Part shown: positions 1 to 64,000 of the stretch, piece after piece
How the letters are laid out: the number at the start of each line of letters is the position of its first letter
How positions within the stretch are numbered: the stretch's first letter is position 1
From: Halichondria panicea
Taxonomy: Eukaryota; Porifera; Demospongiae; Suberitida; Halichondriidae
Direction of reading: 5' to 3'
Assembly (NCBI RefSeq): GCF_963675165.1
Contig: NC_087393.1
Span: 3,415,502-3,479,501 of the forward strand
Length of the DNA: 64,000 nucleotides
The notes under the pieces: generated by a model
Told to the model about the DNA's origin: nothing
The model's database searches: none
Seen by the model: the letters and a program-made list of their open reading frames with translations, nothing else
Position numbers and translations under genes: made by a program

Positions 1-408
1 TGAGCTCCATGAATATGATTAGATCCTACACTGTACTGTGTCATACGTACTGTTAGTCTGTCATGTACATAGTACGTGTAGTGACATACCTACGTGCAGG
101 TGATTGGTGTTTGAAATAATTATTTTCTTAGCTATATATACAGTCATGTGTTCATAAACTTCCTCTGACTCTGAAAGCGTTGATGCATAGTGATACACTT
201 TGTGTGCATTCAGTTTATTATAAACAAACATGTTGTCTATTGCTATATCAGAACTTTCTGCTTTGGATTGTAACATAAAAATTATTATCAGCTAAGCTCG
301 GTTTGTTCGTTCCTGACCCGGGTCCATGTATGTGCATGCACTTGCGTATTTATCATTTCCTGAACTGCTCTTTGTGTTGCAATTGATGGTTTGATGATGA
401 TTGTGCAG
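1..408. other. Intronic or upstream sequence, no exon seen
   Basis: No splice-bounded coding stretch is visible. The first recognisable exon of the receptor gene begins at 409 after a TTGTGCAG acceptor, so this is probably intron of that gene, whose ligand-binding exons lie outside the window. A CACACACA run is just downstream, at about 481. Confidence 0.5.
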
Positions 409-3400
409 GGGTTAGTGAACCTTGGGGGTAACAGAGAGATTGCTCCTGTCATTAGTTTCCGTCAGTACCGAAGTGAGTGACACACACACTGTGTATGTGT
501 TCTGCATGTACAGTACAATACGTACAGCTAGGGTAATTGCCAATAATTATTGAACCTGATAATCACACAATAATTATATGTTTTCACGTAGCGAGTGGCA
601 ACCAACAACTGGTGTCCATTTTCATTGGGAACGATTCTTACTTTCAGAATGCAGATGAAGTATTTCCCTGTAAGTTGAAACTTAATCATCAAAGGGATTC
701 TATTTCTCAAGTGTTATCATAAAGTAGTGTTTTAATTTGACAACGAAATTAGTCACCCTGAATGTTGTTTTCCCTCGATCTTAGCTCCTGGAACTCCAAC
801 TGATGAGCAATATGTTTTCATCTCTGAACCCTTGTTCATCGTCTACACCATCTTATCCTGTGTGGGCATCCTGTTTGCGTTTGTAGTGGCTCTCTTTCTT
901 TGTGTCTTCAGGCAACGAACGTGAGTGTATATTAATGCCGTCTTTTCTTGCGGCCTGGTTTGAGACTAAGTATCGATATCCCTTCACTACTGTATACTTA
1001 ACATTATAAAGCTCTGTTCGTTCACCCATACTATCACCACACTATCCTAGTGTCAGTTACAGCTACTTTTTGATACATGTATATACATCCTTGAAGCCTT
1101 TGTAGACTACCGTACATAGCGTGATTAAGTGGTTCAGTCTCTAGCACACCCACAACACAATCTAAGTGATTTTCCACATCTCCACACAGGGTGATCAAGC
1201 TGTCTAGTCCCCTACTGAATATGCTCATCATTGGTGGTACAGTATTGTTCTATATTGACGTCATCCTGTTCGGTATCGACATAGGAACCTCCCCCTTTTC
1301 TACCGTCACTGCTCTCTGCATGGTGAGATGCTCACTTACTCTGCTTTGTTCAAAATATCCTGATCTGTATTATTTATATAATTGCCAACCCAGTCCATGC
1401 ACCTCTGACACGTACTATTAACTCACAGTAAATGCAATAAAATTATAGTGATTCTAACATCCTGTTTGGTGATCAATAATACGAACAAGATTAGTTCATC
1501 TGTTCAAAGACCCTTAAAAATGCCGAATATTGACTTCACCCTGTTATTTGTATGGCTATAGCCATGGGAATTGTAAGGCTGTTGCAATAGTTGACATAGT
1601 TATAGTTCAAGTACAATAACAGTGACTAATGAACTCGTATATAAACAAAGGAAGCCTTGTGTAACTGTTAGGGTAGTGATGCAGTATCACATATCATATA
1701 TTTATACATGCACGTTCTTGCAATGATAACGTAATGTAAATACCCCCCCCCCCCCCCCCACTGGGATGTGTACCTCATTGCTTTGAGCTGCCAATAATAT
1801 TCATATGGTGGTGGTTGTTATAAACTGTCTATTTTGTTGATGTTTTTTTATCACTAACTCTGCTTTGTCTCCATTCACCCACCCACCCAGATTCGACTAT
1901 GGGTGACCACCTTCTCTTTCTCCCTCCTGTTCGGTCCCATCTTTCTCAAGATCTGGAGAGTCCATTACGCCTTCTTCTCCAGAAATAGAGACAAGAAACG
2001 AAAAGTGAAGGTACTAAAAGGCAATGAAACACCTCTATAGTGGCTTCCTACACTAGGATTGTGGGTGGTTTGTACTAACCACCTCTAGACACAAAAAAAT
2101 ACCCAAAATGTACAACCACCTGTTATGCCTATTGTAGTTTTACCACATGATAGGCTGCTAATCTGTGTGTTGATAAGGCCACTATGCATGCACTTAGAAA
2201 ATTCTGGGCACAATACATCACACTTCTCGATCTTACCCATGAGGAGCATAATTATTAGACGTGTCATCATTGCCTTAGTGCACACAGAGGTTTCCATTGT
2301 GTAGTCGCTATGCCATATGTCGTTATATGTTTTTGTTTGTTCTTGACAGATTGTTCCAGACTGGGTATTGTTTATTGCCATGGGAGTCTTGCTAACGGCC
2401 GATGTGTTCTTCATGCTCTTTGTGACAGTCTTTCCTGATGCTAGACTAAGCCTGGAAAATCAGAACCTTGAAGTCTCTGTAACCGTGAGTACAATAGATA
2501 GTTGCGAATGAGTGATATGTTTATCCAACTCACCACAACAAGAAGCATTGCTACACACTAAACACACACACACGCACACACACACACACACACATTGGAA
2601 CGATGTGTGTGTGTTTGTGGAACACCCACCCACACATTGTTCCATCCACACCACCTCACCCCCTTCTCACACACACAGTCACCAGACCTACCACAAATAA
2701 TTGGCGTGTGTATTGCTCCACATTCGACTATTTGGATAATAGTTTTGTTCGTCTACAAGGGGCTCCCCCTACTGATTGGACTGTTCCTGGCTTTCGAAAC
2801 AAGAAATGTTAAAATAAGACAACTGAACGATTCCAAAATAATTGGAATGTCTGTCTACTGTGTAGCCATTCTCTCATTTGCGGCGGCCATAATAGGATAT
2901 CTTATACAAACACCTGATGTCTTCTATGGTGTTATTGGGATTCTCATCATTGTGTGCAACACCACAGTCCTTTGCTTACTTTTGATACCAAAGGTAGTAC
3001 CTGCATGTAACACCTTGTGATTCCTGTTAAATTAACTTACGTAGAGTTTCATAGTTTGGATCAAAGGGCATCACAGGAAAGTGTGTGCTAATTTAGTATG
3101 CAGATCATATGCTTAATATCACCCAAAAGGGAAACAGTACTTCCTCTCCATTGTTATAGCATACTGATACAGTATTATGTTGAAGCTTGAATTTCATTTC
3201 TGTTAAACTCCCCTCCCCCTCATCCGCATTCAGCATGTATACAATTCTACAGTTCTATGCTTTGTGGAAGGATCCAGAGGGCTTGCGAGTTTTATCCTCT
3301 CCACAGCCACAGCATTCATCTGAAGTATTTGACACAATTTCAGGGCTCAGTGATGAAGTTAAAAAACTAAAGCAGGAATTGAATAGGGTGGGTGGCTGAG

Positions 3401-3735
3401 TGATCGCACATGTTATCAAACTTATTATTGATTCTATATAATTATACAAATCTACATACCTCAGTTCCTTTGTTATACGTTAATGATCTTAATCAATCCT
3501 TGTTGTTGTTGTACTTTTCCCTGTATGACAGTATGAGATAGAGCTGTGCACATGTGTATCATGTGATTGTTTCTATATGCAGCTGAGCAGTCCACCTGCT
3601 GAAGGGAACATGTCAATAGACGATCGATCGAGGACTATTGATGACAGTTTCAAGATTGATGACAGCAACGGGGGTAATGTTCAAGTACTAGTCGACAAGA
3701 AAACTGTTCATTTTACCCCATCAGTCAACAATTAG
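409..3735 (+). CDS. GABA-B-type class C GPCR, C-terminal part (partial)
   Basis: Nine exons: 409-472, 592-669, 785-920, 1190-1322, 1891-2010, 2350-2484, 2679-2993, 3253-3387 and 3583-3735. All junctions are GT-AG and in phase (423 codons including TAG). The first two exons are the end of the Venus-flytrap ligand domain. TM1 lies in exon 3 and TM2 in exon 4. Exon 5 gives TM3, exon 6 TM4, and exon 7 TM5-7, with FETRNVKIRQLNDSKIIGMS, very close to the GABA-B signature ETRNVxxxxLNDSKxIGMSV. The tail has PKFYALWKDPEG followed by a short coiled coil (GLSDEVKKLKQELNR), as in GABA-B subunits that dimerise through the tail. It should be a plasma-membrane metabotropic receptor acting through G proteins; the ligand cannot be told because most of the binding domain is outside. 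It converges on a second, intronless GABA-B-like gene at 4005. The 5' part is cut by the window edge. Confidence 0.9.
1742..1759. repeat. Poly-C tract
   Basis: An uninterrupted run of about 18 cytosines lies in the intron between exons 4 and 5 of the receptor gene. On the minus strand it is a G run that could fold as a G-quadruplex. Confidence 0.85.
2562..2593. repeat. (CA)n microsatellite
   Basis: A CA dinucleotide run with one interruption lies in the intron before the TM5-7 exon. A GTGTGTG run follows closely, so the two could pair. Confidence 0.8.
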
Positions 3736-3874
3736 GCAATTAGGTAGAACTCTTTGTAGTGTGACACCCTTTGCACCATTATTATGGTGCCCAGAAAATA
3801 TCAGTCAATTTTTCTTTCTTGTTTAAAACATTTCACAAAAATATTGTATACTATAATTATAATTATAATGAGTG

Positions 3875-3880
3875 AATAAA
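3875..3880 (+). promoter_or_regulatory. Probable poly(A) signal of the receptor gene
   Basis: AATAAA lies 140 bases after the stop at 3735, in AT-rich sequence, before the 3' end of the opposing gene. It is the first canonical hexamer after the stop. Confidence 0.5.
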
Positions 3881-4004
3881 AAAACTTGAATTAACAATTA
3901 AGTGACTTGGTGATAAAACAGTTATTCAACACATTGCACACAGTACGCATATACAATGTACGTGACACACAAGAGTTGAAACACACACATAATATGGTTG
4001 TAGC

Positions 4005-6311
4005 TTACACAGCAACAGTATGGGTCAATGTGGAGAAAGTATCTGTTTTTGTCCTGAGTTGCAACTTTCTATCTGTTACCGATTGTTTCCACTTGTTTTT
4101 AATGAGTGACACAACTGGTGGGGCAAATAGAAGCAGTAAACTGCTCAATAAAATCCCGGACAAAATGAGCATGAGCAAAATGTAGTGGATGTGTTGGTCC
4201 CAATTGACGCTCTGTAGTGTAGCAATAAACACAAATGGGTATCCGAACCAAGTTATCAATATTTGACAGAATGCTAGGATGCTTATGCTCTTGACTGTTT
4301 TGAACTGACGGTTGATGTGCCGCAATGGTAGTGACAACCCCAAAGAGAGAAATAACAACACCCCAACGTACAGTATAGGTAGAAGTTCCCAAATTCTAGG
4401 AACACATATTGCTCTATTGGATTCAGTCAAATCATTTATGAATGTCATTTCTTTCCAAATATGCTCAGTGGAGGTGACAGATATTGATATTAATATGACA
4501 ACCACTGGAGAGACGAGTCCAAGTACACATAGGGCCAGTACAGAGTCTCGTAGAAGCAGTCCACCAGGGCGGGTGAAATGAATAAATATACGGTAGATTC
4601 GAAAAGTTTTCATTAACACTGTGGCTACAATGAGAGTGAAACCTGTTTGAATGAGCCATATATATACATTGCAGAGAGTATCTCCCACAAGTTGAGGATT
4701 ACTACTCACAAGACGAAAGTTTTTCCAATCGATTACTGTAAGCAGAACCATTCCAAACAGTAACAAATAGCAGCCTATGAAGATCAGGTTATTCAGCCTT
4801 GGGCTGTTGGCTTTTATTAAAGGGTCCTTCGACTGCCATAGATTCACAAGGTGTATAGAAATAGTCAAAACAAGCAGTAAACCAATGAATATAAACCCAA
4901 TTGCAGCTACTCCTGTTTGTATTCCAACATACTTCTTAGGAAAGTAGTCTTTAATAAATGATCCATTTATATAATCACTAGAGGTTCCTATGAGATTCAA
5001 TTTTCCGCTTACTACTTGTTTGAAAGTAATGACACTGTGAGTTTGACCGGTGTTATTATCGAACTTTATCATTCCTGAGGCTCCTTGAAATACGTCAAGT
5101 GTCAATATATTCTCTTTAATAGCTCTCGCAATTTCCTTACTCTCCACTGAGCCAGGTCTAAAGCGTGAAGTGAGATTGTGCTCGAGCCTTCCCTTGCGAA
5201 TTGCCTGATCCAAGCTAAGTCCAAGCGTCCATACCGCATCATAAAACACAGGAGCGTATGAAATACCATGAGGATACTGACCAAAGACATCTATTCCCTG
5301 CTCACCTGAGTAAGCATTCACCTCAGCTGTGTAGCTGTCATTGAATTCGTCATAGTTCTGTTTTGAGACAATTTGTGTTTTGCTGTCGTCAGCAACCAGC
5401 TGATATTGAAGAAAGACAGATTTCTCAAAGGCTCCCATCAACTCTTCATTGGTGCAAGAGCTCTGATCGTTCGGATTTATAAGAATGCTTCTCTCGATAA
5501 AAAACCATTGGGTCTGTTTGTATATTAATTGAGGCATACTTTTGTATGCAAAACACATAAACTTATCAGCAGTGTTGCGGCTTAGCAACACAATGAATAC
5601 TCTCAGGTTTGATCTGGTGATATCCTGGTTAGCATTGAAATTTGCTTCACCATCCGTAACACGAAATGTTGTGATATTATATAGAGTGTCGTCAAAGATA
5701 CCAGGAACGGACTTGTACAAGTCCACCCAAAAAGTGCTAGAAACATCCAAAATGATACCCATTGAATTCCACTGTTCTTGAACGGCTAGTTTCTTCATAG
5801 CAATTAGAAATGCATTCCCAGAGCTAAGTGTGGAAAATGTAAAGGGGAATCGTGTTCTGTTCTCTAGGGTAGGACTTGTTCCAATGGTTACTTGCACAAG
5901 AGGATTTCTTTGAGGCACACTGAGACCACCAAGATCGATCGCATTCACAGAGCAAGCTGGTCCAACTATGCCGAGAATGTTCTGTTCACCATAAATCACT
6001 GTCTTTGCATATGTATCTAGCAGTCTGCCTTCCCTCCCCACCAAATCATGACAACTGATGCTTTTTTCAATCAGCACAAGTTCATGTTCAGGTAGAATAT
6101 CTGATCTGTTGTTGATCTGGTTGGCAGCTAATCTTGCAGCTGGAACCAGAGCTGGTCCTCCATCCCAGCCAAACTGACTGCTATCTTCATCGTGAAATGG
6201 AGTCAGTATGAGCAAATTGAGCTTGGTCTTTGATCCACTTGCACTGGGTTCGAGTAGATTTAGCAGTTGCAATGTCACAACAAAGTTCCACACAAATAAC
6301 AACGGCCTCAT
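4005..6311 (-). CDS. Intronless GABA-B-like class C GPCR, full length
   Basis: One uninterrupted frame of 768 residues from ATG at 6311 (a TTG two codons upstream is less likely). Residues 1 to about 25 form a hydrophobic signal peptide. Residues about 30-440 match a Venus-flytrap (ANF-receptor type) ligand domain, with features such as GIVGPACSVNA, FPFTFSTLSSGN and GMIKFDNNTGQ, the last like the GABA-B motif G.V.F...G. Residues about 470-745 hold seven hydrophobic segments with KANSPRLNNLIFIGCYLLL (TM2), as in GABA-B receptors. The C-tail is short (about 25 residues) and shows no coiled coil, unlike the neighbouring receptor. It should act as a plasma-membrane metabotropic receptor with unknown ligand. 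The absence of introns next to a nine-intron relative suggests retroposition or secondary intron loss. Tail-to-tail with the gene ending at 3735, 269 bases apart. Confidence 0.9.
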   Translation of the reverse strand: MRPLLFVWNFVVTLQLLNLLEPSASGSKTKLNLLILTPFHDEDSSQFGWDGGPALVPAARLAANQINNRSDILPEHELVLIEKSISCHDLVGREGRLLDTYAKTVIYGEQNILGIVGPACSVNAIDLGGLSVPQRNPLVQVTIGTSPTLENRTRFPFTFSTLSSGNAFLIAMKKLAVQEQWNSMGIILDVSSTFWVDLYKSVPGIFDDTLYNITTFRVTDGEANFNANQDITRSNLRVFIVLLSRNTADKFMCFAYKSMPQLIYKQTQWFFIERSILINPNDQSSCTNEELMGAFEKSVFLQYQLVADDSKTQIVSKQNYDEFNDSYTAEVNAYSGEQGIDVFGQYPHGISYAPVFYDAVWTLGLSLDQAIRKGRLEHNLTSRFRPGSVESKEIARAIKENILTLDVFQGASGMIKFDNNTGQTHSVITFKQVVSGKLNLIGTSSDYINGSFIKDYFPKKYVGIQTGVAAIGFIFIGLLLVLTISIHLVNLWQSKDPLIKANSPRLNNLIFIGCYLLLFGMVLLTVIDWKNFRLVSSNPQLVGDTLCNVYIWLIQTGFTLIVATVLMKTFRIYRIFIHFTRPGGLLLRDSVLALCVLGLVSPVVVILISISVTSTEHIWKEMTFINDLTESNRAICVPRIWELLPILYVGVLLFLSLGLSLPLRHINRQFKTVKSISILAFCQILITWFGYPFVFIATLQSVNWDQHIHYILLMLILSGILLSSLLLLFAPPVVSLIKNKWKQSVTDRKLQLRTKTDTFSTLTHTVAV

Positions 6312-6684
6312 TCTCAAAGAAGTACTTATACTAGACTATAGATTTTGTTTTAGATCGAAGTCTAACACTTCGTACTAAAATTACGATAATGAATTAATGA
6401 GCTGACTGGATCGACATGATAATTATCATTATAATTAGCAAGTTATTTACGCAAAAACCCACATCCTGATATAATCTATTAATTTTTGTCCAGCTCAGCA
6501 CATCACACACAAGTTATTTCTGTGTAATGTGCTCCTGCACACACACAAGCAATGCACCTCTGGCCTCTGAACTTGCTAAATTGTGGATTAAAATTTAATC
6601 CACAATTAATTACAATGCTGACATTATGAATTATGAATTATAAAGGCAATACACGACCACAATGTCATAATAATACATAAAGCG

Positions 6685-7793
<1,109 letters not shown>

Positions 7794-10376
7794 ATGAGCA
7801 ACGCCATAGTGCAAACAACCTCTCATGGTAGCAATGGGCTACTGTTTGCTGGTTGGAACCAGGACCAAGGTGAGATTGCTACACAGGCTAGCTAGCTAGC
7901 TCATGCTCATGTAGAGCTACATGTACGTGGCTACTATACTGGATGTGAATTCATAAATGCTGTGCAATCAGGATGCTTTGCTTGTGGCATGGAGAATGGA
8001 TTCAGGATATACAACTGTGACCCACTGAAGGAAAAAGAGAGACAAGGTAAGACAACTGTAGGTACTAGGTTTGCAACACCTTGCAATTGTCTATTTTATT
8101 TCTTCAACAGATTTTGAAGACGGTGGACTAGGTTATGTGGAGATGTTGTTTCGATGTAATTATCTGGCGCTAGTTGGAGGTGGACCTCGTCCAAAGTATC
8201 CCACAAATAAAGGTATGCAGCCAGTCAACCATTCTGTAACATACTGCCTGTAAATGTTTTCTCAGTTGTGATTTGGGACGATCTTAAAAAAGAACATGTT
8301 GCTATTCTTGAGTTTCCAAGTCCTGTAAAGGCTGTCAAATTACGCAGAGACAAGTAAGTGAAATTATGAAATATGTGTTGTGTTATAATAGTATTAAACT
8401 TAGTACTCAGTCACATAGTAATGTTGTGACTACAAGTTGGCCCATGAGAAGTTTCCCTTGACCAGTTGAATTTTTGTGGTAAATAATAAATTATTATGTT
8501 CCGCCCCTTAGTTCACTTTTCTACACACACACACACACACAGAATTGTTGTGGTGCTGGATAATAGAATAAGTATATTCAACTTCACAAGAAATCCACAA
8601 GAGCTGCATCAGATTGACACTGCCCCTAATCCCAGAGGTAAGTGATTCAACTATAGAACGTACTCCTCACTCACTAATAAGCAAGGGGTTTTAGTTTGCA
8701 GCAAAGCGCTGTACCTCAAACTGCTTTACTGGAAACGTGTGTAGTTGGCTGGTATTGAAATTACATGTAACTTGGCAGATTTTTTTAGTGCCGTTTGGCA
8801 TGCTGTAGCTGATTCTATAGTCTTATAAAATCCCTCCCCCTCCTTCTCCAAAATAATTATGTGCCTCCACCCCTTTAGTATTCAAGCTTCTCTATTTAGT
8901 ACGCTACTACTACTTTTAATAGCCTTTACATATGATCTGGTATCTCCTCTCCCTCTGCAGGTCTGTGTGTCCTCTGTCCCAACTCAAACAACTCCCTGCT
9001 GGCATATCCCGGGCTTGAGACTGGCCACGTCAATCTAGTGGACCTGGGTGACATGCATAGACAACCAGTGGACATAACCGCCCATGAAGCTTCACTCAGT
9101 TGTATTGCTCTCAACTTGCAAGGCACTCGATTGGCTACAGCATCTGAGAAGGTAGCTCCCTGGGCATAATAATCAAGCTTACCTTTTAGCGCGTGCTTTA
9201 GATGAGGTACCCTTGGGTACACATTAAAGTCTGTACTTTGGTGTTGTTGCTGTATTGGAATGCTGTTATCTAAAGGTGCATCACTTGAGGAGATGAATTA
9301 ATTATACTGAAACTTTGTTGAAACATGCCGTTACTGAAGCTTTGGTACCTCTGTGGAGTTTCTCTTCTAACCATGCTATGAATAGTTTATGACAGTGTCT
9401 ATTATTGACAAACCCACAAATTAGTATAACTGCTTCTTCAGCAAATCCATTGTATTTTATAGGGCACTCTGATCAGAGTGTACGACACTACCACTCATGA
9501 CCAAATACTGGAGCTGAGGAGAGGAGCTGCTCATGCCAACATTTATTGGTGAGTTTGATCGCACTTGTTGTTAGTCTACTGCACTATTTGTAGAAAACTA
9601 CAAAATATAGATCATCTTAGCTATCCTGTACGTACCTCTAATCTGTCATGTACATGTACATGTATGTAAATAGTTTCATTGGAGAGCCCAAGTCACACGT
9701 GAGAAGAAGTATTGTACCTGTAATAATTATTAAACAGTTGCTGATTGCTTTGTACAGCATCAACTTCAACCAGGACTCTTCCCTGTTGTGTGTTTCCAGT
9801 GATCACGGAACAATACACATCTTTGCTTCAGAGGATCCAGCCAAGAATAAGCAATCCAGGTAATGACTGCTCTGGTGTTAGCTACCATGACTAAAATATG
9901 TATGCCCCTCTTGAATACATGCTTCATGATTAAACTCTGGAGAAATTTAAAGATTGACTCGTAAGTTTTTTTGTGGCTTTGCATGTATCTGCACTCAATT
10001 TTACAGATTGTGTCCGTTGTGTAGAGAGAGGTTGCCCTTCATTTTTCAAACACTGTACTCTGTTAGTTGTTGAGTTGTTGTTTTTCTTTTTGCATAGTTT
10101 TGCTAAGGCCCGAGGCATTCTTCCCAAGTACTTTAGTTCCAGATGGAGTTTTACCAAACTCACAGTCCCTGGATCCATGAAATGCACCTGTGCCTTTGGC
10201 AGTGATAAAAAGTCTGTTATTGGTGAGTCCATAATAATTCAAGCAAGCAACCACATGCAAATTGACCCTTTGTAGCTATCTGTGCTGATGGAAGTTATTA
10301 CAAGTACTCATTCAACAGCAAAGGAGAGTCGCGTAGAGATAGCTACTCTAGATTTCTCCAAATGACTGATGACTAG
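7794..10376 (+). CDS. WDR45B: WIPI3/WDR45B, phosphoinositide-binding autophagy propeller
   Basis: Ten exons: 7794-7869, 7972-8046, 8111-8212, 8266-8353, 8543-8637, 8961-9151, 9463-9548, 9758-9859, 10098-10222 and 10276-10376. They total 1041 nt, or 346 residues; human WDR45B has 344. Colinear family features include [74 protein letters not shown] and [21 protein letters not shown]. The phosphoinositide motif is LRRG at about 227-230, the WIPI3/4 version of FRRG. The seven-bladed PROPPIN binds PI3P/PI(3,5)P2 through two sites around this motif and works with ATG2 in autophagosome formation. The C-terminus [18 protein letters not shown] matches blade 7. The match is closer to WDR45B than to WDR45 or WIPI1/2. 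All introns are short (about 50-310 bases). Confidence 0.96.
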
Positions 10377-11326
10377 TTACATTTCTGATTGAACTGTTTT
10401 TTAATTACCTTTTTATTTCATGCAGTGTGTATTTAGACTGTTTGCAAGATTCTAATTTTGATGAACACTCAGATTATTATTATGATTAAACTGAGGTCAT
10501 GCAACATGACGTGTATAAGATAAAATACGGGGATAATTGGAGGGAACAAAGAACAAACATCACACCGCTTTTATTCATTGAAGTGTCATGTGATGAATGC
10601 TTAGTGAACTGATTGGTTGAAAAACACGAGCATGCGCATAAACACAACTTCCATGAGTGTAGCTAGCAACAATTTTCTCGATGTAAATAGATAGAAAAGG
10701 TGAGCTTGCTGTACTCTCTTACTTGGTATCACGTACTTACAACACTTTATTGTTTCTCTGCAACTTAACATATAGGAAGTGAGCAGACAATTCATTGAAA
10801 GAATCCTGGACATCATCAAATAGATTGGATTTCCATTGAAGTGGGTGGAGTGCAACTGTTTCCATATGATTTTGTACCTAAAGAATCTAGCCAGCTTACC
10901 ATCAATGATCTCCCACCATAATATTAGTATCTACTGTCACGATTTTGTACATAACTGCAATGTAACTGTGGTAGGAATGCTATAAGTATAATTAAGTTAA
11001 GTAATCACTTCATAAAATAGTAGTAAATATTAATTATGCATGTCTTTGCTAGCCTAGGGCAAATCAATCTGTAGGCAACATTGCGCCGGGCCTTGTCTAT
11101 AACTATTTTCTTTTGGCAGTGTATTTACTTATGTGTGCAAAATGATTAGCAATCGAATAATTATGTAATGAACGTTTGTGGATTCGTTTGTGGATTCAAC
11201 TATAATGTTAAGCAGTTTGTTTGTATGTGCACATCACTACTTTCACTGATACTTTCATTAAACAGTATGCAAGTACATGTATGTTGTTTTTCACCTACAG
11301 GTTTAACTTACCTTCTGTAGGGATAA
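10377..11326. other. Intergenic region upstream of the zinc-cluster gene
   Basis: No convincing exon. The end (11291-11300, TCACCTACAG) looks like a splice acceptor followed by a short leader, so a non-coding 5' exon of the next gene may lie in this stretch. The rest is AT-rich with no recognisable repeat. Confidence 0.45.
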
Positions 11327-11356
11327 ATGGATGTCGTAGCCATGTCATGTCTGTAG
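11327..11356 (+). promoter_or_regulatory. Upstream ORF in the leader of the zinc-cluster gene
   Basis: A nine-codon frame (ATG GAT GTC ... CTG TAG) ends four bases before the main ATG at 11361, in a different frame, and itself contains a second ATG. If the leader starts at the acceptor at 11300 or earlier, the ribosome meets this frame first, which usually lowers or gates translation of the main frame. Confidence 0.4.
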
Positions 11357-11360
11357 TGAA

Positions 11361-14300
11361 ATGGCCAGTTGTGTTGAACTTATAAAACTGCCCGTGTACA
11401 GTATTGGAAACGAAGTGAACCCGATTAACTCTCATACTATAGAATTCATTGGTAATTGTACAGAGAGTGTTGCTGTGTTTGCGAACGTCCAAGTGAATAG
11501 TAGTCAAGTTGTCAAAGATTCTACTGACTTTTTAATGGCCAGCAGAAAAAACGGAGTGATTAAGCGGCACCATAACCGGGCCATTGATTTAGCTCTGAAA
11601 TATCGTAGAAGGCGTTCTACTATCGAAGACAAGCGAAAACTGAATGGTGAAGTAGTGCCTATACAAAAGGTGCAACAAAACATTTGTAGAGTCGAAACAA
11701 TACCAGGCACTAGTCTTAAAATATGCAGCTGTGGTACAGTTTCAGAAACTGCAAAATCGAAAAAGTGCCAAAACTGCCACAAGTTCTTTTACGATCATTG
11801 GGCGCAGCGTTGTCGAATACCTCCGTGCCCGAAGTGTCACTTCTGTCGTAAAGCAAAAAGTCGTGAGAAGCCTCCATATAAGTGTGACCGCTGTGGATTT
11901 GAAATCAATGCTGAACTGGTAGTATCAGAGCAGCCCTCCCAATTCAACGAACCTGATACTGAAGAGAATATCCATCCTGACAATCTCAGCTCCCCGAAGC
12001 CTGAGCTCTTACCCACTGTGCTCAATATTCTCAAGATTTGTGGCAATAAATCTTTTGAAGAAACTGAGGAAAAGAGTGACTCTCTTGACCCTGTTGAGGA
12101 TTGTGCTACATGTAGCTCATCATTGATTGAACCGAACACTGAATTAATTGAAGAAACAATTGAGGAATCCAATGATTTTACCATACCTTTTTCGTTACGT
12201 CTTAGTGAAGGGGAAGAAAACTTGTTGTGCGAAGACGCTGCTGAACCCTCAACACCACCCATGAATTCAACTGCTGGTAGTTTTTTTGAAGATGATTTTA
12301 TCACAACTCAATCATCAATGTCGATCTCACCTGTGACAGTGCCTACTTGCATCAGTCAAACACCTTCCAACCAAGCCGTGGCGCTGAATTTGCCCCCTTT
12401 GCCACTCTCACCTTCTTCGAGCTCTGGAATGGTCTCTCCTTGCTTTTCATCAGCCTCTACTGTCTTTTTGGATCATGGACAACTAGGCACTGATAAAACG
12501 TCTTCTAGTTATGATTCCAAACTCTCTTCAAATTCTAAAGCCTCATCTGATATCACGCAAATTGCAATAGCTGCTAATTCATCTAATGGTCCCTCTTTGC
12601 TTGTCCCGAGCTCTGTTACTACTGAAGTGAGTACTGCACAAGAAACTGTGCCACTACCAGTCACTGTCAAGAATTGGTCAAATACACAACATCTCGATTT
12701 GCTACTTTCACAGAATGAACAACTTATGGACTTTCAGAATGAAGGCACTCCATCTTTATGTAATGGAGACCTTCGGTCTGTACAAGGTATGGACACTCTG
12801 CATTTATTGGATGAAGGAAGGCCTATAACGAATGAATACCATCCTTGTGTATTGGATGGAGATGAATCATTTGCTCTGAGTAAAGATGAAATTCCTCTGC
12901 CAATTAAGGACTCTTTGCTGAATGAATGCTCTGTACTGAAAGCAAATCAAGACCCTGTAAAAGGTACAAATGAAGATGAAGAAATAACAAATGAGAGCAC
13001 TATACTGAATGAAGAACATCAAAACTCTATCGCATATAACGAGACTGCACCAAGTAAGAACCTTGTACCAATTGAAGATTCCGAAAGGAATCAAGACGCC
13101 TTACCAATCTTATCGAGCGAAGAACCGGTTAAAATATCGTTAAGTCAAAATCCTTGCGATGACTCTCCTTTGCCACCGTCCAGTGAAGACTGCTTGGAAG
13201 AACAAAAGAATGATCTTTCACTACCTTCACCAAGTGTAATTACTTCTGCCATAAGCTCTACGTACCCACCCACTCAGAATCTCTCCCCTTCCCCAATATC
13301 TAGTGAGGACTCGCAAAGTTTCACTTGTAAGGACGAAAAATTCTTGTTGCCCACTGTTGAAGTTGAGTCAACTGTCTCCACTTCGATGCCTCATATGTCC
13401 ACCGGGATTAAATGTACTCCTCCCAACCCAGTGCCAACGATTAAAAGTGTGTATGTGCCTTCACTTCACAAAATCAGGGAACTAGTAGGACTGACTTTGA
13501 AGCGAACACCCATAGAACAGTACCAACAAATACAGCGAAAGATCCTAGCTAATCAAATCCAAGCTCAGATTGAAATACAACGCAGCATTCTGAAAAGTCA
13601 AACTGGTTCAGATAATTCGGAACCCACTAGTATTTTGGGGAAAAACACGTCAACTTTGGAAGACGGAAAACCAGCTGCTAAGAGGCGTAAGAATGTTTTC
13701 TCTGACATTGTTGCTGATGTGATTCAAAGCATTAAGGAACTTAACAAATCTAAAGCGAACGAACCTAGCATTATTCAACCTGCACCGAGTTCGTTCTCAC
13801 CAAGTGTTAGCACAGCAATAACAACGCCAATCAATAGCAAAACTGTGGATTCCCTTACGCAAAGTTCGTCTTTTGCTAAGTTATCATTGTATTCCCCATT
13901 GATCCAAGGTCCTATAGCTGCTGAAGGTTCATCACGAGATGGGGTTCCGTCTGAAATCAAAGACAACATTCCTTTAAGACTTTCGAATTCATTCAGAAAG
14001 ATTGAAACAACTGGTAACGATAAAATTCGAGTATCACTCCTTAAAGATAATACATCGTCAGCGCAAATTGATGGTTTGTCATCGAACAATGATCAAGTTA
14101 TTTTACCTTCACCAAACTTTTGCGTTGTAAATGCTAAAATTTCGCGTAAATCTGAGCCTAGTACAATACCGCTAGCTGGTGACTTGAATACTAGAGAAGT
14201 TGAGAATGTTACTAGAGAAGTCGATCATGTTACTAGAGAAGTCGATCATGTTACTAGAGAAGTCGATCCTATTGCTGGTAATTACGTACCTTCATTGACT

Positions 14301-17300
14301 TCTATAAAAGAGGAACCGACTGATCATGTAACTCAAGACTTAAATGCTGAACAGGCTATGATTAATGACCCTCTAGTAGATGTACCCACGATAACTGCCA
14401 CTAATCCAATACTCCCTGAAAACAACTTCACGGCACATGTACCTCCGCTATTGAAACTACCACTAATCGATTCCAGCACTCTTAACACACATCCTGATGA
14501 TAGCTGTAATGATGCTATTCTTCAGAATACGATTCCTGCTCTGCCTGTTGTCCCATCAGAGCTTGCTCTGCCTCTCCAGGACGCTGTTACTGGCCAATCC
14601 TCTGCATGCATTCTTTCTCTACATAAGCAGCCATCCTCCTCAGCTAACATTCTGCCTGACGTACCAGGAAACCCCAGCCAAGTGAGGCTGCAAGTCAGCA
14701 ACAGCATTCTCAGCTCTCTTAAAAATGAAGGACTTAATTTATCCACTACTAGTAACTATCGGTCAATTCGACCCAGGCCTACTGCCTCCATTGGTGGGGT
14801 TCTAGTACAAAGTCTAGAGTCTAGAAGCCCGGATCAACCCCCCGTGTCTAAAGTAGGTGGTGTTTTTGTATCTGTTCTCAGCTCCTTTGCTCCACCTGTC
14901 AAAAGTCAAGACTCAACAATTGGTGATTAAGCAACTAATTAAGTATAAATTATTTCAACTGTTGTATTTTGCTGTAGGTGACATGAGCTCTAAGTCTCCC
15001 ACTCGTGCTCCAGCTGAGTCTAACCGTCAAAATAAGAAATCTAGTAAAACTGGGAACAAAGGTAAATATCCTATGAGTACGCACAGTTGCATTACACGTC
15101 GTCTGTACATGTACTTGTTAGTGTGTCTTTAGAAAGTCACATTGGTTACAGCATACTACATGTACGTAACATACTGTATCCTTTTGTTCCACTGAGCATG
15201 TCTTGGTGTGCTGTTTGGTTAGTATATTCACAGTGTCTAGTTTGGTGTCTTCTATTTTAATGTTTTATCCAGGTAGAGGTGGTAAGAAGAGTGGTGATGG
15301 TCGCCGTAAAAAAGAGGGCGGTGCTTCGCGTGGAGGTGGTGATGATTGTGAGGGTGGGGAGGGGGCAGGCGATGACAAGCAACCAAAGAGAAAGAGAAAG
15401 CAAACAAATTCCATATCAGGTTTGATAAAAACATGACTGTGTGTATAGGAAACAAGATTGTGGGGTTGAGATAATTTGCTTCTTGGGTAAAGGCGTTATG
15501 GTTGCTCAGTCAACTTTTTCATTTAGACAAGAAGAGAAAGCCGAGGATGAAACTATACTCTGTGAAGCTTAAAGGTCGGTTCTGTTTTCAAACACTGTAG
15601 TTTTAGAGTGATGTTCAAATAAATTTTACACTGTAAATGTAGGTGATTTTATAAGCGCTTGTACACTTCTAGACACCCCACTCCCCCTCACACACACATA
15701 CAGACGGGTTCCTCCACCATGTCACGTGGGGTGAGCAAAGGGTGGTATTCATGGTTCCTTTGCTGGACGGCCAAATAAAAGTGAGTATATAGAGGCTAAC
15801 AAACCTGCATTGTGCTGTATGGTATGCAAATGTGCATGTGTGTCAAACCCTTATGAATAAATTGTAATAGCTATGTATCTGTATTGAAATTTTGATGATT
15901 GTATTCACGAATCCTGATACAATACATGTACGTGTGTGTATGCAGTTTATGACGTATATACATGTACTTTTAGTTATTCTCTTGTTTCTGTTCAGTCGAC
16001 TGTTCTTGAGGAGGAGAGTCCTAACAGCTCCACCAAGGCGGCCGAGCCTCCTCCCAAGGTGATTAAGAGCACCCCCCAGCCTGGCGCTGAACGCAAAACT
16101 CGTAGGAAAGCCAAACTCGAACCAATGATCGAACCAGAAATTGAGGAGGGTGAGAGCCTACTTGCACTGTATCTTGTATACTTTTTTGTACAATGTTAGC
16201 AAGCTATTATATAGGTTAGTTTTGGAGGATGCACAAGTTATTCCTAGGTGCACCCATGCTTTTTATTTGCTATGTACATGTATACAGCTGTACATGTACG
16301 TGTATACAAGACAGTGTTAAAACCTCTATTCTGTGATAATAATAATTATATAACGATCTTACACTAAGTATCTGGGCAGCAATGTATTGTAATCAACCGC
16401 AGAACTGGACCCATTGTTGGAGTCTCCATCAACGTCTTCTGCTCACATAGTTACACCCTGCTTGTCAATCTACGAGCTACGACACAAGCTTTTCAAAGAC
16501 CTCCCTGCCAACACCATCTACGCCTACACCTATCGACACCAAATTAAGACTGTCAAGCCCCCTATGCACTGGGTGAGTGTGTGTGCGTGTATGTCGAAGG
16601 ATTCGTTACTCAGTTTTCTCTTACTGGTGTACTGCTACAGTAGCGGTAAAAAAAAAGTACTCGCTCCGTTTACGTAGTACGTCCGTAGTACGCTAGTACG
16701 TTGCAAAATAAGCGCTAAAAGTACGCTCAAGATACGCTACGTACCGTTGCGTTTTTTTTCTAATCAACCGTTGTTAAATTTTACCTTCGGCCACACCCAT
16801 GCAGCTCTGCACGCAGCTAGCTCGCTAGAACTTTTGCAGCAGTTACATGTAGCTGTTAGATTTATAGCTAGCTAGCTAGCACTTTCTAACCTTGTAGAAC
16901 AGAGATAGGACTCTATAGAGACTGCAGACATCCTTTTTGATGAGAAGGTTAAAGAACTTGTGAATGGTGCGTTTTATATCTTTGTTGTAATAGATCTAGA
17001 GCTAGACATACAGCTAGACATAGCCATAGCATAGCTAAGTAACTAGTATAGCTACAATACTCGAGATGACTAGGATTGTCTCTTTGTTCGTTTTCTAAAA
17101 CTTTTCTGCAAAATGTACTTGCAACGTGCAACAGTAATTATCAACGGTGCGGTAAATTCAACGCTTTTGATACGTTGTCAAACGGAACGTACTACGGACG
17201 TACTACGTAAACGGAACGGGTACTTTTTTTGACCGCTACTGTACATGTACACTGTTTTGCGAATAGCAAAATTAGGTGGGCATGCCTTATGCTTTACGCC

Positions 17301-20300
17301 ATTGAAGACCAGGCAAACATTATGGGCTATTCAAAAATGCTGTAAGAAAAGTGTGTTTTTGTCTTTGATGCCAACTGTTATACTTATAAGTACAATGTAG
17401 ACTCCTTGTGCCTATGTACATGTACAGTGTATAGTTATTAAAAGTTCCTCCCACCTCACAGCACCAGGTGCTCAGACGAATGGGTGGTGTGGCGACAAAC
17501 ACTCATACTTGCAGAATACTCGAGTACAAGTATGTACAACGCATAGTGGAACACTACGGCACAGACTCCCCTATCCCAGACTGTCTGGAGGACCTCTGTA
17601 GGAACAAGTTTCCAAAGGGTAGACGAGGTGAGGAGTAACTTGATTTTTCAAGTACGTGTGCTTTTTCAAGTGCATGTATGTACATGTACCCTTGCCATGG
17701 GTAACTGCGCTACATTTAATGTGAGAGATTACAGCCTGTGAATGTCTAAACAAGTGTTGTACATGTATGTCCTACATGTAGCTAGGGCACATTATAATAT
17801 GATCTTCTTGTCTACATGCAGTAATTGATCTCAGCGATGTTGACCCCAATGATCTCTTGGAAGGAGAGCACTTAGAAGCAATTCCTTTGTGTACAACTGG
17901 TTCTCCAAAGAAGAAGAAATCCCCTAAAGATTCTCCCCTGGACAACGTTGATGACTCTGTCGATGACTCAAAGTCATGTGAACAGTCACCTGATCGGTCA
18001 CATGACGAAGCACATAAATCACAAGATTATCATGTATTTCAAGACCAACAAGATTTCCCTCAAACCAAACTGGGCACCCCTCCTCGATTCAGGTGTCAGT
18101 CAGTATGTACAGAAAGCCTACGAAAGCCATCATTTTCTTGCCCTTATTATGCCTCGGTGCGCATGCGCAAGCGAGGTATACGGTAGTGTGTTTGTGTGTC
18201 TGTGTGTGTAGACTGCTACAGCTGCTCAAGGATGAATCAAGTGCAAGTAAGAGTTTCTATAGGCTTCTAGTCATGTTTACTTGGATTTTAATTCGTGGAT
18301 TTGCAAAATAATGCTTCGTTCTCGAGTTATGCCTAGTTTTGCTTACTTGGAATGCCATTGCAGCCTTTTCAGAAGAGCACGTAGCCAAACTTGTTTACCG
18401 AGTGTTACTACTCTACTTAGTAGTTAGCTCTGCACTAGAACGCTAGCTATTGGTAGCTGCAAGAGTGAGGAAGAGAGCTGCAAGGCTCTGCTGATGGCAG
18501 CCATTAATTTTAGACTTTAACTTTTGGCATTGATCGTTTTTAACAACAATCATGGTCGATTATTACCCACTCTTTGAGTTTGCATGCAGCAAAATTATTA
18601 TTGCAAAAATGTTCATCAGCTATTAGTAGCTTTATGTTATGTAGCTTTGGCATCTCCACCGAGGCATCAGCACCTGCGGTGCTTTCATTATTATACTGAA
18701 GCTAGTTCGTGTACAAACTGCTTAGAGAGTTGACAGTACTTTTTTTAACTATACAGTTTATATATATAGCTATAGCTACTACATGTAAATGTATTGCATC
18801 CTCCACGCTGCAGCATTGACGGAAAAGGCCAGAAGCAGAAGTACTGTCCACAGTGTGGAACACAGCTTCTCAAGAAGTCCAAAAAGTGTTACAGTTGTGG
18901 GAAGAGATTTGGTCTTTACTCATTTGGTCGGAGGCTCTGCCCTTCTTGTGGACATTGCAACCTCGCCAAAATGACCGATTGTCATGAGTGTGGTCACAAC
19001 TTGGCCGACGCCCCCACTGCTATTCCTGATGGTCAGTACTACAAGTTACATACATACATGTATGTATCTGATCGTACAATGCATGTGTATATTTGGCGCT
19101 AAATATTAACGTTCGGTTGCAGTGCATCATTGCAGATGTTACAATGTACGTAGCTTGCATATACGACTAGATTTACTCTTATGAGTAAGATTTTTGTTGC
19201 GACCTAATCCCGTCAACACTCTGCAGTGAGTGAGACTATTTTACCCCCGGTTCGATCACGCAAAAGACTAAGAGATGGTTACTATGGCTACGAGGGTGGA
19301 TCAGCACCAAAGATTAAAAAAGAGCATGTGAGTTCATTAACAGCTAATACTTAGTCAAACGGTATACGGATGGAGTGTTTCATGTTCTCATCAGTATTAC
19401 AGTTGTAACAATTATGTGCACTTGAAATAGGCTTTCGGAAGGTTTACTGTGACGGTTTTAGGAAACGTTGCTGGCTATTCAGGTTTATGCCTAATGTAAT
19501 TTTACTGAGGATTGCCTTACCTGCAGCAATTCAGTGTGTCCTCCTCTGCCCCTTCTTCCCGTCTCCCCTCCACTGCCGATATCGAGTCCCTCGATGACCT
19601 CCCAGGAGAAATGAGCGGAGCAAACAATCCTGTCAACAAATCAGATGACCCCACTACTCCTACCAGAAATGCCACATCCAAGTCGTTCAAGTTCTCTGGG
19701 TATAAATATGGGCGTATTCCGTGGGGAGAAGCAGACGTGACTTGTTTGGTAGATGAGTCGGGGACACCTAGGTTTTGTCTCCCCGAGCTCTGCGGCAAGG
19801 TGTGAAAGGATATGTGTATAGCAATATTGTGAATGTGTGTGTGTACAGGCCGGCAACTGTGGTTTCATGTGCTCATTGTGTATAAGATTCAAACTACATG
19901 CACGTATACATTATTAGCTCATCTACCCACCTCTCATGCACAGGTGTTACGAAATCACTCCAAGTCTGATGTGTTTGAGATAGTAAAAGACCTCAACCTC
20001 CCTCTGACTCAGGGTGACTCAACACTCCTCAAGAGACTACAGGCTCTTGGACTGCACTCAAACAGGTGTCTATAGACTAGTCTATTCAGTACTGTAGAGC
20101 AAGGTGGTTGTCAGAAAACGTGTCGTAGCATATTTAATGTTGTACTTGCTTGACAAGCTTGGTATAGCTCTGTTCACAAAACTGCTCTACGGTAGTAACT
20201 TTTTTGTGGGATGCTTTCAGTTCTTGAATTTGAGAGAGCTACGTGCATATACGTATATTCTCTGCAGGTCTCCCGTATGTCGTCTTATTGGCCCAGATGA

Positions 20301-22401
20301 AGTATGGACGTTATTGGATGCCCTACAGGAGCAGGTACCTGCTGAGGTCCACCAACACTTGGAGACAATCACCCTCTCATCCACACCACTCCTGGTATGT
20401 TGTATAGCTGTGAATTTGTTGGTCACCAGTGTTGTCTCCCCTAGTCCCCTGGAGCTCCGACCCACAGCCCTGCTCTTTTTCCGGCCAAGACATCAATACC
20501 TGAAGATGACGAGCATGGTTAGCCAAGTGTGTGTGCGTGTGCGGACTGGGAACTACTAATAATACTTGATGTACTCAATGCTGTACGTCAGATATCTTTT
20601 CCTGCTCACAGGTTTTCAGTCCACATTGCATGAAGTTGATTGCAGTGATGGGCAGACAATGGCTCTCCTGCGATCGTGGCGGGGAGAGCAGTACGGCTCA
20701 CTAACAGAGCTCTGGCGCAAGTACTTCCCTGAGGTGAATAGAAGCCACCTTACTACTGTTCTCAGGAGGCTCAAGGTGGATACCATCATGCCCACTGGAC
20801 AACAAGCCACTCTACTCAGGAACGCCAACGTAATCTCCCTCAGGTGTGGCAAAGTGTGAATATAATTATATGAAGTGTGTTTGATGTGATGGTGTGGATT
20901 TTTAATAGACTGCTAAGTAAAAAGGTAGCATTATTTGTAGTGTAAGGGTCAAAGAGGGTATACAAGGAGGTGTGAGTGTGTGTGCGAAACATAGTTTGTA
21001 TTGTGTGGAGACAGAGTGCGCGTATATATACATGGAAATTTTTAGAGAGTGCGAGGTACTAAATACAGCAATTTACAACCATGTCTTTTTAATATTGTCT
21101 CTTTCTCTCCAGAGGTGCAGCCGGCAGACTGATAGAGATAGAGGACATGCAGTTGTTGTTGGACGACCTCAGCATACCTCTTCAGATTGGCTCCTCCCCC
21201 AGCAGCAAGAAAGACAAGGTACATGTACATACACGTGCATTTATGTGTACTGGAATGGAAGAAGCTCTCTATGAAAGCAGATCCGCAAATTGTTCGTCTG
21301 TAAGCACAGCATACGGTAGCAGGTACAATGTATTCTTCGAGAGGCAAAAATAATGTTCACGGATTTTGCAAATTTCATGACATTTTCAAACACTCTAATA
21401 CCTAAAAGCAAACGTAATACTGTACCTAGGATCTACACCCCGATAATGTTATACACAAATGCACAAAAATGGCCGATTTGTGAAACATTAGACACCAGTA
21501 TGACGTTGACAATCATGTGCTTTTTATGGTGCAAACAAAATAATTATACCATTTCATGTTTTAATGTTTTATCGAATCACCAATCCTCCTCTTTCGCTGT
21601 AGCCCCTCACTGCTGTTGCACCTCCCACCCAGCCAACGGTCCCTCCCCTGCTAATACGTAGACAGAAGAACAACGCATCGTACGGAGTAGGTCGCACTAG
21701 TCTTGCTGCCACTGCAGCTGCTCAGGGGAAGGCCCTAGCAACCAAAGAAGGTAATTAACCCTTATAATATTTAGTGAAAGTACAATGTTAGTGGCGTTTG
21801 TAATGAAACACCGGAATGAAAAAAACAACCACCTAGTCCAATTAGAAACTGTAAAACATAAAATGCATTAGCATATTGACAAGGTTGAGAAAATACTGCT
21901 CTTTACAGTCTCTAATACTATCTACAGATCTCCAGTATGCTGAGTGCATGCGAAACTTGCTCCAAGTGGTTGAGCTGAGTGACGTCAAGCTATTGGTGGA
22001 GAAAGCACATCAGCGGGCAGCTGCCTCCACCAGCACTATCGACACTGACAACAGAGGTGAGTTAATTCACATTGTAGTTCCAATTCGCTTTCACAGTACA
22101 GTATAGGTCAAGATTTATATCCAAATGAGTTTAGACAATACTTGGTTTTTTTTTATCACTGAATTATTATAATTACGCAGCTGCTTCTTTGGAGCTGGAT
22201 GATGTTCAGCAGCGTATCTCCTCTCACCGAGAGCTCTGTTCTGTTATCACCGACGAGATTGGCTTTCTCAACGTAAGTAACCATGGAATCATGTCCGAGG
22301 TGGTTCGATTATCTCACACTGAGAAGAATGTGCTGCAAGACCTCGAGAGACTGTGTAGTTCCCATCACATGGATTTGAAATTTGATGATTCTCACAATTA
22401 A
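11361..22401 (+). CDS. Large nuclear-looking protein: two zinc clusters, three DACH/SKI-like units
   Basis: Twenty exons: 11361-14922, 14978-15061, 15273-15419, 15527-15574, 15704-15780, 15996-16149, 16403-16572, 17462-17627, 17822-18092, 18814-19031, 19227-19327, 19527-19799, 19944-20065, 20268-20394, 20445-20517, 20612-20843, 21113-21218, 21603-21750, 21928-22056 and 22181-22401. The sum is 6429 nt (2142 residues) with no internal stop. I do not recognise a named orthologue. Residues about 122-180 form a Cys-rich cluster (CSCG, SKKCQNCHKFF, PCPKCHFC, CDRCGFEI). Residues 190-1187 are Ser/Thr/Pro-rich and disordered-looking, with scattered acidic stretches. Residues 1188-1280 are Lys/Arg-rich, likely nuclear localisation. 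Residues about 1564-1625 form a second cluster (CPQCG, SKKCYSCGKRF, CPSCG, CHECGHNL). Three related units end in VLRRMGG..TCRILEYKY, RLQALGL..VCRLIGPDE and LLRNANV..GRLIEIED, resembling the end of the Dachshund/SKI fold. A coiled-coil-prone tail ends the protein. Probable chromatin or transcription role (inferred). Weak points: the exon 1 donor (TTG|GTGATT; without splicing the frame stops at 14930) and the last exon, which has a possible internal GTAAGT donor. Confidence 0.8.
14190..14270 (+). repeat. In-frame 21-bp coding repeat (VTREVDH units)
   Basis: Four copies of a 21-bp unit (ACTAGAGAAGTCGATCATGT plus one T) lie in tandem in exon 1, the first divergent and the last truncated. They encode repeated VTREVDH heptads. 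The near-identity of the inner copies points to recent slippage, so the locus is probably length-variable. Confidence 0.9.
16638..17241. mobile_element. MITE-like element with TA target duplication
   Basis: Inverted ends CAGTAGCGGT...ACCGCTACTG are flanked on both sides by TA. The similarity continues inward for about 55 bases (poly-A/T, then CCGTTTACGTAGTACGTCCG against its complement at 17191-17216). The element is about 604 bp and lies in the intron between exons 7 and 8 of the zinc-cluster gene. TA duplication and short ends fit a non-autonomous Tc1/mariner-type element; no transposase frame is inside. Confidence 0.8.
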
Positions 22402-22812
22402 TTTCTAGATGGTTCCCTTATTTGTTATAGTTCAATTATTGTTATACTTATTGTACAATGTCATGTAGATACATGTATCATTTCCTGTATTATTATTATA
22501 ATTACGCTTATTCTGATTGCTGTTTGCACAGTGCATGGGGGCGGGGCTGCTCAGGTGTATGACGGTAAACAGCTTCAGGTTTGTGTAGATAATACTGATA
22601 CAGTACATTAATTTATATCTACAGGCTTCAGCAAAACACACACATGCTGGTAAGTTCCTCTGTAGTTATAATTATGCTAGACTACATAGATCTATTTTAA
22701 TAGGCTGAACAGTCAACAGCTAGAGCAATAATTACTTATAATTATAATAGTATATTGCTATAGCTATTATTAATATAATTGTAAAGAATTTCTTGCTTTC
22801 TAGGTGCATGGT
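22402..22812. other. Spacer between the zinc-cluster gene and the sulfatase
   Basis: AT-rich, with a GGGGGCGGGGC box at about 22539-22549 that could be a promoter element for the sulfatase. TTTCTAG directly before 22804 resembles an acceptor, so a 5' untranslated exon may precede the coding start. No coding stretch is seen. Confidence 0.4.
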
Positions 22813-25800
22813 ATGATGGCCCATCTCCTGCTCTTCGTGCTTCTAGTATGCAGTGTGTCCGCCACTCCACAGCAACAAACAGTAGGAGCAGCAGAGAAGC
22901 CCAACATTGTGTTTATACTGGCTGATGACATGGGACTCTGGGCGGCTGCTACCTATGGAAACTCTGAGATAATCACTCCAAACATTGACAAGTTAGCAGA
23001 GGAAGGTATCAAGTTCAACAATGCTTTCTGCAACACCCCAGTGTGCTCAGCCAGCAGAACTTCTTATTTTACAGGTATATTGGTGTACGGTGCTGGACCG
23101 CAAAATTTGAGCTTGCCATGAGCTTCTTCATGTCCAATTTAATTACTAGTCACTATAGTACTGGGTACAAAATTAACAAAACATGATGACTGTGATGAGA
23201 GGATTTTTGCTATAAAACTAAGCATTTAAGTTTTCTGAAAGTCCGTATCATCGCCGTACGTAAAGTCTTTAGATTTGAGTAATCCAGTATAATTTTTTGG
23301 ACAGTTCTATAGTTGTTGACAGCCGTCTTCTGTGTAGCTAATTATATGCCATGTGACTGCCATTGATTGCATGCATGCATGTATCTATACCAAGTTTACT
23401 ATAGAAGGAGGTAGCTCTGCTCAGAAAAAGTAGGACACGTGTCATAATTATCGAAGTATATGTGCATGCATGGAGAAAGTAAAAGATGTAGCTAATTATG
23501 TGCCATGTGACTGCCATTGATTGCATGCATACATGTATCTATACCAAGTTTACTATAGAAGGAGGTAGCTCTGCTCAGAAAAAGTAGGACACGTGTCATA
23601 ATTATTGAAGTATATGTGCATGCATGGAGAAAGTAAAAGAATATACGGAAGCATGAAACCAAAAGTTGCTCGCATGTATCTATACTAAGTTTACTGCAGA
23701 AGGAGAATACTTAGGTAGCTCTGCTCAGAAAAAGTAGGACATGTGTCATAATTATCGAAGTATATGTGCATGCATGGAGAAAGTAAAGAATATACGGCGC
23801 ATGAAACCAAAAGTTGCTCTCCTATATATAGCTAATCTAAAAGACTGCAAGAGATCATAGCACTCCACAGTAGTTGGTAGCAAGGGGAAAGCAAGGCCAA
23901 CACATGTTTCTATAACCCTCAGTTTGCCGCGGTTATGACGCATGCTCACTCCTATATATTTAAACGTACCGTTACTACCGTACCGTTGAAAACTAACTGA
24001 GTGTAGCCTGTTCGTTGACAAAAAGAACGCCGGTCAAATTCTTACAGTACTCAGTACTGATGATTAACCGCACGCCCACAACCGATCATGAATGTGATAT
24101 GGACAGGTTCATGTGACCCATGCATAATCATATTCATGACCAATAATTGTGCTCGTCGTGTCCTATGGTTAATTTATCGATTCAAGAAATTCCAGGAACT
24201 TGACCAGGCGTTCTTTTTGTCAGCCTGGTCTGGTCTCGAGGCTACTTTGAGTTAGTTGTGTCAATGCATAATTATGATAGATCGAAATGTCCCATTCTCA
24301 AAAAAATCATGGGCTATATATAAGTATTGTGCCGTACAGCACTTTATGATAGATACTCAACCCTACAGTATATATATAGAGAGGTCTTTACAATAACCGA
24401 AAGTAAAAATGTTTTAGTCAATCTGCGAAAAACTGAAATTTTAGTGCCTCAGAAATAAAGGTTTAATATCTACTACTGTATTAACTAGAATATTTTGGGG
24501 GTGGAAATTATCTTTGCGAATGAGCCAAATTGATTTTTGTTTGTGTATTCAGTACTTTATTTTTAGGTTTATTTATCAACCCTCGCAAACTTCGCATATG
24601 TTTAATGCTCGCAAAATATTCTAGTAATACGGTATTATAGAGCCTCTAATGGGGTAGTTACAAGCTGTAGCAGCTGATTATCATGTACTGTATGCTGCAT
24701 CAAACCTAAATACTATAGTTATGATATACAATAGAGTTTGGCAACAGAACGTTCTTGCACGGTTGCGTAAAGGGACCCAATTGTGTTTACTGGTTGATCA
24801 ACCGGATGTCTGATTATAACAACTGGGTGTCTGATTGATTAACCGGTTTCCGGTTTTTCGATCGAGAAGTTGAGCATGAAAAAATTAATAGTGTGCAATT
24901 TTGAGCACAATGTGATGGCCTATTGAGACTACTCTGCAGCTGGGCCCACTATTATTCTTTTAACTTGCAGGTCGTCTACCCAGTCAGACTGGAGTACATG
25001 ACTGGATTAGCCGAGGGAATGGCTGTGAGGACGAAGCCATTGACTACACTGGTAAAGAGGAATCTTACACGGATATTCTCAGCTCCCATGGCTACTACTG
25101 TGCAATGAGCGGCAAATACCATCTAGGGGACCAACAATACCCCCAGCACTCATTCAAGCACTGGTTCGTACACCAGAAAGGGGGCTCGACTTACATTAAT
25201 CCCCCAATGGTAAACAACTCCAAGTGTGAGAATATTAAAGGCTATGTGACCGATATAATAACCGACGATGCTATTAGCTTTATCAACGGGTACACTAAGA
25301 GCGGAATGAAGGATCCATTCTATATCTCTGTGCATTACACGTCTCCCCATTCTCCATATGTTGGGGCAGACGGCAAAGCCGATTCTATGCACCCCAAGCA
25401 ATATGTAGATATGTACAACAATTCCAAGTTCATCTCCTGCCCTCAAGAGCCCATGTCCCCCTATGCTAGACATTTTTCTAAGGGGCTAACGGAACACTGC
25501 CTTGGAAACCGAGAGTGTTTAAAAGGCTACTATGCTGCTGTAACTGCCATGGATATGAACATTGGTAGAATACTAGATACTCTCCACTCTAACGGTCTAG
25601 ATCAGAGCACTCTTGTTGTGTTTGCTAGTGATCACGGCTTTAATGCAGGTCACCATGGACTTTGGGGTAAGGGGAATGCAGCGTACCCCTTAAACATGTT
25701 TGATACTTCGATAAGAATTCCAATGATTTGGCGACACCTTGGAGTTATCAAACCAGCAGTTGAAAACTCTGTGGTTCAAGTTCTGGACGTAGCACCTACT

Positions 25801-26247
25801 CTGATCGAATATGCTGTCAATACAAGCTTTCCATCTATTCGTAATATACCAGGAGAGAGCTTTTCCGGACTACTAACAGACCCCAGTTCAAGGAACTCAA
25901 AAATGTTTAGAGTAATTTTTGGAGAGTATGGTCAGACACGTTATGCTCGTTCAAATGCTACAGATGGCATTAAGTATGTCACGAGGCTAACAGGACATGC
26001 AGAGCTGTACGACCTTGAGAATGACAAGACGGAGAAGCTCAACCTACTGAGTCCGTTTTCAGGGATTAAAGAGAAAGTAAACAGCATGGCAACGGTGTAT
26101 GATAGAGCCCTGAGGGAATGGTTCTCCTTCTATGAGGACCCGTACGTTAGTGGGTGGGCCAAACCAGTCACTGGAACAGGTCAGAGGAGGGCACTCTACT
26201 ACAATACGAGCGGGTGGCCCAACACACCTGAATTCGACCAGCTATAA
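22813..26247 (+). CDS. Secreted formylglycine-dependent sulfatase
   Basis: Two exons, 22813-23074 and 24971-26247, encode 512 residues. Residues 1 to about 20 are a signal peptide (AHLLLFVLLVCSVSA). KPNIVFILADDMG carries the metal-binding Asp pair (38-39). CSASR at 78-82 is the formylglycine site, where Cys is converted by the sulfatase-modifying factor; most eukaryotic enzymes have CxPxR, so this is the CxAxR variant. GKYHLG, HSPYVG and FASDHGFNAGHHGLWGKG (D308-H309) supply further metal and substrate residues. LDVAPTLIEYA and GESFSGLL match the C-terminal part of the family. The layout resembles bacterial-type and iduronate-2-sulfatase-like enzymes more than arylsulfatases A/B, so it probably acts on a sulfated polysaccharide in the secretory route or outside the cell; the substrate is not deducible. 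The first ATG pair is at 22813 and 22816. The 1.9-kb intron is full of repeats. Convergent with the HECT gene, 231 bases apart. Confidence 0.9.
23334..23797. repeat. Tandem repeat, about 154-bp unit, three copies
   Basis: Copy 1 starts at 23334 (GTAGCTAATTATATGCCATG) and copy 2 at 23488, nearly identical over the full unit. Copy 3 (about 23673-23797) is truncated and more diverged. All lie in the sulfatase intron. Confidence 0.85.
24016..24222. mobile_element. Short inverted-repeat element (MITE-like)
   Basis: Ends TGACAAAAAGAACGCC (24016) and GGCGTTCTTTTTGTCA (ending 24222) are inverted, about 22 bases with one change. The element is 207 bp in the sulfatase intron. No coding capacity. Confidence 0.7.
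24474..24634. mobile_element. Short inverted-repeat element (MITE-like)
   Basis: TACTGTATTAACTAGAATAT at the left is inverted at the right as ATATTCTAGTAATACGGTA, with small differences. The element is about 161 bp. The ends resemble the TACCGTAT ends of the elements at 52995 and 44665. Confidence 0.55.
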
Positions 26248-26478
26248 TCCCATAATTATCAGATATAATAGATATACTACCAGGAGTGCATGCATGTGTA
26301 CTCCTGGTGCTACATATAGCTACACTACATGTAGTATAATATTATAGATAACATGTTTGATGGAAATTAAAGTTATAACTTACTAATACTACTATGATCC
26401 TAATACTATGATTATGAATTGATCTCAAAACTAATAATAGAAAAATTTGAAATGAAGCTCAGCAGTTTGAACGTGTAA

Positions 26479-27347
26479 TCAGTGTAAGAGGAAAGTTTGC
26501 TGGCCATACATTATTGCTAATTCAAGTTTCTCCTTGAGACCTTTTTTACTCTCGTATTCGGGCAAAGAGATGGAGTTAAAGCATGTAGCAGCTTGAGGGA
26601 GCGAATTGGGACCTGTAAGGATGCACACACACATGCATGTGCATGGTGAATCACCACTGGTGATTGTATAGTACAACATGATATTGAGGAGGGTAGGCAT
26701 AGAAAGTGAAACGCTCATCTTAGCCTTCATTCGATATAAACATGCCTGATAATAATTATGAAATCGAACAGTCACTCATGCAAGTGACAAGCATTAGCAA
26801 TTCAGTAGCGAGATAACCCCATTAAAAAAAGCCTTCATGATAGTCAAGGGAATACGCTGCACTATAGTTACCAGTAAATCCCCTCTGAACTCTGAAGCTC
26901 CACTGGCCCATGTCAGCAGACGGTAGACAGGAGCAACCCGTAGTGAATTGAAGGAACTTGCACCTCTGTTCCTGTATTTAAGTTAATCCTGAAGGTCACG
27001 CACAAAGTACAACTATAGCGGCATCATGGAACACACATTACAAAAGCCCATCTCGTTTAAACGCTCCCTCTACAGACTTCGATATAATAAACGCCCGGGT
27101 ATTTAATCAAGTAAATACGGTATACATACCCGAGAGAATCTCTCCAGAACATCCCACAGCCATTGGACAACGTTGTGGTTAGGGGAATACCCACTGTAGG
27201 TGGTTCTTGAGCGAATAAAATTGATGTCCACCTCTGGCTGGCCACTCAGGATGACTTCCAGTTCATGGGCGGAGAATGTGACCAATTGTTCATGAATGAT
27301 CACGTGATGAAGCCCGTCCCTCATGGCCGTCAGCTGTCCATTGATGC

Positions 27348-27395
<48 letters not shown>

Positions 27396-29564
27396 TAAGA
27401 TGCCGTGACAATCATAATTTTGTGAAGTGAGCTAGTATAGTGGATGCTCTCGATAATTTTTGTCCATTCCCAAGAGGCTAATAACAATACTCACTATGTA
27501 GATGCCAGTTGCAGAGTTTGTCAACAAACTCCTCCCGATTCTCCATAGTGACATTTTTGTCCTCCCCTCCCTCCTCCAGTGCCTCTGTATGCAGGGCCCC
27601 AAAATGGCTCCTCTGAGCGGTAAAAGTTACTGCCAGTTCTTGAAGAACCTCCTCACTTTCACTGTTCAGAATTGTCAAGAGACTCCTGGAAGAGAGACAA
27701 TGTACATGCCTAGTACATGTATTATATACTGTATGCTTTTACTCTGTCATGCAATTTACAGCTCCCAGTGTACACGATACGTTCACAACTTTCTTGCTAC
27801 CAGTGTGCTTCATAGTTTAATACAGAATTGCTAATGGGGTAAGAGGGGCTAAAACTAATTTGAAAGTGGTTTGTTAAAACCACGTTATGTAATGCAAAAC
27901 TTTTCGACGACCAACTATAAACGTTACGCCATTTTTTTCTTCGAGGTCAATTACTGGAAGTAATTGATGATTCAAAATTTTAGCAGCCATAATTTTGGAG
28001 TATAAATCTGCGAAAATTGCAAAAATTAGGTGGCTCAAAATTTGTTACAAATTTGTTACTTTTCAAGTATAAATATTGCTCGCCATTTCCCCAACAACAA
28101 TCCAAAGGGATTAATGTGCACTTAGTATTGTGAAAATGTTAGTGGTTTTCTCTACTGTGCATATCAGGTTGGATTAGTGAGTCTCACGTGTGGAGTGTAG
28201 GGTCCTCCAGTTTTAAGTCGTCAAGGGAACACTTCTGCTTGAGGAGGGACTTGTAGACAGAGGGTGTAAACCGCACTGGGATCTGGTGACCTGCAGGGTT
28301 TGAACAGAGCTCACATAATTCACTCACAGAGCGTAGGTAACTCCTCACCATCGCAAATAGCCCTTCCTAGTATCTTGCCAAAGAACTGGAAGAAAGTGAG
28401 ATGGTGGGGGTCGATGGATGACAGTTGACAGGGCTTGTAAAAGCCATTGATATTCTGGAAGAGAGCATATTGCGGGTCCACCAGCTGCTGAGAGAGGAGT
28501 TGGAAGAACTCTCTATGTAGAAGTGTGTGTGTTGGGGCTGACTGTAAAGCATGCATGCATGCAATCGGATTTAGGATGTGGCTACTCAACTAAGATAGCT
28601 GGCAAAAGAGATCGCATGTGATAATTATACAAGTATCAGTTCCCACACCACCAGTCTAACCACCTAAAAATAAACATGTTCTTTGTAATATAATGTATGC
28701 TCTGTACGTACGATAACGTAAATCACCTTGCAACGCCTCCAGTGTCTATTCCAGGCTCCGCCCCAAACCGCACTCTCAAATGGTTTTGGAAATAGTCTGG
28801 GTGAACAACAAACACACTCATGCTGCTCTCTAGTAGGTTGTCTCTGTGTACGGTAAAGGTGGGGGTCTTGGTACTACCGTACAGCCGAGTAAGATAGAGC
28901 TGCAGCTTGCAAACTCGGCTGCTTAGACTTTCTTGGACTACTTTGAGTACAGTGTACTCTATTGGACAGAAGGGAAGCTGCTCATTACAGAAGGAAATTT
29001 TAAATTGAAGCGAGCCTTTTTCATTGGCAAAGACATCGAAGCAAAACACATTTTCTGGTTGAGATTCTCGTTGGGGTAGAGGACTACATTCAGCGTAGAA
29101 ACTCTCCATCATTACTTCTCCTTTTATGCGTAGTTGCCATCCTTTGAAGGGGCAGGGGTTGAAATATTGATCATACATTGCAATCATACATGGGACACGC
29201 TCTGATACTGAAAGTTCGTATGTATTACTCTGAAGAAGTTGAAAGTTGTCGGGATAAGGGTTCCCACTATTTACCTTGACAGAACTAAACACCTTGTTAT
29301 TAATGCACAAGTTATACAGTCCTTGTATGGTGACTCTTGCTTTTATCATGTAAGTGCCGTCATTATTGTCTTGTACATGACACGCAATGTTTGTTGGATT
29401 TTCAACCAAATGTTGGTGGCTCAGAGGATATTGCTGGTCAGGGTGGGAGGTATTTGCAACAGGTCTGATTTCAGCACTCGTAATGGCACCACCTGAGTTG
29501 TGAGTATTTCCGTAGTCGTCTCGAGCCGTGATTTTGAGTGATATATCATCACCTGCTCGGAAGG

Positions 29565-29611
<47 letters not shown>

Positions 29612-32600
29612 ATTCATGCATGAAGCAACACTCAACAAATACCTGCACTGTACATTACCTGCACTGTACACATTACCAGTACGTAATTATGCAGTACAAA
29701 CATTTGGGGACTCATAAACATCGAGAGGGAGGCAGGTCAGATAGAACGTGTTTTATTACAGCAATAATAATTATGTTAGCAGGTGCATGGCTAAGCCACA
29801 TTTGAGGGGATTTACAATGACATATACTGTAGTAAATGTACTATATACACTTCATAACAGCTAATCTCACGACTTACAGCATATGTTACCAAGCACTTCC
29901 TTGTCATTATTAGTCACTGTGCTTGTTGCTGTACACAATGGACCAGGAACAATATAACAGGTGGTGGGGTCAGCGGACACATGATCTATCCATTGAGTTG
30001 TCAGGACAGTGTGGCATAATGCACAAGCAACGTACACTTTGAGCACACAAGCGTTTCTCATTTTTAAAACGACCACGGACCTCCCATTGGAAAGCCTAAC
30101 GCACGACATCCTGAGAGAATGTCTTATCTTCTGTTCGATTGTCTTACCCATCTTAGAGTCAAGACAGGCCAAGACCATGACATTTTTGTCCTCTTTAAGT
30201 AGCCATTGCGAGAGACCACCATGTTTAAGAGCCATGCTAATGTAGTGCATTTGAGACTCATCATTGGATGACGTCTGGTGACCAGTTTTTGTGTGTTGGC
30301 GTCGTAGTTTTTTGACACAACCAGTAGCTGCTTCAACTTCCATGTTTCTTTTGCTTACCTCCAGGAGCGGCTGTACAGCCTTAAGACACATGGGCACAAT
30401 AGAGGGTTTGTTGGGAACCTTGATAGATGGAAACACATTCCTCTGACAACAATGGCTTGAGTGGGAAGCAACAAAAACTAGTGGTTGTCCTGCAATTGTC
30501 TGACGATACCCAGGCATGGGATAAGAGCAGCTGTATGCTTTGAACGGGGAACCTTCAATTGGATTATTGTTCAATCTGATTGAAATATCATGGATACCTT
30601 GGCTTCGTGGTGTCCACTGAATTTTAAAGATTCCTTCAGGCTTCAAATTAATAAGAAGATCCTTCGAAGCTGTTTTAAAGTGGGGATCTGTGGACGAGCT
30701 AGCAGTTATTAGCTTAGAGTTACTGTCTTTTATCGTCATGTTCAAGATACATTGGATGGTGGGGGAGGAGGTGAGAGGTCTACCATTGTAGCTAACAAGT
30801 TGCACTCTGATTGTATTGCACATGCCTTCACTTGGAAACTGGAACCCAGGACTCTTCGAAATATCAATATGACATCTGAATGGAGCTGGTACGTTGGGTG
30901 GTGGAAATTCGATAGTGTTTTGTTGAGTTTTTGTTTTTGAAGCAGCTGATATTACAGATTGAAATACAACAATCATATTGTCACTCAGAGCCCTTGTTTG
31001 CAGGTCTGTAGCAGAGAGTTTGAGAATTGAGTATCCTCCTTTAGTAGTAAAACCGGTGGCTTCTCTTTCAGTTAAAATACCTTTGAGCCCACCGTTGAAT
31101 ATAGCTCTGGCTAGTCTGGGCTTCAAGGTTAGCACCTGCATTAACTTTGAAAACGAGTTGACGAAGGTGGTCATTTTGACGAAGTTCTTGATTTGTGGAA
31201 GAGAGATTTTACTGAGGTCTTGAAGCGTATGTACTGTTAAAGTATCTTCGCTGTCTTGTACTCCAAGTGATACAAACCCTTCATCCAGTCTTCCCATCTT
31301 CAAAGAATGAGTCAGATTAGGTAAAATTTTATTAGATACAAATTCTTTGACAAGACATACACACGCCTCTCTTTCTGTATCAAGCAAACACTCCACCAGT
31401 CCTTCAAATAACAACTCATAGAAAGAGTTTGGGTTCACAGGATCATCTTCTTCATACTTGTCGATAACAGAGATACTAATCTTCAAGGTCCTGTCTTGTC
31501 TGACAACTGACACACAAGATAAGTTGTATCTGTCGGAAGAAACGAGGTGCACTTCTAGTCTGTTCAAAAACGGGGACGTTCCACTGAAACATTGAAGTTT
31601 TTTATATTGCTTTCCAGGGTGTAAGCTCGCATACAGTACATGGGGACTTTGCACTAAACTCAAAACGTTGACGCAGTCGTCCAAAGCTTGAGTGATAGCA
31701 GAGCCATGGTCAGCAATTGTGAAGTCATAATCACAAGAGACAGTAACTTTTAAACTGTTCGAAATAACCTTTTTGAGTTGCCTTTTGAAAAATTGACACA
31801 AGTCTGTCACGTCCTTTGGTGATCCACTATATATACTGACAGCAGAACTATCAAAGGAAGACTGAATATCACTATTGTCAATTTTGTCCATAGAGGGGAA
31901 CAAAATAGCCCCATCGCTAGGCTTGTAAGAGAGTGTAAGCGTACCCTGATCTCCATAGACCTTGAATGAAGGAACGGCTGGCCACACTTGAGCGGTCACT
32001 ATTAGATTAGAAATTTGCTCAAGGTCTGAGAGGAGCGACAATTGCTCATATTCTCGGTTACTGCCAGTATGACCGCATATCTGACCTAGAACTGTAGGAG
32101 AGAAGACTACAGCCTCAACCAACACAGGTGTGTAGCGGTGCTTGTCCTGACAATCAGGCAGAGGAGTGGACAGAAAACACTCGGAGAAAGAATCCCAGTC
32201 CACAGTCAATAACACTTCTCTTGATCGGGTCCCATCTTTTGCTGAAAGTTGAAGAAGCCACGGATTGGATGGAGCGTAGCTAGTGTTACCAAGTTGTTTG
32301 ACAATGAGTAGGCTTTCGGACGGTGTCCAGTTGTGAGCAAGCCATGATGCAGCCAATGATAGATTCCCTTCACATTCACACATAGACTTGTAGAACTTTT
32401 CCAAAAGATTATAATAACTGACGTGTGAAAAAATGAGCTTCGATAGCTCAGGGACACACTTGGCAACCGGATTAATTTCAACGTCTATGGATTCGTATGT
32501 TAGACCAGTCTCAAGACTAAGATGGACAGCTGTGTTGTAGTTGCCCGAGGCGATTGCTAGTAAAAGTCCTTCCTCTAGTGCACCCCTCACAGAAAGAGCT

Positions 32601-35600
32601 GATCTGACTGTTTCCTTGACAGCCCGTTGTTCAAGTAGCTGACAAACAACTTTGTATCTGTTCAAACAGCAAGAAGTATGAAAAATGTTCAAAACTTCTT
32701 GACTGGTGGCGAAATCACGATACTTGATGAATAACAACACTTGCTCATCGTTGGAACATTGTTTGGTTAGATCAGTTGTGAAATCTAACAAATCATTCTT
32801 CAAATTTCCTATTGGACATTCTACTTCACCATAGAAATCACTACCACCCTCCACTGAAAGATACGCAAGGTCATAAGAATTGCGCTGGACCACATTTCCT
32901 GTTGCTGCAACCACTGACTTAACCACATTGATGTTCCTGTACTTCATTGCCGTTATCAACAGTTTCTCAATTTTCACTTCCCGAATGTTAAACACGAAGT
33001 TACATCGAGCACCAGTACTATTCGTCGAATGTTCATTTCTAGTCATCATTAGATGGAACCACCCACGTGCATTGATACTTTCCATTCTCCACCGTGACAC
33101 AGATACGTCTTCTTCTTGTGCAGCTTTTTTCACCAAAGATGTTTTCTGAAGTACTTCTCCAGCACCAAGGGCAAAGGCTAGATACAGAGAGCACTCTTTT
33201 TCAGAGTTTTCTTGAAGACAGGCTTCATGAGGTTTGTCACTATACAGATTGAGAATCAGTGCCACCATTTCTGCATTTCTAGTTCGAACAGCTGCATGAA
33301 GGATAGAGCCTGATGTTCTGGAGTGGCAATCGCTATCGTATTTCAAAATGTCTATCCCACGATTGAGTAGAGCTTTTACTCTTCTGACAGAACCTTGAAG
33401 CACAAGTTTGACAAAGCACTCACAATTCTCTACACCAACTTTATCAAAATACTTTTGAAGATGATTGGTTTCTGCCATGGCATCGAGAAGAATCTCAAAA
33501 GCTTCGTCACTAATTACTTTAACTGGATCCAGTACGTTGACCATCCTGCGGCAAAAAAACTCTCCAGCATACCTACCCAAGCATTTTACTAGAGCTATAC
33601 ATGTTTGTGGGTTTAGCATGTAAGTTGATTTGAGATACATCGTCGGTAGTACAGCCATTATTGTGTATCGACCATAGAACGTAATTGTCTGCTGTATCTG
33701 TCGGGAAAAAGGACTTTCAAAGCGTTTAAAGTTGGTTGATTCGCCATTGTCTACGTTCTTGTTAACAGTGATCAAGGCATCAAAAGAACCGATCAATAAA
33801 TGTTCTACTTTAAAGCCGGCTGGATTAGCTTTGTCCAAACTTTCTTTCCAAGCTTCAGCTAGAGTTGGGGCATTGTCTAGGTAGGAGATCTTCCCGACAT
33901 GACCATGAGCTAGTGCACACTCCCAGGGTGAAAGATTCTGTTCTCCATCTCTGTGTAGCAGCCGTGCACTTGTGAATGGCAGTCTCCGTAGCAATTCCAC
34001 CATTCCCCAGTAGCAGGACCAGCAGAGAATGCTGTGGAATCTGTCGTCAGTTTTGAGTTTCTCTATGAGATGATATGGTAAGGATTCCAAAGCATGCAAA
34101 GCTACATTAGTAAGTCCATACCTCACTGCTGCTTCAAGAATGGTCATGGTGACATTAAAATGCTTGTCATCTGTCGAACTTTCGAAACTACCAAGCTTAT
34201 TATACTGTTGTATGATCTTCTTGGTTAATGCACTTCTATTGTACATTGTGGCTGCAGTGAGAAACATCAATAGGTTACCTTCTACAGCACCCGGGTGAGA
34301 GGACATAACTAATCTGATGGCTGCATCAAAGCATGCTTCATCTCCGGACTTAACAATAGCTGTTAACGCTTTTTCATGAGTGGTATCTAGCTGACGGAGC
34401 AAAAACAATACGCAATCGGTGTGCTTATTCCACACAGCTATTTCAATAAGCTCCAATGTCTTTGTGTGCATCCATCCACGCAGTCCGCTCTTGGTGTACA
34501 ACAGTCTCAGTATATCAACTTTACCTCTTTTAGTAATAGCATGAATTAGGTTAATATCAGGGGGCTGTATTGTACAGTTTTTGATAACCTGAATACAGTA
34601 ACTCCACAATCCGGCTTTGGCAGCAAACATACAGGTATGGATATTATAAGCAATAGTCTCTGGTAGTACACTGGCGAGTAGTTTATCAAGTAAAGGCACC
34701 AAGTCCCGGACTGATAGACGTATGGCTTCAACAGCAAAAGAAAGTACAACTTCTTTCACCCAACATACCTGGCTTGCTAAAGACATATCACATTTGTACA
34801 CTGCAAATATATCCATCAGAATACGCTTGGCAATCTTTAAGTTTAAAACCTGAGCTAATTCTGGAAATGGAAATTTGGGAGAAGATGGTAAAACCTCGAA
34901 CAAGTATTCTTTACTCGGAAGGAAAATATCAATCAATGTTTCTTGTCTCTTGAGAGCTGTGTTGCTGTGAATTTGACATTGTGTGGAACGACAAACTGAA
35001 ACTTGGTGAGGACAAGTGAGCTTCAACTTAACTAAAGAGTGAATGTACCCATACAGAGGTGGCTCTCTGGAAGGTATAAGATTGAATCCCAAGTCAACTA
35101 ATAGTTTAATCGTGTTGTAATCACCACTACAAGCAGCATTGTACAAAGCATTTATTTCAACGCTGGAATTTAGCCTCAGGAATTCTACATAAGAAGATGT
35201 GGTGTGATTTAAAACAAATTCTAGCATGGGATACATTCCCCTCCTACAGGCGATGCCAAATACATCACCGATAGAAGATCTATTGTCAATACAGATGGTA
35301 ATAAACATAACACAATCTTTGAAGAATTGTTTGTGAACTCTCTGAGCAACTTGTAAGATGACATTGAGACTAGAAAGATGTCGATGTACATTACTATTGA
35401 AACCTTTGTAGAGACTGACTTCTTGAAGACTCTTATAGTGAAGGACATAGTGACAGAGGAAGCGCATTGTATCTTCTACGAGTGACTTTCCAAGCTCAAC
35501 ACATTCATTCGACGGAGAGAGAAGCAAAAGATATAGTAGTCTTGAAACATGCCTAAAACTCAATAGCCATAGTTGATTGTTTTCTTTCAAGGACAAGGTT

Positions 35601-38600
35601 GTCAGAATTTTCTCGATTGTAGCTGCTTTTACATGAGTGGCTAGAACAGGTAGTGAAGCGAGGAGGGAAGACAGAAAGTCCTCAGTCATGTGCGATTCAC
35701 GTGACCAAGCATCCAAGAGGGCATTGATAATGGGAGTTTGGCAGCGTTTGACTGCTTGTACCAGTGGATACCTGAAGTCAATGCATTGAATATCACAACA
35801 CCTATACATAAAGAATGTACCCTATATACCTTAGGTTACTACCGTATAGCTGGTAATGTTCGTGGGACAAAACATTCGTGGTTTTCGTGGTTGAAGCTCT
35901 GACCAGGAATATTTTACCCGTGAATGAAGCATTGAGTGCCTACTTTTACCTGCAGTGCAAGCAGCAACCACAAAAATATTATCCACGAAGTGACTAAAAT
36001 TTAATATTGCTCAACATTAAAAACTGAATTGCATTGGAATTTTGGCGGATTTGAAGCAAATTCATTAGGTAAAAAGATGTATAAGTGTGAGTTTTTGAAT
36101 GCACCCACAGTCAATATAATTACTATGCGAGTGGGCGGAACTGTGCAATACATAAGCTTTAAAGTTCATGATGGAACATTTAAACATGGCATGCACAATA
36201 ATTATAACCCAAATATAAAATAATATAATAGCTGGCACAAGCAACTTAAGCTACATGTACGTACATGTATGGATTCCCGTAAGAAGGCCTACAAAATGTA
36301 CAGTTTCAGCCACTCAGTATAGTTTACATTCCCAAAAGTTATACAATCAACAGTGGATGATGCCAACCTAAAACACATAAGTAAATGTATGTATGTACAT
36401 GTATTGCACAGCATGCTACAGAAATAGATTCTACGGAGTTCCCACCTGTTCTTGCTGTGGGGAAGGGGCGACGCCCCGTGCTTCAGCAGCAACTGCACAC
36501 CCCACACACAGTTCTTCTGTACGGCTTCAAGCAGAAAGGCGGGGTCAAGTGTAGATTTGGCACCCAAGTCAGACCTCCTACAAACCATAAAGTTATTAAA
36601 CTAGACGCAAAAATGTAGAAAATGTGTAAGAATCTCTAAATGTGTGACATGCATAGACACTATTACTCATGCACATGTAATTGTGATAACAGTAAGCAAG
36701 CTGACCTTTGGTTATGTACATACAATCATGATAGAAACTCAATTCACATGCATGCATTTAAGCAATATACTGAAAGTGAAAGATGCCACTTACTCCAGTA
36801 AGAATGCTGCTAGCTGTTCTCTGTCTTCATCGGTGGAGAAATTCACATGACCTGCATGAGCAATCACGTAAGCAGTAAGCATGCACTTACTGTCTAAGGG
36901 AGTACTTACCTTCCCACCCAAGAGATTGGAAATACCATCTGCACCGAAGATCTATGAACCATAGAGGCCTGTGGGTGTTTAGGTGCACGATAAGTGTGCA
37001 CATTGACAAGTAGCACACAAAAATATAATGTTCATCGACACAACTTGAAGGATAAATTAAGGTCTTATCTCCTTGTGTAAACTACTGGCTAGCAGGACTG
37101 AATGAACGAACACCTACATGTATACATGCAGGCCAATACCGCCGCCCATTTTCATGAACATGTGTATATATACATCCCTACTGTGCTGTGTAGGATGGAC
37201 TTCACTTACCAAGAGGGAAAGGGTTGCCGTTCAACAACTTCGACCCGATTGGCATAGTAGTAACTGATAGAACCTGCAATAAACAGTGAGTGCATGGATA
37301 TACGATACTCGAAAATTACACAGAGGATTGAATCAAGTTTACCCCCTAAGGACACTGTAGACTAGTTAAGAAACTTCGATTCTTTGCAGTGATAAACTCC
37401 TGAAAAACATGATTTAAGCAGGGAGGAATGTGGTAACCTGAGGTGTTATGTTACCACAATATGGACAAAAAACTATCTTTAGATAGCTTATGATTTATCA
37501 TAAAGTAACTGTCACCCTCTGTGTTAGTTCTAGTGGTTATTTTAGTTGCATGTCCTTCTGTGGTTTTGTTTTTTGTATAAATAGTGTGTATTTTGTGCAT
37601 CAGAGTTCTTAATAATATTTCCACGACATCACATAAGCTGAAAATGAAAAAATATGCAAACTTTGAAGTGAAAAGCTCACTGTGGAACAAATAATTGTGT
37701 GTACACTACACTTGTACATTTTTGTTTGTTTGTTTGTAAATGACCCTATACTCACCTGAAATTAGGTACAGCAGGAGAGCTTGCTCCATGCAAAACTTTT
37801 GGGGGGTCTTCTCCATAAGCCGAGTCTTGATCACCTTAACAACACCCAGTGACTCCAGACAGCTTTCCAGTTCCTCAAAATATTTTCCAATCAAGTCCAA
37901 CAACAAAGATCTTTGGTGATCCTTCCCTTGGGGAAACATGAAGTCTACACAGTCTGGGAATCTATGTAAAGCTTCAGTGAGGGTCCATTCAAATACTTTG
38001 AAGTTTTTGTGAACTAGTAGGCAATGAAAAAAGGAGATTAGCTTGTTGCCCTGGAACGAATTAAGAGTGTTTCTAGGACCGAAATAACCAATGTTTCGTG
38101 GACGTTTTCTGGTACTGGTCTGTTTGAACTTCCCGAATGTGAATGGAGGCGATCTTGAAGGGTGAGTGGTCGGTTTCTGCTGCTTCATAATATCTCGCAT
38201 TGGCTCCAGGGGGTAACCACGTACAGAACTGCACCTCCTCATTAAAACTGGGAGAGCCTTCTGGTTCAGATATGACAGCACTGGATAAGTCGACACCTCA
38301 GTTTTTAACGCCTCATCAATAGAGATATTGATATCCTTTCTGTCCGTTGGTATTGATACCTTATGCTCTCGTATTTTAGCAACAAGGTGGGATCCGCGGT
38401 AAATTTCTTGTGCAAATGCAGTGAAGGTATTGGGAGCAATTAGTTGATTTGAAGCGGCTAGAACGAGCCAGTCCAACCAACAATCAGGTAACTGTGGGGA
38501 CTTGGAGTATCTGTAGTAGTAAAGCAAGCTTTCAATTTGTTCTAAGGTGAGTGGGTCATCATACGTTTGATAAAAGAGCTTAAGATCAATATTCTTCAGA

Positions 38601-39745
38601 GAGAGCAAGTATTTGAAGACGTCTTCTCGTTCACACTTGCATGCATAGTGGAGGGGGGTCTTTGAGGATTCATCATAGACGTTTGGATTAGCCCCACCCT
38701 CTATAAGGGCTCTACATGCCCTGACATTTCCGAGCTGGCTAGCCACCAATAGCGGTGTTTGCTGCATGAAATCAAAGCTGTTTACAATCGCCCCTTGTGT
38801 TATGGAAGATGCAATGCCTGCCACATTCTCACACCACACACACTCATGTAGCAACCAGGTGGCTTCATCTACAGTTAGACACGGGATCGATAACGTTTCC
38901 TCTAAATCAAGTCCCACAGAGAAACGCAAAGTAAACAGTAATGTGGAGACTGTGTGTCCATCAGTGTCCCTGAGTGAAATATCAATGGAAGACTTGCATT
39001 CCTCAATAATGTATTGTACAGTTACAAGCTGCTTTGAGTACATGGCTATATGTAGAGGTGTACGTTCCAGTTGATTTTTGATTCTCAATAGCGAATGTGG
39101 CTCCTCTCCTTGACTAAGGATGGTTTTAACGATGATCAAGTGGCCTTTTTCACACGCTAAATGCAGTGCGGTGTTTCCATAAGGATTTCTGGTTTTGAGA
39201 TCAGGAGTGAACTTGAGAATTAGTAATACTGTGTTTAGAGCCCCACTAGTCGCAGCATAGTGCAACGGTGTACATCCAAGGTTATCCTTAGCATCAACCA
39301 AGCTTGGGAAAGCTGTCAGAATAGTGTCAATTTTGTTCAACTCTGTCTCTGTGCATTCATATGCTAAGGAATGTAACCATGGAGCTACTGCAGCAGGAGT
39401 TAGACAATCGAGAACACATAATTCAGCCAGCCTGCTTACAATCGGAAGAAAGCAACTTTCTGTACTTAACACATCGATAACAGTTTTATTGTCTTTCAGA
39501 TAAGAAACTTTCACGTCAGCTCCAGCTTCAATTAACAAAACAGCAGCCTCCATGCGTCCATTTTTCAGTGCAACAACAAGAGGAGTTCGGCCATTTCCAT
39601 CAATTAGGTTGATGCGATCGGCAAGGTTGTAGTACGAATGCAAGAGCTGTGCTAGAGTCTTTGTGTCATTGTTATTAGCTGCTAAATGAAGGGGGGTGCT
39701 CCCAGTAGGATAAAGGTGATGGTCCACCTCCAGTACATCTGCCAT
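26479..39745 (-). CDS. Giant ankyrin-filamin-HECT E3 ubiquitin ligase
   Basis: Thirteen exons in coding order: 37756-39745, 37210-37273, 36910-36968, 36794-36851, 36446-36577, 29878-35771, 28727-29564, 28349-28512, 28188-28290, 27495-27685, 27130-27350, 26872-26971 and 26479-26612. The sum is 9948 nt (3315 residues), in phase throughout. ATG at 39745 is in a perfect GCCATGG context. Residues 10-420 hold many ankyrin repeats (GSTPLHLAANNND, GCTPLHYAATSG, GNTALHLACEKGH, KTPLHYACK). Residues about 700-2000 look like a long helical solenoid with degenerate ankyrin-like motifs. Near 2500 and 2700-2900 are filamin-type beta sandwiches (e.g. FRAGDDISLKITARDDYGN, NNDGTYMIKARV). Residues about 2970-3315 are the HECT domain: FGAEPGIDTGGVAREFF, FFGKILGRAICDG, CKFLQFTTG, and ATCFNSISLPEY with the catalytic Cys at 3282 (codon 26581-26583). 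HECT ligases receive ubiquitin on this Cys. The filamin-HECT pairing is known from AREL1 and the ankyrin-HECT pairing from HACE1; I know of no vertebrate protein with all three. Head-to-head with PDXDC1. Confidence 0.9.
27351..27390. repeat. (GT)n microsatellite at a splice acceptor
   Basis: About 20 GT units, read as CA on the coding strand, form the whole tract directly before the acceptor of the exon ending at 27350 in the HECT gene. Length changes here could alter splicing. Confidence 0.9.
29565..29609. repeat. (GT)n microsatellite at a splice acceptor
   Basis: A second long GT run (CA on the coding strand) abuts the acceptor of the filamin exon at 29564 in the same gene, the same arrangement as at 27351. 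Confidence 0.9.
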
Positions 39746-40117
39746 GGCTACCCTATCCGGGCGACGTGGCAGTAGCCAAACAGTGTTTATGATCGTTGGA
39801 TTCTGGATGGGAAAGGTAATGATGAACTTAGTCTACTACTCATTTATATGAACAATGACTTACAATATGTGTAGCAAGAGGTCAGGGATAACCAGGGATA
39901 TGAGCACTCTTGACAGCATTGGGACACAAGAAGGTGAGTTGACACACCCCTCTTACCGTTTTTCTATACAGAGAAGGCGTGGCTTTACACGTCACAAGTA
40001 TGTACGTATGTGTGCCTGCCTTGCAACCATACAGAGCTTGTGTACAAAAAAAGGTATACCACGTGGTTAAGTAGGCCTAGTTTGCTACCTACTACGTACC
40101 TATCAGCTAGCAGAAAG
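39746..40117. promoter_or_regulatory. Probable bidirectional promoter (HECT gene / PDXDC1)
   Basis: 372 bases lie between the divergent starts at 39745 (-) and 40118 (+). It contains an open stretch 39855-39933 (ATG to GAAG|GTGAGT) that looks like an exon, but its phase does not join the next PDXDC1 exon, so it is more likely leader. The function is inferred from layout. Confidence 0.45.
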
Positions 40118-43100
40118 ATGGATCAGTCAGTAAGTAATCTAGTTTCTAAAGAGGGTGTAATTCTAGCTGATCATACACGTACACAGCTACAGCTATAGAT
40201 CTACATGTATCTATCTCTATCACAGCTAGATGATTTTGGCAGCTGTTTATTGACCTCTATTGCATATAGGAGCTGAATGCTGCTGTACAGAAATGGCTCG
40301 AGGATCTCTTGCAGCCAATTGAGAGCCAAGTGTATCCTAATCCAAATAATGCACATCCACCATGTGGTCGTCTTGTAATACCAAACATAAATGGAGACTT
40401 CATTGTGTCTCACCACCCATAGAAATGTTAACATTTGATCCTTGACAGTTAACAGTAAACCTGTGTCTCCCGCCATTGCACCGGAGTAAGTCATTGTCTG
40501 GTTTGATTGGTACCTGAAATGCTGTATGTGGCACTCCCATTAATACTGTACATGTACCTGTCCAAATTGTGCATTCCATAATATCCATAGCGATGGCACA
40601 TGCTGTATGTAATATACCCTTAGGCCTTGCCATTGCATTCCCTAATATCCATGGTGATGCACTGTGCACATGCACGTACTGTATATGATATGCCCTTAGA
40701 TCTTGTGTTCACAAGCACTATTGCATTCCCTAATATCCATAGCGATGAACATCATAACACCCATAACAATTACTGCAGGTCCCAGGAGTTCAGTGTGGTA
40801 CTGGAGAAACTGAAGCAGCTGTTAAAACTGGAGGAAATGTAAGTCTCTGTATAATTATGATTGGCTCGTTATTTGGTGCAAGTGGATTTTTATTATAAGT
40901 TTGTTGTTTTGCGGTGATTAATTTTCTACATACACAGCCCTAGTATAGTTGGGCTGTAGAGAGTCATTCATCACAGCTTCGTGTACATGTACTATGTTCA
41001 TTTGTAAAAACACTTGATATGCCTTGGCGCATGTGCACAGTGACCTACATTGTCTGTGTGTCAGTCAGTATGTGTATCCAGCTGTAGCTGCTCTATGGTA
41101 ATCCGAGTACAGGTAAGATCTTTGAGGCTTCTAGCCAATGTTTTCGATTCCGCTTTAATTGTTTTCTGATTAGGCTACATATATATGGTTATACGTTAGT
41201 CCCTTGCTCAAATCATCGGATTCTATATTTTAGTTTGCATAACTATGAGCTACCATCTGGAGCAAAAATGAACTGTGGACTCTGTCCACATTGAGCTTAT
41301 AAAGCAAGGTCTAAATCATAAGTAAAAATACCAGGTGTGCTTATTAACCATAATCATTATATCGATGTGTCCTCTTCCCCCACAGTCCCAAGACTTCGCT
41401 GCGTGCAGGAGGAACCCATATCGCAGTACTAGCTCGCAGCGTGGCTGCTTACCTCTATGTGGCCCTCTCCACCGTTGACATTGACAAGGCCTCCAGGCAG
41501 CTGTCCCTTCAGACCACCAAGACACTCATGGCCCTGTTTAAGTATGTTACTGTCTTTGCTTCTAGCCTCTTTTTTGTGAAGTTATGGCTGTGCCTAATTG
41601 CTATAATGCGACACTACTGGTAGTGCACTTCCTTACTTCATGTGGTCTGTTTGTTTGTGTACATATATAATTACCCGGGGCCATTCTTTTCTGTTACCTG
41701 ATTTGTAAGTTAGGTTGCCCACAGCTTGTGTACGGCCGGGTTATCAAAAACTGCAGCTCAATCATGTTCGTCTTTAAATTATTCCTTATGCTGGTGAAAA
41801 CAGTGTGCCTACAAATAATACGTGTACATTGTAACTCTGTACTAAAAAGTTTGTGCTGTCTGTATTGTACCAAAGTTTCAAAGTGACGATTTTGTAGTGT
41901 CCATGTCATCTATCTAATGTCTAACTAACAAATAGCTCCACAAGCTCAAGCGGTGTATCTTCATTGCTGCTCCTACCATCACCACAAAGCCTCAACTCGA
42001 TATCATCTGTAGTCGGCTGGGGGAGCTGCTTGCAAAACCATGGTGGAGAATTGAAATCACAGCAAGTGCTGACATTCCCGCACCCCTTACCGTCCCAAAG
42101 TGGGTCTTCATAGTAGAAAGCTTGCTGTAGTGTTTGCCTTCTACTGGTTGCACAGAAATAATCTTCGTTAACAAATGGTGGCACCACTCCCGTCCAATCA
42201 CGATCGGATCGAGTGCACGGGCAGGTGCTGATGTCGCTATCGCTGTCAGTCTCGCCCACAGCTGCAGCAAATGTCCAGATGTGTTGTCGTGGCGACTGTC
42301 CGTGTGTGAGGCTTACACCATCTACATAGACAGAGTCTATTGTGAGGGAATTGATATGAAAGTATCGTGAAAATGCGTTAGGTTTTTTTCTTGATATCTT
42401 ATAACTCGTCCACAGACGTGGGAGTACTCAATACCAAAAGTTCCATATGTAACCGACACACACTCTGCAGTGTTTGGTATGCCACAGGTACGCAGTGGTG
42501 GACTTGTCCTATTGACCTGTCGAAATCCATCCGGACAGTTTTGGTTAGGGTCGGTCAAGTTAATGTTAGCTACCTGTGTCCATCCAACCGTACTATTGCA
42601 GCTGAGGCATCTGGTTCGATTCATGTCACAATAGACTTGACTGACACCGGTGCTGGTGTAAACTGAGTACATTCCCGATGGCTGATCTGGAGAAATATTC
42701 TTACAAGAGCTAGCTGGGATTATGTACCTGGTTAAAGTGTCTATATCAATTGCGGACATGTTCTTCAATGTTCAGTGTTTGTTGCCGTAAGTTATGTAGT
42801 AAATTTAGTGTATCTTCTGTAGAAGCATTCGTTTGAGCTTGTAGTAATTGAATAGTTTGCTTTGAGTAGTTTAGTTGAGTTTGCATTGTCAGCAGTTCCT
42901 CACCAGTGTCATTGAGCTGAGTTTTCAACAGCTTCATTTCGAAATGTTTAGTTGATTTTCTAGCGACTGTACTAGTCGGCCAGCGCTGTTGATGTTAGCC
43001 TTTAGTGTCTGTATCTCTCCATTAAGCTCCTCCTTTAGCTGTTGGTAAGAGTTGTTGAGTTGTAACAGAATATCGTTTGTCGAATTGTTCAGTTCATTTT

Positions 43101-46100
43101 GTATTTCTTGTCTCAAATTTTCTGTTATGTTTCTTGGTTTAGCTTAGCACGAAGATAATGAATCTCTTCGTTAGAGTTGTTCAGTTGTAATTGTAGAATT
43201 TTTTGCGATAAGTTCAGGTTTGTCCAAATTCTGTTTATTTCGTCGGCTGAATATTTATGAAATTGTGCATGGCTTTCCTCTGAATGGTTTAGCTGATTCC
43301 ATACGGCTGCTATTTCAGTGTCTGTGTTTGCAAACTTGCTTTCAGAATAATTTAGTTGCTGAGAAAGGACGTTTCTTAAGAAAGTGTAAGAAATATTTTG
43401 TTGAGCCAGCACATTATTTATTTCTTGATTAGAGCTCTTTTGAAATTCTCCATTTTCAGTCTGTACGTCTGAAAATTTGTTTGAAGTGGTTCCAAATTGA
43501 ATCAGTGTGAGAAGCAAAGCTAGTGCACCTAATACTAGAGCAGCTGCAGCAATAGCAATGAAATATCGAAACTGTGGATTTCGTCTGATTTTTGTATTTA
43601 AAACATGAAAATATTTGTGGTTTCTTTTTGCTTCTCCAATTTGAGGTAGAGATGATTTTTCTGGTTGCTGTTTGACAGAGAAAGTCGGTTGCATTTCTGC
43701 TATTGGTACTGGGACCTCGTAAATACATTCTGTGTCGCTAGTGTCCACCGCCTCATTGCTCGTTAGAGGTATCTCCATGGAGTTGACACAGGCAGCTGAC
43801 TGAGTGTTCTTGTCCAGCTGTGTTTTGAAGTCGATGTGTGGTAGTTCGTAGTCATCTTTACCAGGACTCCGGTCTTCTTTACTGTGCACAGAATTACTGT
43901 TGAGTTCAGTCTCCATGGCGAGCCACCTAAACAATATTTCAACCTTAGAAATGTAGTTTTAGTCTGCTATAAATTTTTGCAAGTATATATCGTAAAATAG
44001 AAGAATGATTAAGAAATGTCGATTGCCTTCATAAAATAATAAGCTGTAAGTTGACTAATAGCAATCTCTCGTACCAGTACAAGTTATATTCACAAACATA
44101 CAAAAGTATGATTTCATAGCGCAAGTTTTATCGTAAATTAGAAGAAGCTGTTTATGATGTTTGATTGCCTGTCATGATAGGCATAAAATAATAAGACTAA
44201 TAGCAATTTCTCATACCATTATTGATTTCATTACGTAAGTCTTGTATATATGCAGTGTAAGTCATGTGTATATAGTACGTGTTCTTTTAACTTATGAGGG
44301 TTAACCTGCACATGCACTCAGGTTGACAGGGAAGAAGCTGACTCCGTTCTATCATGACGACCTCAAAGAGGGCTTGGCAAGAGGTGGGTGTGGTCTGTTG
44401 CTATGGTACCTGTTTGTATCTTAGTAACTCGTTGACATTTCATGCTATACACTGATTGCTACCTGTCTGCAGTTATGCAGATGGCCATCTTTGCTAAGTA
44501 TGACAAATATGCTATCAATGGATGCTCTGAATTTCACGAAAAGTGAGTCCCTGAGCCATGCATCCTAGCTACATGATATGCAACGAGCACCCAAAACACA
44601 CTGTAATTAATAGAAATTTTGTGTGTGGAACCATGTCTCTAATAATCTCCTCTGGACTTTTGTTTACCCTACAATAGCGTGTATATTTCAAAGGTATAAA
44701 TGTTCGTGGTTTTCGCTGATCAAGCATCTATATACCGCAAACATTTATACCTACGAATGTAATATCGCATACTGCAGAAAGGCTGCTATTCCGCGAAAAT
44801 TAAATCCTCGAAAACTTTCTAACGGTCATTCCGTGAAAGTTTATACCCTCGAAATATACCAGTTATACGGTATTGCTAGTGTAGTAATCCCTAACCCTGT
44901 GTTTTGCCTCAGGGCTCCAGTGTTCTACATCAGTGACTCTGGGCAGCTGTCCCAGCTCTATAATGTCTGTGGAAAGGTGGGTGGAGTTCAACTACATCAA
45001 AGTGCTTTGATTACAAGTAAACGCATACATGCACACTCAATTTGCAGTTTGGGATCCCACAATCCTCCTGTTGCCTCGGTGAGTTGCTTGATCTACACAC
45101 GCGTATATAACACCTATAATAACGCCCTAAGCCTTCACCCTATTTTCATACCCACAAATGGCGTCAATCAGTTGGCTCTTACTTATTGTATGTACATACT
45201 GGAGTTTGCAGAATCTTTGCAACACAAGCACCGTGCGTCCATTATATAGGAAATGACAGACCACAGTGTGTACACATATTGTGTAACACTCTACGCTTTT
45301 ACTGGTGTGCTGCAATTAAGATTCTGCAAACTCCAGTATATGCATGACCGCACATCGTTTTCTTCGCCTTAAAATTGGTTTATGCTCGGATAATTGTTAC
45401 ACAAAGAAACAAGCATGGTGCTGCTATTAATAGCAAACTTGAGTGTAACATTTCCCCCACTCCCACACCTGCACAGTTCCATGTGGTCCTATCGAGCAGT
45501 CAACTAATACAATGGTACGTAACTACTAACAATTATGTGTACCATGCGCTCACATGACATACTCAACCAGGCTCCCTTCAAACATAGAACCTCTGACAAT
45601 TTAGTTTTGCAATTTACATGTATCCCTGTGTGGACTAGCCGTTCAGACGTTTATGTCGTAGCTGTCATTTCTCGATTTGGTCGGTTTCTGACGTACGTAC
45701 AGTTATGTAATTATGTAAAATTAGAAATCAAGGGAGAACGCTGTTACATATGTGTACATGTAATGTACCTGACTTATACAAAGTATTGTACCAGCATGTA
45801 ATGATTGTTCGCTCAGAATGTGGAGGCATTAGAGGAGGCGGTGTCACGTGATGTGAGTGAGGGGCGTGTACCCGTGATGGTGATCGCCCACGCTGGCACA
45901 CCAGTCACAGGTCACGTGGAGGACATGAGCAAGATACGAGAGATTTGCAACAAGCATAACATCTGGATGCACGTGCAGGGGTGAGGGAGAGTCTGTGTGG
46001 ACAAGTAAAGGAAGGGGTCTACTGTATGTGTGGGGAGTGAGTGAGGGGACTGTAGCTGTTTATGTGTGTACGGGCTTTAGCCTTGTGTAGGGAGGGAGTT

Positions 46101-49100
46101 AGGGGACTGTAGCTGTTTATGTGTGTACGGGCTTTAGCCTTGTGTTGGGAGGGAGTGAGGGGACAGTAGCTGTTTGTGTGTGTACGGGCTTTAGCCTTGT
46201 GTAGGGAGGGAGTGAGGGGACAGTAGCTGTTTGTGTGTGTACGGGCTTTAGCCTTGTGTAGGGAGGGAGTTAGGGGACTGTAGCTGTTTATGTGTGTACA
46301 CCCTTTAGCCTTGTGTTGGGAGGGAGTGAGGGGACTGTAGCTGTTTGTGTGTGTACGGGCTTTAGCCTTGTGTGGGGAGGGAGTTAGGGGACTGTAGCTG
46401 TTTGTGTGTGTACGGGCTTTAGCCTTGTGTAGGGAGGAAGTTAGGGGACTGTAGCTGTTTGTGTGTGTACGCGCTTTAGCCTTGTGTGGGGAGGGAGTGA
46501 GGGAACTGTAGCTGTTTGTGTGTACGGGCTTTAGCCTTGTGTAGGGAGGGAGTGAGGGGACTGTAGCTGTTTGTGTGTGTACGGGCTTTAGCCTTGTGTG
46601 GGGAGGGAGTGAGGGGACAGTAGCTGTTTGTGTGTGTACGGGCTTTAGCCTTGTGTGGGGAGGGAGTGAGCCTCAGTGAGGGGACTGTAGCTGTTTGTGT
46701 GTGTACACCCTTTAGCCTTGTGTAGGGAGGGAGTGAGGGGACTGTAGCTGTTTGTGTGTGTACGGGCTTTAGCCTTGTGTGGGGAGTGGGTGAGGGGACT
46801 GTAGCTGTTTGTGTGTGTACACGCTTTAGCCTTGTGTGCGTTCACTTGTGTGTATTGCATTCGTGGCTCAGTATGACAATGCTTAACCATCAACGGTACC
46901 TGCTGCAGACATGCTGTTTCCTCTCTCTGTCTTAACACCGAGGACCAAGAAGTGACTGTAAGTCACATTCCTATTCCTTTGTCTCCATGATGCTTTAACC
47001 CCCTCAGGCATGTCGCGAGGGAGACAGTATTACTCTGAGCCCTGGGACGTGGTTTGGTCTGCTCAGCTGTCCTTTTCTTGTATCCTATAGTTCAATATTA
47101 TGAGCATGCATGGTCAGCACCAATTACACATACTATTGTACAATGTATGTCTTATTTCCTTGACTATTTTCTCACCTAGACACTGCACAAGACACCGTAC
47201 ATTATTGACACTGACGATATGGTGAGCTGCATGTACATAATCCATTAGTTATGCGAGGTGACCATGCTAAGATATATTTTTGTTCAGCGCCACGTAAAAA
47301 TACACTGTGTACTGCACCTGACTACTTTACTTTGACCGTACCAAATATCATTTACTTCTCTCGTATAGGAGAATCAAGAAGTGTTTCCGCCTGTTGACAT
47401 GGCGATACCTGATGGGTGTGTACCTATCCCTCGCTCCAGCTGGGCTGGTATGTTGCCAGGGGGACTCAACAAGCTCCTCCCACTCTCATTGTGGCTCTGC
47501 TTGCAGTACCTAGGTGAGTATAAACCACAGTTAATCAGAAGGAGTGCCAATCCTAGTTAAAGCCTATTGGCTTACAAGGATTGGCACTACTTCTGTAGCT
47601 TTTTAGCACTTTTCAGTATGAATTTGTATACCTACTGTTTACGTTGTTATCTCGTTCACCCCTTCCTTGACGACCATCCACAGGCACTAACACACTTGTG
47701 GAGACTGTCTCCTACTGCCATAACCTCACTCAGCACATGATCACCAAGCTGGAGGAAGTCCCTGGCATTAGGAGATTTGTGAGTGCTGAATTATAACTTT
47801 TGTGCCTATTTGGCGTGTTATACTTTTATTTTCAATCACGAATACCACTTACACCCGGGCCTTAGTTTAATTATCTGCATGTACTTCTTTTGTGCATGTG
47901 CTGGTGATCATTGTCCATACAACTGTTGTATAGGATATCCCAAAGCATCAGTCATTTGTCGTGCTCTTCAAGTATTTTGGAGGAGGAGAGGTGGAGTTTA
48001 CTCCGCTAGTGGCCCCATCCACTCCAGACAGTGAGGAGCCACCGTCTGAAGAAGCACCCACTTCAGAGGAGACCACACCCACTATGGTTATTGAGGAGCT
48101 GGAGATGCCTACCTGCAATGTGGCCAATGCTATGGTGAGTAGCATTTAGAGTTAGAGATGTACTGTATATGCATGACCTGGTTCTTCAATTTGTTTTGCC
48201 TATATCTTTGTGTTGCCAAGTGCTAGCCATTAACTTAACCCTAGCTAGCCTACAGTTTGTAAAGTGCTAGTTAATTAACACACTGGTTAGGTGTACAGTA
48301 GGTACATGTAGGGTAGACCCTTGAATGTTGAGTTTGCAAACTTGTAAATAATTATGATATTTTTATCTCGGAATACACAATCAATAATGTACTTCCTGTA
48401 CAGATTGCAAGAGACCTTCAAGCTCACTTTGCGAAGGTTGGCGTCTCTCCCCTCAAGCTGCCTCACCAGGGAGTCTGCTTCAAGTTCAACCCCATCATCT
48501 CTTTTCCAGGTCAATATATTGACTTGTCTGTGTCACTCGTATTCTGTACAGTTTACAAGACTTGTGATAGCCTCTAATTACATGTATGCCTCAGGGTATA
48601 GCTGCTGAAATATTTGTAATCTAAAAATGTAAATGATAAATTTTAGGCTAGGATTACAAATATGGCTACACATACCCCCCCATATTGTTGTATACATGTA
48701 CACTGTACACATGATGTCGTACCCCTCCCCCACACACACTCCACAGAGCACAGTACATCGTTAGAAGATGTCGATAGATTAATTGCAGCCCTCCAGCACA
48801 GATTGGTAAGTCCTGTTCCAAACCTCTATACATAATTGACCTTTGACCTCAGACATCGCTGCACACAACGGCTCTGGCGAGGCGGCTTATAGAGACTCAA
48901 CTGAAGGGTCAGCCCAACCTCAGGTGTCTCGAGTTCCCCTCTTTCTTTGGCAGTGGATTTATTCAGTGAGCTTCAGTCTGTAGACATACATGTAACAGCT
49001 GTGCATGCTAGTACTTGTCTACCATCAGTACTACTTTCGCTGAATAAGTATTGATTTGTACAAGATATTTATCTATTGTATACTGTGGGTATACGGAGCA

Positions 49101-52100
49101 ATTTTTAATAAATTGCATTTACGTCATGTATATACAATGTACATGTATGTATTGTGCGACTATTTTATTGCTTTATGTTTAATGTTGCACGTGCATGTAT
49201 TATACATCATTTTTGCTGGTGACCTTTAACCCTGCCCCACCCCCAGGTATGTTCCCAGCGGATGGGCGTCCAAGACAGAGCTTTCTCTCGAGGAGGTGAA
49301 TGAGCTCAACAAGATGAATGTGGACCTAGCAAATACAATGGCAGAGAAGAACTCTGCCTTCATGCCGTTCCAGCATGGCAACTTCAGCTGCATCATGATC
49401 AAGGAGGTGAGTAACTGAGTGGCAGGTTTTGCAAGTACAGGTCAGTACGAATCGTTGGCTAGACTTGTAGAAGATTAGGTGTATACACTCGTGTATTTCG
49501 GTACCGAGCTTGTAGCTAATGTAAGTTTTTAGGGGTAAAGAGTAATGTTTCTTACAACATTCACAAGTTTGTGAATTTATGTGACTGACGCCATTCTTTG
49601 TCTTACCTGCTTGCAGCTATCTGCAGATACAAATCTTCAAGAGTTTGTACTGGACTTACTGGAGGAGACAAAGATGTACGAGGAAAACAAAAAGGCGAGG
49701 CATAGCTATAGTTCTGTATGGGGCTAGCTTTAAGGTTATTGTGTGATACTGTGAGCAAGAATTATCGCAGTTACGCTCTTATTTAACTGGTTCCCATCTC
49801 TCACTCTGTATATAGTTTCTAGAGGGTATGTCTGAGAAGATCATTCAGGGCATTCAGTCAGCACAGAGTGACCTGCATAAGGAGAAGTCACAGAAAGAAC
49901 AGGACGAGGTGTGTGCATGCGTGGTTGTATCAGTATATGCTTGTACCATACTTCCTCGTCGGGTCTTGTTTTAAATGCTCAGGAGGTTATTAGCCAAACA
50001 AGAATATAGCCTTAATACATGTACATGTCATGTAATTATTGACCTACATTTATTGTTCAACCTGTTTGTGATTGATGGTGTATCCATATGTAGCTTAATT
50101 TATTAACCTAAAGCATGTAGGCGGCTACAGGTTATGTTCTAGTATGTCTGTGTATTCTCCGTCTGCTCAGGTGACTCTACTAAAATGCTGCTCGTTCTTA
50201 TGTCACAGATATTATATTATTATAGGTGATAGCAATTCAATTCTTTAACCCTATTATGTCATACGTGTAACTGAAATGTTACTTTTGAAATTGAAATTGC
50301 TGTCTCCCTGGATAGTTTGTACTTGCCGGCCTCATTCTATGTTACTATAAGTATTTTAGTAGTATCAATGGTATTGGTACTACTATTGATAAACCGTTGT
50401 GAATGAGTCAAATCTGCCATGCAAAAGTTTTGATTCATACTTTTTACTTTGCGATTGAGAAATGTCATATGATATAGACCCTTGCAGTGCACGTGCATGG
50501 TCGTTTGCTCATGCACAGAATACAAACATGCCTAACGTATCTCCATAGTACAACTGGTACATGTAACCCTAGCTTATGCAAGTATTTGAGAGTCATAGCT
50601 ATCAGTGTTCTATATGTCTTTACAAGATTAATACATGTATGTTGTGTGCGACATCTCAGCAATTAATACTTTTCCGTTGTTTGTCAAACCAAACGCTAGG
50701 AGCTATACTACATAGTCATATTTATCTGCATCCTCTACATCTGTGACTGTCTCTCTGGTCACAGCATAAGCTTCATTTGCTGTCATTCCCAACTCTTCTG
50801 GCTTGCCCTCATTTTCGTAATATTGCACGTCATCACTGACTGTTGTTAGGTAGGCTGGATTTTGTGTGGCTGCAATAGTCATGTCTGTCTCGTCCATGTA
50901 GTCATAAGAGTGGTTGTCAGGTGACGTAGCTTCCCTCAGCTGGCCATATGCTTCGTTCTCGTCTGTCGTTGGGTCAATTTTCATTTCTTGATTTTCAGGA
51001 ACTGCATGTAAATATGATTCTATTGGTGTAATATATACACTAAACTGTACCTCTTAATTACACTAATAGTTTAAAATTAATTTGTTCTTTTAACACACCT
51101 GATCGAGATGTTGCTTTTCTCACCCAGCGTATAGTGAATAAAGTTGCACCTATCAGTAGCACTACTATTAATACCACTAGTAGTACTATCAATGCATACA
51201 CTGTATTCTCTGTTACACGAGTAGGATTTGTGTCGGTAGTAACAACGGGCTGAGACGTTGAGAGTGTGTGTATGGGGGTGGGTGTAGGGGTGAGCATACG
51301 ATGGGAGAGTGTGGTTATAGTGTAGCTTGAACTTGGGCTCACGACAGTCTTTGTACTTATTGCTGCAATAGAATTATTAAACAACATTTGATCGTAATAA
51401 TTATCATTACTTACCGACAGAGATTAGTGGAGCTAGGTTAGTAGAGGAATTGAGTAGACCGGATGTGCCGACAGGATACATGCAGGCTGTCTCAGGGCGA
51501 GGAGTCAGTAAATCAGTAGCAAACCAAACTGTCTCATCAATGTACGGACTAGGGTTGTCTTCATCTCCAGCAAACTGAATACTATCGAGACTGGTCCTGC
51601 TACCCTCCAGATAGAACCCGACCACATCTCCTGGTTGGACCTCAATCCTTTCACTCTCTAGTGGTACCCCAGTCACTATTCCTCTCTCAGTTGTGTCAGG
51701 ATGAGCCAGTGGAATAGGTGAGAAATGGTTGAAACCAGCCAAGTTGTAGCAGCCATCAGTGTCTACTGGTGAGAGGGAGTTTGGTCTCCATACTTGGAAG
51801 GAGATCGTGTAAATTTGCTCTTCAAAAGCTCCGATACTACTACCCTCCACTAGGGCTCTCCACTCAGTGATAACACCAGAACAATTGAACTTGTAGCTAG
51901 TGATGATGGCTTGTACTGGGTTTGGCTTAAATCGATTTCCATTAGCTGGTCTGAGAAGTATTGGTAGTGGCCTATCACCATTGTTTGCAAGAAGACAGTC
52001 TTGACATTGATCAGCTTCAAAGAAATTATTGTATGTAAATCATTAATTTTACAAACACTTCTGTCCACCTACCATTAATAGTTTGAGAGTAAATCTGAAA

Positions 52101-55100
52101 GTAGCAAATGAGTAGCGGCAAGCAAAGTTTGGCATACATCTTGACTGTCAGTATCGTGGTATTATTATAATTATATAAAGTCATCACAAATATAAACACA
52201 GACACTCCACCCTACAACAACACATATAATCCACCGTACAATAGTTATACACATGAGCGAACACACGCACTACATTAGGTATACTGAGCATGCCCAGAAT
52301 ATACGATGTAACGATGTATTTTTGTTTATCTACGAGGGCTGCAACCAGCAGTAGAAGTAGCCCGCTAGCCATTCTTTCAAAATTGGTTCTATCAGTTAAA
52401 AAATCTGTTTGGATATTCGATACGAGGGGAACTGTACACTCTTGCATATAGCTATATACCAGACGAAGAAGAAACACTAACAACTTCGTTTCAGGAAATC
52501 TAAAGTGAATACATGCAGTCACATACATTCTTAAACTTGCTTACTTGTCAATAAGAAGTGTTTCAAGCCAAAGGCATAATTACGTGTCAAGCCACGCATA
52601 TATTTTGAGGTTTAGTTTTATGAATTGATCAGCTGAATACAGCATAACTGAAGTATTGTGTAAACGGGATTAGACTGTGTGAAAATGTTCTGTTCCCAGG
52701 TCGTGGTCACATTGTTGGCATTGTATAAATTATTAGTATTAGTTATTGCCCAGCCAGATGCCATATAATTGCACTGGAGCAACATAATGCCCTCGGGCAT
52801 TATGTCATCCAGTGCAATATATGGCATGTTGCACGAGGGCGCCTGCAATAACTAACTTGTTGCCCAATGACGTTAAACTCGTCTGACTGGTCAAATAAAA
52901 GACATGTAATTTAGTGTTTGCTGAATTCCATAGTAAATTTTTAAGTTTTATTATACCATTAAAAGTAGTAGCCTATAAAAGGAACCAGATGAGTTACCGT
53001 ATAGCGTATAGCGGGTATATTTCGAGGGTATAAATGTTCGCAGTTTTTGCGGATTGAGCCTGTATCGCGAAAATTTATACCCACAAAAATTTATAATAGT
53101 AGGCGTGTTCAGTATTATGGATTCGAGGCTAACGGTGTGGAGGTACAGCTGCATGTTGATGTGCGCATGCGCCAAAAGGCTGGAACTCAGATCACGAACA
53201 TAAAATCCGCGAAATCTCTTTGTAATGGTCCATCCGCGAAAATTTATACCCTCGAAATATACCCGCTATACGGTATTGGGTGGGACATAAGTCCCAAATG
53301 GATATCTCTTAAAGAAATCTACTGCATGTACACACAGTGCAAGTGCATATAATCCAGTGCATTATGCCATATACTGAGCACTGGATTGCTTTGATCTGCC
53401 CACTCACCGGGCAACAATTTGCATTGTATATTGTTTGCTTTGCTTCCATGTTCAGAATTGTATCGATCAAGTATGTATATTGTGCCTCCATGCACACTCG
53501 TTTGTTTGTGTGCATGATTAGTATAGTTAAGAGTCAATATAAGCACTCATAACAAGCAATGGCAAGGCGTCTAATTGCATTAGGCAAAGCCGAGAGCAAT
53601 TCAGTGCTTGTTATGAGTGCTGTTAATCCCTTCAGGAGTGCATAAATATATGCACTCTCCTGATTCCTTATTGCAATGAGTAACTATAATTAATGATGCA
53701 GTTATTGGGCTGTATAAGTTACAGTGCACTAATAGCACATCATGCGATTGTGCTGTTAATCATGCAACTGCTGTATAGGAAGATATATTATTTGGAGTCG
53801 ATCTTATAAGTCTAACACACACTATAGTTACTGTTACTGAAATTAAGCTAAAATGTAACAGTTACTACCTTCTCTCCTGCTTTTATAGTAATAGCTATAT
53901 GCAGCTACAATTTATGTTCAGTTATTAATTGCTTCAGTAAAAAAAACTCCCAAACGACTCCAAATAATATATCTTCCATCAATTGAGCATCTGTGAAAGT
54001 AGCTTTGCCAGTAGCTTCAAATTGAGGCTGCTTTTATCCTCAACTTCAAGATGATAATTGAATTCTTTGCCAATTGCAAAGTGCCAGAGGTTGGCACATC
54101 GACCACAATCCTTTTTCTCCCATAACCTTACGGTATTTTCCATCTGCAGCAATTTTAGTTAAGAACCAGTTTCCTATTTGGTCGGCCTTGGACTCGGGGA
54201 GCAGATATTGATGTGGAGGCAAGCCACAATCAAGACGCTCTCCACCATGTGCACCGAAGTAACATTTTACAGCAACATCTTGTCCGTTGTTAAGTTTCAC
54301 TGTAGCAGTGTAGCTTTTTTGCAGTGTATTAGCTCCACCATAGAGCTTCCAAGCAGCTGTTATTGCTCTCTTGGCATCAGCGACAGTGATGGTCTCAGCA
54401 TTCACACACCCTGTGGTATAGAGGGCTGCAACAAGCAGCAGAAGTAGTCCACAGTTCATTGTCCAAGATTTCATACGCATGTGTGTAAAAAATTTGCATC
54501 CCAATGGCTTTTTTATATCAGCTGTGTTTTGTACATACAGTGCGTGCATAGTGCCATGCACTACATGGACCTTGTTTTCAATGACCTGTTAGGAGTCAAT
54601 CAATTCTCTTCTTTACTGAACCAGTCCAGTTTCCTGGCTTGTTGAATCAGTTGTTTATACCTTACATCTATAAGACTGAATGTTAGGCTCCCTTTCTCAC
54701 CACAGGTGTTGTATTCATTGCTTTCATGGCTCGCAATAACTGTTTGCTGCAATCAATAAGGAGGAGTCTGTATTGATAGCTGTTCATAAATTTTAGGCCA
54801 TTCCCTTTCTTCCCATAGGACTGTTAAATTGTATAATAATGTGTACATGCATGCATGACAGTTTCTCGAATTTAGCTACATAGTTATAGTTGTAAAGCTA
54901 GCAATTATGGGATATGTATATACAATCATGCATGCACTCTCATCAATAATATTATTATACCCCAATTTGTATCCGCAGGGTATGCTTAGAAACCTTCCTC
55001 TGGTTGGCTCTGTTTGGAGTTGGTTCTCTCCTGCTTCCCCTAGCACTCCTCAAGGTCGTCAGTTTGACCTGTCATCAGGTACATGTATATGTATCCCTGT

Positions 55101-55668
55101 GAGGTCAATAATTATTGAACCAGATGGCTGGTGGTCACTACATAACCGCTTAATTTGGTGACAATTTTAGCTATTGCATGGGTCTATAGATACGAAGGTT
55201 AGCTGTTTTTAATTTCATACATGTAGCTACTTTTTACACCGTGCACTACCCACTGTAAGGTATATATATATATATATCCTATTGAAGTTCATGCACAGTT
55301 AAGTTTGCTAGGTACATGTATAATTATATACACTTTTATATCTATTCACAATAATTATTTAGTTACAGATGTGATGATGTACCCCCATACACATACAAAC
55401 ATGCACACATCTGTCACATGCAGGCAAGGTTCAATCCACGGAGAGCACATACAAGCACAAGATGCAGGTGCAGGAGGGAAAGTCAGCTGACACATCCTCT
55501 TCTACCATTGAGAGCTCACCACCAGACCAACTTTTAGCCGATCCAAACGAGACCAGTACACCAGACAAGACGGAGGGGCCAACTAATGAAACTCCACCCA
55601 CTCCACCAATAGAAGAACAGCAACGTGGTGATGAGGTTGCTGAGCAACAGACTGCTACAACGAACTAG
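40118..55668 (+). CDS. PDXDC1: PDXDC1, pyridoxal-dependent decarboxylase domain protein
   Basis: Twenty-four exons: 40118-40129, 40270-40329, 40786-40838, 41386-41541, 44322-44383, 44473-44542, 44913-44976, 45048-45078, 45477-45514, 45817-45980, 46909-46957, 47008-47079, 47180-47221, 47369-47513, 47684-47778, 47934-48134, 48404-48509, 48747-48805, 48853-48965, 49247-49406, 49617-49694, 49816-49908, 54979-55078 and 55424-55668. They give 755 residues; human has 788. Matches to the family run throughout: GTHIAVLARSVAAYL, DSITLSPGTWFGLLS, LPLSLWLCLQYLG, EGMLRNLPLVGSVWSWFSP and a Ser/Pro/Glu-rich tail. The fold is that of group II PLP decarboxylases, but the PLP-anchoring Asp and Lys positions appear changed (HVQG, SPGTW), so activity is doubtful. 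The mammalian protein is Golgi-linked and of unclear function. The first three exons are least certain. Intron 49695-49815 uses a GC donor. Introns 41542-44321 and 49909-54978 carry minus-strand genes. Confidence 0.93.
40571..40750. repeat. Short tandem repeat, three copies
   Basis: GCATTCCCTAATATCCATAG recurs at about 40571, 40635 and 40723 with diverged spacers, in the second PDXDC1 intron. Confidence 0.7.
41921..43916 (-). pseudogene. Type II membrane coiled-coil protein with fibrinogen-like C-terminal domain, broken
   Basis: From ATG at 43916 the first 263 codons are intact. A cytoplasmic part with YEVP-type Tyr motifs (ECIYEVPVP) is followed by one hydrophobic segment at about 119-140 and an N-glycosylation-rich coiled-coil stalk (repeated QLNNS/QLNYS). 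The stalk continues at 42939-43130 and 42760-42937 in other frames. The distal domain (42383-42740 and 41921-42380) is fibrinogen-related: CGRVIRYQ, VDGVSLTHGQSPRQHIWTFA, DPLWDGKGC, PPWFCKQLP and NEDTPLELVELFV. Four single-base indels separate the frames: one base missing at 43130-43132 (T3), one missing at 42937-42939 (T3), one extra or two missing near 42760-42766, and one missing in the T7 tract 42383-42389. Either a recent pseudogene or consensus errors at homopolymers. The gene lies inside a PDXDC1 intron, antisense, with no intron of its own seen. Intact relatives would be cell-surface recognition proteins. Confidence 0.75.
43990..44225. repeat. Diverged tandem duplication, about 141-bp period
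   Basis: The stretch from TCGTAAAATAGAAG (43990) to CTCGTACCAGT (about 44083) recurs from TCGTAAATTAGAAG (44131) to CTCATACCATT. It lies upstream of the nested fibrinogen-like gene and may include its promoter. Confidence 0.65.
44665..44873. mobile_element. MITE-like element, TACCGTATAG family, diverged copy
   Basis: The right end (TATACCCTCGAAATATACC, then TTATACGGTA) matches that of the element at 52995-53275. The left end (TACCCTACAATAGCG, GGTATAAATGTTCG) is its degraded inverse. It lies in a PDXDC1 intron. Confidence 0.6.
45196..45339. repeat. Inverted repeat, 21-bp arms
   Basis: ATACTGGAGTTTGCAGAATC (45196) and GATTCTGCAAACTCCAGTAT (ending 45339) are exact inverted copies about 100 bases apart in a PDXDC1 intron. 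It is probably a small non-autonomous element or its solo ends. Confidence 0.75.
46015..46840. repeat. Minisatellite, about 57-bp unit, about 14 copies
   Basis: The unit contains GTAGCTGTTTGTGTGTGTAC followed by GGGCTTTAGCCTTGTGTAGG and GAGGGAGTGAGGGGACT. Copies differ by a few bases and occasional 2- to 6-bp changes. It fills most of the PDXDC1 intron 45981-46908. Each unit contains GGGCTTTAGCC, able to form a small hairpin. Confidence 0.93.
47536..47595 (+). other. 60-nt hairpin in a PDXDC1 intron, pre-miRNA-like
   Basis: CAGAAGGAGTGCCAATCCT (47536-47554) pairs with AGGATTGGCACTACTTCTG (47577-47595): 12 pairs, one internal mismatch, then 6 pairs. The 22-nt loop can extend the stem with AAGCC/GGCTT. 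The intron is 47514-47683. The near-perfect stem has the length of a Dicer substrate. It could equally be a tiny inverted-repeat element. Confidence 0.5.
50703..52139 (-). CDS. Type I membrane receptor with Tyr-rich tail, nested in PDXDC1
   Basis: Four exons in coding order: 52073-52139, 51415-52014, 51099-51362 and 50703-51001 (1230 nt, 409 residues, all GT-AG, all breaks in phase 1). Residues 1-22 are a signal peptide. Residues about 23-222 form one ectodomain with early CQDC and features ITSYKFNCSGVITEW, ISFQVWRP, CYNLAGFNHFSPI, IEVQPGDVVGFYLEG and ETVWFATD, a beta-rich pattern I associate with large sponge receptor families but cannot name. A Thr/Pro stalk follows, then a hydrophobic helix at about 278-298 and a basic stop. 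The roughly 110-residue tail carries many Tyr motifs: NEAYGQL, SYDYMDE (YxxM), NPAYLTTV (NPxY), VQYYENE, NEAYAVT and DKYDYVV. Such motifs dock SH2/PTB proteins after phosphorylation, so this looks like a signalling receptor. It is antisense within the 5-kb PDXDC1 intron 49909-54978, with the small secreted gene upstream. Confidence 0.85.
52330..52372 (-). pseudogene. Fragment of the small secreted protein family (signal peptide)
   Basis: ATG at 52372 begins MASGLLLLLVAALV, which matches the signal peptide of the gene at 54046-54480 (CGLLLLLVAAL) at the DNA level. The frame then leaves the family. It is either a decayed copy or a borrowed leader. Confidence 0.5.
52740..52854. mobile_element. 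Palindromic mini-element, 115 bp
   Basis: Ends TAGTTATTGC and GCAATAACTA are perfect inverses. The centre is a long near-palindrome (GCACTGGA..ATAATGCCC/GGGCATTAT..TCCAGTGC) with ATGCCATAT/ATATGGCAT outside it. The whole element folds as one hairpin. It lies in a PDXDC1 intron. Confidence 0.8.
52995..53275. mobile_element. MITE-like element, TACCGTATAG family
   Basis: The left end is TACCGTATAGCG, a duplicated TATAGCG, then GGTATATTTCGAGGG. The right end is its inverse, CCCTCGAAATATACC, then CGCTATACGGTA. Subterminal GTATAAATGTTCGC and GCGAAAATTTATAC are also inverted. The element is 281 bp. A diverged relative is at 44665-44873 and similar TACCGTATAG ends occur near 35840. Confidence 0.8.
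53542..53621. mobile_element. Palindromic mini-element, 80 bp
   Basis: AGCACTCATAACAAGCA and TGCTTGTTATGAGTGCT are perfect 17-bp inverses around a 46-base loop that has shorter inner pairs (TTGC/GCAA). A second short inverted repeat (AATCCAGTGC/GCACTGGATT) lies at 53351-53387. Confidence 0.75.
54046..54480 (-). CDS. Small secreted protein with four Cys, nested in PDXDC1
   Basis: Single exon, 144 residues from ATG at 54480 (another in-frame ATG at 54474). Signal peptide CGLLLLLVAALYTTGCVNA. The mature part (about 116 residues) begins ETITVADAKRAITAAWKLYG and has four cysteines (VKCYFG, LDCGLP, SMCQPL, ALCNWQ), enough for two disulfides, and no membrane segment. I do not recognise the family. 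The helix-then-strand pattern (AAWKLYGG, SYTATVKLNNGQDVAVKCYF) is compatible with a cystatin-like alpha/beta fold, which is only a guess from shape. Antisense in the largest PDXDC1 intron. At least two decayed copies lie at 61620 and 62270 and a leader fragment at 52330, so it belongs to a locally duplicating family. Confidence 0.7.
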   Translation of the reverse strand: MRMKSWTMNCGLLLLLVAALYTTGCVNAETITVADAKRAITAAWKLYGGANTLQKSYTATVKLNNGQDVAVKCYFGAHGGERLDCGLPPHQYLLPESKADQIGNWFLTKIAADGKYRKVMGEKGLWSMCQPLALCNWQRIQLSS

Positions 55669-56300
55669 ATAAGCAATTTGGTGCTTTGTGATAATTTGAG
55701 CTTTGATGGTTTATTTGTAGTACATTTTCATTCTTATATTAGATCACCTATATAATTATATCAGGTACATGTATATCAGTGTAATTAATTTTCTGGTCTT
55801 TAAGACTGCTTTATTGTTCATTAATTTTGGCGATAATTTTGTTTGTTACATCGTACGTGGCGTGGTATTAGTATAAAATTGATACTGCAGACTGAGCGTT
55901 ATTCAAACAAAAGGGTATTAAATGTCGGTATTTTGAGCGTTATTCGGTATTTTGGCACGTATCTTACGAGGGTCCCTAACTCATCATAAAGTAAGTGTAT
56001 GGGCTTCTTAATAAAATAATGGGAGATTAACACTCATCACGATTGTCGATCACGTGCCAAAAATTTATGCTAGCCCACTTCCATGCTCAATACGGTAATT
56101 TTTGGATAAACTACTCGTTAAATATTTGTACAGCTCTACAATACGAAATATACGAAAATAATCTGCTATATGGTACTGCATTTATTGTACAACACTCCTC
56201 TGTACTGTGGTTGTGAAACATTCTATAGATCTATTTATTATTCATGTCAACAGCCAGGATTTAGCTCTAGTTTTGTTGTACATAATTATATTTTTTATAT
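55669..56300. other. Region downstream of PDXDC1, no gene seen
   Basis: 3' flank, AT-rich. It contains CGGTATTTTG-type repeated words (55930-55960) and short inverted words around TACGGTA, suggesting a worn element, but no clear ends. Confidence 0.4.
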
Positions 56301-56312
56301 CATCTTGGCTGA

Positions 56313-56425
56313 TGACCTTTAACCCTGCCCCACACCCAAGTAGACTATAAGTTCCCAGTGGTGGCTGAACATCCAAGACAGAGCTTTCTCTGGAGAAGGT
56401 GAAAGAGCTCAACAAGCTGCATGCA
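56313..56425 (+). pseudogene. Decayed copy of PDXDC1 exon 20 and its acceptor
   Basis: GACCTTTAACCCTGCCCCAC followed by diverged acceptor sequence and CCAAGACAGAGCTTTCTCT...GAGCTCAACAAG repeats the end of the intron and first 75 bases of the exon at 49247. The copy lacks the AG at the right place and has frame-breaking changes. Confidence 0.85.
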
Positions 56426-57000
56426 TAGCTACATCAGAGATTAATCTCTGGTGCAGACAGGACACGAGACTCCTGAGGCCACAGGCACGCCTGCAGCAGA
56501 TCAGAGCAGCTCAGATGGGCTCATGAGGTAACACATGCAGGCACTAAAAGGTTGTTTACTTGATTACTGTTCACTGCTTGTACTAGGAGCCATTTCATCT
56601 TGTGATAACGTATAGAGTAAAGAACTGATTATCGAACACTTTCTATTTTCAAACGCTTGTTCTCGAGGACAGCGGCTCAGAGCACTAAGTTGATAGTACC
56701 TAGGTATATAGACTAGGTAAGGCTCTATTCAAATCCGAACTCACGGCCAATAGAAAGCTTCCTCGGCGGAGTGACAAGGCCAAACACTCAACTATTGGAA
56801 CAGATTTAGTTTGAATATAGCCACGATTCTTCGAACTCTCTCTCTCATATCAACAGAAGGCTCTAAATATCTAGCTACAATGTATGACCGTAATCTACAA
56901 CTAGTAAACTATGTACAGCTCCGGTTTCGAGGTCTGACTGCAAGCTGTTGGCCTCTTAAAAAAGTGCAGTAGTGCCATCAAAATCCGAACGATTAATACC

Positions 57001-57079
57001 TTTTTCTTCATAATCTCCATTATAAGCCATGACATAAACTGCAACTTTAGGGAAAAAATGGAGATTATGAAGAAAAATA
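57001..57079. repeat. Inverted repeat hairpin
   Basis: TTTTTCTTCATAATCTCCAT (about 57001-57020) and its inverse ATGGAGATTATGAAGAAAAA (about 57058-57077) flank a loop of about 37 bases. A short-hairpin transcript or a worn element are both possible. Confidence 0.6.
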
Positions 57080-57234
57080 TTTTGAGTCATAAACGCGTGC
57101 CCCCCACTGCGTCCATCAGAAATGTCACAGACAGCGCACAAAATTGCTAAAATCGACGCATGTAGTAAAGCATAATTTTTCGCCCCTGTTTTGGCGCACC
57201 CCCGGGGTTCAAACGCTTATACCTGCACTTTTAA

Positions 57235-57588
57235 AGTTTCAGCACTCCCGAGACGTCACTTGGCAAGTACCTGAGGTGTACGCTGCTAGTTTGGTACCAA
57301 TCTCATCATGTTCTGATATAGGTGTCGTCCTGCAGTTCCACGAGTACCTCGAGGCTGTCGAAAACCATCAAGGGTATCCTCAGCACATTCCGACTATTAT
57401 TTGCAAAAGGGGAGGAGTTTGACGAGAGTTTTGGATGTGGCTGGGTTGGGTTACCAATGTGGAAAAGAGGGGCCAAAATTGAGGTTAGTGGGTAAGAGCT
57501 TGTTGCAGAAATCAGCACCTGAATCGGGCAAGGTAGCAGAGATTGAAATTCGTGTGAGAATAACTCGGCAGGTAAATGGTTAATAGCA
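57235..57588 (+). pseudogene. Unidentified coding-like fragment with two frameshifts
   Basis: Three overlapping frames read like one protein: HSRDVTWQVPEVYAASLVP...VVLQF, then GILSTFRLLFAKGEEFDE and SFGCGWVGLPMWKRGAKIEV, then SLLQKSAPESGKVAEIEIRV, ending at a CGGCAG|GTAAAT donor. One shift lies at about 57330-57360 and one in the GGG at 57490-57492. The beta-strand-rich composition suggests a C2-like or similar sandwich domain, which I cannot name. It is probably a captured or left-behind exon fragment. Confidence 0.4.
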
Positions 57589-57814
57589 CACAGGCACCTA
57601 TTGTGGGGATGGAGTCTTGGGGCATGATTCCCTAGGAAATGTAGTGCTTTAGACTGTGTGAGATCACACCTGATGATATCTGTATTACAGAAGGAAAGAA
57701 CAGGATGAATACTCTTATACCTGGGGGCATGCTCCCTCTGCATAACATTTTGTTTTCTATAGGCTGTGCATTTTTTAGCCAATACTGTAACTGAAATTTT
57801 GTATGTATCTCAAG

Positions 57815-58230
57815 GGGAGGAAAATTCCCCTCCCCATCCCCCGTGAATGAAACCCTGTACAGTCATGTTTATATAATGTGTCGCTCAAGCTATCAATTTT
57901 TGAAGCAGCTTCACGTCGTGCTTAGAGCGATTTCTAATAGCTACACCTTCCAACAAGAAGAGAGCTATCATTTATCATGCACCTGTTCCTTTAATACATG
58001 CCAACGGCCAAATAAATACACAATTTGCTGACAAACATTCTCTGCATGCTCCTCAATTAAGTATATAGAAGATTTCGTTGATACATTTGTCTATTTCTGT
58101 GCCACATTTTTGCTTTTTAGTTTTTATCTGATAATATAGTTACTAACTTATTACGTTTAGGCTATTTCCATGCTATGAACGCAGCAGTTTATCCAAACAC
58201 ACACGCTAACTGGCAGACTAGTATAACCAG
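57815..58230. repeat. Diverged segmental repeat (matches 59213-59520 and 61370-61480)
   Basis: GAGGAAAATT..CTCCCC, then CCCTGTACAGTCATGT and GTGCTTAGAGCGATTTC recur at 59213-59520. The adjoining part (TTATTACGTTTAGGCTATTT, then AACTGGCAGACTAGTAT) recurs at about 61370-61455. All copies are in the same orientation. Confidence 0.75.
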
Positions 58231-58688
58231 TGACCTCAATTTCAAGAAAGAATCTTACCTATAAAACTGACTCAACAGCTCTCTTTGGGACTACTGTCGT
58301 TGTACAATGTACATATCTTACACAAACCGACTTTACCTTTGTCCACCGCACTTTTTTTCAATCATTTTTTACAGTGTAGGAGATCTGGGAAAACAGAGGA
58401 GAGAGTGCATGGAGAAGAAAAGAGGAGCTGTATATGTTTTTGGCTTGTGCATACCACTATATATAGGCTGTATACTGGTATACATTCTCTGAATGATGCT
58501 CACTTTATTTTTCACGACATGCATGGAGCACACCTGTATCTGCTCTATATAATTATGAGCCGATGTGAGCACAATGTGATGTGTTAGAATCTACATGTAT
58601 AATTATTGCCTTGTGTTGTTTTGTTATTTGGTATAATTGTTTGCTTGCTTTGTTGACGTTTAATTCCACTGTAATTAACTCTATCTTA

Positions 58689-59199
58689 TCATAGATTGAA
58701 GAGTTAGAGGGATAGGAAATGGTTTGTATCTCGAGTAACATCCACGCTACGCTGCGGTTTAATCGAGGCCATCACAACAATATCTATTTCTACACTCAGT
58801 GCATAATAAACTACAAGTAACTGTGCTTAGTCCGTGCAACTCACTTATATTTCAACGTCTATACCTATTGTAGTAGTCATAACCAGCACGCTTACACGTC
58901 ATATGTTCCAATAGCTCTAAAACAGCCTTGGGAACATATAACTTTATTGGAAAGTCTCTTTACTGGGTGTGGTCAGACATTAGCAAGTACTACACGTGGC
59001 TCATGGACTAGGCGTGTTATAAATTGCTGAAAGAGATGATGTCTCGAGGAAACACAGCTTTGGGAGTTACCCGGCAAAAATGTGCTTAATAGCCTCGTAA
59101 CGCGGATATTTTTCGAGGCTCCACTGCAGATTCAATGTAAAATCATCACGTGCATCACTCCCACTCCGTTTCCTATCCCTCTAACTCTTCAATCTATGA
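58689..59199. mobile_element. 511-bp inverted-repeat element with 5-bp target duplication
   Basis: TCATAGATTGAAGAGTTAGA (58689 on) is the exact inverse of TCTAACTCTTCAATCTATGA (ending 59199), and the match continues to GGGATAGGAAA, about 31 bp in all. TCTTA flanks both sides (58684-58688 and 59200-59204), a likely target duplication. No transposase frame inside, so a non-autonomous DNA element. It lies between the repeat copies at 57815 and 59213. Confidence 0.85.
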
Positions 59200-59212
59200 T
59201 CTTATCAAGAGA

Positions 59213-59520
59213 GAGGAAAATTGCTCTCCCCAAATAAAACCCTGTACAGTCATGTCACTCTAAGCCATCTTTGAAGAAGTTTCACTTCGTGCTTAGAGCG
59301 ATTTCAAATTTTGCAATTCAAGCAGCTAGCATTTATCACCTGTTCCAAACACATAATTACATGCCAAAATCACTACTTTTACGTAATCTATCCAGGCCAA
59401 ATAACTGCACAACGATACTCAAACATGCTCTGTATGCTATCAAGAGTTCATATTGAGCTCTTAATGCTCTATATAGTTATCAATAGAAGATTTGTTTATG
59501 CACCCGTCTATTTCTGCCAA
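59213..59520. repeat. Second copy of the segment at 57815-58110
   Basis: Colinear with 57815-58110, with frequent substitutions and short indels (CCCTGTACAGTCATGT, GTGCTTAGAGCGATTTC, TAGAAGATTT, GTCTATTTCTG). Confidence 0.7.
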
Positions 59521-59583
59521 AATTGAATGTTTTTTTACTTGTGACTTTGACTAACCTCATTCTTTGGTCCTATACCTGTTTGC

Positions 59584-59664
59584 AGTACAAATCTCAAGAG
59601 TGAGTCATACTTCACTTTCTGGAAGAGACGAAGATGTATGAGGAAAACAAAAAAGGCGAGGCAA
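59584..59664 (+). pseudogene. Decayed copy of PDXDC1 exon 21
   Basis: ACAAATCTCAAGAG...GGAAGAGACGAAGATGTATG, then AGGAAAACAAAAAAGGCGAG repeats exon 21 (49617-49694) and its GC donor. An extra A, a TGA and a lost acceptor make it non-functional. Confidence 0.88.
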
Positions 59665-60089
59665 AGTAGCTTTAAGTTTATAAGTGTCAGTAGCCTACTT
59701 GTCTGCTAATTCGGCTCTCTGGAGTATACGGTCACCTCGATATACCGGTCGTTTTGTTTGGTATGGATTGTTAGCTTGATCTTTACTGCAACCTGAAATG
59801 CGGCCACTCGCTATTCCGTAAATGTATACTAGTCAGTTCTGCTGCCCCAAACTAGGTTTGTATGTACGGCCCGATACGACGTTTTGGATGTGGTTTGGCA
59901 GATAAAATTGGATTACACTTAAATAGAAAGCATAATCATTATCCTTAAGATAGAACTGCAAAATCAGTAATTAATTTGAGGTAGGGTCGCTTTTTAGCCG
60001 CGGCTATTTTCTTAAATGCAGCTACCTCACTATTCCGGCCAAATTGCACTGTCCCAAGGGTGACTGGATTAACGAGAGTCTACAAAATA

Positions 60090-60207
60090 GTTAGACACTG
60101 TTTAGGAAGTTTCTACGATTTAGAAGCACGAAGGGCTGGTTGTAGAACCCTCACGTATATACTAAATAGATCTATGTGGAAACTTCCTAAACACTACAGT
60201 GTCTAGA
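60090..60207. repeat. Inverted repeat around a 65-base loop
   Basis: AGACACTGTTTAGGAAGTTTC (60093-60113) is inverted at GAAACTTCCTAAACAC..AGTGTCT (60179-60204), with a 5-base insertion in the right arm. Probably a small element. Confidence 0.7.
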
Positions 60208-60497
60208 TCATAGCATGCAGCAATGAGATAGCCAATCAGATTTGAATGTTCTTATCTAATATTTGCTACATGATTGTCTAAGTGAATTACATGATTATCT
60301 AAGTAAGTACTAGCCTCGATCCCAGGCCGCACTGAAGATAAGGCCTTGTGAAGGAGGCTAATGATTTTCTAAGTTGAATAGAACACAGCTACCTTTAGCC
60401 AATCAGATTGCAGGATTTATGGCTAACATGATCTATAATGTAGATATATCATACACTCTTTTACATGTATAGTTAACTTGTTCCTCTCACTCCGTAT

Positions 60498-60600
60498 AGT
60501 TTCTTGAGGGCATGTCTGAGAAGATAATTCAGGGAATTCAGTCAGCACAGAGCGACTTGCACAAGGAGAAGTCACAAAAGAACAGGACGAGGTGCGTGCG
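60498..60600 (+). pseudogene. Decayed copy of PDXDC1 exon 22
   Basis: TTTCTTGAGGGCATGTCTGA followed by most of exon 22 (49816-49908) at roughly 90 percent identity by eye. One base is lost in CACAAAAGAACAGG relative to CACAGAAAGAACAGG, shifting the frame before the donor-like GAG|GTGCGT. A short piece of the following intron (GCATGCACAGAATATAAACATGCC) recurs at about 60983, matching 50510-50533. Confidence 0.9.
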
Positions 60601-61619
60601 TGTACAGTGTGTGTGCGTAGTTGTGTCAGTGCAAATATGTATCGTACTTTGCCCGGATATCGTAGCAAGCTGGACGCTCCGGAAGACTAACTAGTAGTCA
60701 AACAAATCATTGGCCTATTGTCAAGTGATAGATTACGTAACCTATTAACCTGAAGCATGGGGAGTCCCTATACCTAGTGATCAGTGTTGCAATTTTGTGT
60801 ATGTCATGGATGGTCACGATATTTGCTTTTGTACTCATGATCCCTTACCAATTTATCGATTATCCTTCTTCTAGATCCAAGTCGGATAATTGAATGCTGA
60901 ATAAGTGGATGGATAAACCACACCTCAATCCACCTACTTAATTGATAAACAGCTGTGCAATTGCAGGGCACGTGGTCATCGGGCATGCACAGAATATAAA
61001 CATGCCTATCTCCATGGTAATGGCTATTAATTGCGTATGTGCCTATTAATTGCTAGGGAGTTGTTTACTTTGTTGAACTCTGTAGGGAACTTTGTCCAGC
61101 CGGATAATCGAAGTACCGGATAATGTACGGGCGGATAATCGAGGTTCTATACTGTATGTATATTTTTTATGTGTGAGGATGGAAGCCTATAGCAACAACT
61201 AACAGGGCAATAGAGCCGACACTAGAGACATGCTGAAATAATGTGACACAGTGGCAAGGCTTTTAAATGGCATTGTCGCAGTGGTGTACATGTAGGTCAT
61301 ACACTGCAATGGGACTCCTAGCTTTTACTCGCTTTTATTCTGCAACCATATGCTTTCTTAACAGTACTTATTACGTTGAGGCTATTTTCATGCTATAAAC
61401 GCAGCAATTTATTAGCCAGATGAGCAACGCACACACACTAACTGGCAGACTAGTATGTCAACTTTTCAAGGAAGAATCTTAAAACTGCAGCTATACATAA
61501 TTATATAGAGCTCTACAAAATTCTCCTCAGCCAATGGTTGTTTGTGTGCTTTACTAAAGTATACGGGAAAGGAGTATCCTCAGTAGTTTGTATTCAGGGC
61601 TGTTTCTATATTACTTATA

Positions 61620-62046
61620 CTTTCTTTACTTTCACTCTTTTTCGTTCAATGTGATAGTTGAATTTGAGCTTCGCTTTTAAGTAGAGGTTGGCATATCGAC
61701 CTCCATACTTCTTATTTTGTGGCGGATGGTATTCTCCTTTAGCAACTGTACTTTTGAAACAGGTTCCTACTTCAGCAGCCCCACTCTCAGGCAGCAAATA
61801 TTGTCCCTCAGGCAACATACAAAAAACAAACAAGACGCGTTCCACTAAATCTGCAAGTTACAACAACATAATTTCCACTTTCAAGTTCCACTGTAGCGTA
61901 GGCTTCTTGTAAGTTTCTATTAGATAGAACGTATAGTTTCCAGCAGCTGTTACTGCATCTTCGACAGTGATATCAACAGCATTCACATGCACATCCTGAA
62001 GTGTAGAGGGCTGCAAACCAGCAGCAAAACTAGTCCGCTATTCATT
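61620..62046 (-). pseudogene. Decayed copy of the small secreted protein gene
   Basis: The frame includes EGQYLLPESGAAEVG, matching PPHQYLLPESKADQIG of the intact gene, and GGRYANLYLKAK near the end. The leader region (AGAGGGCTGCAAACCAGCAG, inverse strand) matches 54420-54440. Several frameshifts separate the parts. Confidence 0.8.
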
Positions 62047-62269
62047 TCTTCAACCAGTTAAAATACTTGGAAACTTTACGGTACTTGGCTAAAGTTAGAA
62101 TAGCTTATTAAAATCATCACTCACAATTGCTGCTCAGTTTTATGTACAACAAAACTAGTTTTATGCTAGTCCACTGTATTGCTTGAATTATCACTAAAGC
62201 AGACGAGACAAAGCATTTTCAAATTGAATTTCAATTGAAATTAAGGCTCTAGATAATAGTTGAACAATT

Positions 62270-62580
62270 TCTGATTGGATCAAACCAGAGGTTGGCATAT
62301 TGATCACCATAGTTATTCAATCTGGGGCTGAAGGTATTTTCCATTTGGAGCAATAATCGAAACCAGTTTCCCTAAATTGGGCAATTAACAACCAACGGTT
62401 TCCACCTATAAGCTGCAGTTAATTTCCACTTTCGAGTTGAAGTGTATAGTGGTGTATAGGTTTGTAGTGTACCGGTGTAGGTTTGTTGTAAGTTTCGATT
62501 GGCTCCACCATGGATGTTCTAAGCAGATGTGTCTTGGCATCATTGTCTCAGCATTCACACACCCTGTGGTGTAGTCCACA
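62270..62580 (-). pseudogene. Second decayed copy of the small secreted protein gene
   Basis: CAGAGGTTGGCATATTGATC, GGTATTTTCCATTTGGAG, CCAGTTTCCCTAAATTGGG and CTCAGCATTCACACACCCTG match successive parts of 54080-54415 in the same orientation. Internal deletions and a repeated GTGTATAGG/GTGTAGG patch break it. Confidence 0.75.
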
Positions 62581-62599
62581 TGCAATTCATTATAATCTT

Positions 62600-63590
62600 G
62601 TATTCAACTTGTTGAAGCAATTAAGATGACAATAATGTCACCATGCAGTGTGTAGATAGATATACATGTGTAGTGGTATACTATATTTTGAGGGTAGATT
62701 GTTCTAAACTCAGGCTTTGGTAAGTGTATTCCGTTGTGTCTGACTGAGTGCATGTGAGTGTGTGAAAGTCTTGTTGGTCACTTCTTATGAGTCCTGCTAA
62801 GTTAGCACTGAAGCTATTTTTGTGTGTTGTCGAGTAAGCTTATACGCATGCTAATAAATATGCTGCCGTATTAAATGTAGTCGTCCTGTTGCTTTTTATG
62901 GGAGCGTTATACTGTAGCTTGCATAATTATTATATCCAGATGAGAAAACTAATAATTATTCTCTTCAACCTATTTTAATTTCAAACCACAAATTACAAGT
63001 TAGGGTATTTTTAGAATTGTGAGTGAATTGTGAGTATTTAATTTTTACGCATTGTGGTTAGACAATGACAGTGATCATGTACAATACAGACTATGTTCTA
63101 TATTTAGGGGTACATTAGCTGTACAGTCATGCATGCATCACATGGCAATGTACTAAATATTATACCACACTTACGTCACCACTAATTGATCTCATTGGTC
63201 AACAGCTGTATATATAGGATATATAAAATTATACAGCCCCATGCAGGCATGCACAGTTTTCAAGTTTTTTTCTAGTTTTTCCATTTGTTCAAGAAAGTAA
63301 GCAAAGAGAAAACAGCCATGCTTGACAGTACTAAGACTCAAAACGACGGCAGAAAGACGGAAGCTGCTCTCCAAGAAGATTCCATGGGTCCATGACCGTG
63401 GTTTAGATACATTTTATCCAAGCTCTTCTTGCAACTCCAGTAAGAGACGTCGAATGGTCAATGCTTGGACCAACGAAGCTCTTGAGCATCTGTAGGAGTC
63501 AACGTGTTGCTCAACTAGCTCTTTGACGGCTGCAAAATCCGGCATAGTCTTATGGTGAGCTTTTTATTTCAAAATGGCGATACAAAATAC
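62600..63590. other. No gene seen
   Basis: AT-rich. The only coding-like piece is a 43-codon minus-strand frame, 63414-63545 (MPDFAAVKELVEQHVDSYR...), which begins with ATG but has no recognised family and no neighbour exon; it could be the start of an uncaptured exon or chance. Confidence 0.35.
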
Positions 63591-63944
63591 CATGTGTTGG
63601 TGTCCCAAACTGGAAGGATAAATCGACTCGATGTGTTTTATCAACTCGATTTATCGACTTCTTCTGGTAAGGATCGACTCGATGTGCGAATCGAGATCGA
63701 TCTGATGGTAGGATTAGCCTCGATTCCAGGCTGCCCTCTAAACTAGCTTTGTTCTTCCCAGCGGCCTGGAATCGAGGCTAATCCTACCAATTCGCCATCG
63801 AGTTGATCCTTACCAAAGAAGTCGGTCGGACCTCCTCTGCTGCCAGATGAAGTCAATAAAATCGAGTTGATAAAACACATCGAGTTGATCCTACCAATAA
63901 AATCGAGTTGATACAACACATCGAGTCGAGGACACCAACACATG
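63591..63944. mobile_element. 354-bp palindromic element
   Basis: CATGTGTTGGTGTCC (63591) and GGACACCAACACATG (ending 63944) are exact inverses. Inside, ATCGACTCGATGTGTT/AACACATCGAGTCGA and GGTAGGATTAGCCTCGATTCCAGG with its inverse continue the symmetry. AATCGAGTTGAT is repeated directly several times in the right arm. No coding capacity. Confidence 0.8.
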
Positions 63945-64000
63945 CTAGGGGAGTCCTTTTATAGTGCTGTGGTATAAGTCAGATATTCCACACCTACTCG

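What the first reader, a model, noticed from the sequence alone, without database searches (positions are those of the whole stretch)
11361..22401. Predicted 2142-residue protein with three DACH/SKI-like units
Three segments, about residues 1281-1450, 1735-1845 and 1866-1960, appear to repeat one fold. Two begin with a WGE strand (VTWGEQRVVFMV; IPWGEADVTCLV), and all three end in a shared pattern: VLRRMGG..TCRILEYKY, RLQALGL..VCRLIGPDE, LLRNANV..GRLIEIED. That end resembles ILRGLGAI..CKLISRKDF, the close of the Dachshund/SKI-SNO domain as I know it. SKI/SNO/DACH proteins carry one such domain; three in one chain, with two zinc clusters, would be a new architecture. The domain assignment is from eye alignment.
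Basis: partly seen in the sequence, partly recalled or inferred. Interest (0 to 1): 0.78.

Follow-up and report, generated by a model that had tools for sequence, protein, structure and literature searches.

The report
Animal protein with three Dachshund domains
A large predicted animal protein carries three copies of a chromatin-associated domain that SKI and SNO proteins are described as carrying once, two copies looking DNA-facing and one protein-facing, although no transcript or structure confirms it yet.

Summary
The domain reading also holds by profile: Pfam Ski_Sno_DHD (PF02437) matches the spliced C-terminal half at 46.2 bits, E 4e-12, with three stretches. Unit 2 alone passes the curated cut-off; units 1 and 3 alone do not (E 0.24 intact; E 0.0098). 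But a profile of units 1 and 3 only ranks DACH1 first of 177,635 PDB sequences (E 0.016). Units 2 and 3 share a phase-2 intron in the same aligned arginine codon, pointing to duplication inside the gene. By charge, units 1 and 3 resemble DACH1 (DNA-binding) and unit 2 resembles SKI/SNON (protein-binding). The two zinc clusters look related.

It is not a canonical SKI: no SMAD4-binding domain was found in it, and the genome has a separate locus with one. Most likely it is a chromatin-bound regulatory scaffold. Function is inferred; no usable fold prediction, transcript or animal-protein comparison was available. New variant of a known kind; interest 0.5.

The parts
11361..22401 (+). whole gene model: 20 exons, 2142-aa protein
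   Evidence: 19 of 19 introns GT-AG, no internal stop; no RNA data
11361..14922 (+). exon 1: zinc cluster 1 plus about 1000 residues without a Pfam match
   Evidence: (0 Pfam families at E 1)
11724..11894 (+). zinc cluster 1 (residues 122-178, Cys-rich)
   Evidence: aligns with cluster 2 (pair BLASTP E 2e-4; 37% identity)
14923..14977 (+). intron 1, 55 nt, joins the exon-1 ORF to the DHD half; unspliced, the protein would end at TAA 14928-14930
   Evidence: scored with a matrix that leaves it out: donor beats 673 of 755 GT, acceptor 713 of 731 AG in the gene; no AATAAA/ATTAAA in 14900-15300
15704..15780 (+). exon 5: first strand of unit 1 (HHVTWGEQRVVFMV)
16444..16572 (+). unit 1 core from residue 1372, first part (exon 7)
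17462..17560 (+). unit 1 core, second part (exon 8; HQVLRRMGG...TCRILEYKY)
18814..19031 (+). exon 10: zinc cluster 2 (Cys 1571-1619, 18845-18991), double zinc ribbon
   Evidence: (stretch 18824-19033): DZR 27.8 bits (cut-off 27.3), Zn_ribbon_3 30.6 (27), Zn_Ribbon_1 28.9 (25); all three below cut-off in the longer query
19722..19799 (+). unit 2, first part (exon 12; WGEADVTCLV...CLPELCGK)
19944..20065 (+). unit 2, second part (exon 13)
20066..20267 (+). intron 13, phase 2, splits the Arg codon before SPVCRLI
   Evidence: same aligned residue as intron 16 in the alignments
20268..20325 (+). unit 2, last part (exon 14; SPVCRLIGPDEVWTLLDAL)
20656..20843 (+). unit 3, main part (exon 16)
20844..21112 (+). 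intron 16, phase 2, splits the Arg codon before GAAGRLI
21113..21170 (+). unit 3, last part (exon 17; GAAGRLIEIEDMQLLLDDL)
21603..22401 (+). exons 18-20: C-terminal tail without a known domain
   Evidence: protein 1: 0 Pfam families at E 0.1

Best explanation
This is a single regulatory protein, presumably nuclear, with three Dachshund-homology domains (DHDs) and two related Cys-rich zinc modules.

SHOWN by sequence: the open 20-exon frame; three DHD matches; similarity of the two zinc modules; an intron position shared by units 2 and 3.

INFERRED: the units arose by duplication inside the gene. Units 1 and 3 keep a DACH1-like basic face (helix 2, strand 4, helix 3-strand 5 loop) and contact DNA or nucleosomes. 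Unit 2, SKI-like in sequence and charge and keeping CLP(E), docks a protein partner in the region of the groove described in SNON. The zinc ribbons and long linkers hold further contacts. The protein would work as a chromatin-bound co-regulator scaffold, several DHDs in one chain giving the multivalency that DNTTIP1 gets by dimerising in MiDAC. Whether it represses or activates is not known; repression is the family precedent.
For: Pfam PF02437: 46.2 bits, E 4.1e-12, three stretches. Single units among 24,736 families: u2 29.4 bits, E 7e-7; u3 16.0 bits, E 0.0098; u1 intact 11.6 bits, E 0.24, with its loop shortened 12.3 bits, E 0.14; PF02437 is the only family listed for u1 and for u3. Unit 2 finds SKI (E 2.1e-4) and SKIL (E 0.0023) as its only two PDB hits up to E 10. 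The u1+u3 profile finds DACH1 first. Shuffle tests. About 55 residues of all three units align without gaps to SKI/SKIL. Shared signature [CS][LI]xELxxK (CLPELCGK, SLTELWRK, SIYELRHK; E, L and K are among the 7 invariant columns). Introns 13 and 16 are both phase 2 in the same aligned Arg. Net charge of helix 2 + strand 4 + helix 3-strand 5 loop: DACH1 +3, u1 +3, u3 +4 against SKI -1, SKIL -1, u2 -1. Literature: that face is positive and proposed to bind DNA in DACH1, and more neutral in SKI/SNON, which act through protein contacts (PMC2944819, parts 1 and 2 of 4 read); the DNTTIP1 DHD-like domain binds DNA and nucleosomes (PMC4344507, passages); [quoted passage not shown]
Against: Units 1 and 3 alone are well below Pfam's cut-off of 24.5 bits, and phmmer with either alone finds no DHD in the PDB. 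u1 and u2 are not directly similar (638/2000); on the HMM test u1 and u3 only equal the best of 1000 shuffles. Units 1 and 3 lack CLPQ. Of 16 SNON groove residues listed in PMC2944819 only 3 (L167, P168, C218) are identical in unit 2, so its partner need not be SKI's, or the groove may not be kept. Charge counts from a few sequences, on segment borders that I set, are weak evidence. No fold could be predicted (mean pLDDT 55.6 and 57.4). No transcript or orthologue was available.
Confidence: 0.55

Rival explanations
1. Only unit 2 is a true DHD; units 1 and 3 are unrelated stretches that fit the profile by chance.
For: Each alone is under the curated cut-off and finds no DHD in the PDB by single-sequence search. 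In the exon-level scan an ORF at a SMAD locus scored 9.2 bits by chance.
Against: The u1+u3 profile, unit 2 left out, puts DACH1 first of 177,635. u1-DACH1, u3-DACH1 and u3-SKIL 0/2000 shuffles. Gapless alignment, and an intron shared by units 2 and 3.
Confidence: 0.1
2. Two genes: exon 1 (1189 aa, ending at TAA 14928-14930) and a separate downstream gene with the three DHDs.
For: The exon-1 ORF ends just inside the 55-nt intron 1; an ATG lies at 14983; the donor of intron 1 (TTG|GTGATT) is among the weaker ones (4.9 bits; the other 18 span 3.1-9.7) and 82 of 755 GT in the gene score as high or higher.
Against: Its acceptor beats 713 of 731 AG; another intron of the gene is 50 nt; no AATAAA or ATTAAA in 14900-15300 (but none in 22380-22800 after the last stop either, so this is weak); the frame continues; the zinc clusters of the two halves align.
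Confidence: 0.12
3. The units belong to another DHD-like class (INI1/SMARCB1, PHF10, DNTTIP1 or BCOR) rather than to SKI/SNO/DACH.
For: Those folds are alike with little sequence similarity (PMC4344507 and PMC4509781, passages).
Against: Among proteins known to me as DHD-type, the sequence searches list only SKI, SKIL and DACH1, and Pfam lists only PF02437 for u1 and u3, and for u2 one further weak hit to a family of unknown function, DUF7750, E 0.13.
Confidence: 0.06
4. It is a SKI-type SMAD co-repressor whose extra DHDs widen SMAD binding.
For: Unit 2 is SKI-like; the genome has SMADs (9 MH2 matches at E 0.01 or less, on 3 contigs).
Against: No c-SKI_SMAD_bind match is listed for either half; that domain is found on another contig, C9.
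Confidence: 0.12

Closest known systems
SKI / SNON (SKIL)
   Same: Unit 2 DHD: profile and phmmer matches, CLP motif, near-neutral helix-2 face
   Different: Three DHDs, no SMAD4-binding (SAND-like) domain found, two zinc modules, 3 of 16 groove residues identical in unit 2
DACH1 (DACHbox-N)
   Same: Units 1 and 3: top profile hit, basic helix-2 face
   Different: No CLPQ in units 1 and 3; three units; zinc modules
DNTTIP1 in MiDAC (DHD-like, nucleosome-binding, dimeric)
   Same: Works-like analogy only: multivalent chromatin contact through DHD folds
   Different: No sequence similarity found; there multivalency comes from dimerisation, here it would come from repeats in one chain
Double zinc ribbon (DZR, PF12773)
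   Same: Cluster 2 passes the cut-off when its exon is scanned alone (27.8 against 27.3 bits)
   Different: Within the 952-aa query the match is below cut-off (22.2 bits); no close solved relative (11 hits, best E 0.0076, ZNF265)

Membership tests
SKI/SNO/DAC DHD (PF02437) | profile score over the curated cut-off (24.5 bits) | tested here: met
   C-terminal half 46.2 bits, unit 2 alone 29.4 bits
SKI/SNO/DAC DHD (PF02437) | units 1 and 3 each over the cut-off alone | tested here: not met
   11.6 bits (unit 1 intact; 12.3 with shortened loop) and 16.0 bits; supported indirectly
SKI/SNO/DAC DHD (PF02437) | CLPQ motif (called characteristic of the family in PMC4344507, passage read) | tested here: inconclusive
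   unit 2 CLPE; unit 3 SLTE and unit 1 SIYE in the aligned columns
SKI/SNO/DAC DHD (PF02437) | winged-helix fold with an extra helix in the wing | not testable with these tools
SKI/SNO co-repressors | SMAD4-binding SAND-like domain (PF08782) | tested here: not met
   absent from the Pfam lists of both halves (E up to 1 for exon 1; up to 10 for the rest)
SKI/SNO co-repressors | C-terminal coiled-coil | not tested
   no coiled-coil prediction was run; no Pfam domain in the tail
SKI/SNO/DACH proteins | a single DHD per chain (described for SKI and SNON in PMC2944819; recalled for DACH) | tested here: not met
   three by profile
Double zinc ribbon (PF12773) | profile cut-off 27.3 bits | tested here: inconclusive
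   cluster 2 stretch alone 27.8 bits, 22.2 in the longer query; cluster 1 has no Pfam hit but aligns with cluster 2

The most novel reading that the evidence does not exclude
A separate, probably old, animal family of triple-DHD chromatin proteins in which one gene holds both functional types of DHD side by side: DNA- or nucleosome-facing (units 1 and 3) and partner-docking (unit 2). It would be a natural record of how the DACH-type and SKI-type domains diverged.
Probability: 0.3. Interest if true: 0.72.

Novelty: new variant of a known kind. Interest (0 to 1): 0.5.

Why it matters
SKI and SNO proteins (and DACH, as I recall) are described with one DHD, and why some DHDs bind DNA while others bind only proteins is argued from separate proteins. 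A chain with three, of both apparent types, would let the two modes be tested in one molecule and would add a chromatin regulator to an animal toolkit that here also includes SMADs. It also suggests that more multi-DHD proteins may be missed because introns split the weak units: the exon-by-exon PF02437 search of this genome did not report this gene at all.

Tried and rejected
First gene model: wrong acceptor for exon 5, a spurious exon at 18212-18246 and a failed look-up of one exon start; stop codons showed the errors. The spurious exon lies near a stretch that looks repeat-derived (similar reading at L002, compared by eye). Structures of exon 16 alone (mean pLDDT 55.6) and of the zinc pair (57.4) were too poor, so no fold search was run. 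Relatives in viral contigs and GTDB prokaryote contigs: 2 and 53 pattern matches, none confirmed. No paralogue of the C-terminal half elsewhere in the genome at E 1 (all 19 matches lie in this gene; the search scores only the best candidates). The exon-level scan with the DHD HMM does not separate true exons from noise. A DHD upstream of the C9 SMAD4-binding locus was not evident in 8 kb (L014), which proves nothing because of introns. Paper searches gave nothing on multi-DHD proteins or sponge SKI: 15 of 15 listed; 1; 6; 0; 12 of 33 listed; 0; 15 of 55 listed; I saw listings only, apart from the papers named in the report.

Because of this I raised the two-gene rival from 0.10 to 0.12. Unit 1 (second protein), 26 and 28 was typed with part of its loop left out; one search repeats the Pfam scan with the intact unit (11.6 bits instead of 12.3). 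The first protein has the loop intact.
Full report
Setting. The window is G000:C17:3415502-3479501 of a 131,455,214-base genome in 39 contigs. The genome carries SMAD MH2 domains (9 matches at E 0.01 or less, on 3 contigs) and one c-SKI SMAD4-binding domain match, so I take it for an animal. A sponge is my guess from the general style of the genome (recalled, not tested).

Gene model. Introns run from 50 to 889 nt. The weakest link is intron 1 (55 nt), which joins exon 1 (1187 whole codons) to the DHD half. Scored with a matrix of the other 18 introns, its donor beats 673 of 755 GT and its acceptor 713 of 731 AG in the gene: ordinary for this gene, not proof. Retained, it would end the protein at TAA 14928-14930. 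No RNA was available.

Domain identity. Pfam PF02437 matches the spliced C-terminal 952 residues at 46.2 bits (E 4.1e-12; cut-off 24.5) with three stretches, the best at residues 1733-1817. Tested alone, unit 2 has 29.4 bits (E 7e-7), unit 3 16.0 (E 0.0098) and unit 1 11.6 (E 0.24, intact; 12.3 with its loop shortened). Unit 2 finds SKI and SKIL as its only PDB matches up to E 10. Units 1 and 3 alone find no DHD by phmmer, but the profile of just these two puts DACH1 (1L8R) first among 177,635 PDB sequences, E 0.016; the next nine hits (E 0.2 to 1.5) are unrelated. The three-unit profile finds SKIL (0.001), SKI (0.0093) and DACH1 (0.3) as the top three of four hits. An HMM from SKI, SKIL and partial DACH1 stretches finds three hits in the protein, all at the units. 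Units 1 and 3 there (6.2 and 6.0 bits) only equal the single best of 1000 shuffles (6.2; next 3.4), so each is about 1 in 1000 on this test.

Relation of the units. Pairwise, u1-u3 and u2-u3 are each matched by 1 of 2000 shuffles; u1-u2 is not significant (638 of 2000). Units 1 and 3 resemble DACH1, unit 2 resembles SKI. All three share [CS][LI]xELxxK at the place of the CLPQ helix (E, L, K invariant); SKI, SKIL and the genome's other DHD (L001, C14) have neither that E nor that K. Introns 13 and 16 are both phase 2 and fall in the same aligned arginine of units 2 and 3, 19 residues before the end of each unit. Unit 1 has no intron there, and the L001 frame is open across it. I read this as duplication within the gene, at least for units 2 and 3.

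Zinc clusters. Cluster 2 lies in one exon (18814-19031) and passes the cut-offs of three zinc-ribbon families when scanned alone; in the longer query these are below cut-off. Cluster 1 in exon 1 has no Pfam match but aligns with cluster 2 at 37% identity, pair E 2e-4, which for Cys-rich stretches is moderate evidence. No close solved relative appeared.

Mechanism. In DACH1 the face made by helix 2, strand 4 and the helix 3-strand 5 loop is positive and was suggested to bind DNA; in SKI and SNON it is more neutral, and SNON has a conserved groove fit for protein binding on the same face (PMC2944819, parts 1 and 2 of 4 read). Counting K+R minus D+E over these segments, on borders that I set, gives SKI -1, SKIL -1, DACH1 +3, unit 1 +3, unit 2 -1, unit 3 +4, L001 +2. 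This suggests two DNA- or nucleosome-facing units and one docking unit. Against a simple SKI-like docking role, only 3 of 16 SNON groove residues are identical in unit 2. [quoted passage not shown] three units in one chain could give like multivalency. The domain family is described as exclusive to metazoan chromatin-associated proteins (PMC4509781, passages). Function here is inference throughout.

What it is not. No SMAD4-binding domain of the SKI/SNO kind was found in it; the genome encodes one elsewhere. No second copy of its C-terminal half was found.

Novelty. PMC2944819 (parts 1-2) and PMC5992185 (passages) describe one DHD each for SKI and SNON; for DACH this is recalled. Searches of an open-access library listed no multi-DHD protein (only part of the hits were listed; words with a slash cannot be searched, and 'SKI SNO DAC' with spaces gave 0). 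No animal protein database was at hand, so similar proteins may already be listed unnamed. I file it as a new variant of a known kind.

Noticed in passing
window 12195-12305 and L010 1465-1743: A short piece of exon 1 (residues 279-315, with AEPSTPPMNSTAGSFFEDDF) has a 74% identical copy on contig C10 inside an otherwise different ORF: a duplicated fragment.
   Followed up: partly
window about 18120-18260 and L002 990-1340 (minus strand): A stretch in intron 9 resembles one on contig C6 (shared readings ALIMPRCACASEVYGSV and CYSCSRMNQVQVRVS, by eye): probably a dispersed repeat.
   Followed up: no
window 14189-14268: In-frame 21-bp tandem repeat, 3.8 copies, coding TREVDHV units.
   Followed up: no
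window 4005-6335 (minus): Class C GPCR in one long ORF: ANF_receptor plus 7tm_3.
   Followed up: no
window 22804-26247: Sulfatase sequence directly downstream: Pfam match in 24964-26244, N-terminal-looking ORF from 22804 (by eye).
   Followed up: no
window 28723-35821 (minus): Very long ORFs with ankyrin and filamin repeats and an end resembling a HECT ligase (by eye, recalled, no Pfam match): possible large AREL1-like E3.
   Followed up: no
window 46019-46672: ORF made of repeated PLTPSPHKAKARTHTNSY-like units: a tandem array, probably not a gene.
   Followed up: no
L001 1465-2571 (G000:C14): A DHD in a single exon, below the PF02437 cut-off (17.1-20.7 bits by query length) and weaker than unit 2; likely a SKI/DACH-type gene of this genome.
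   Followed up: partly
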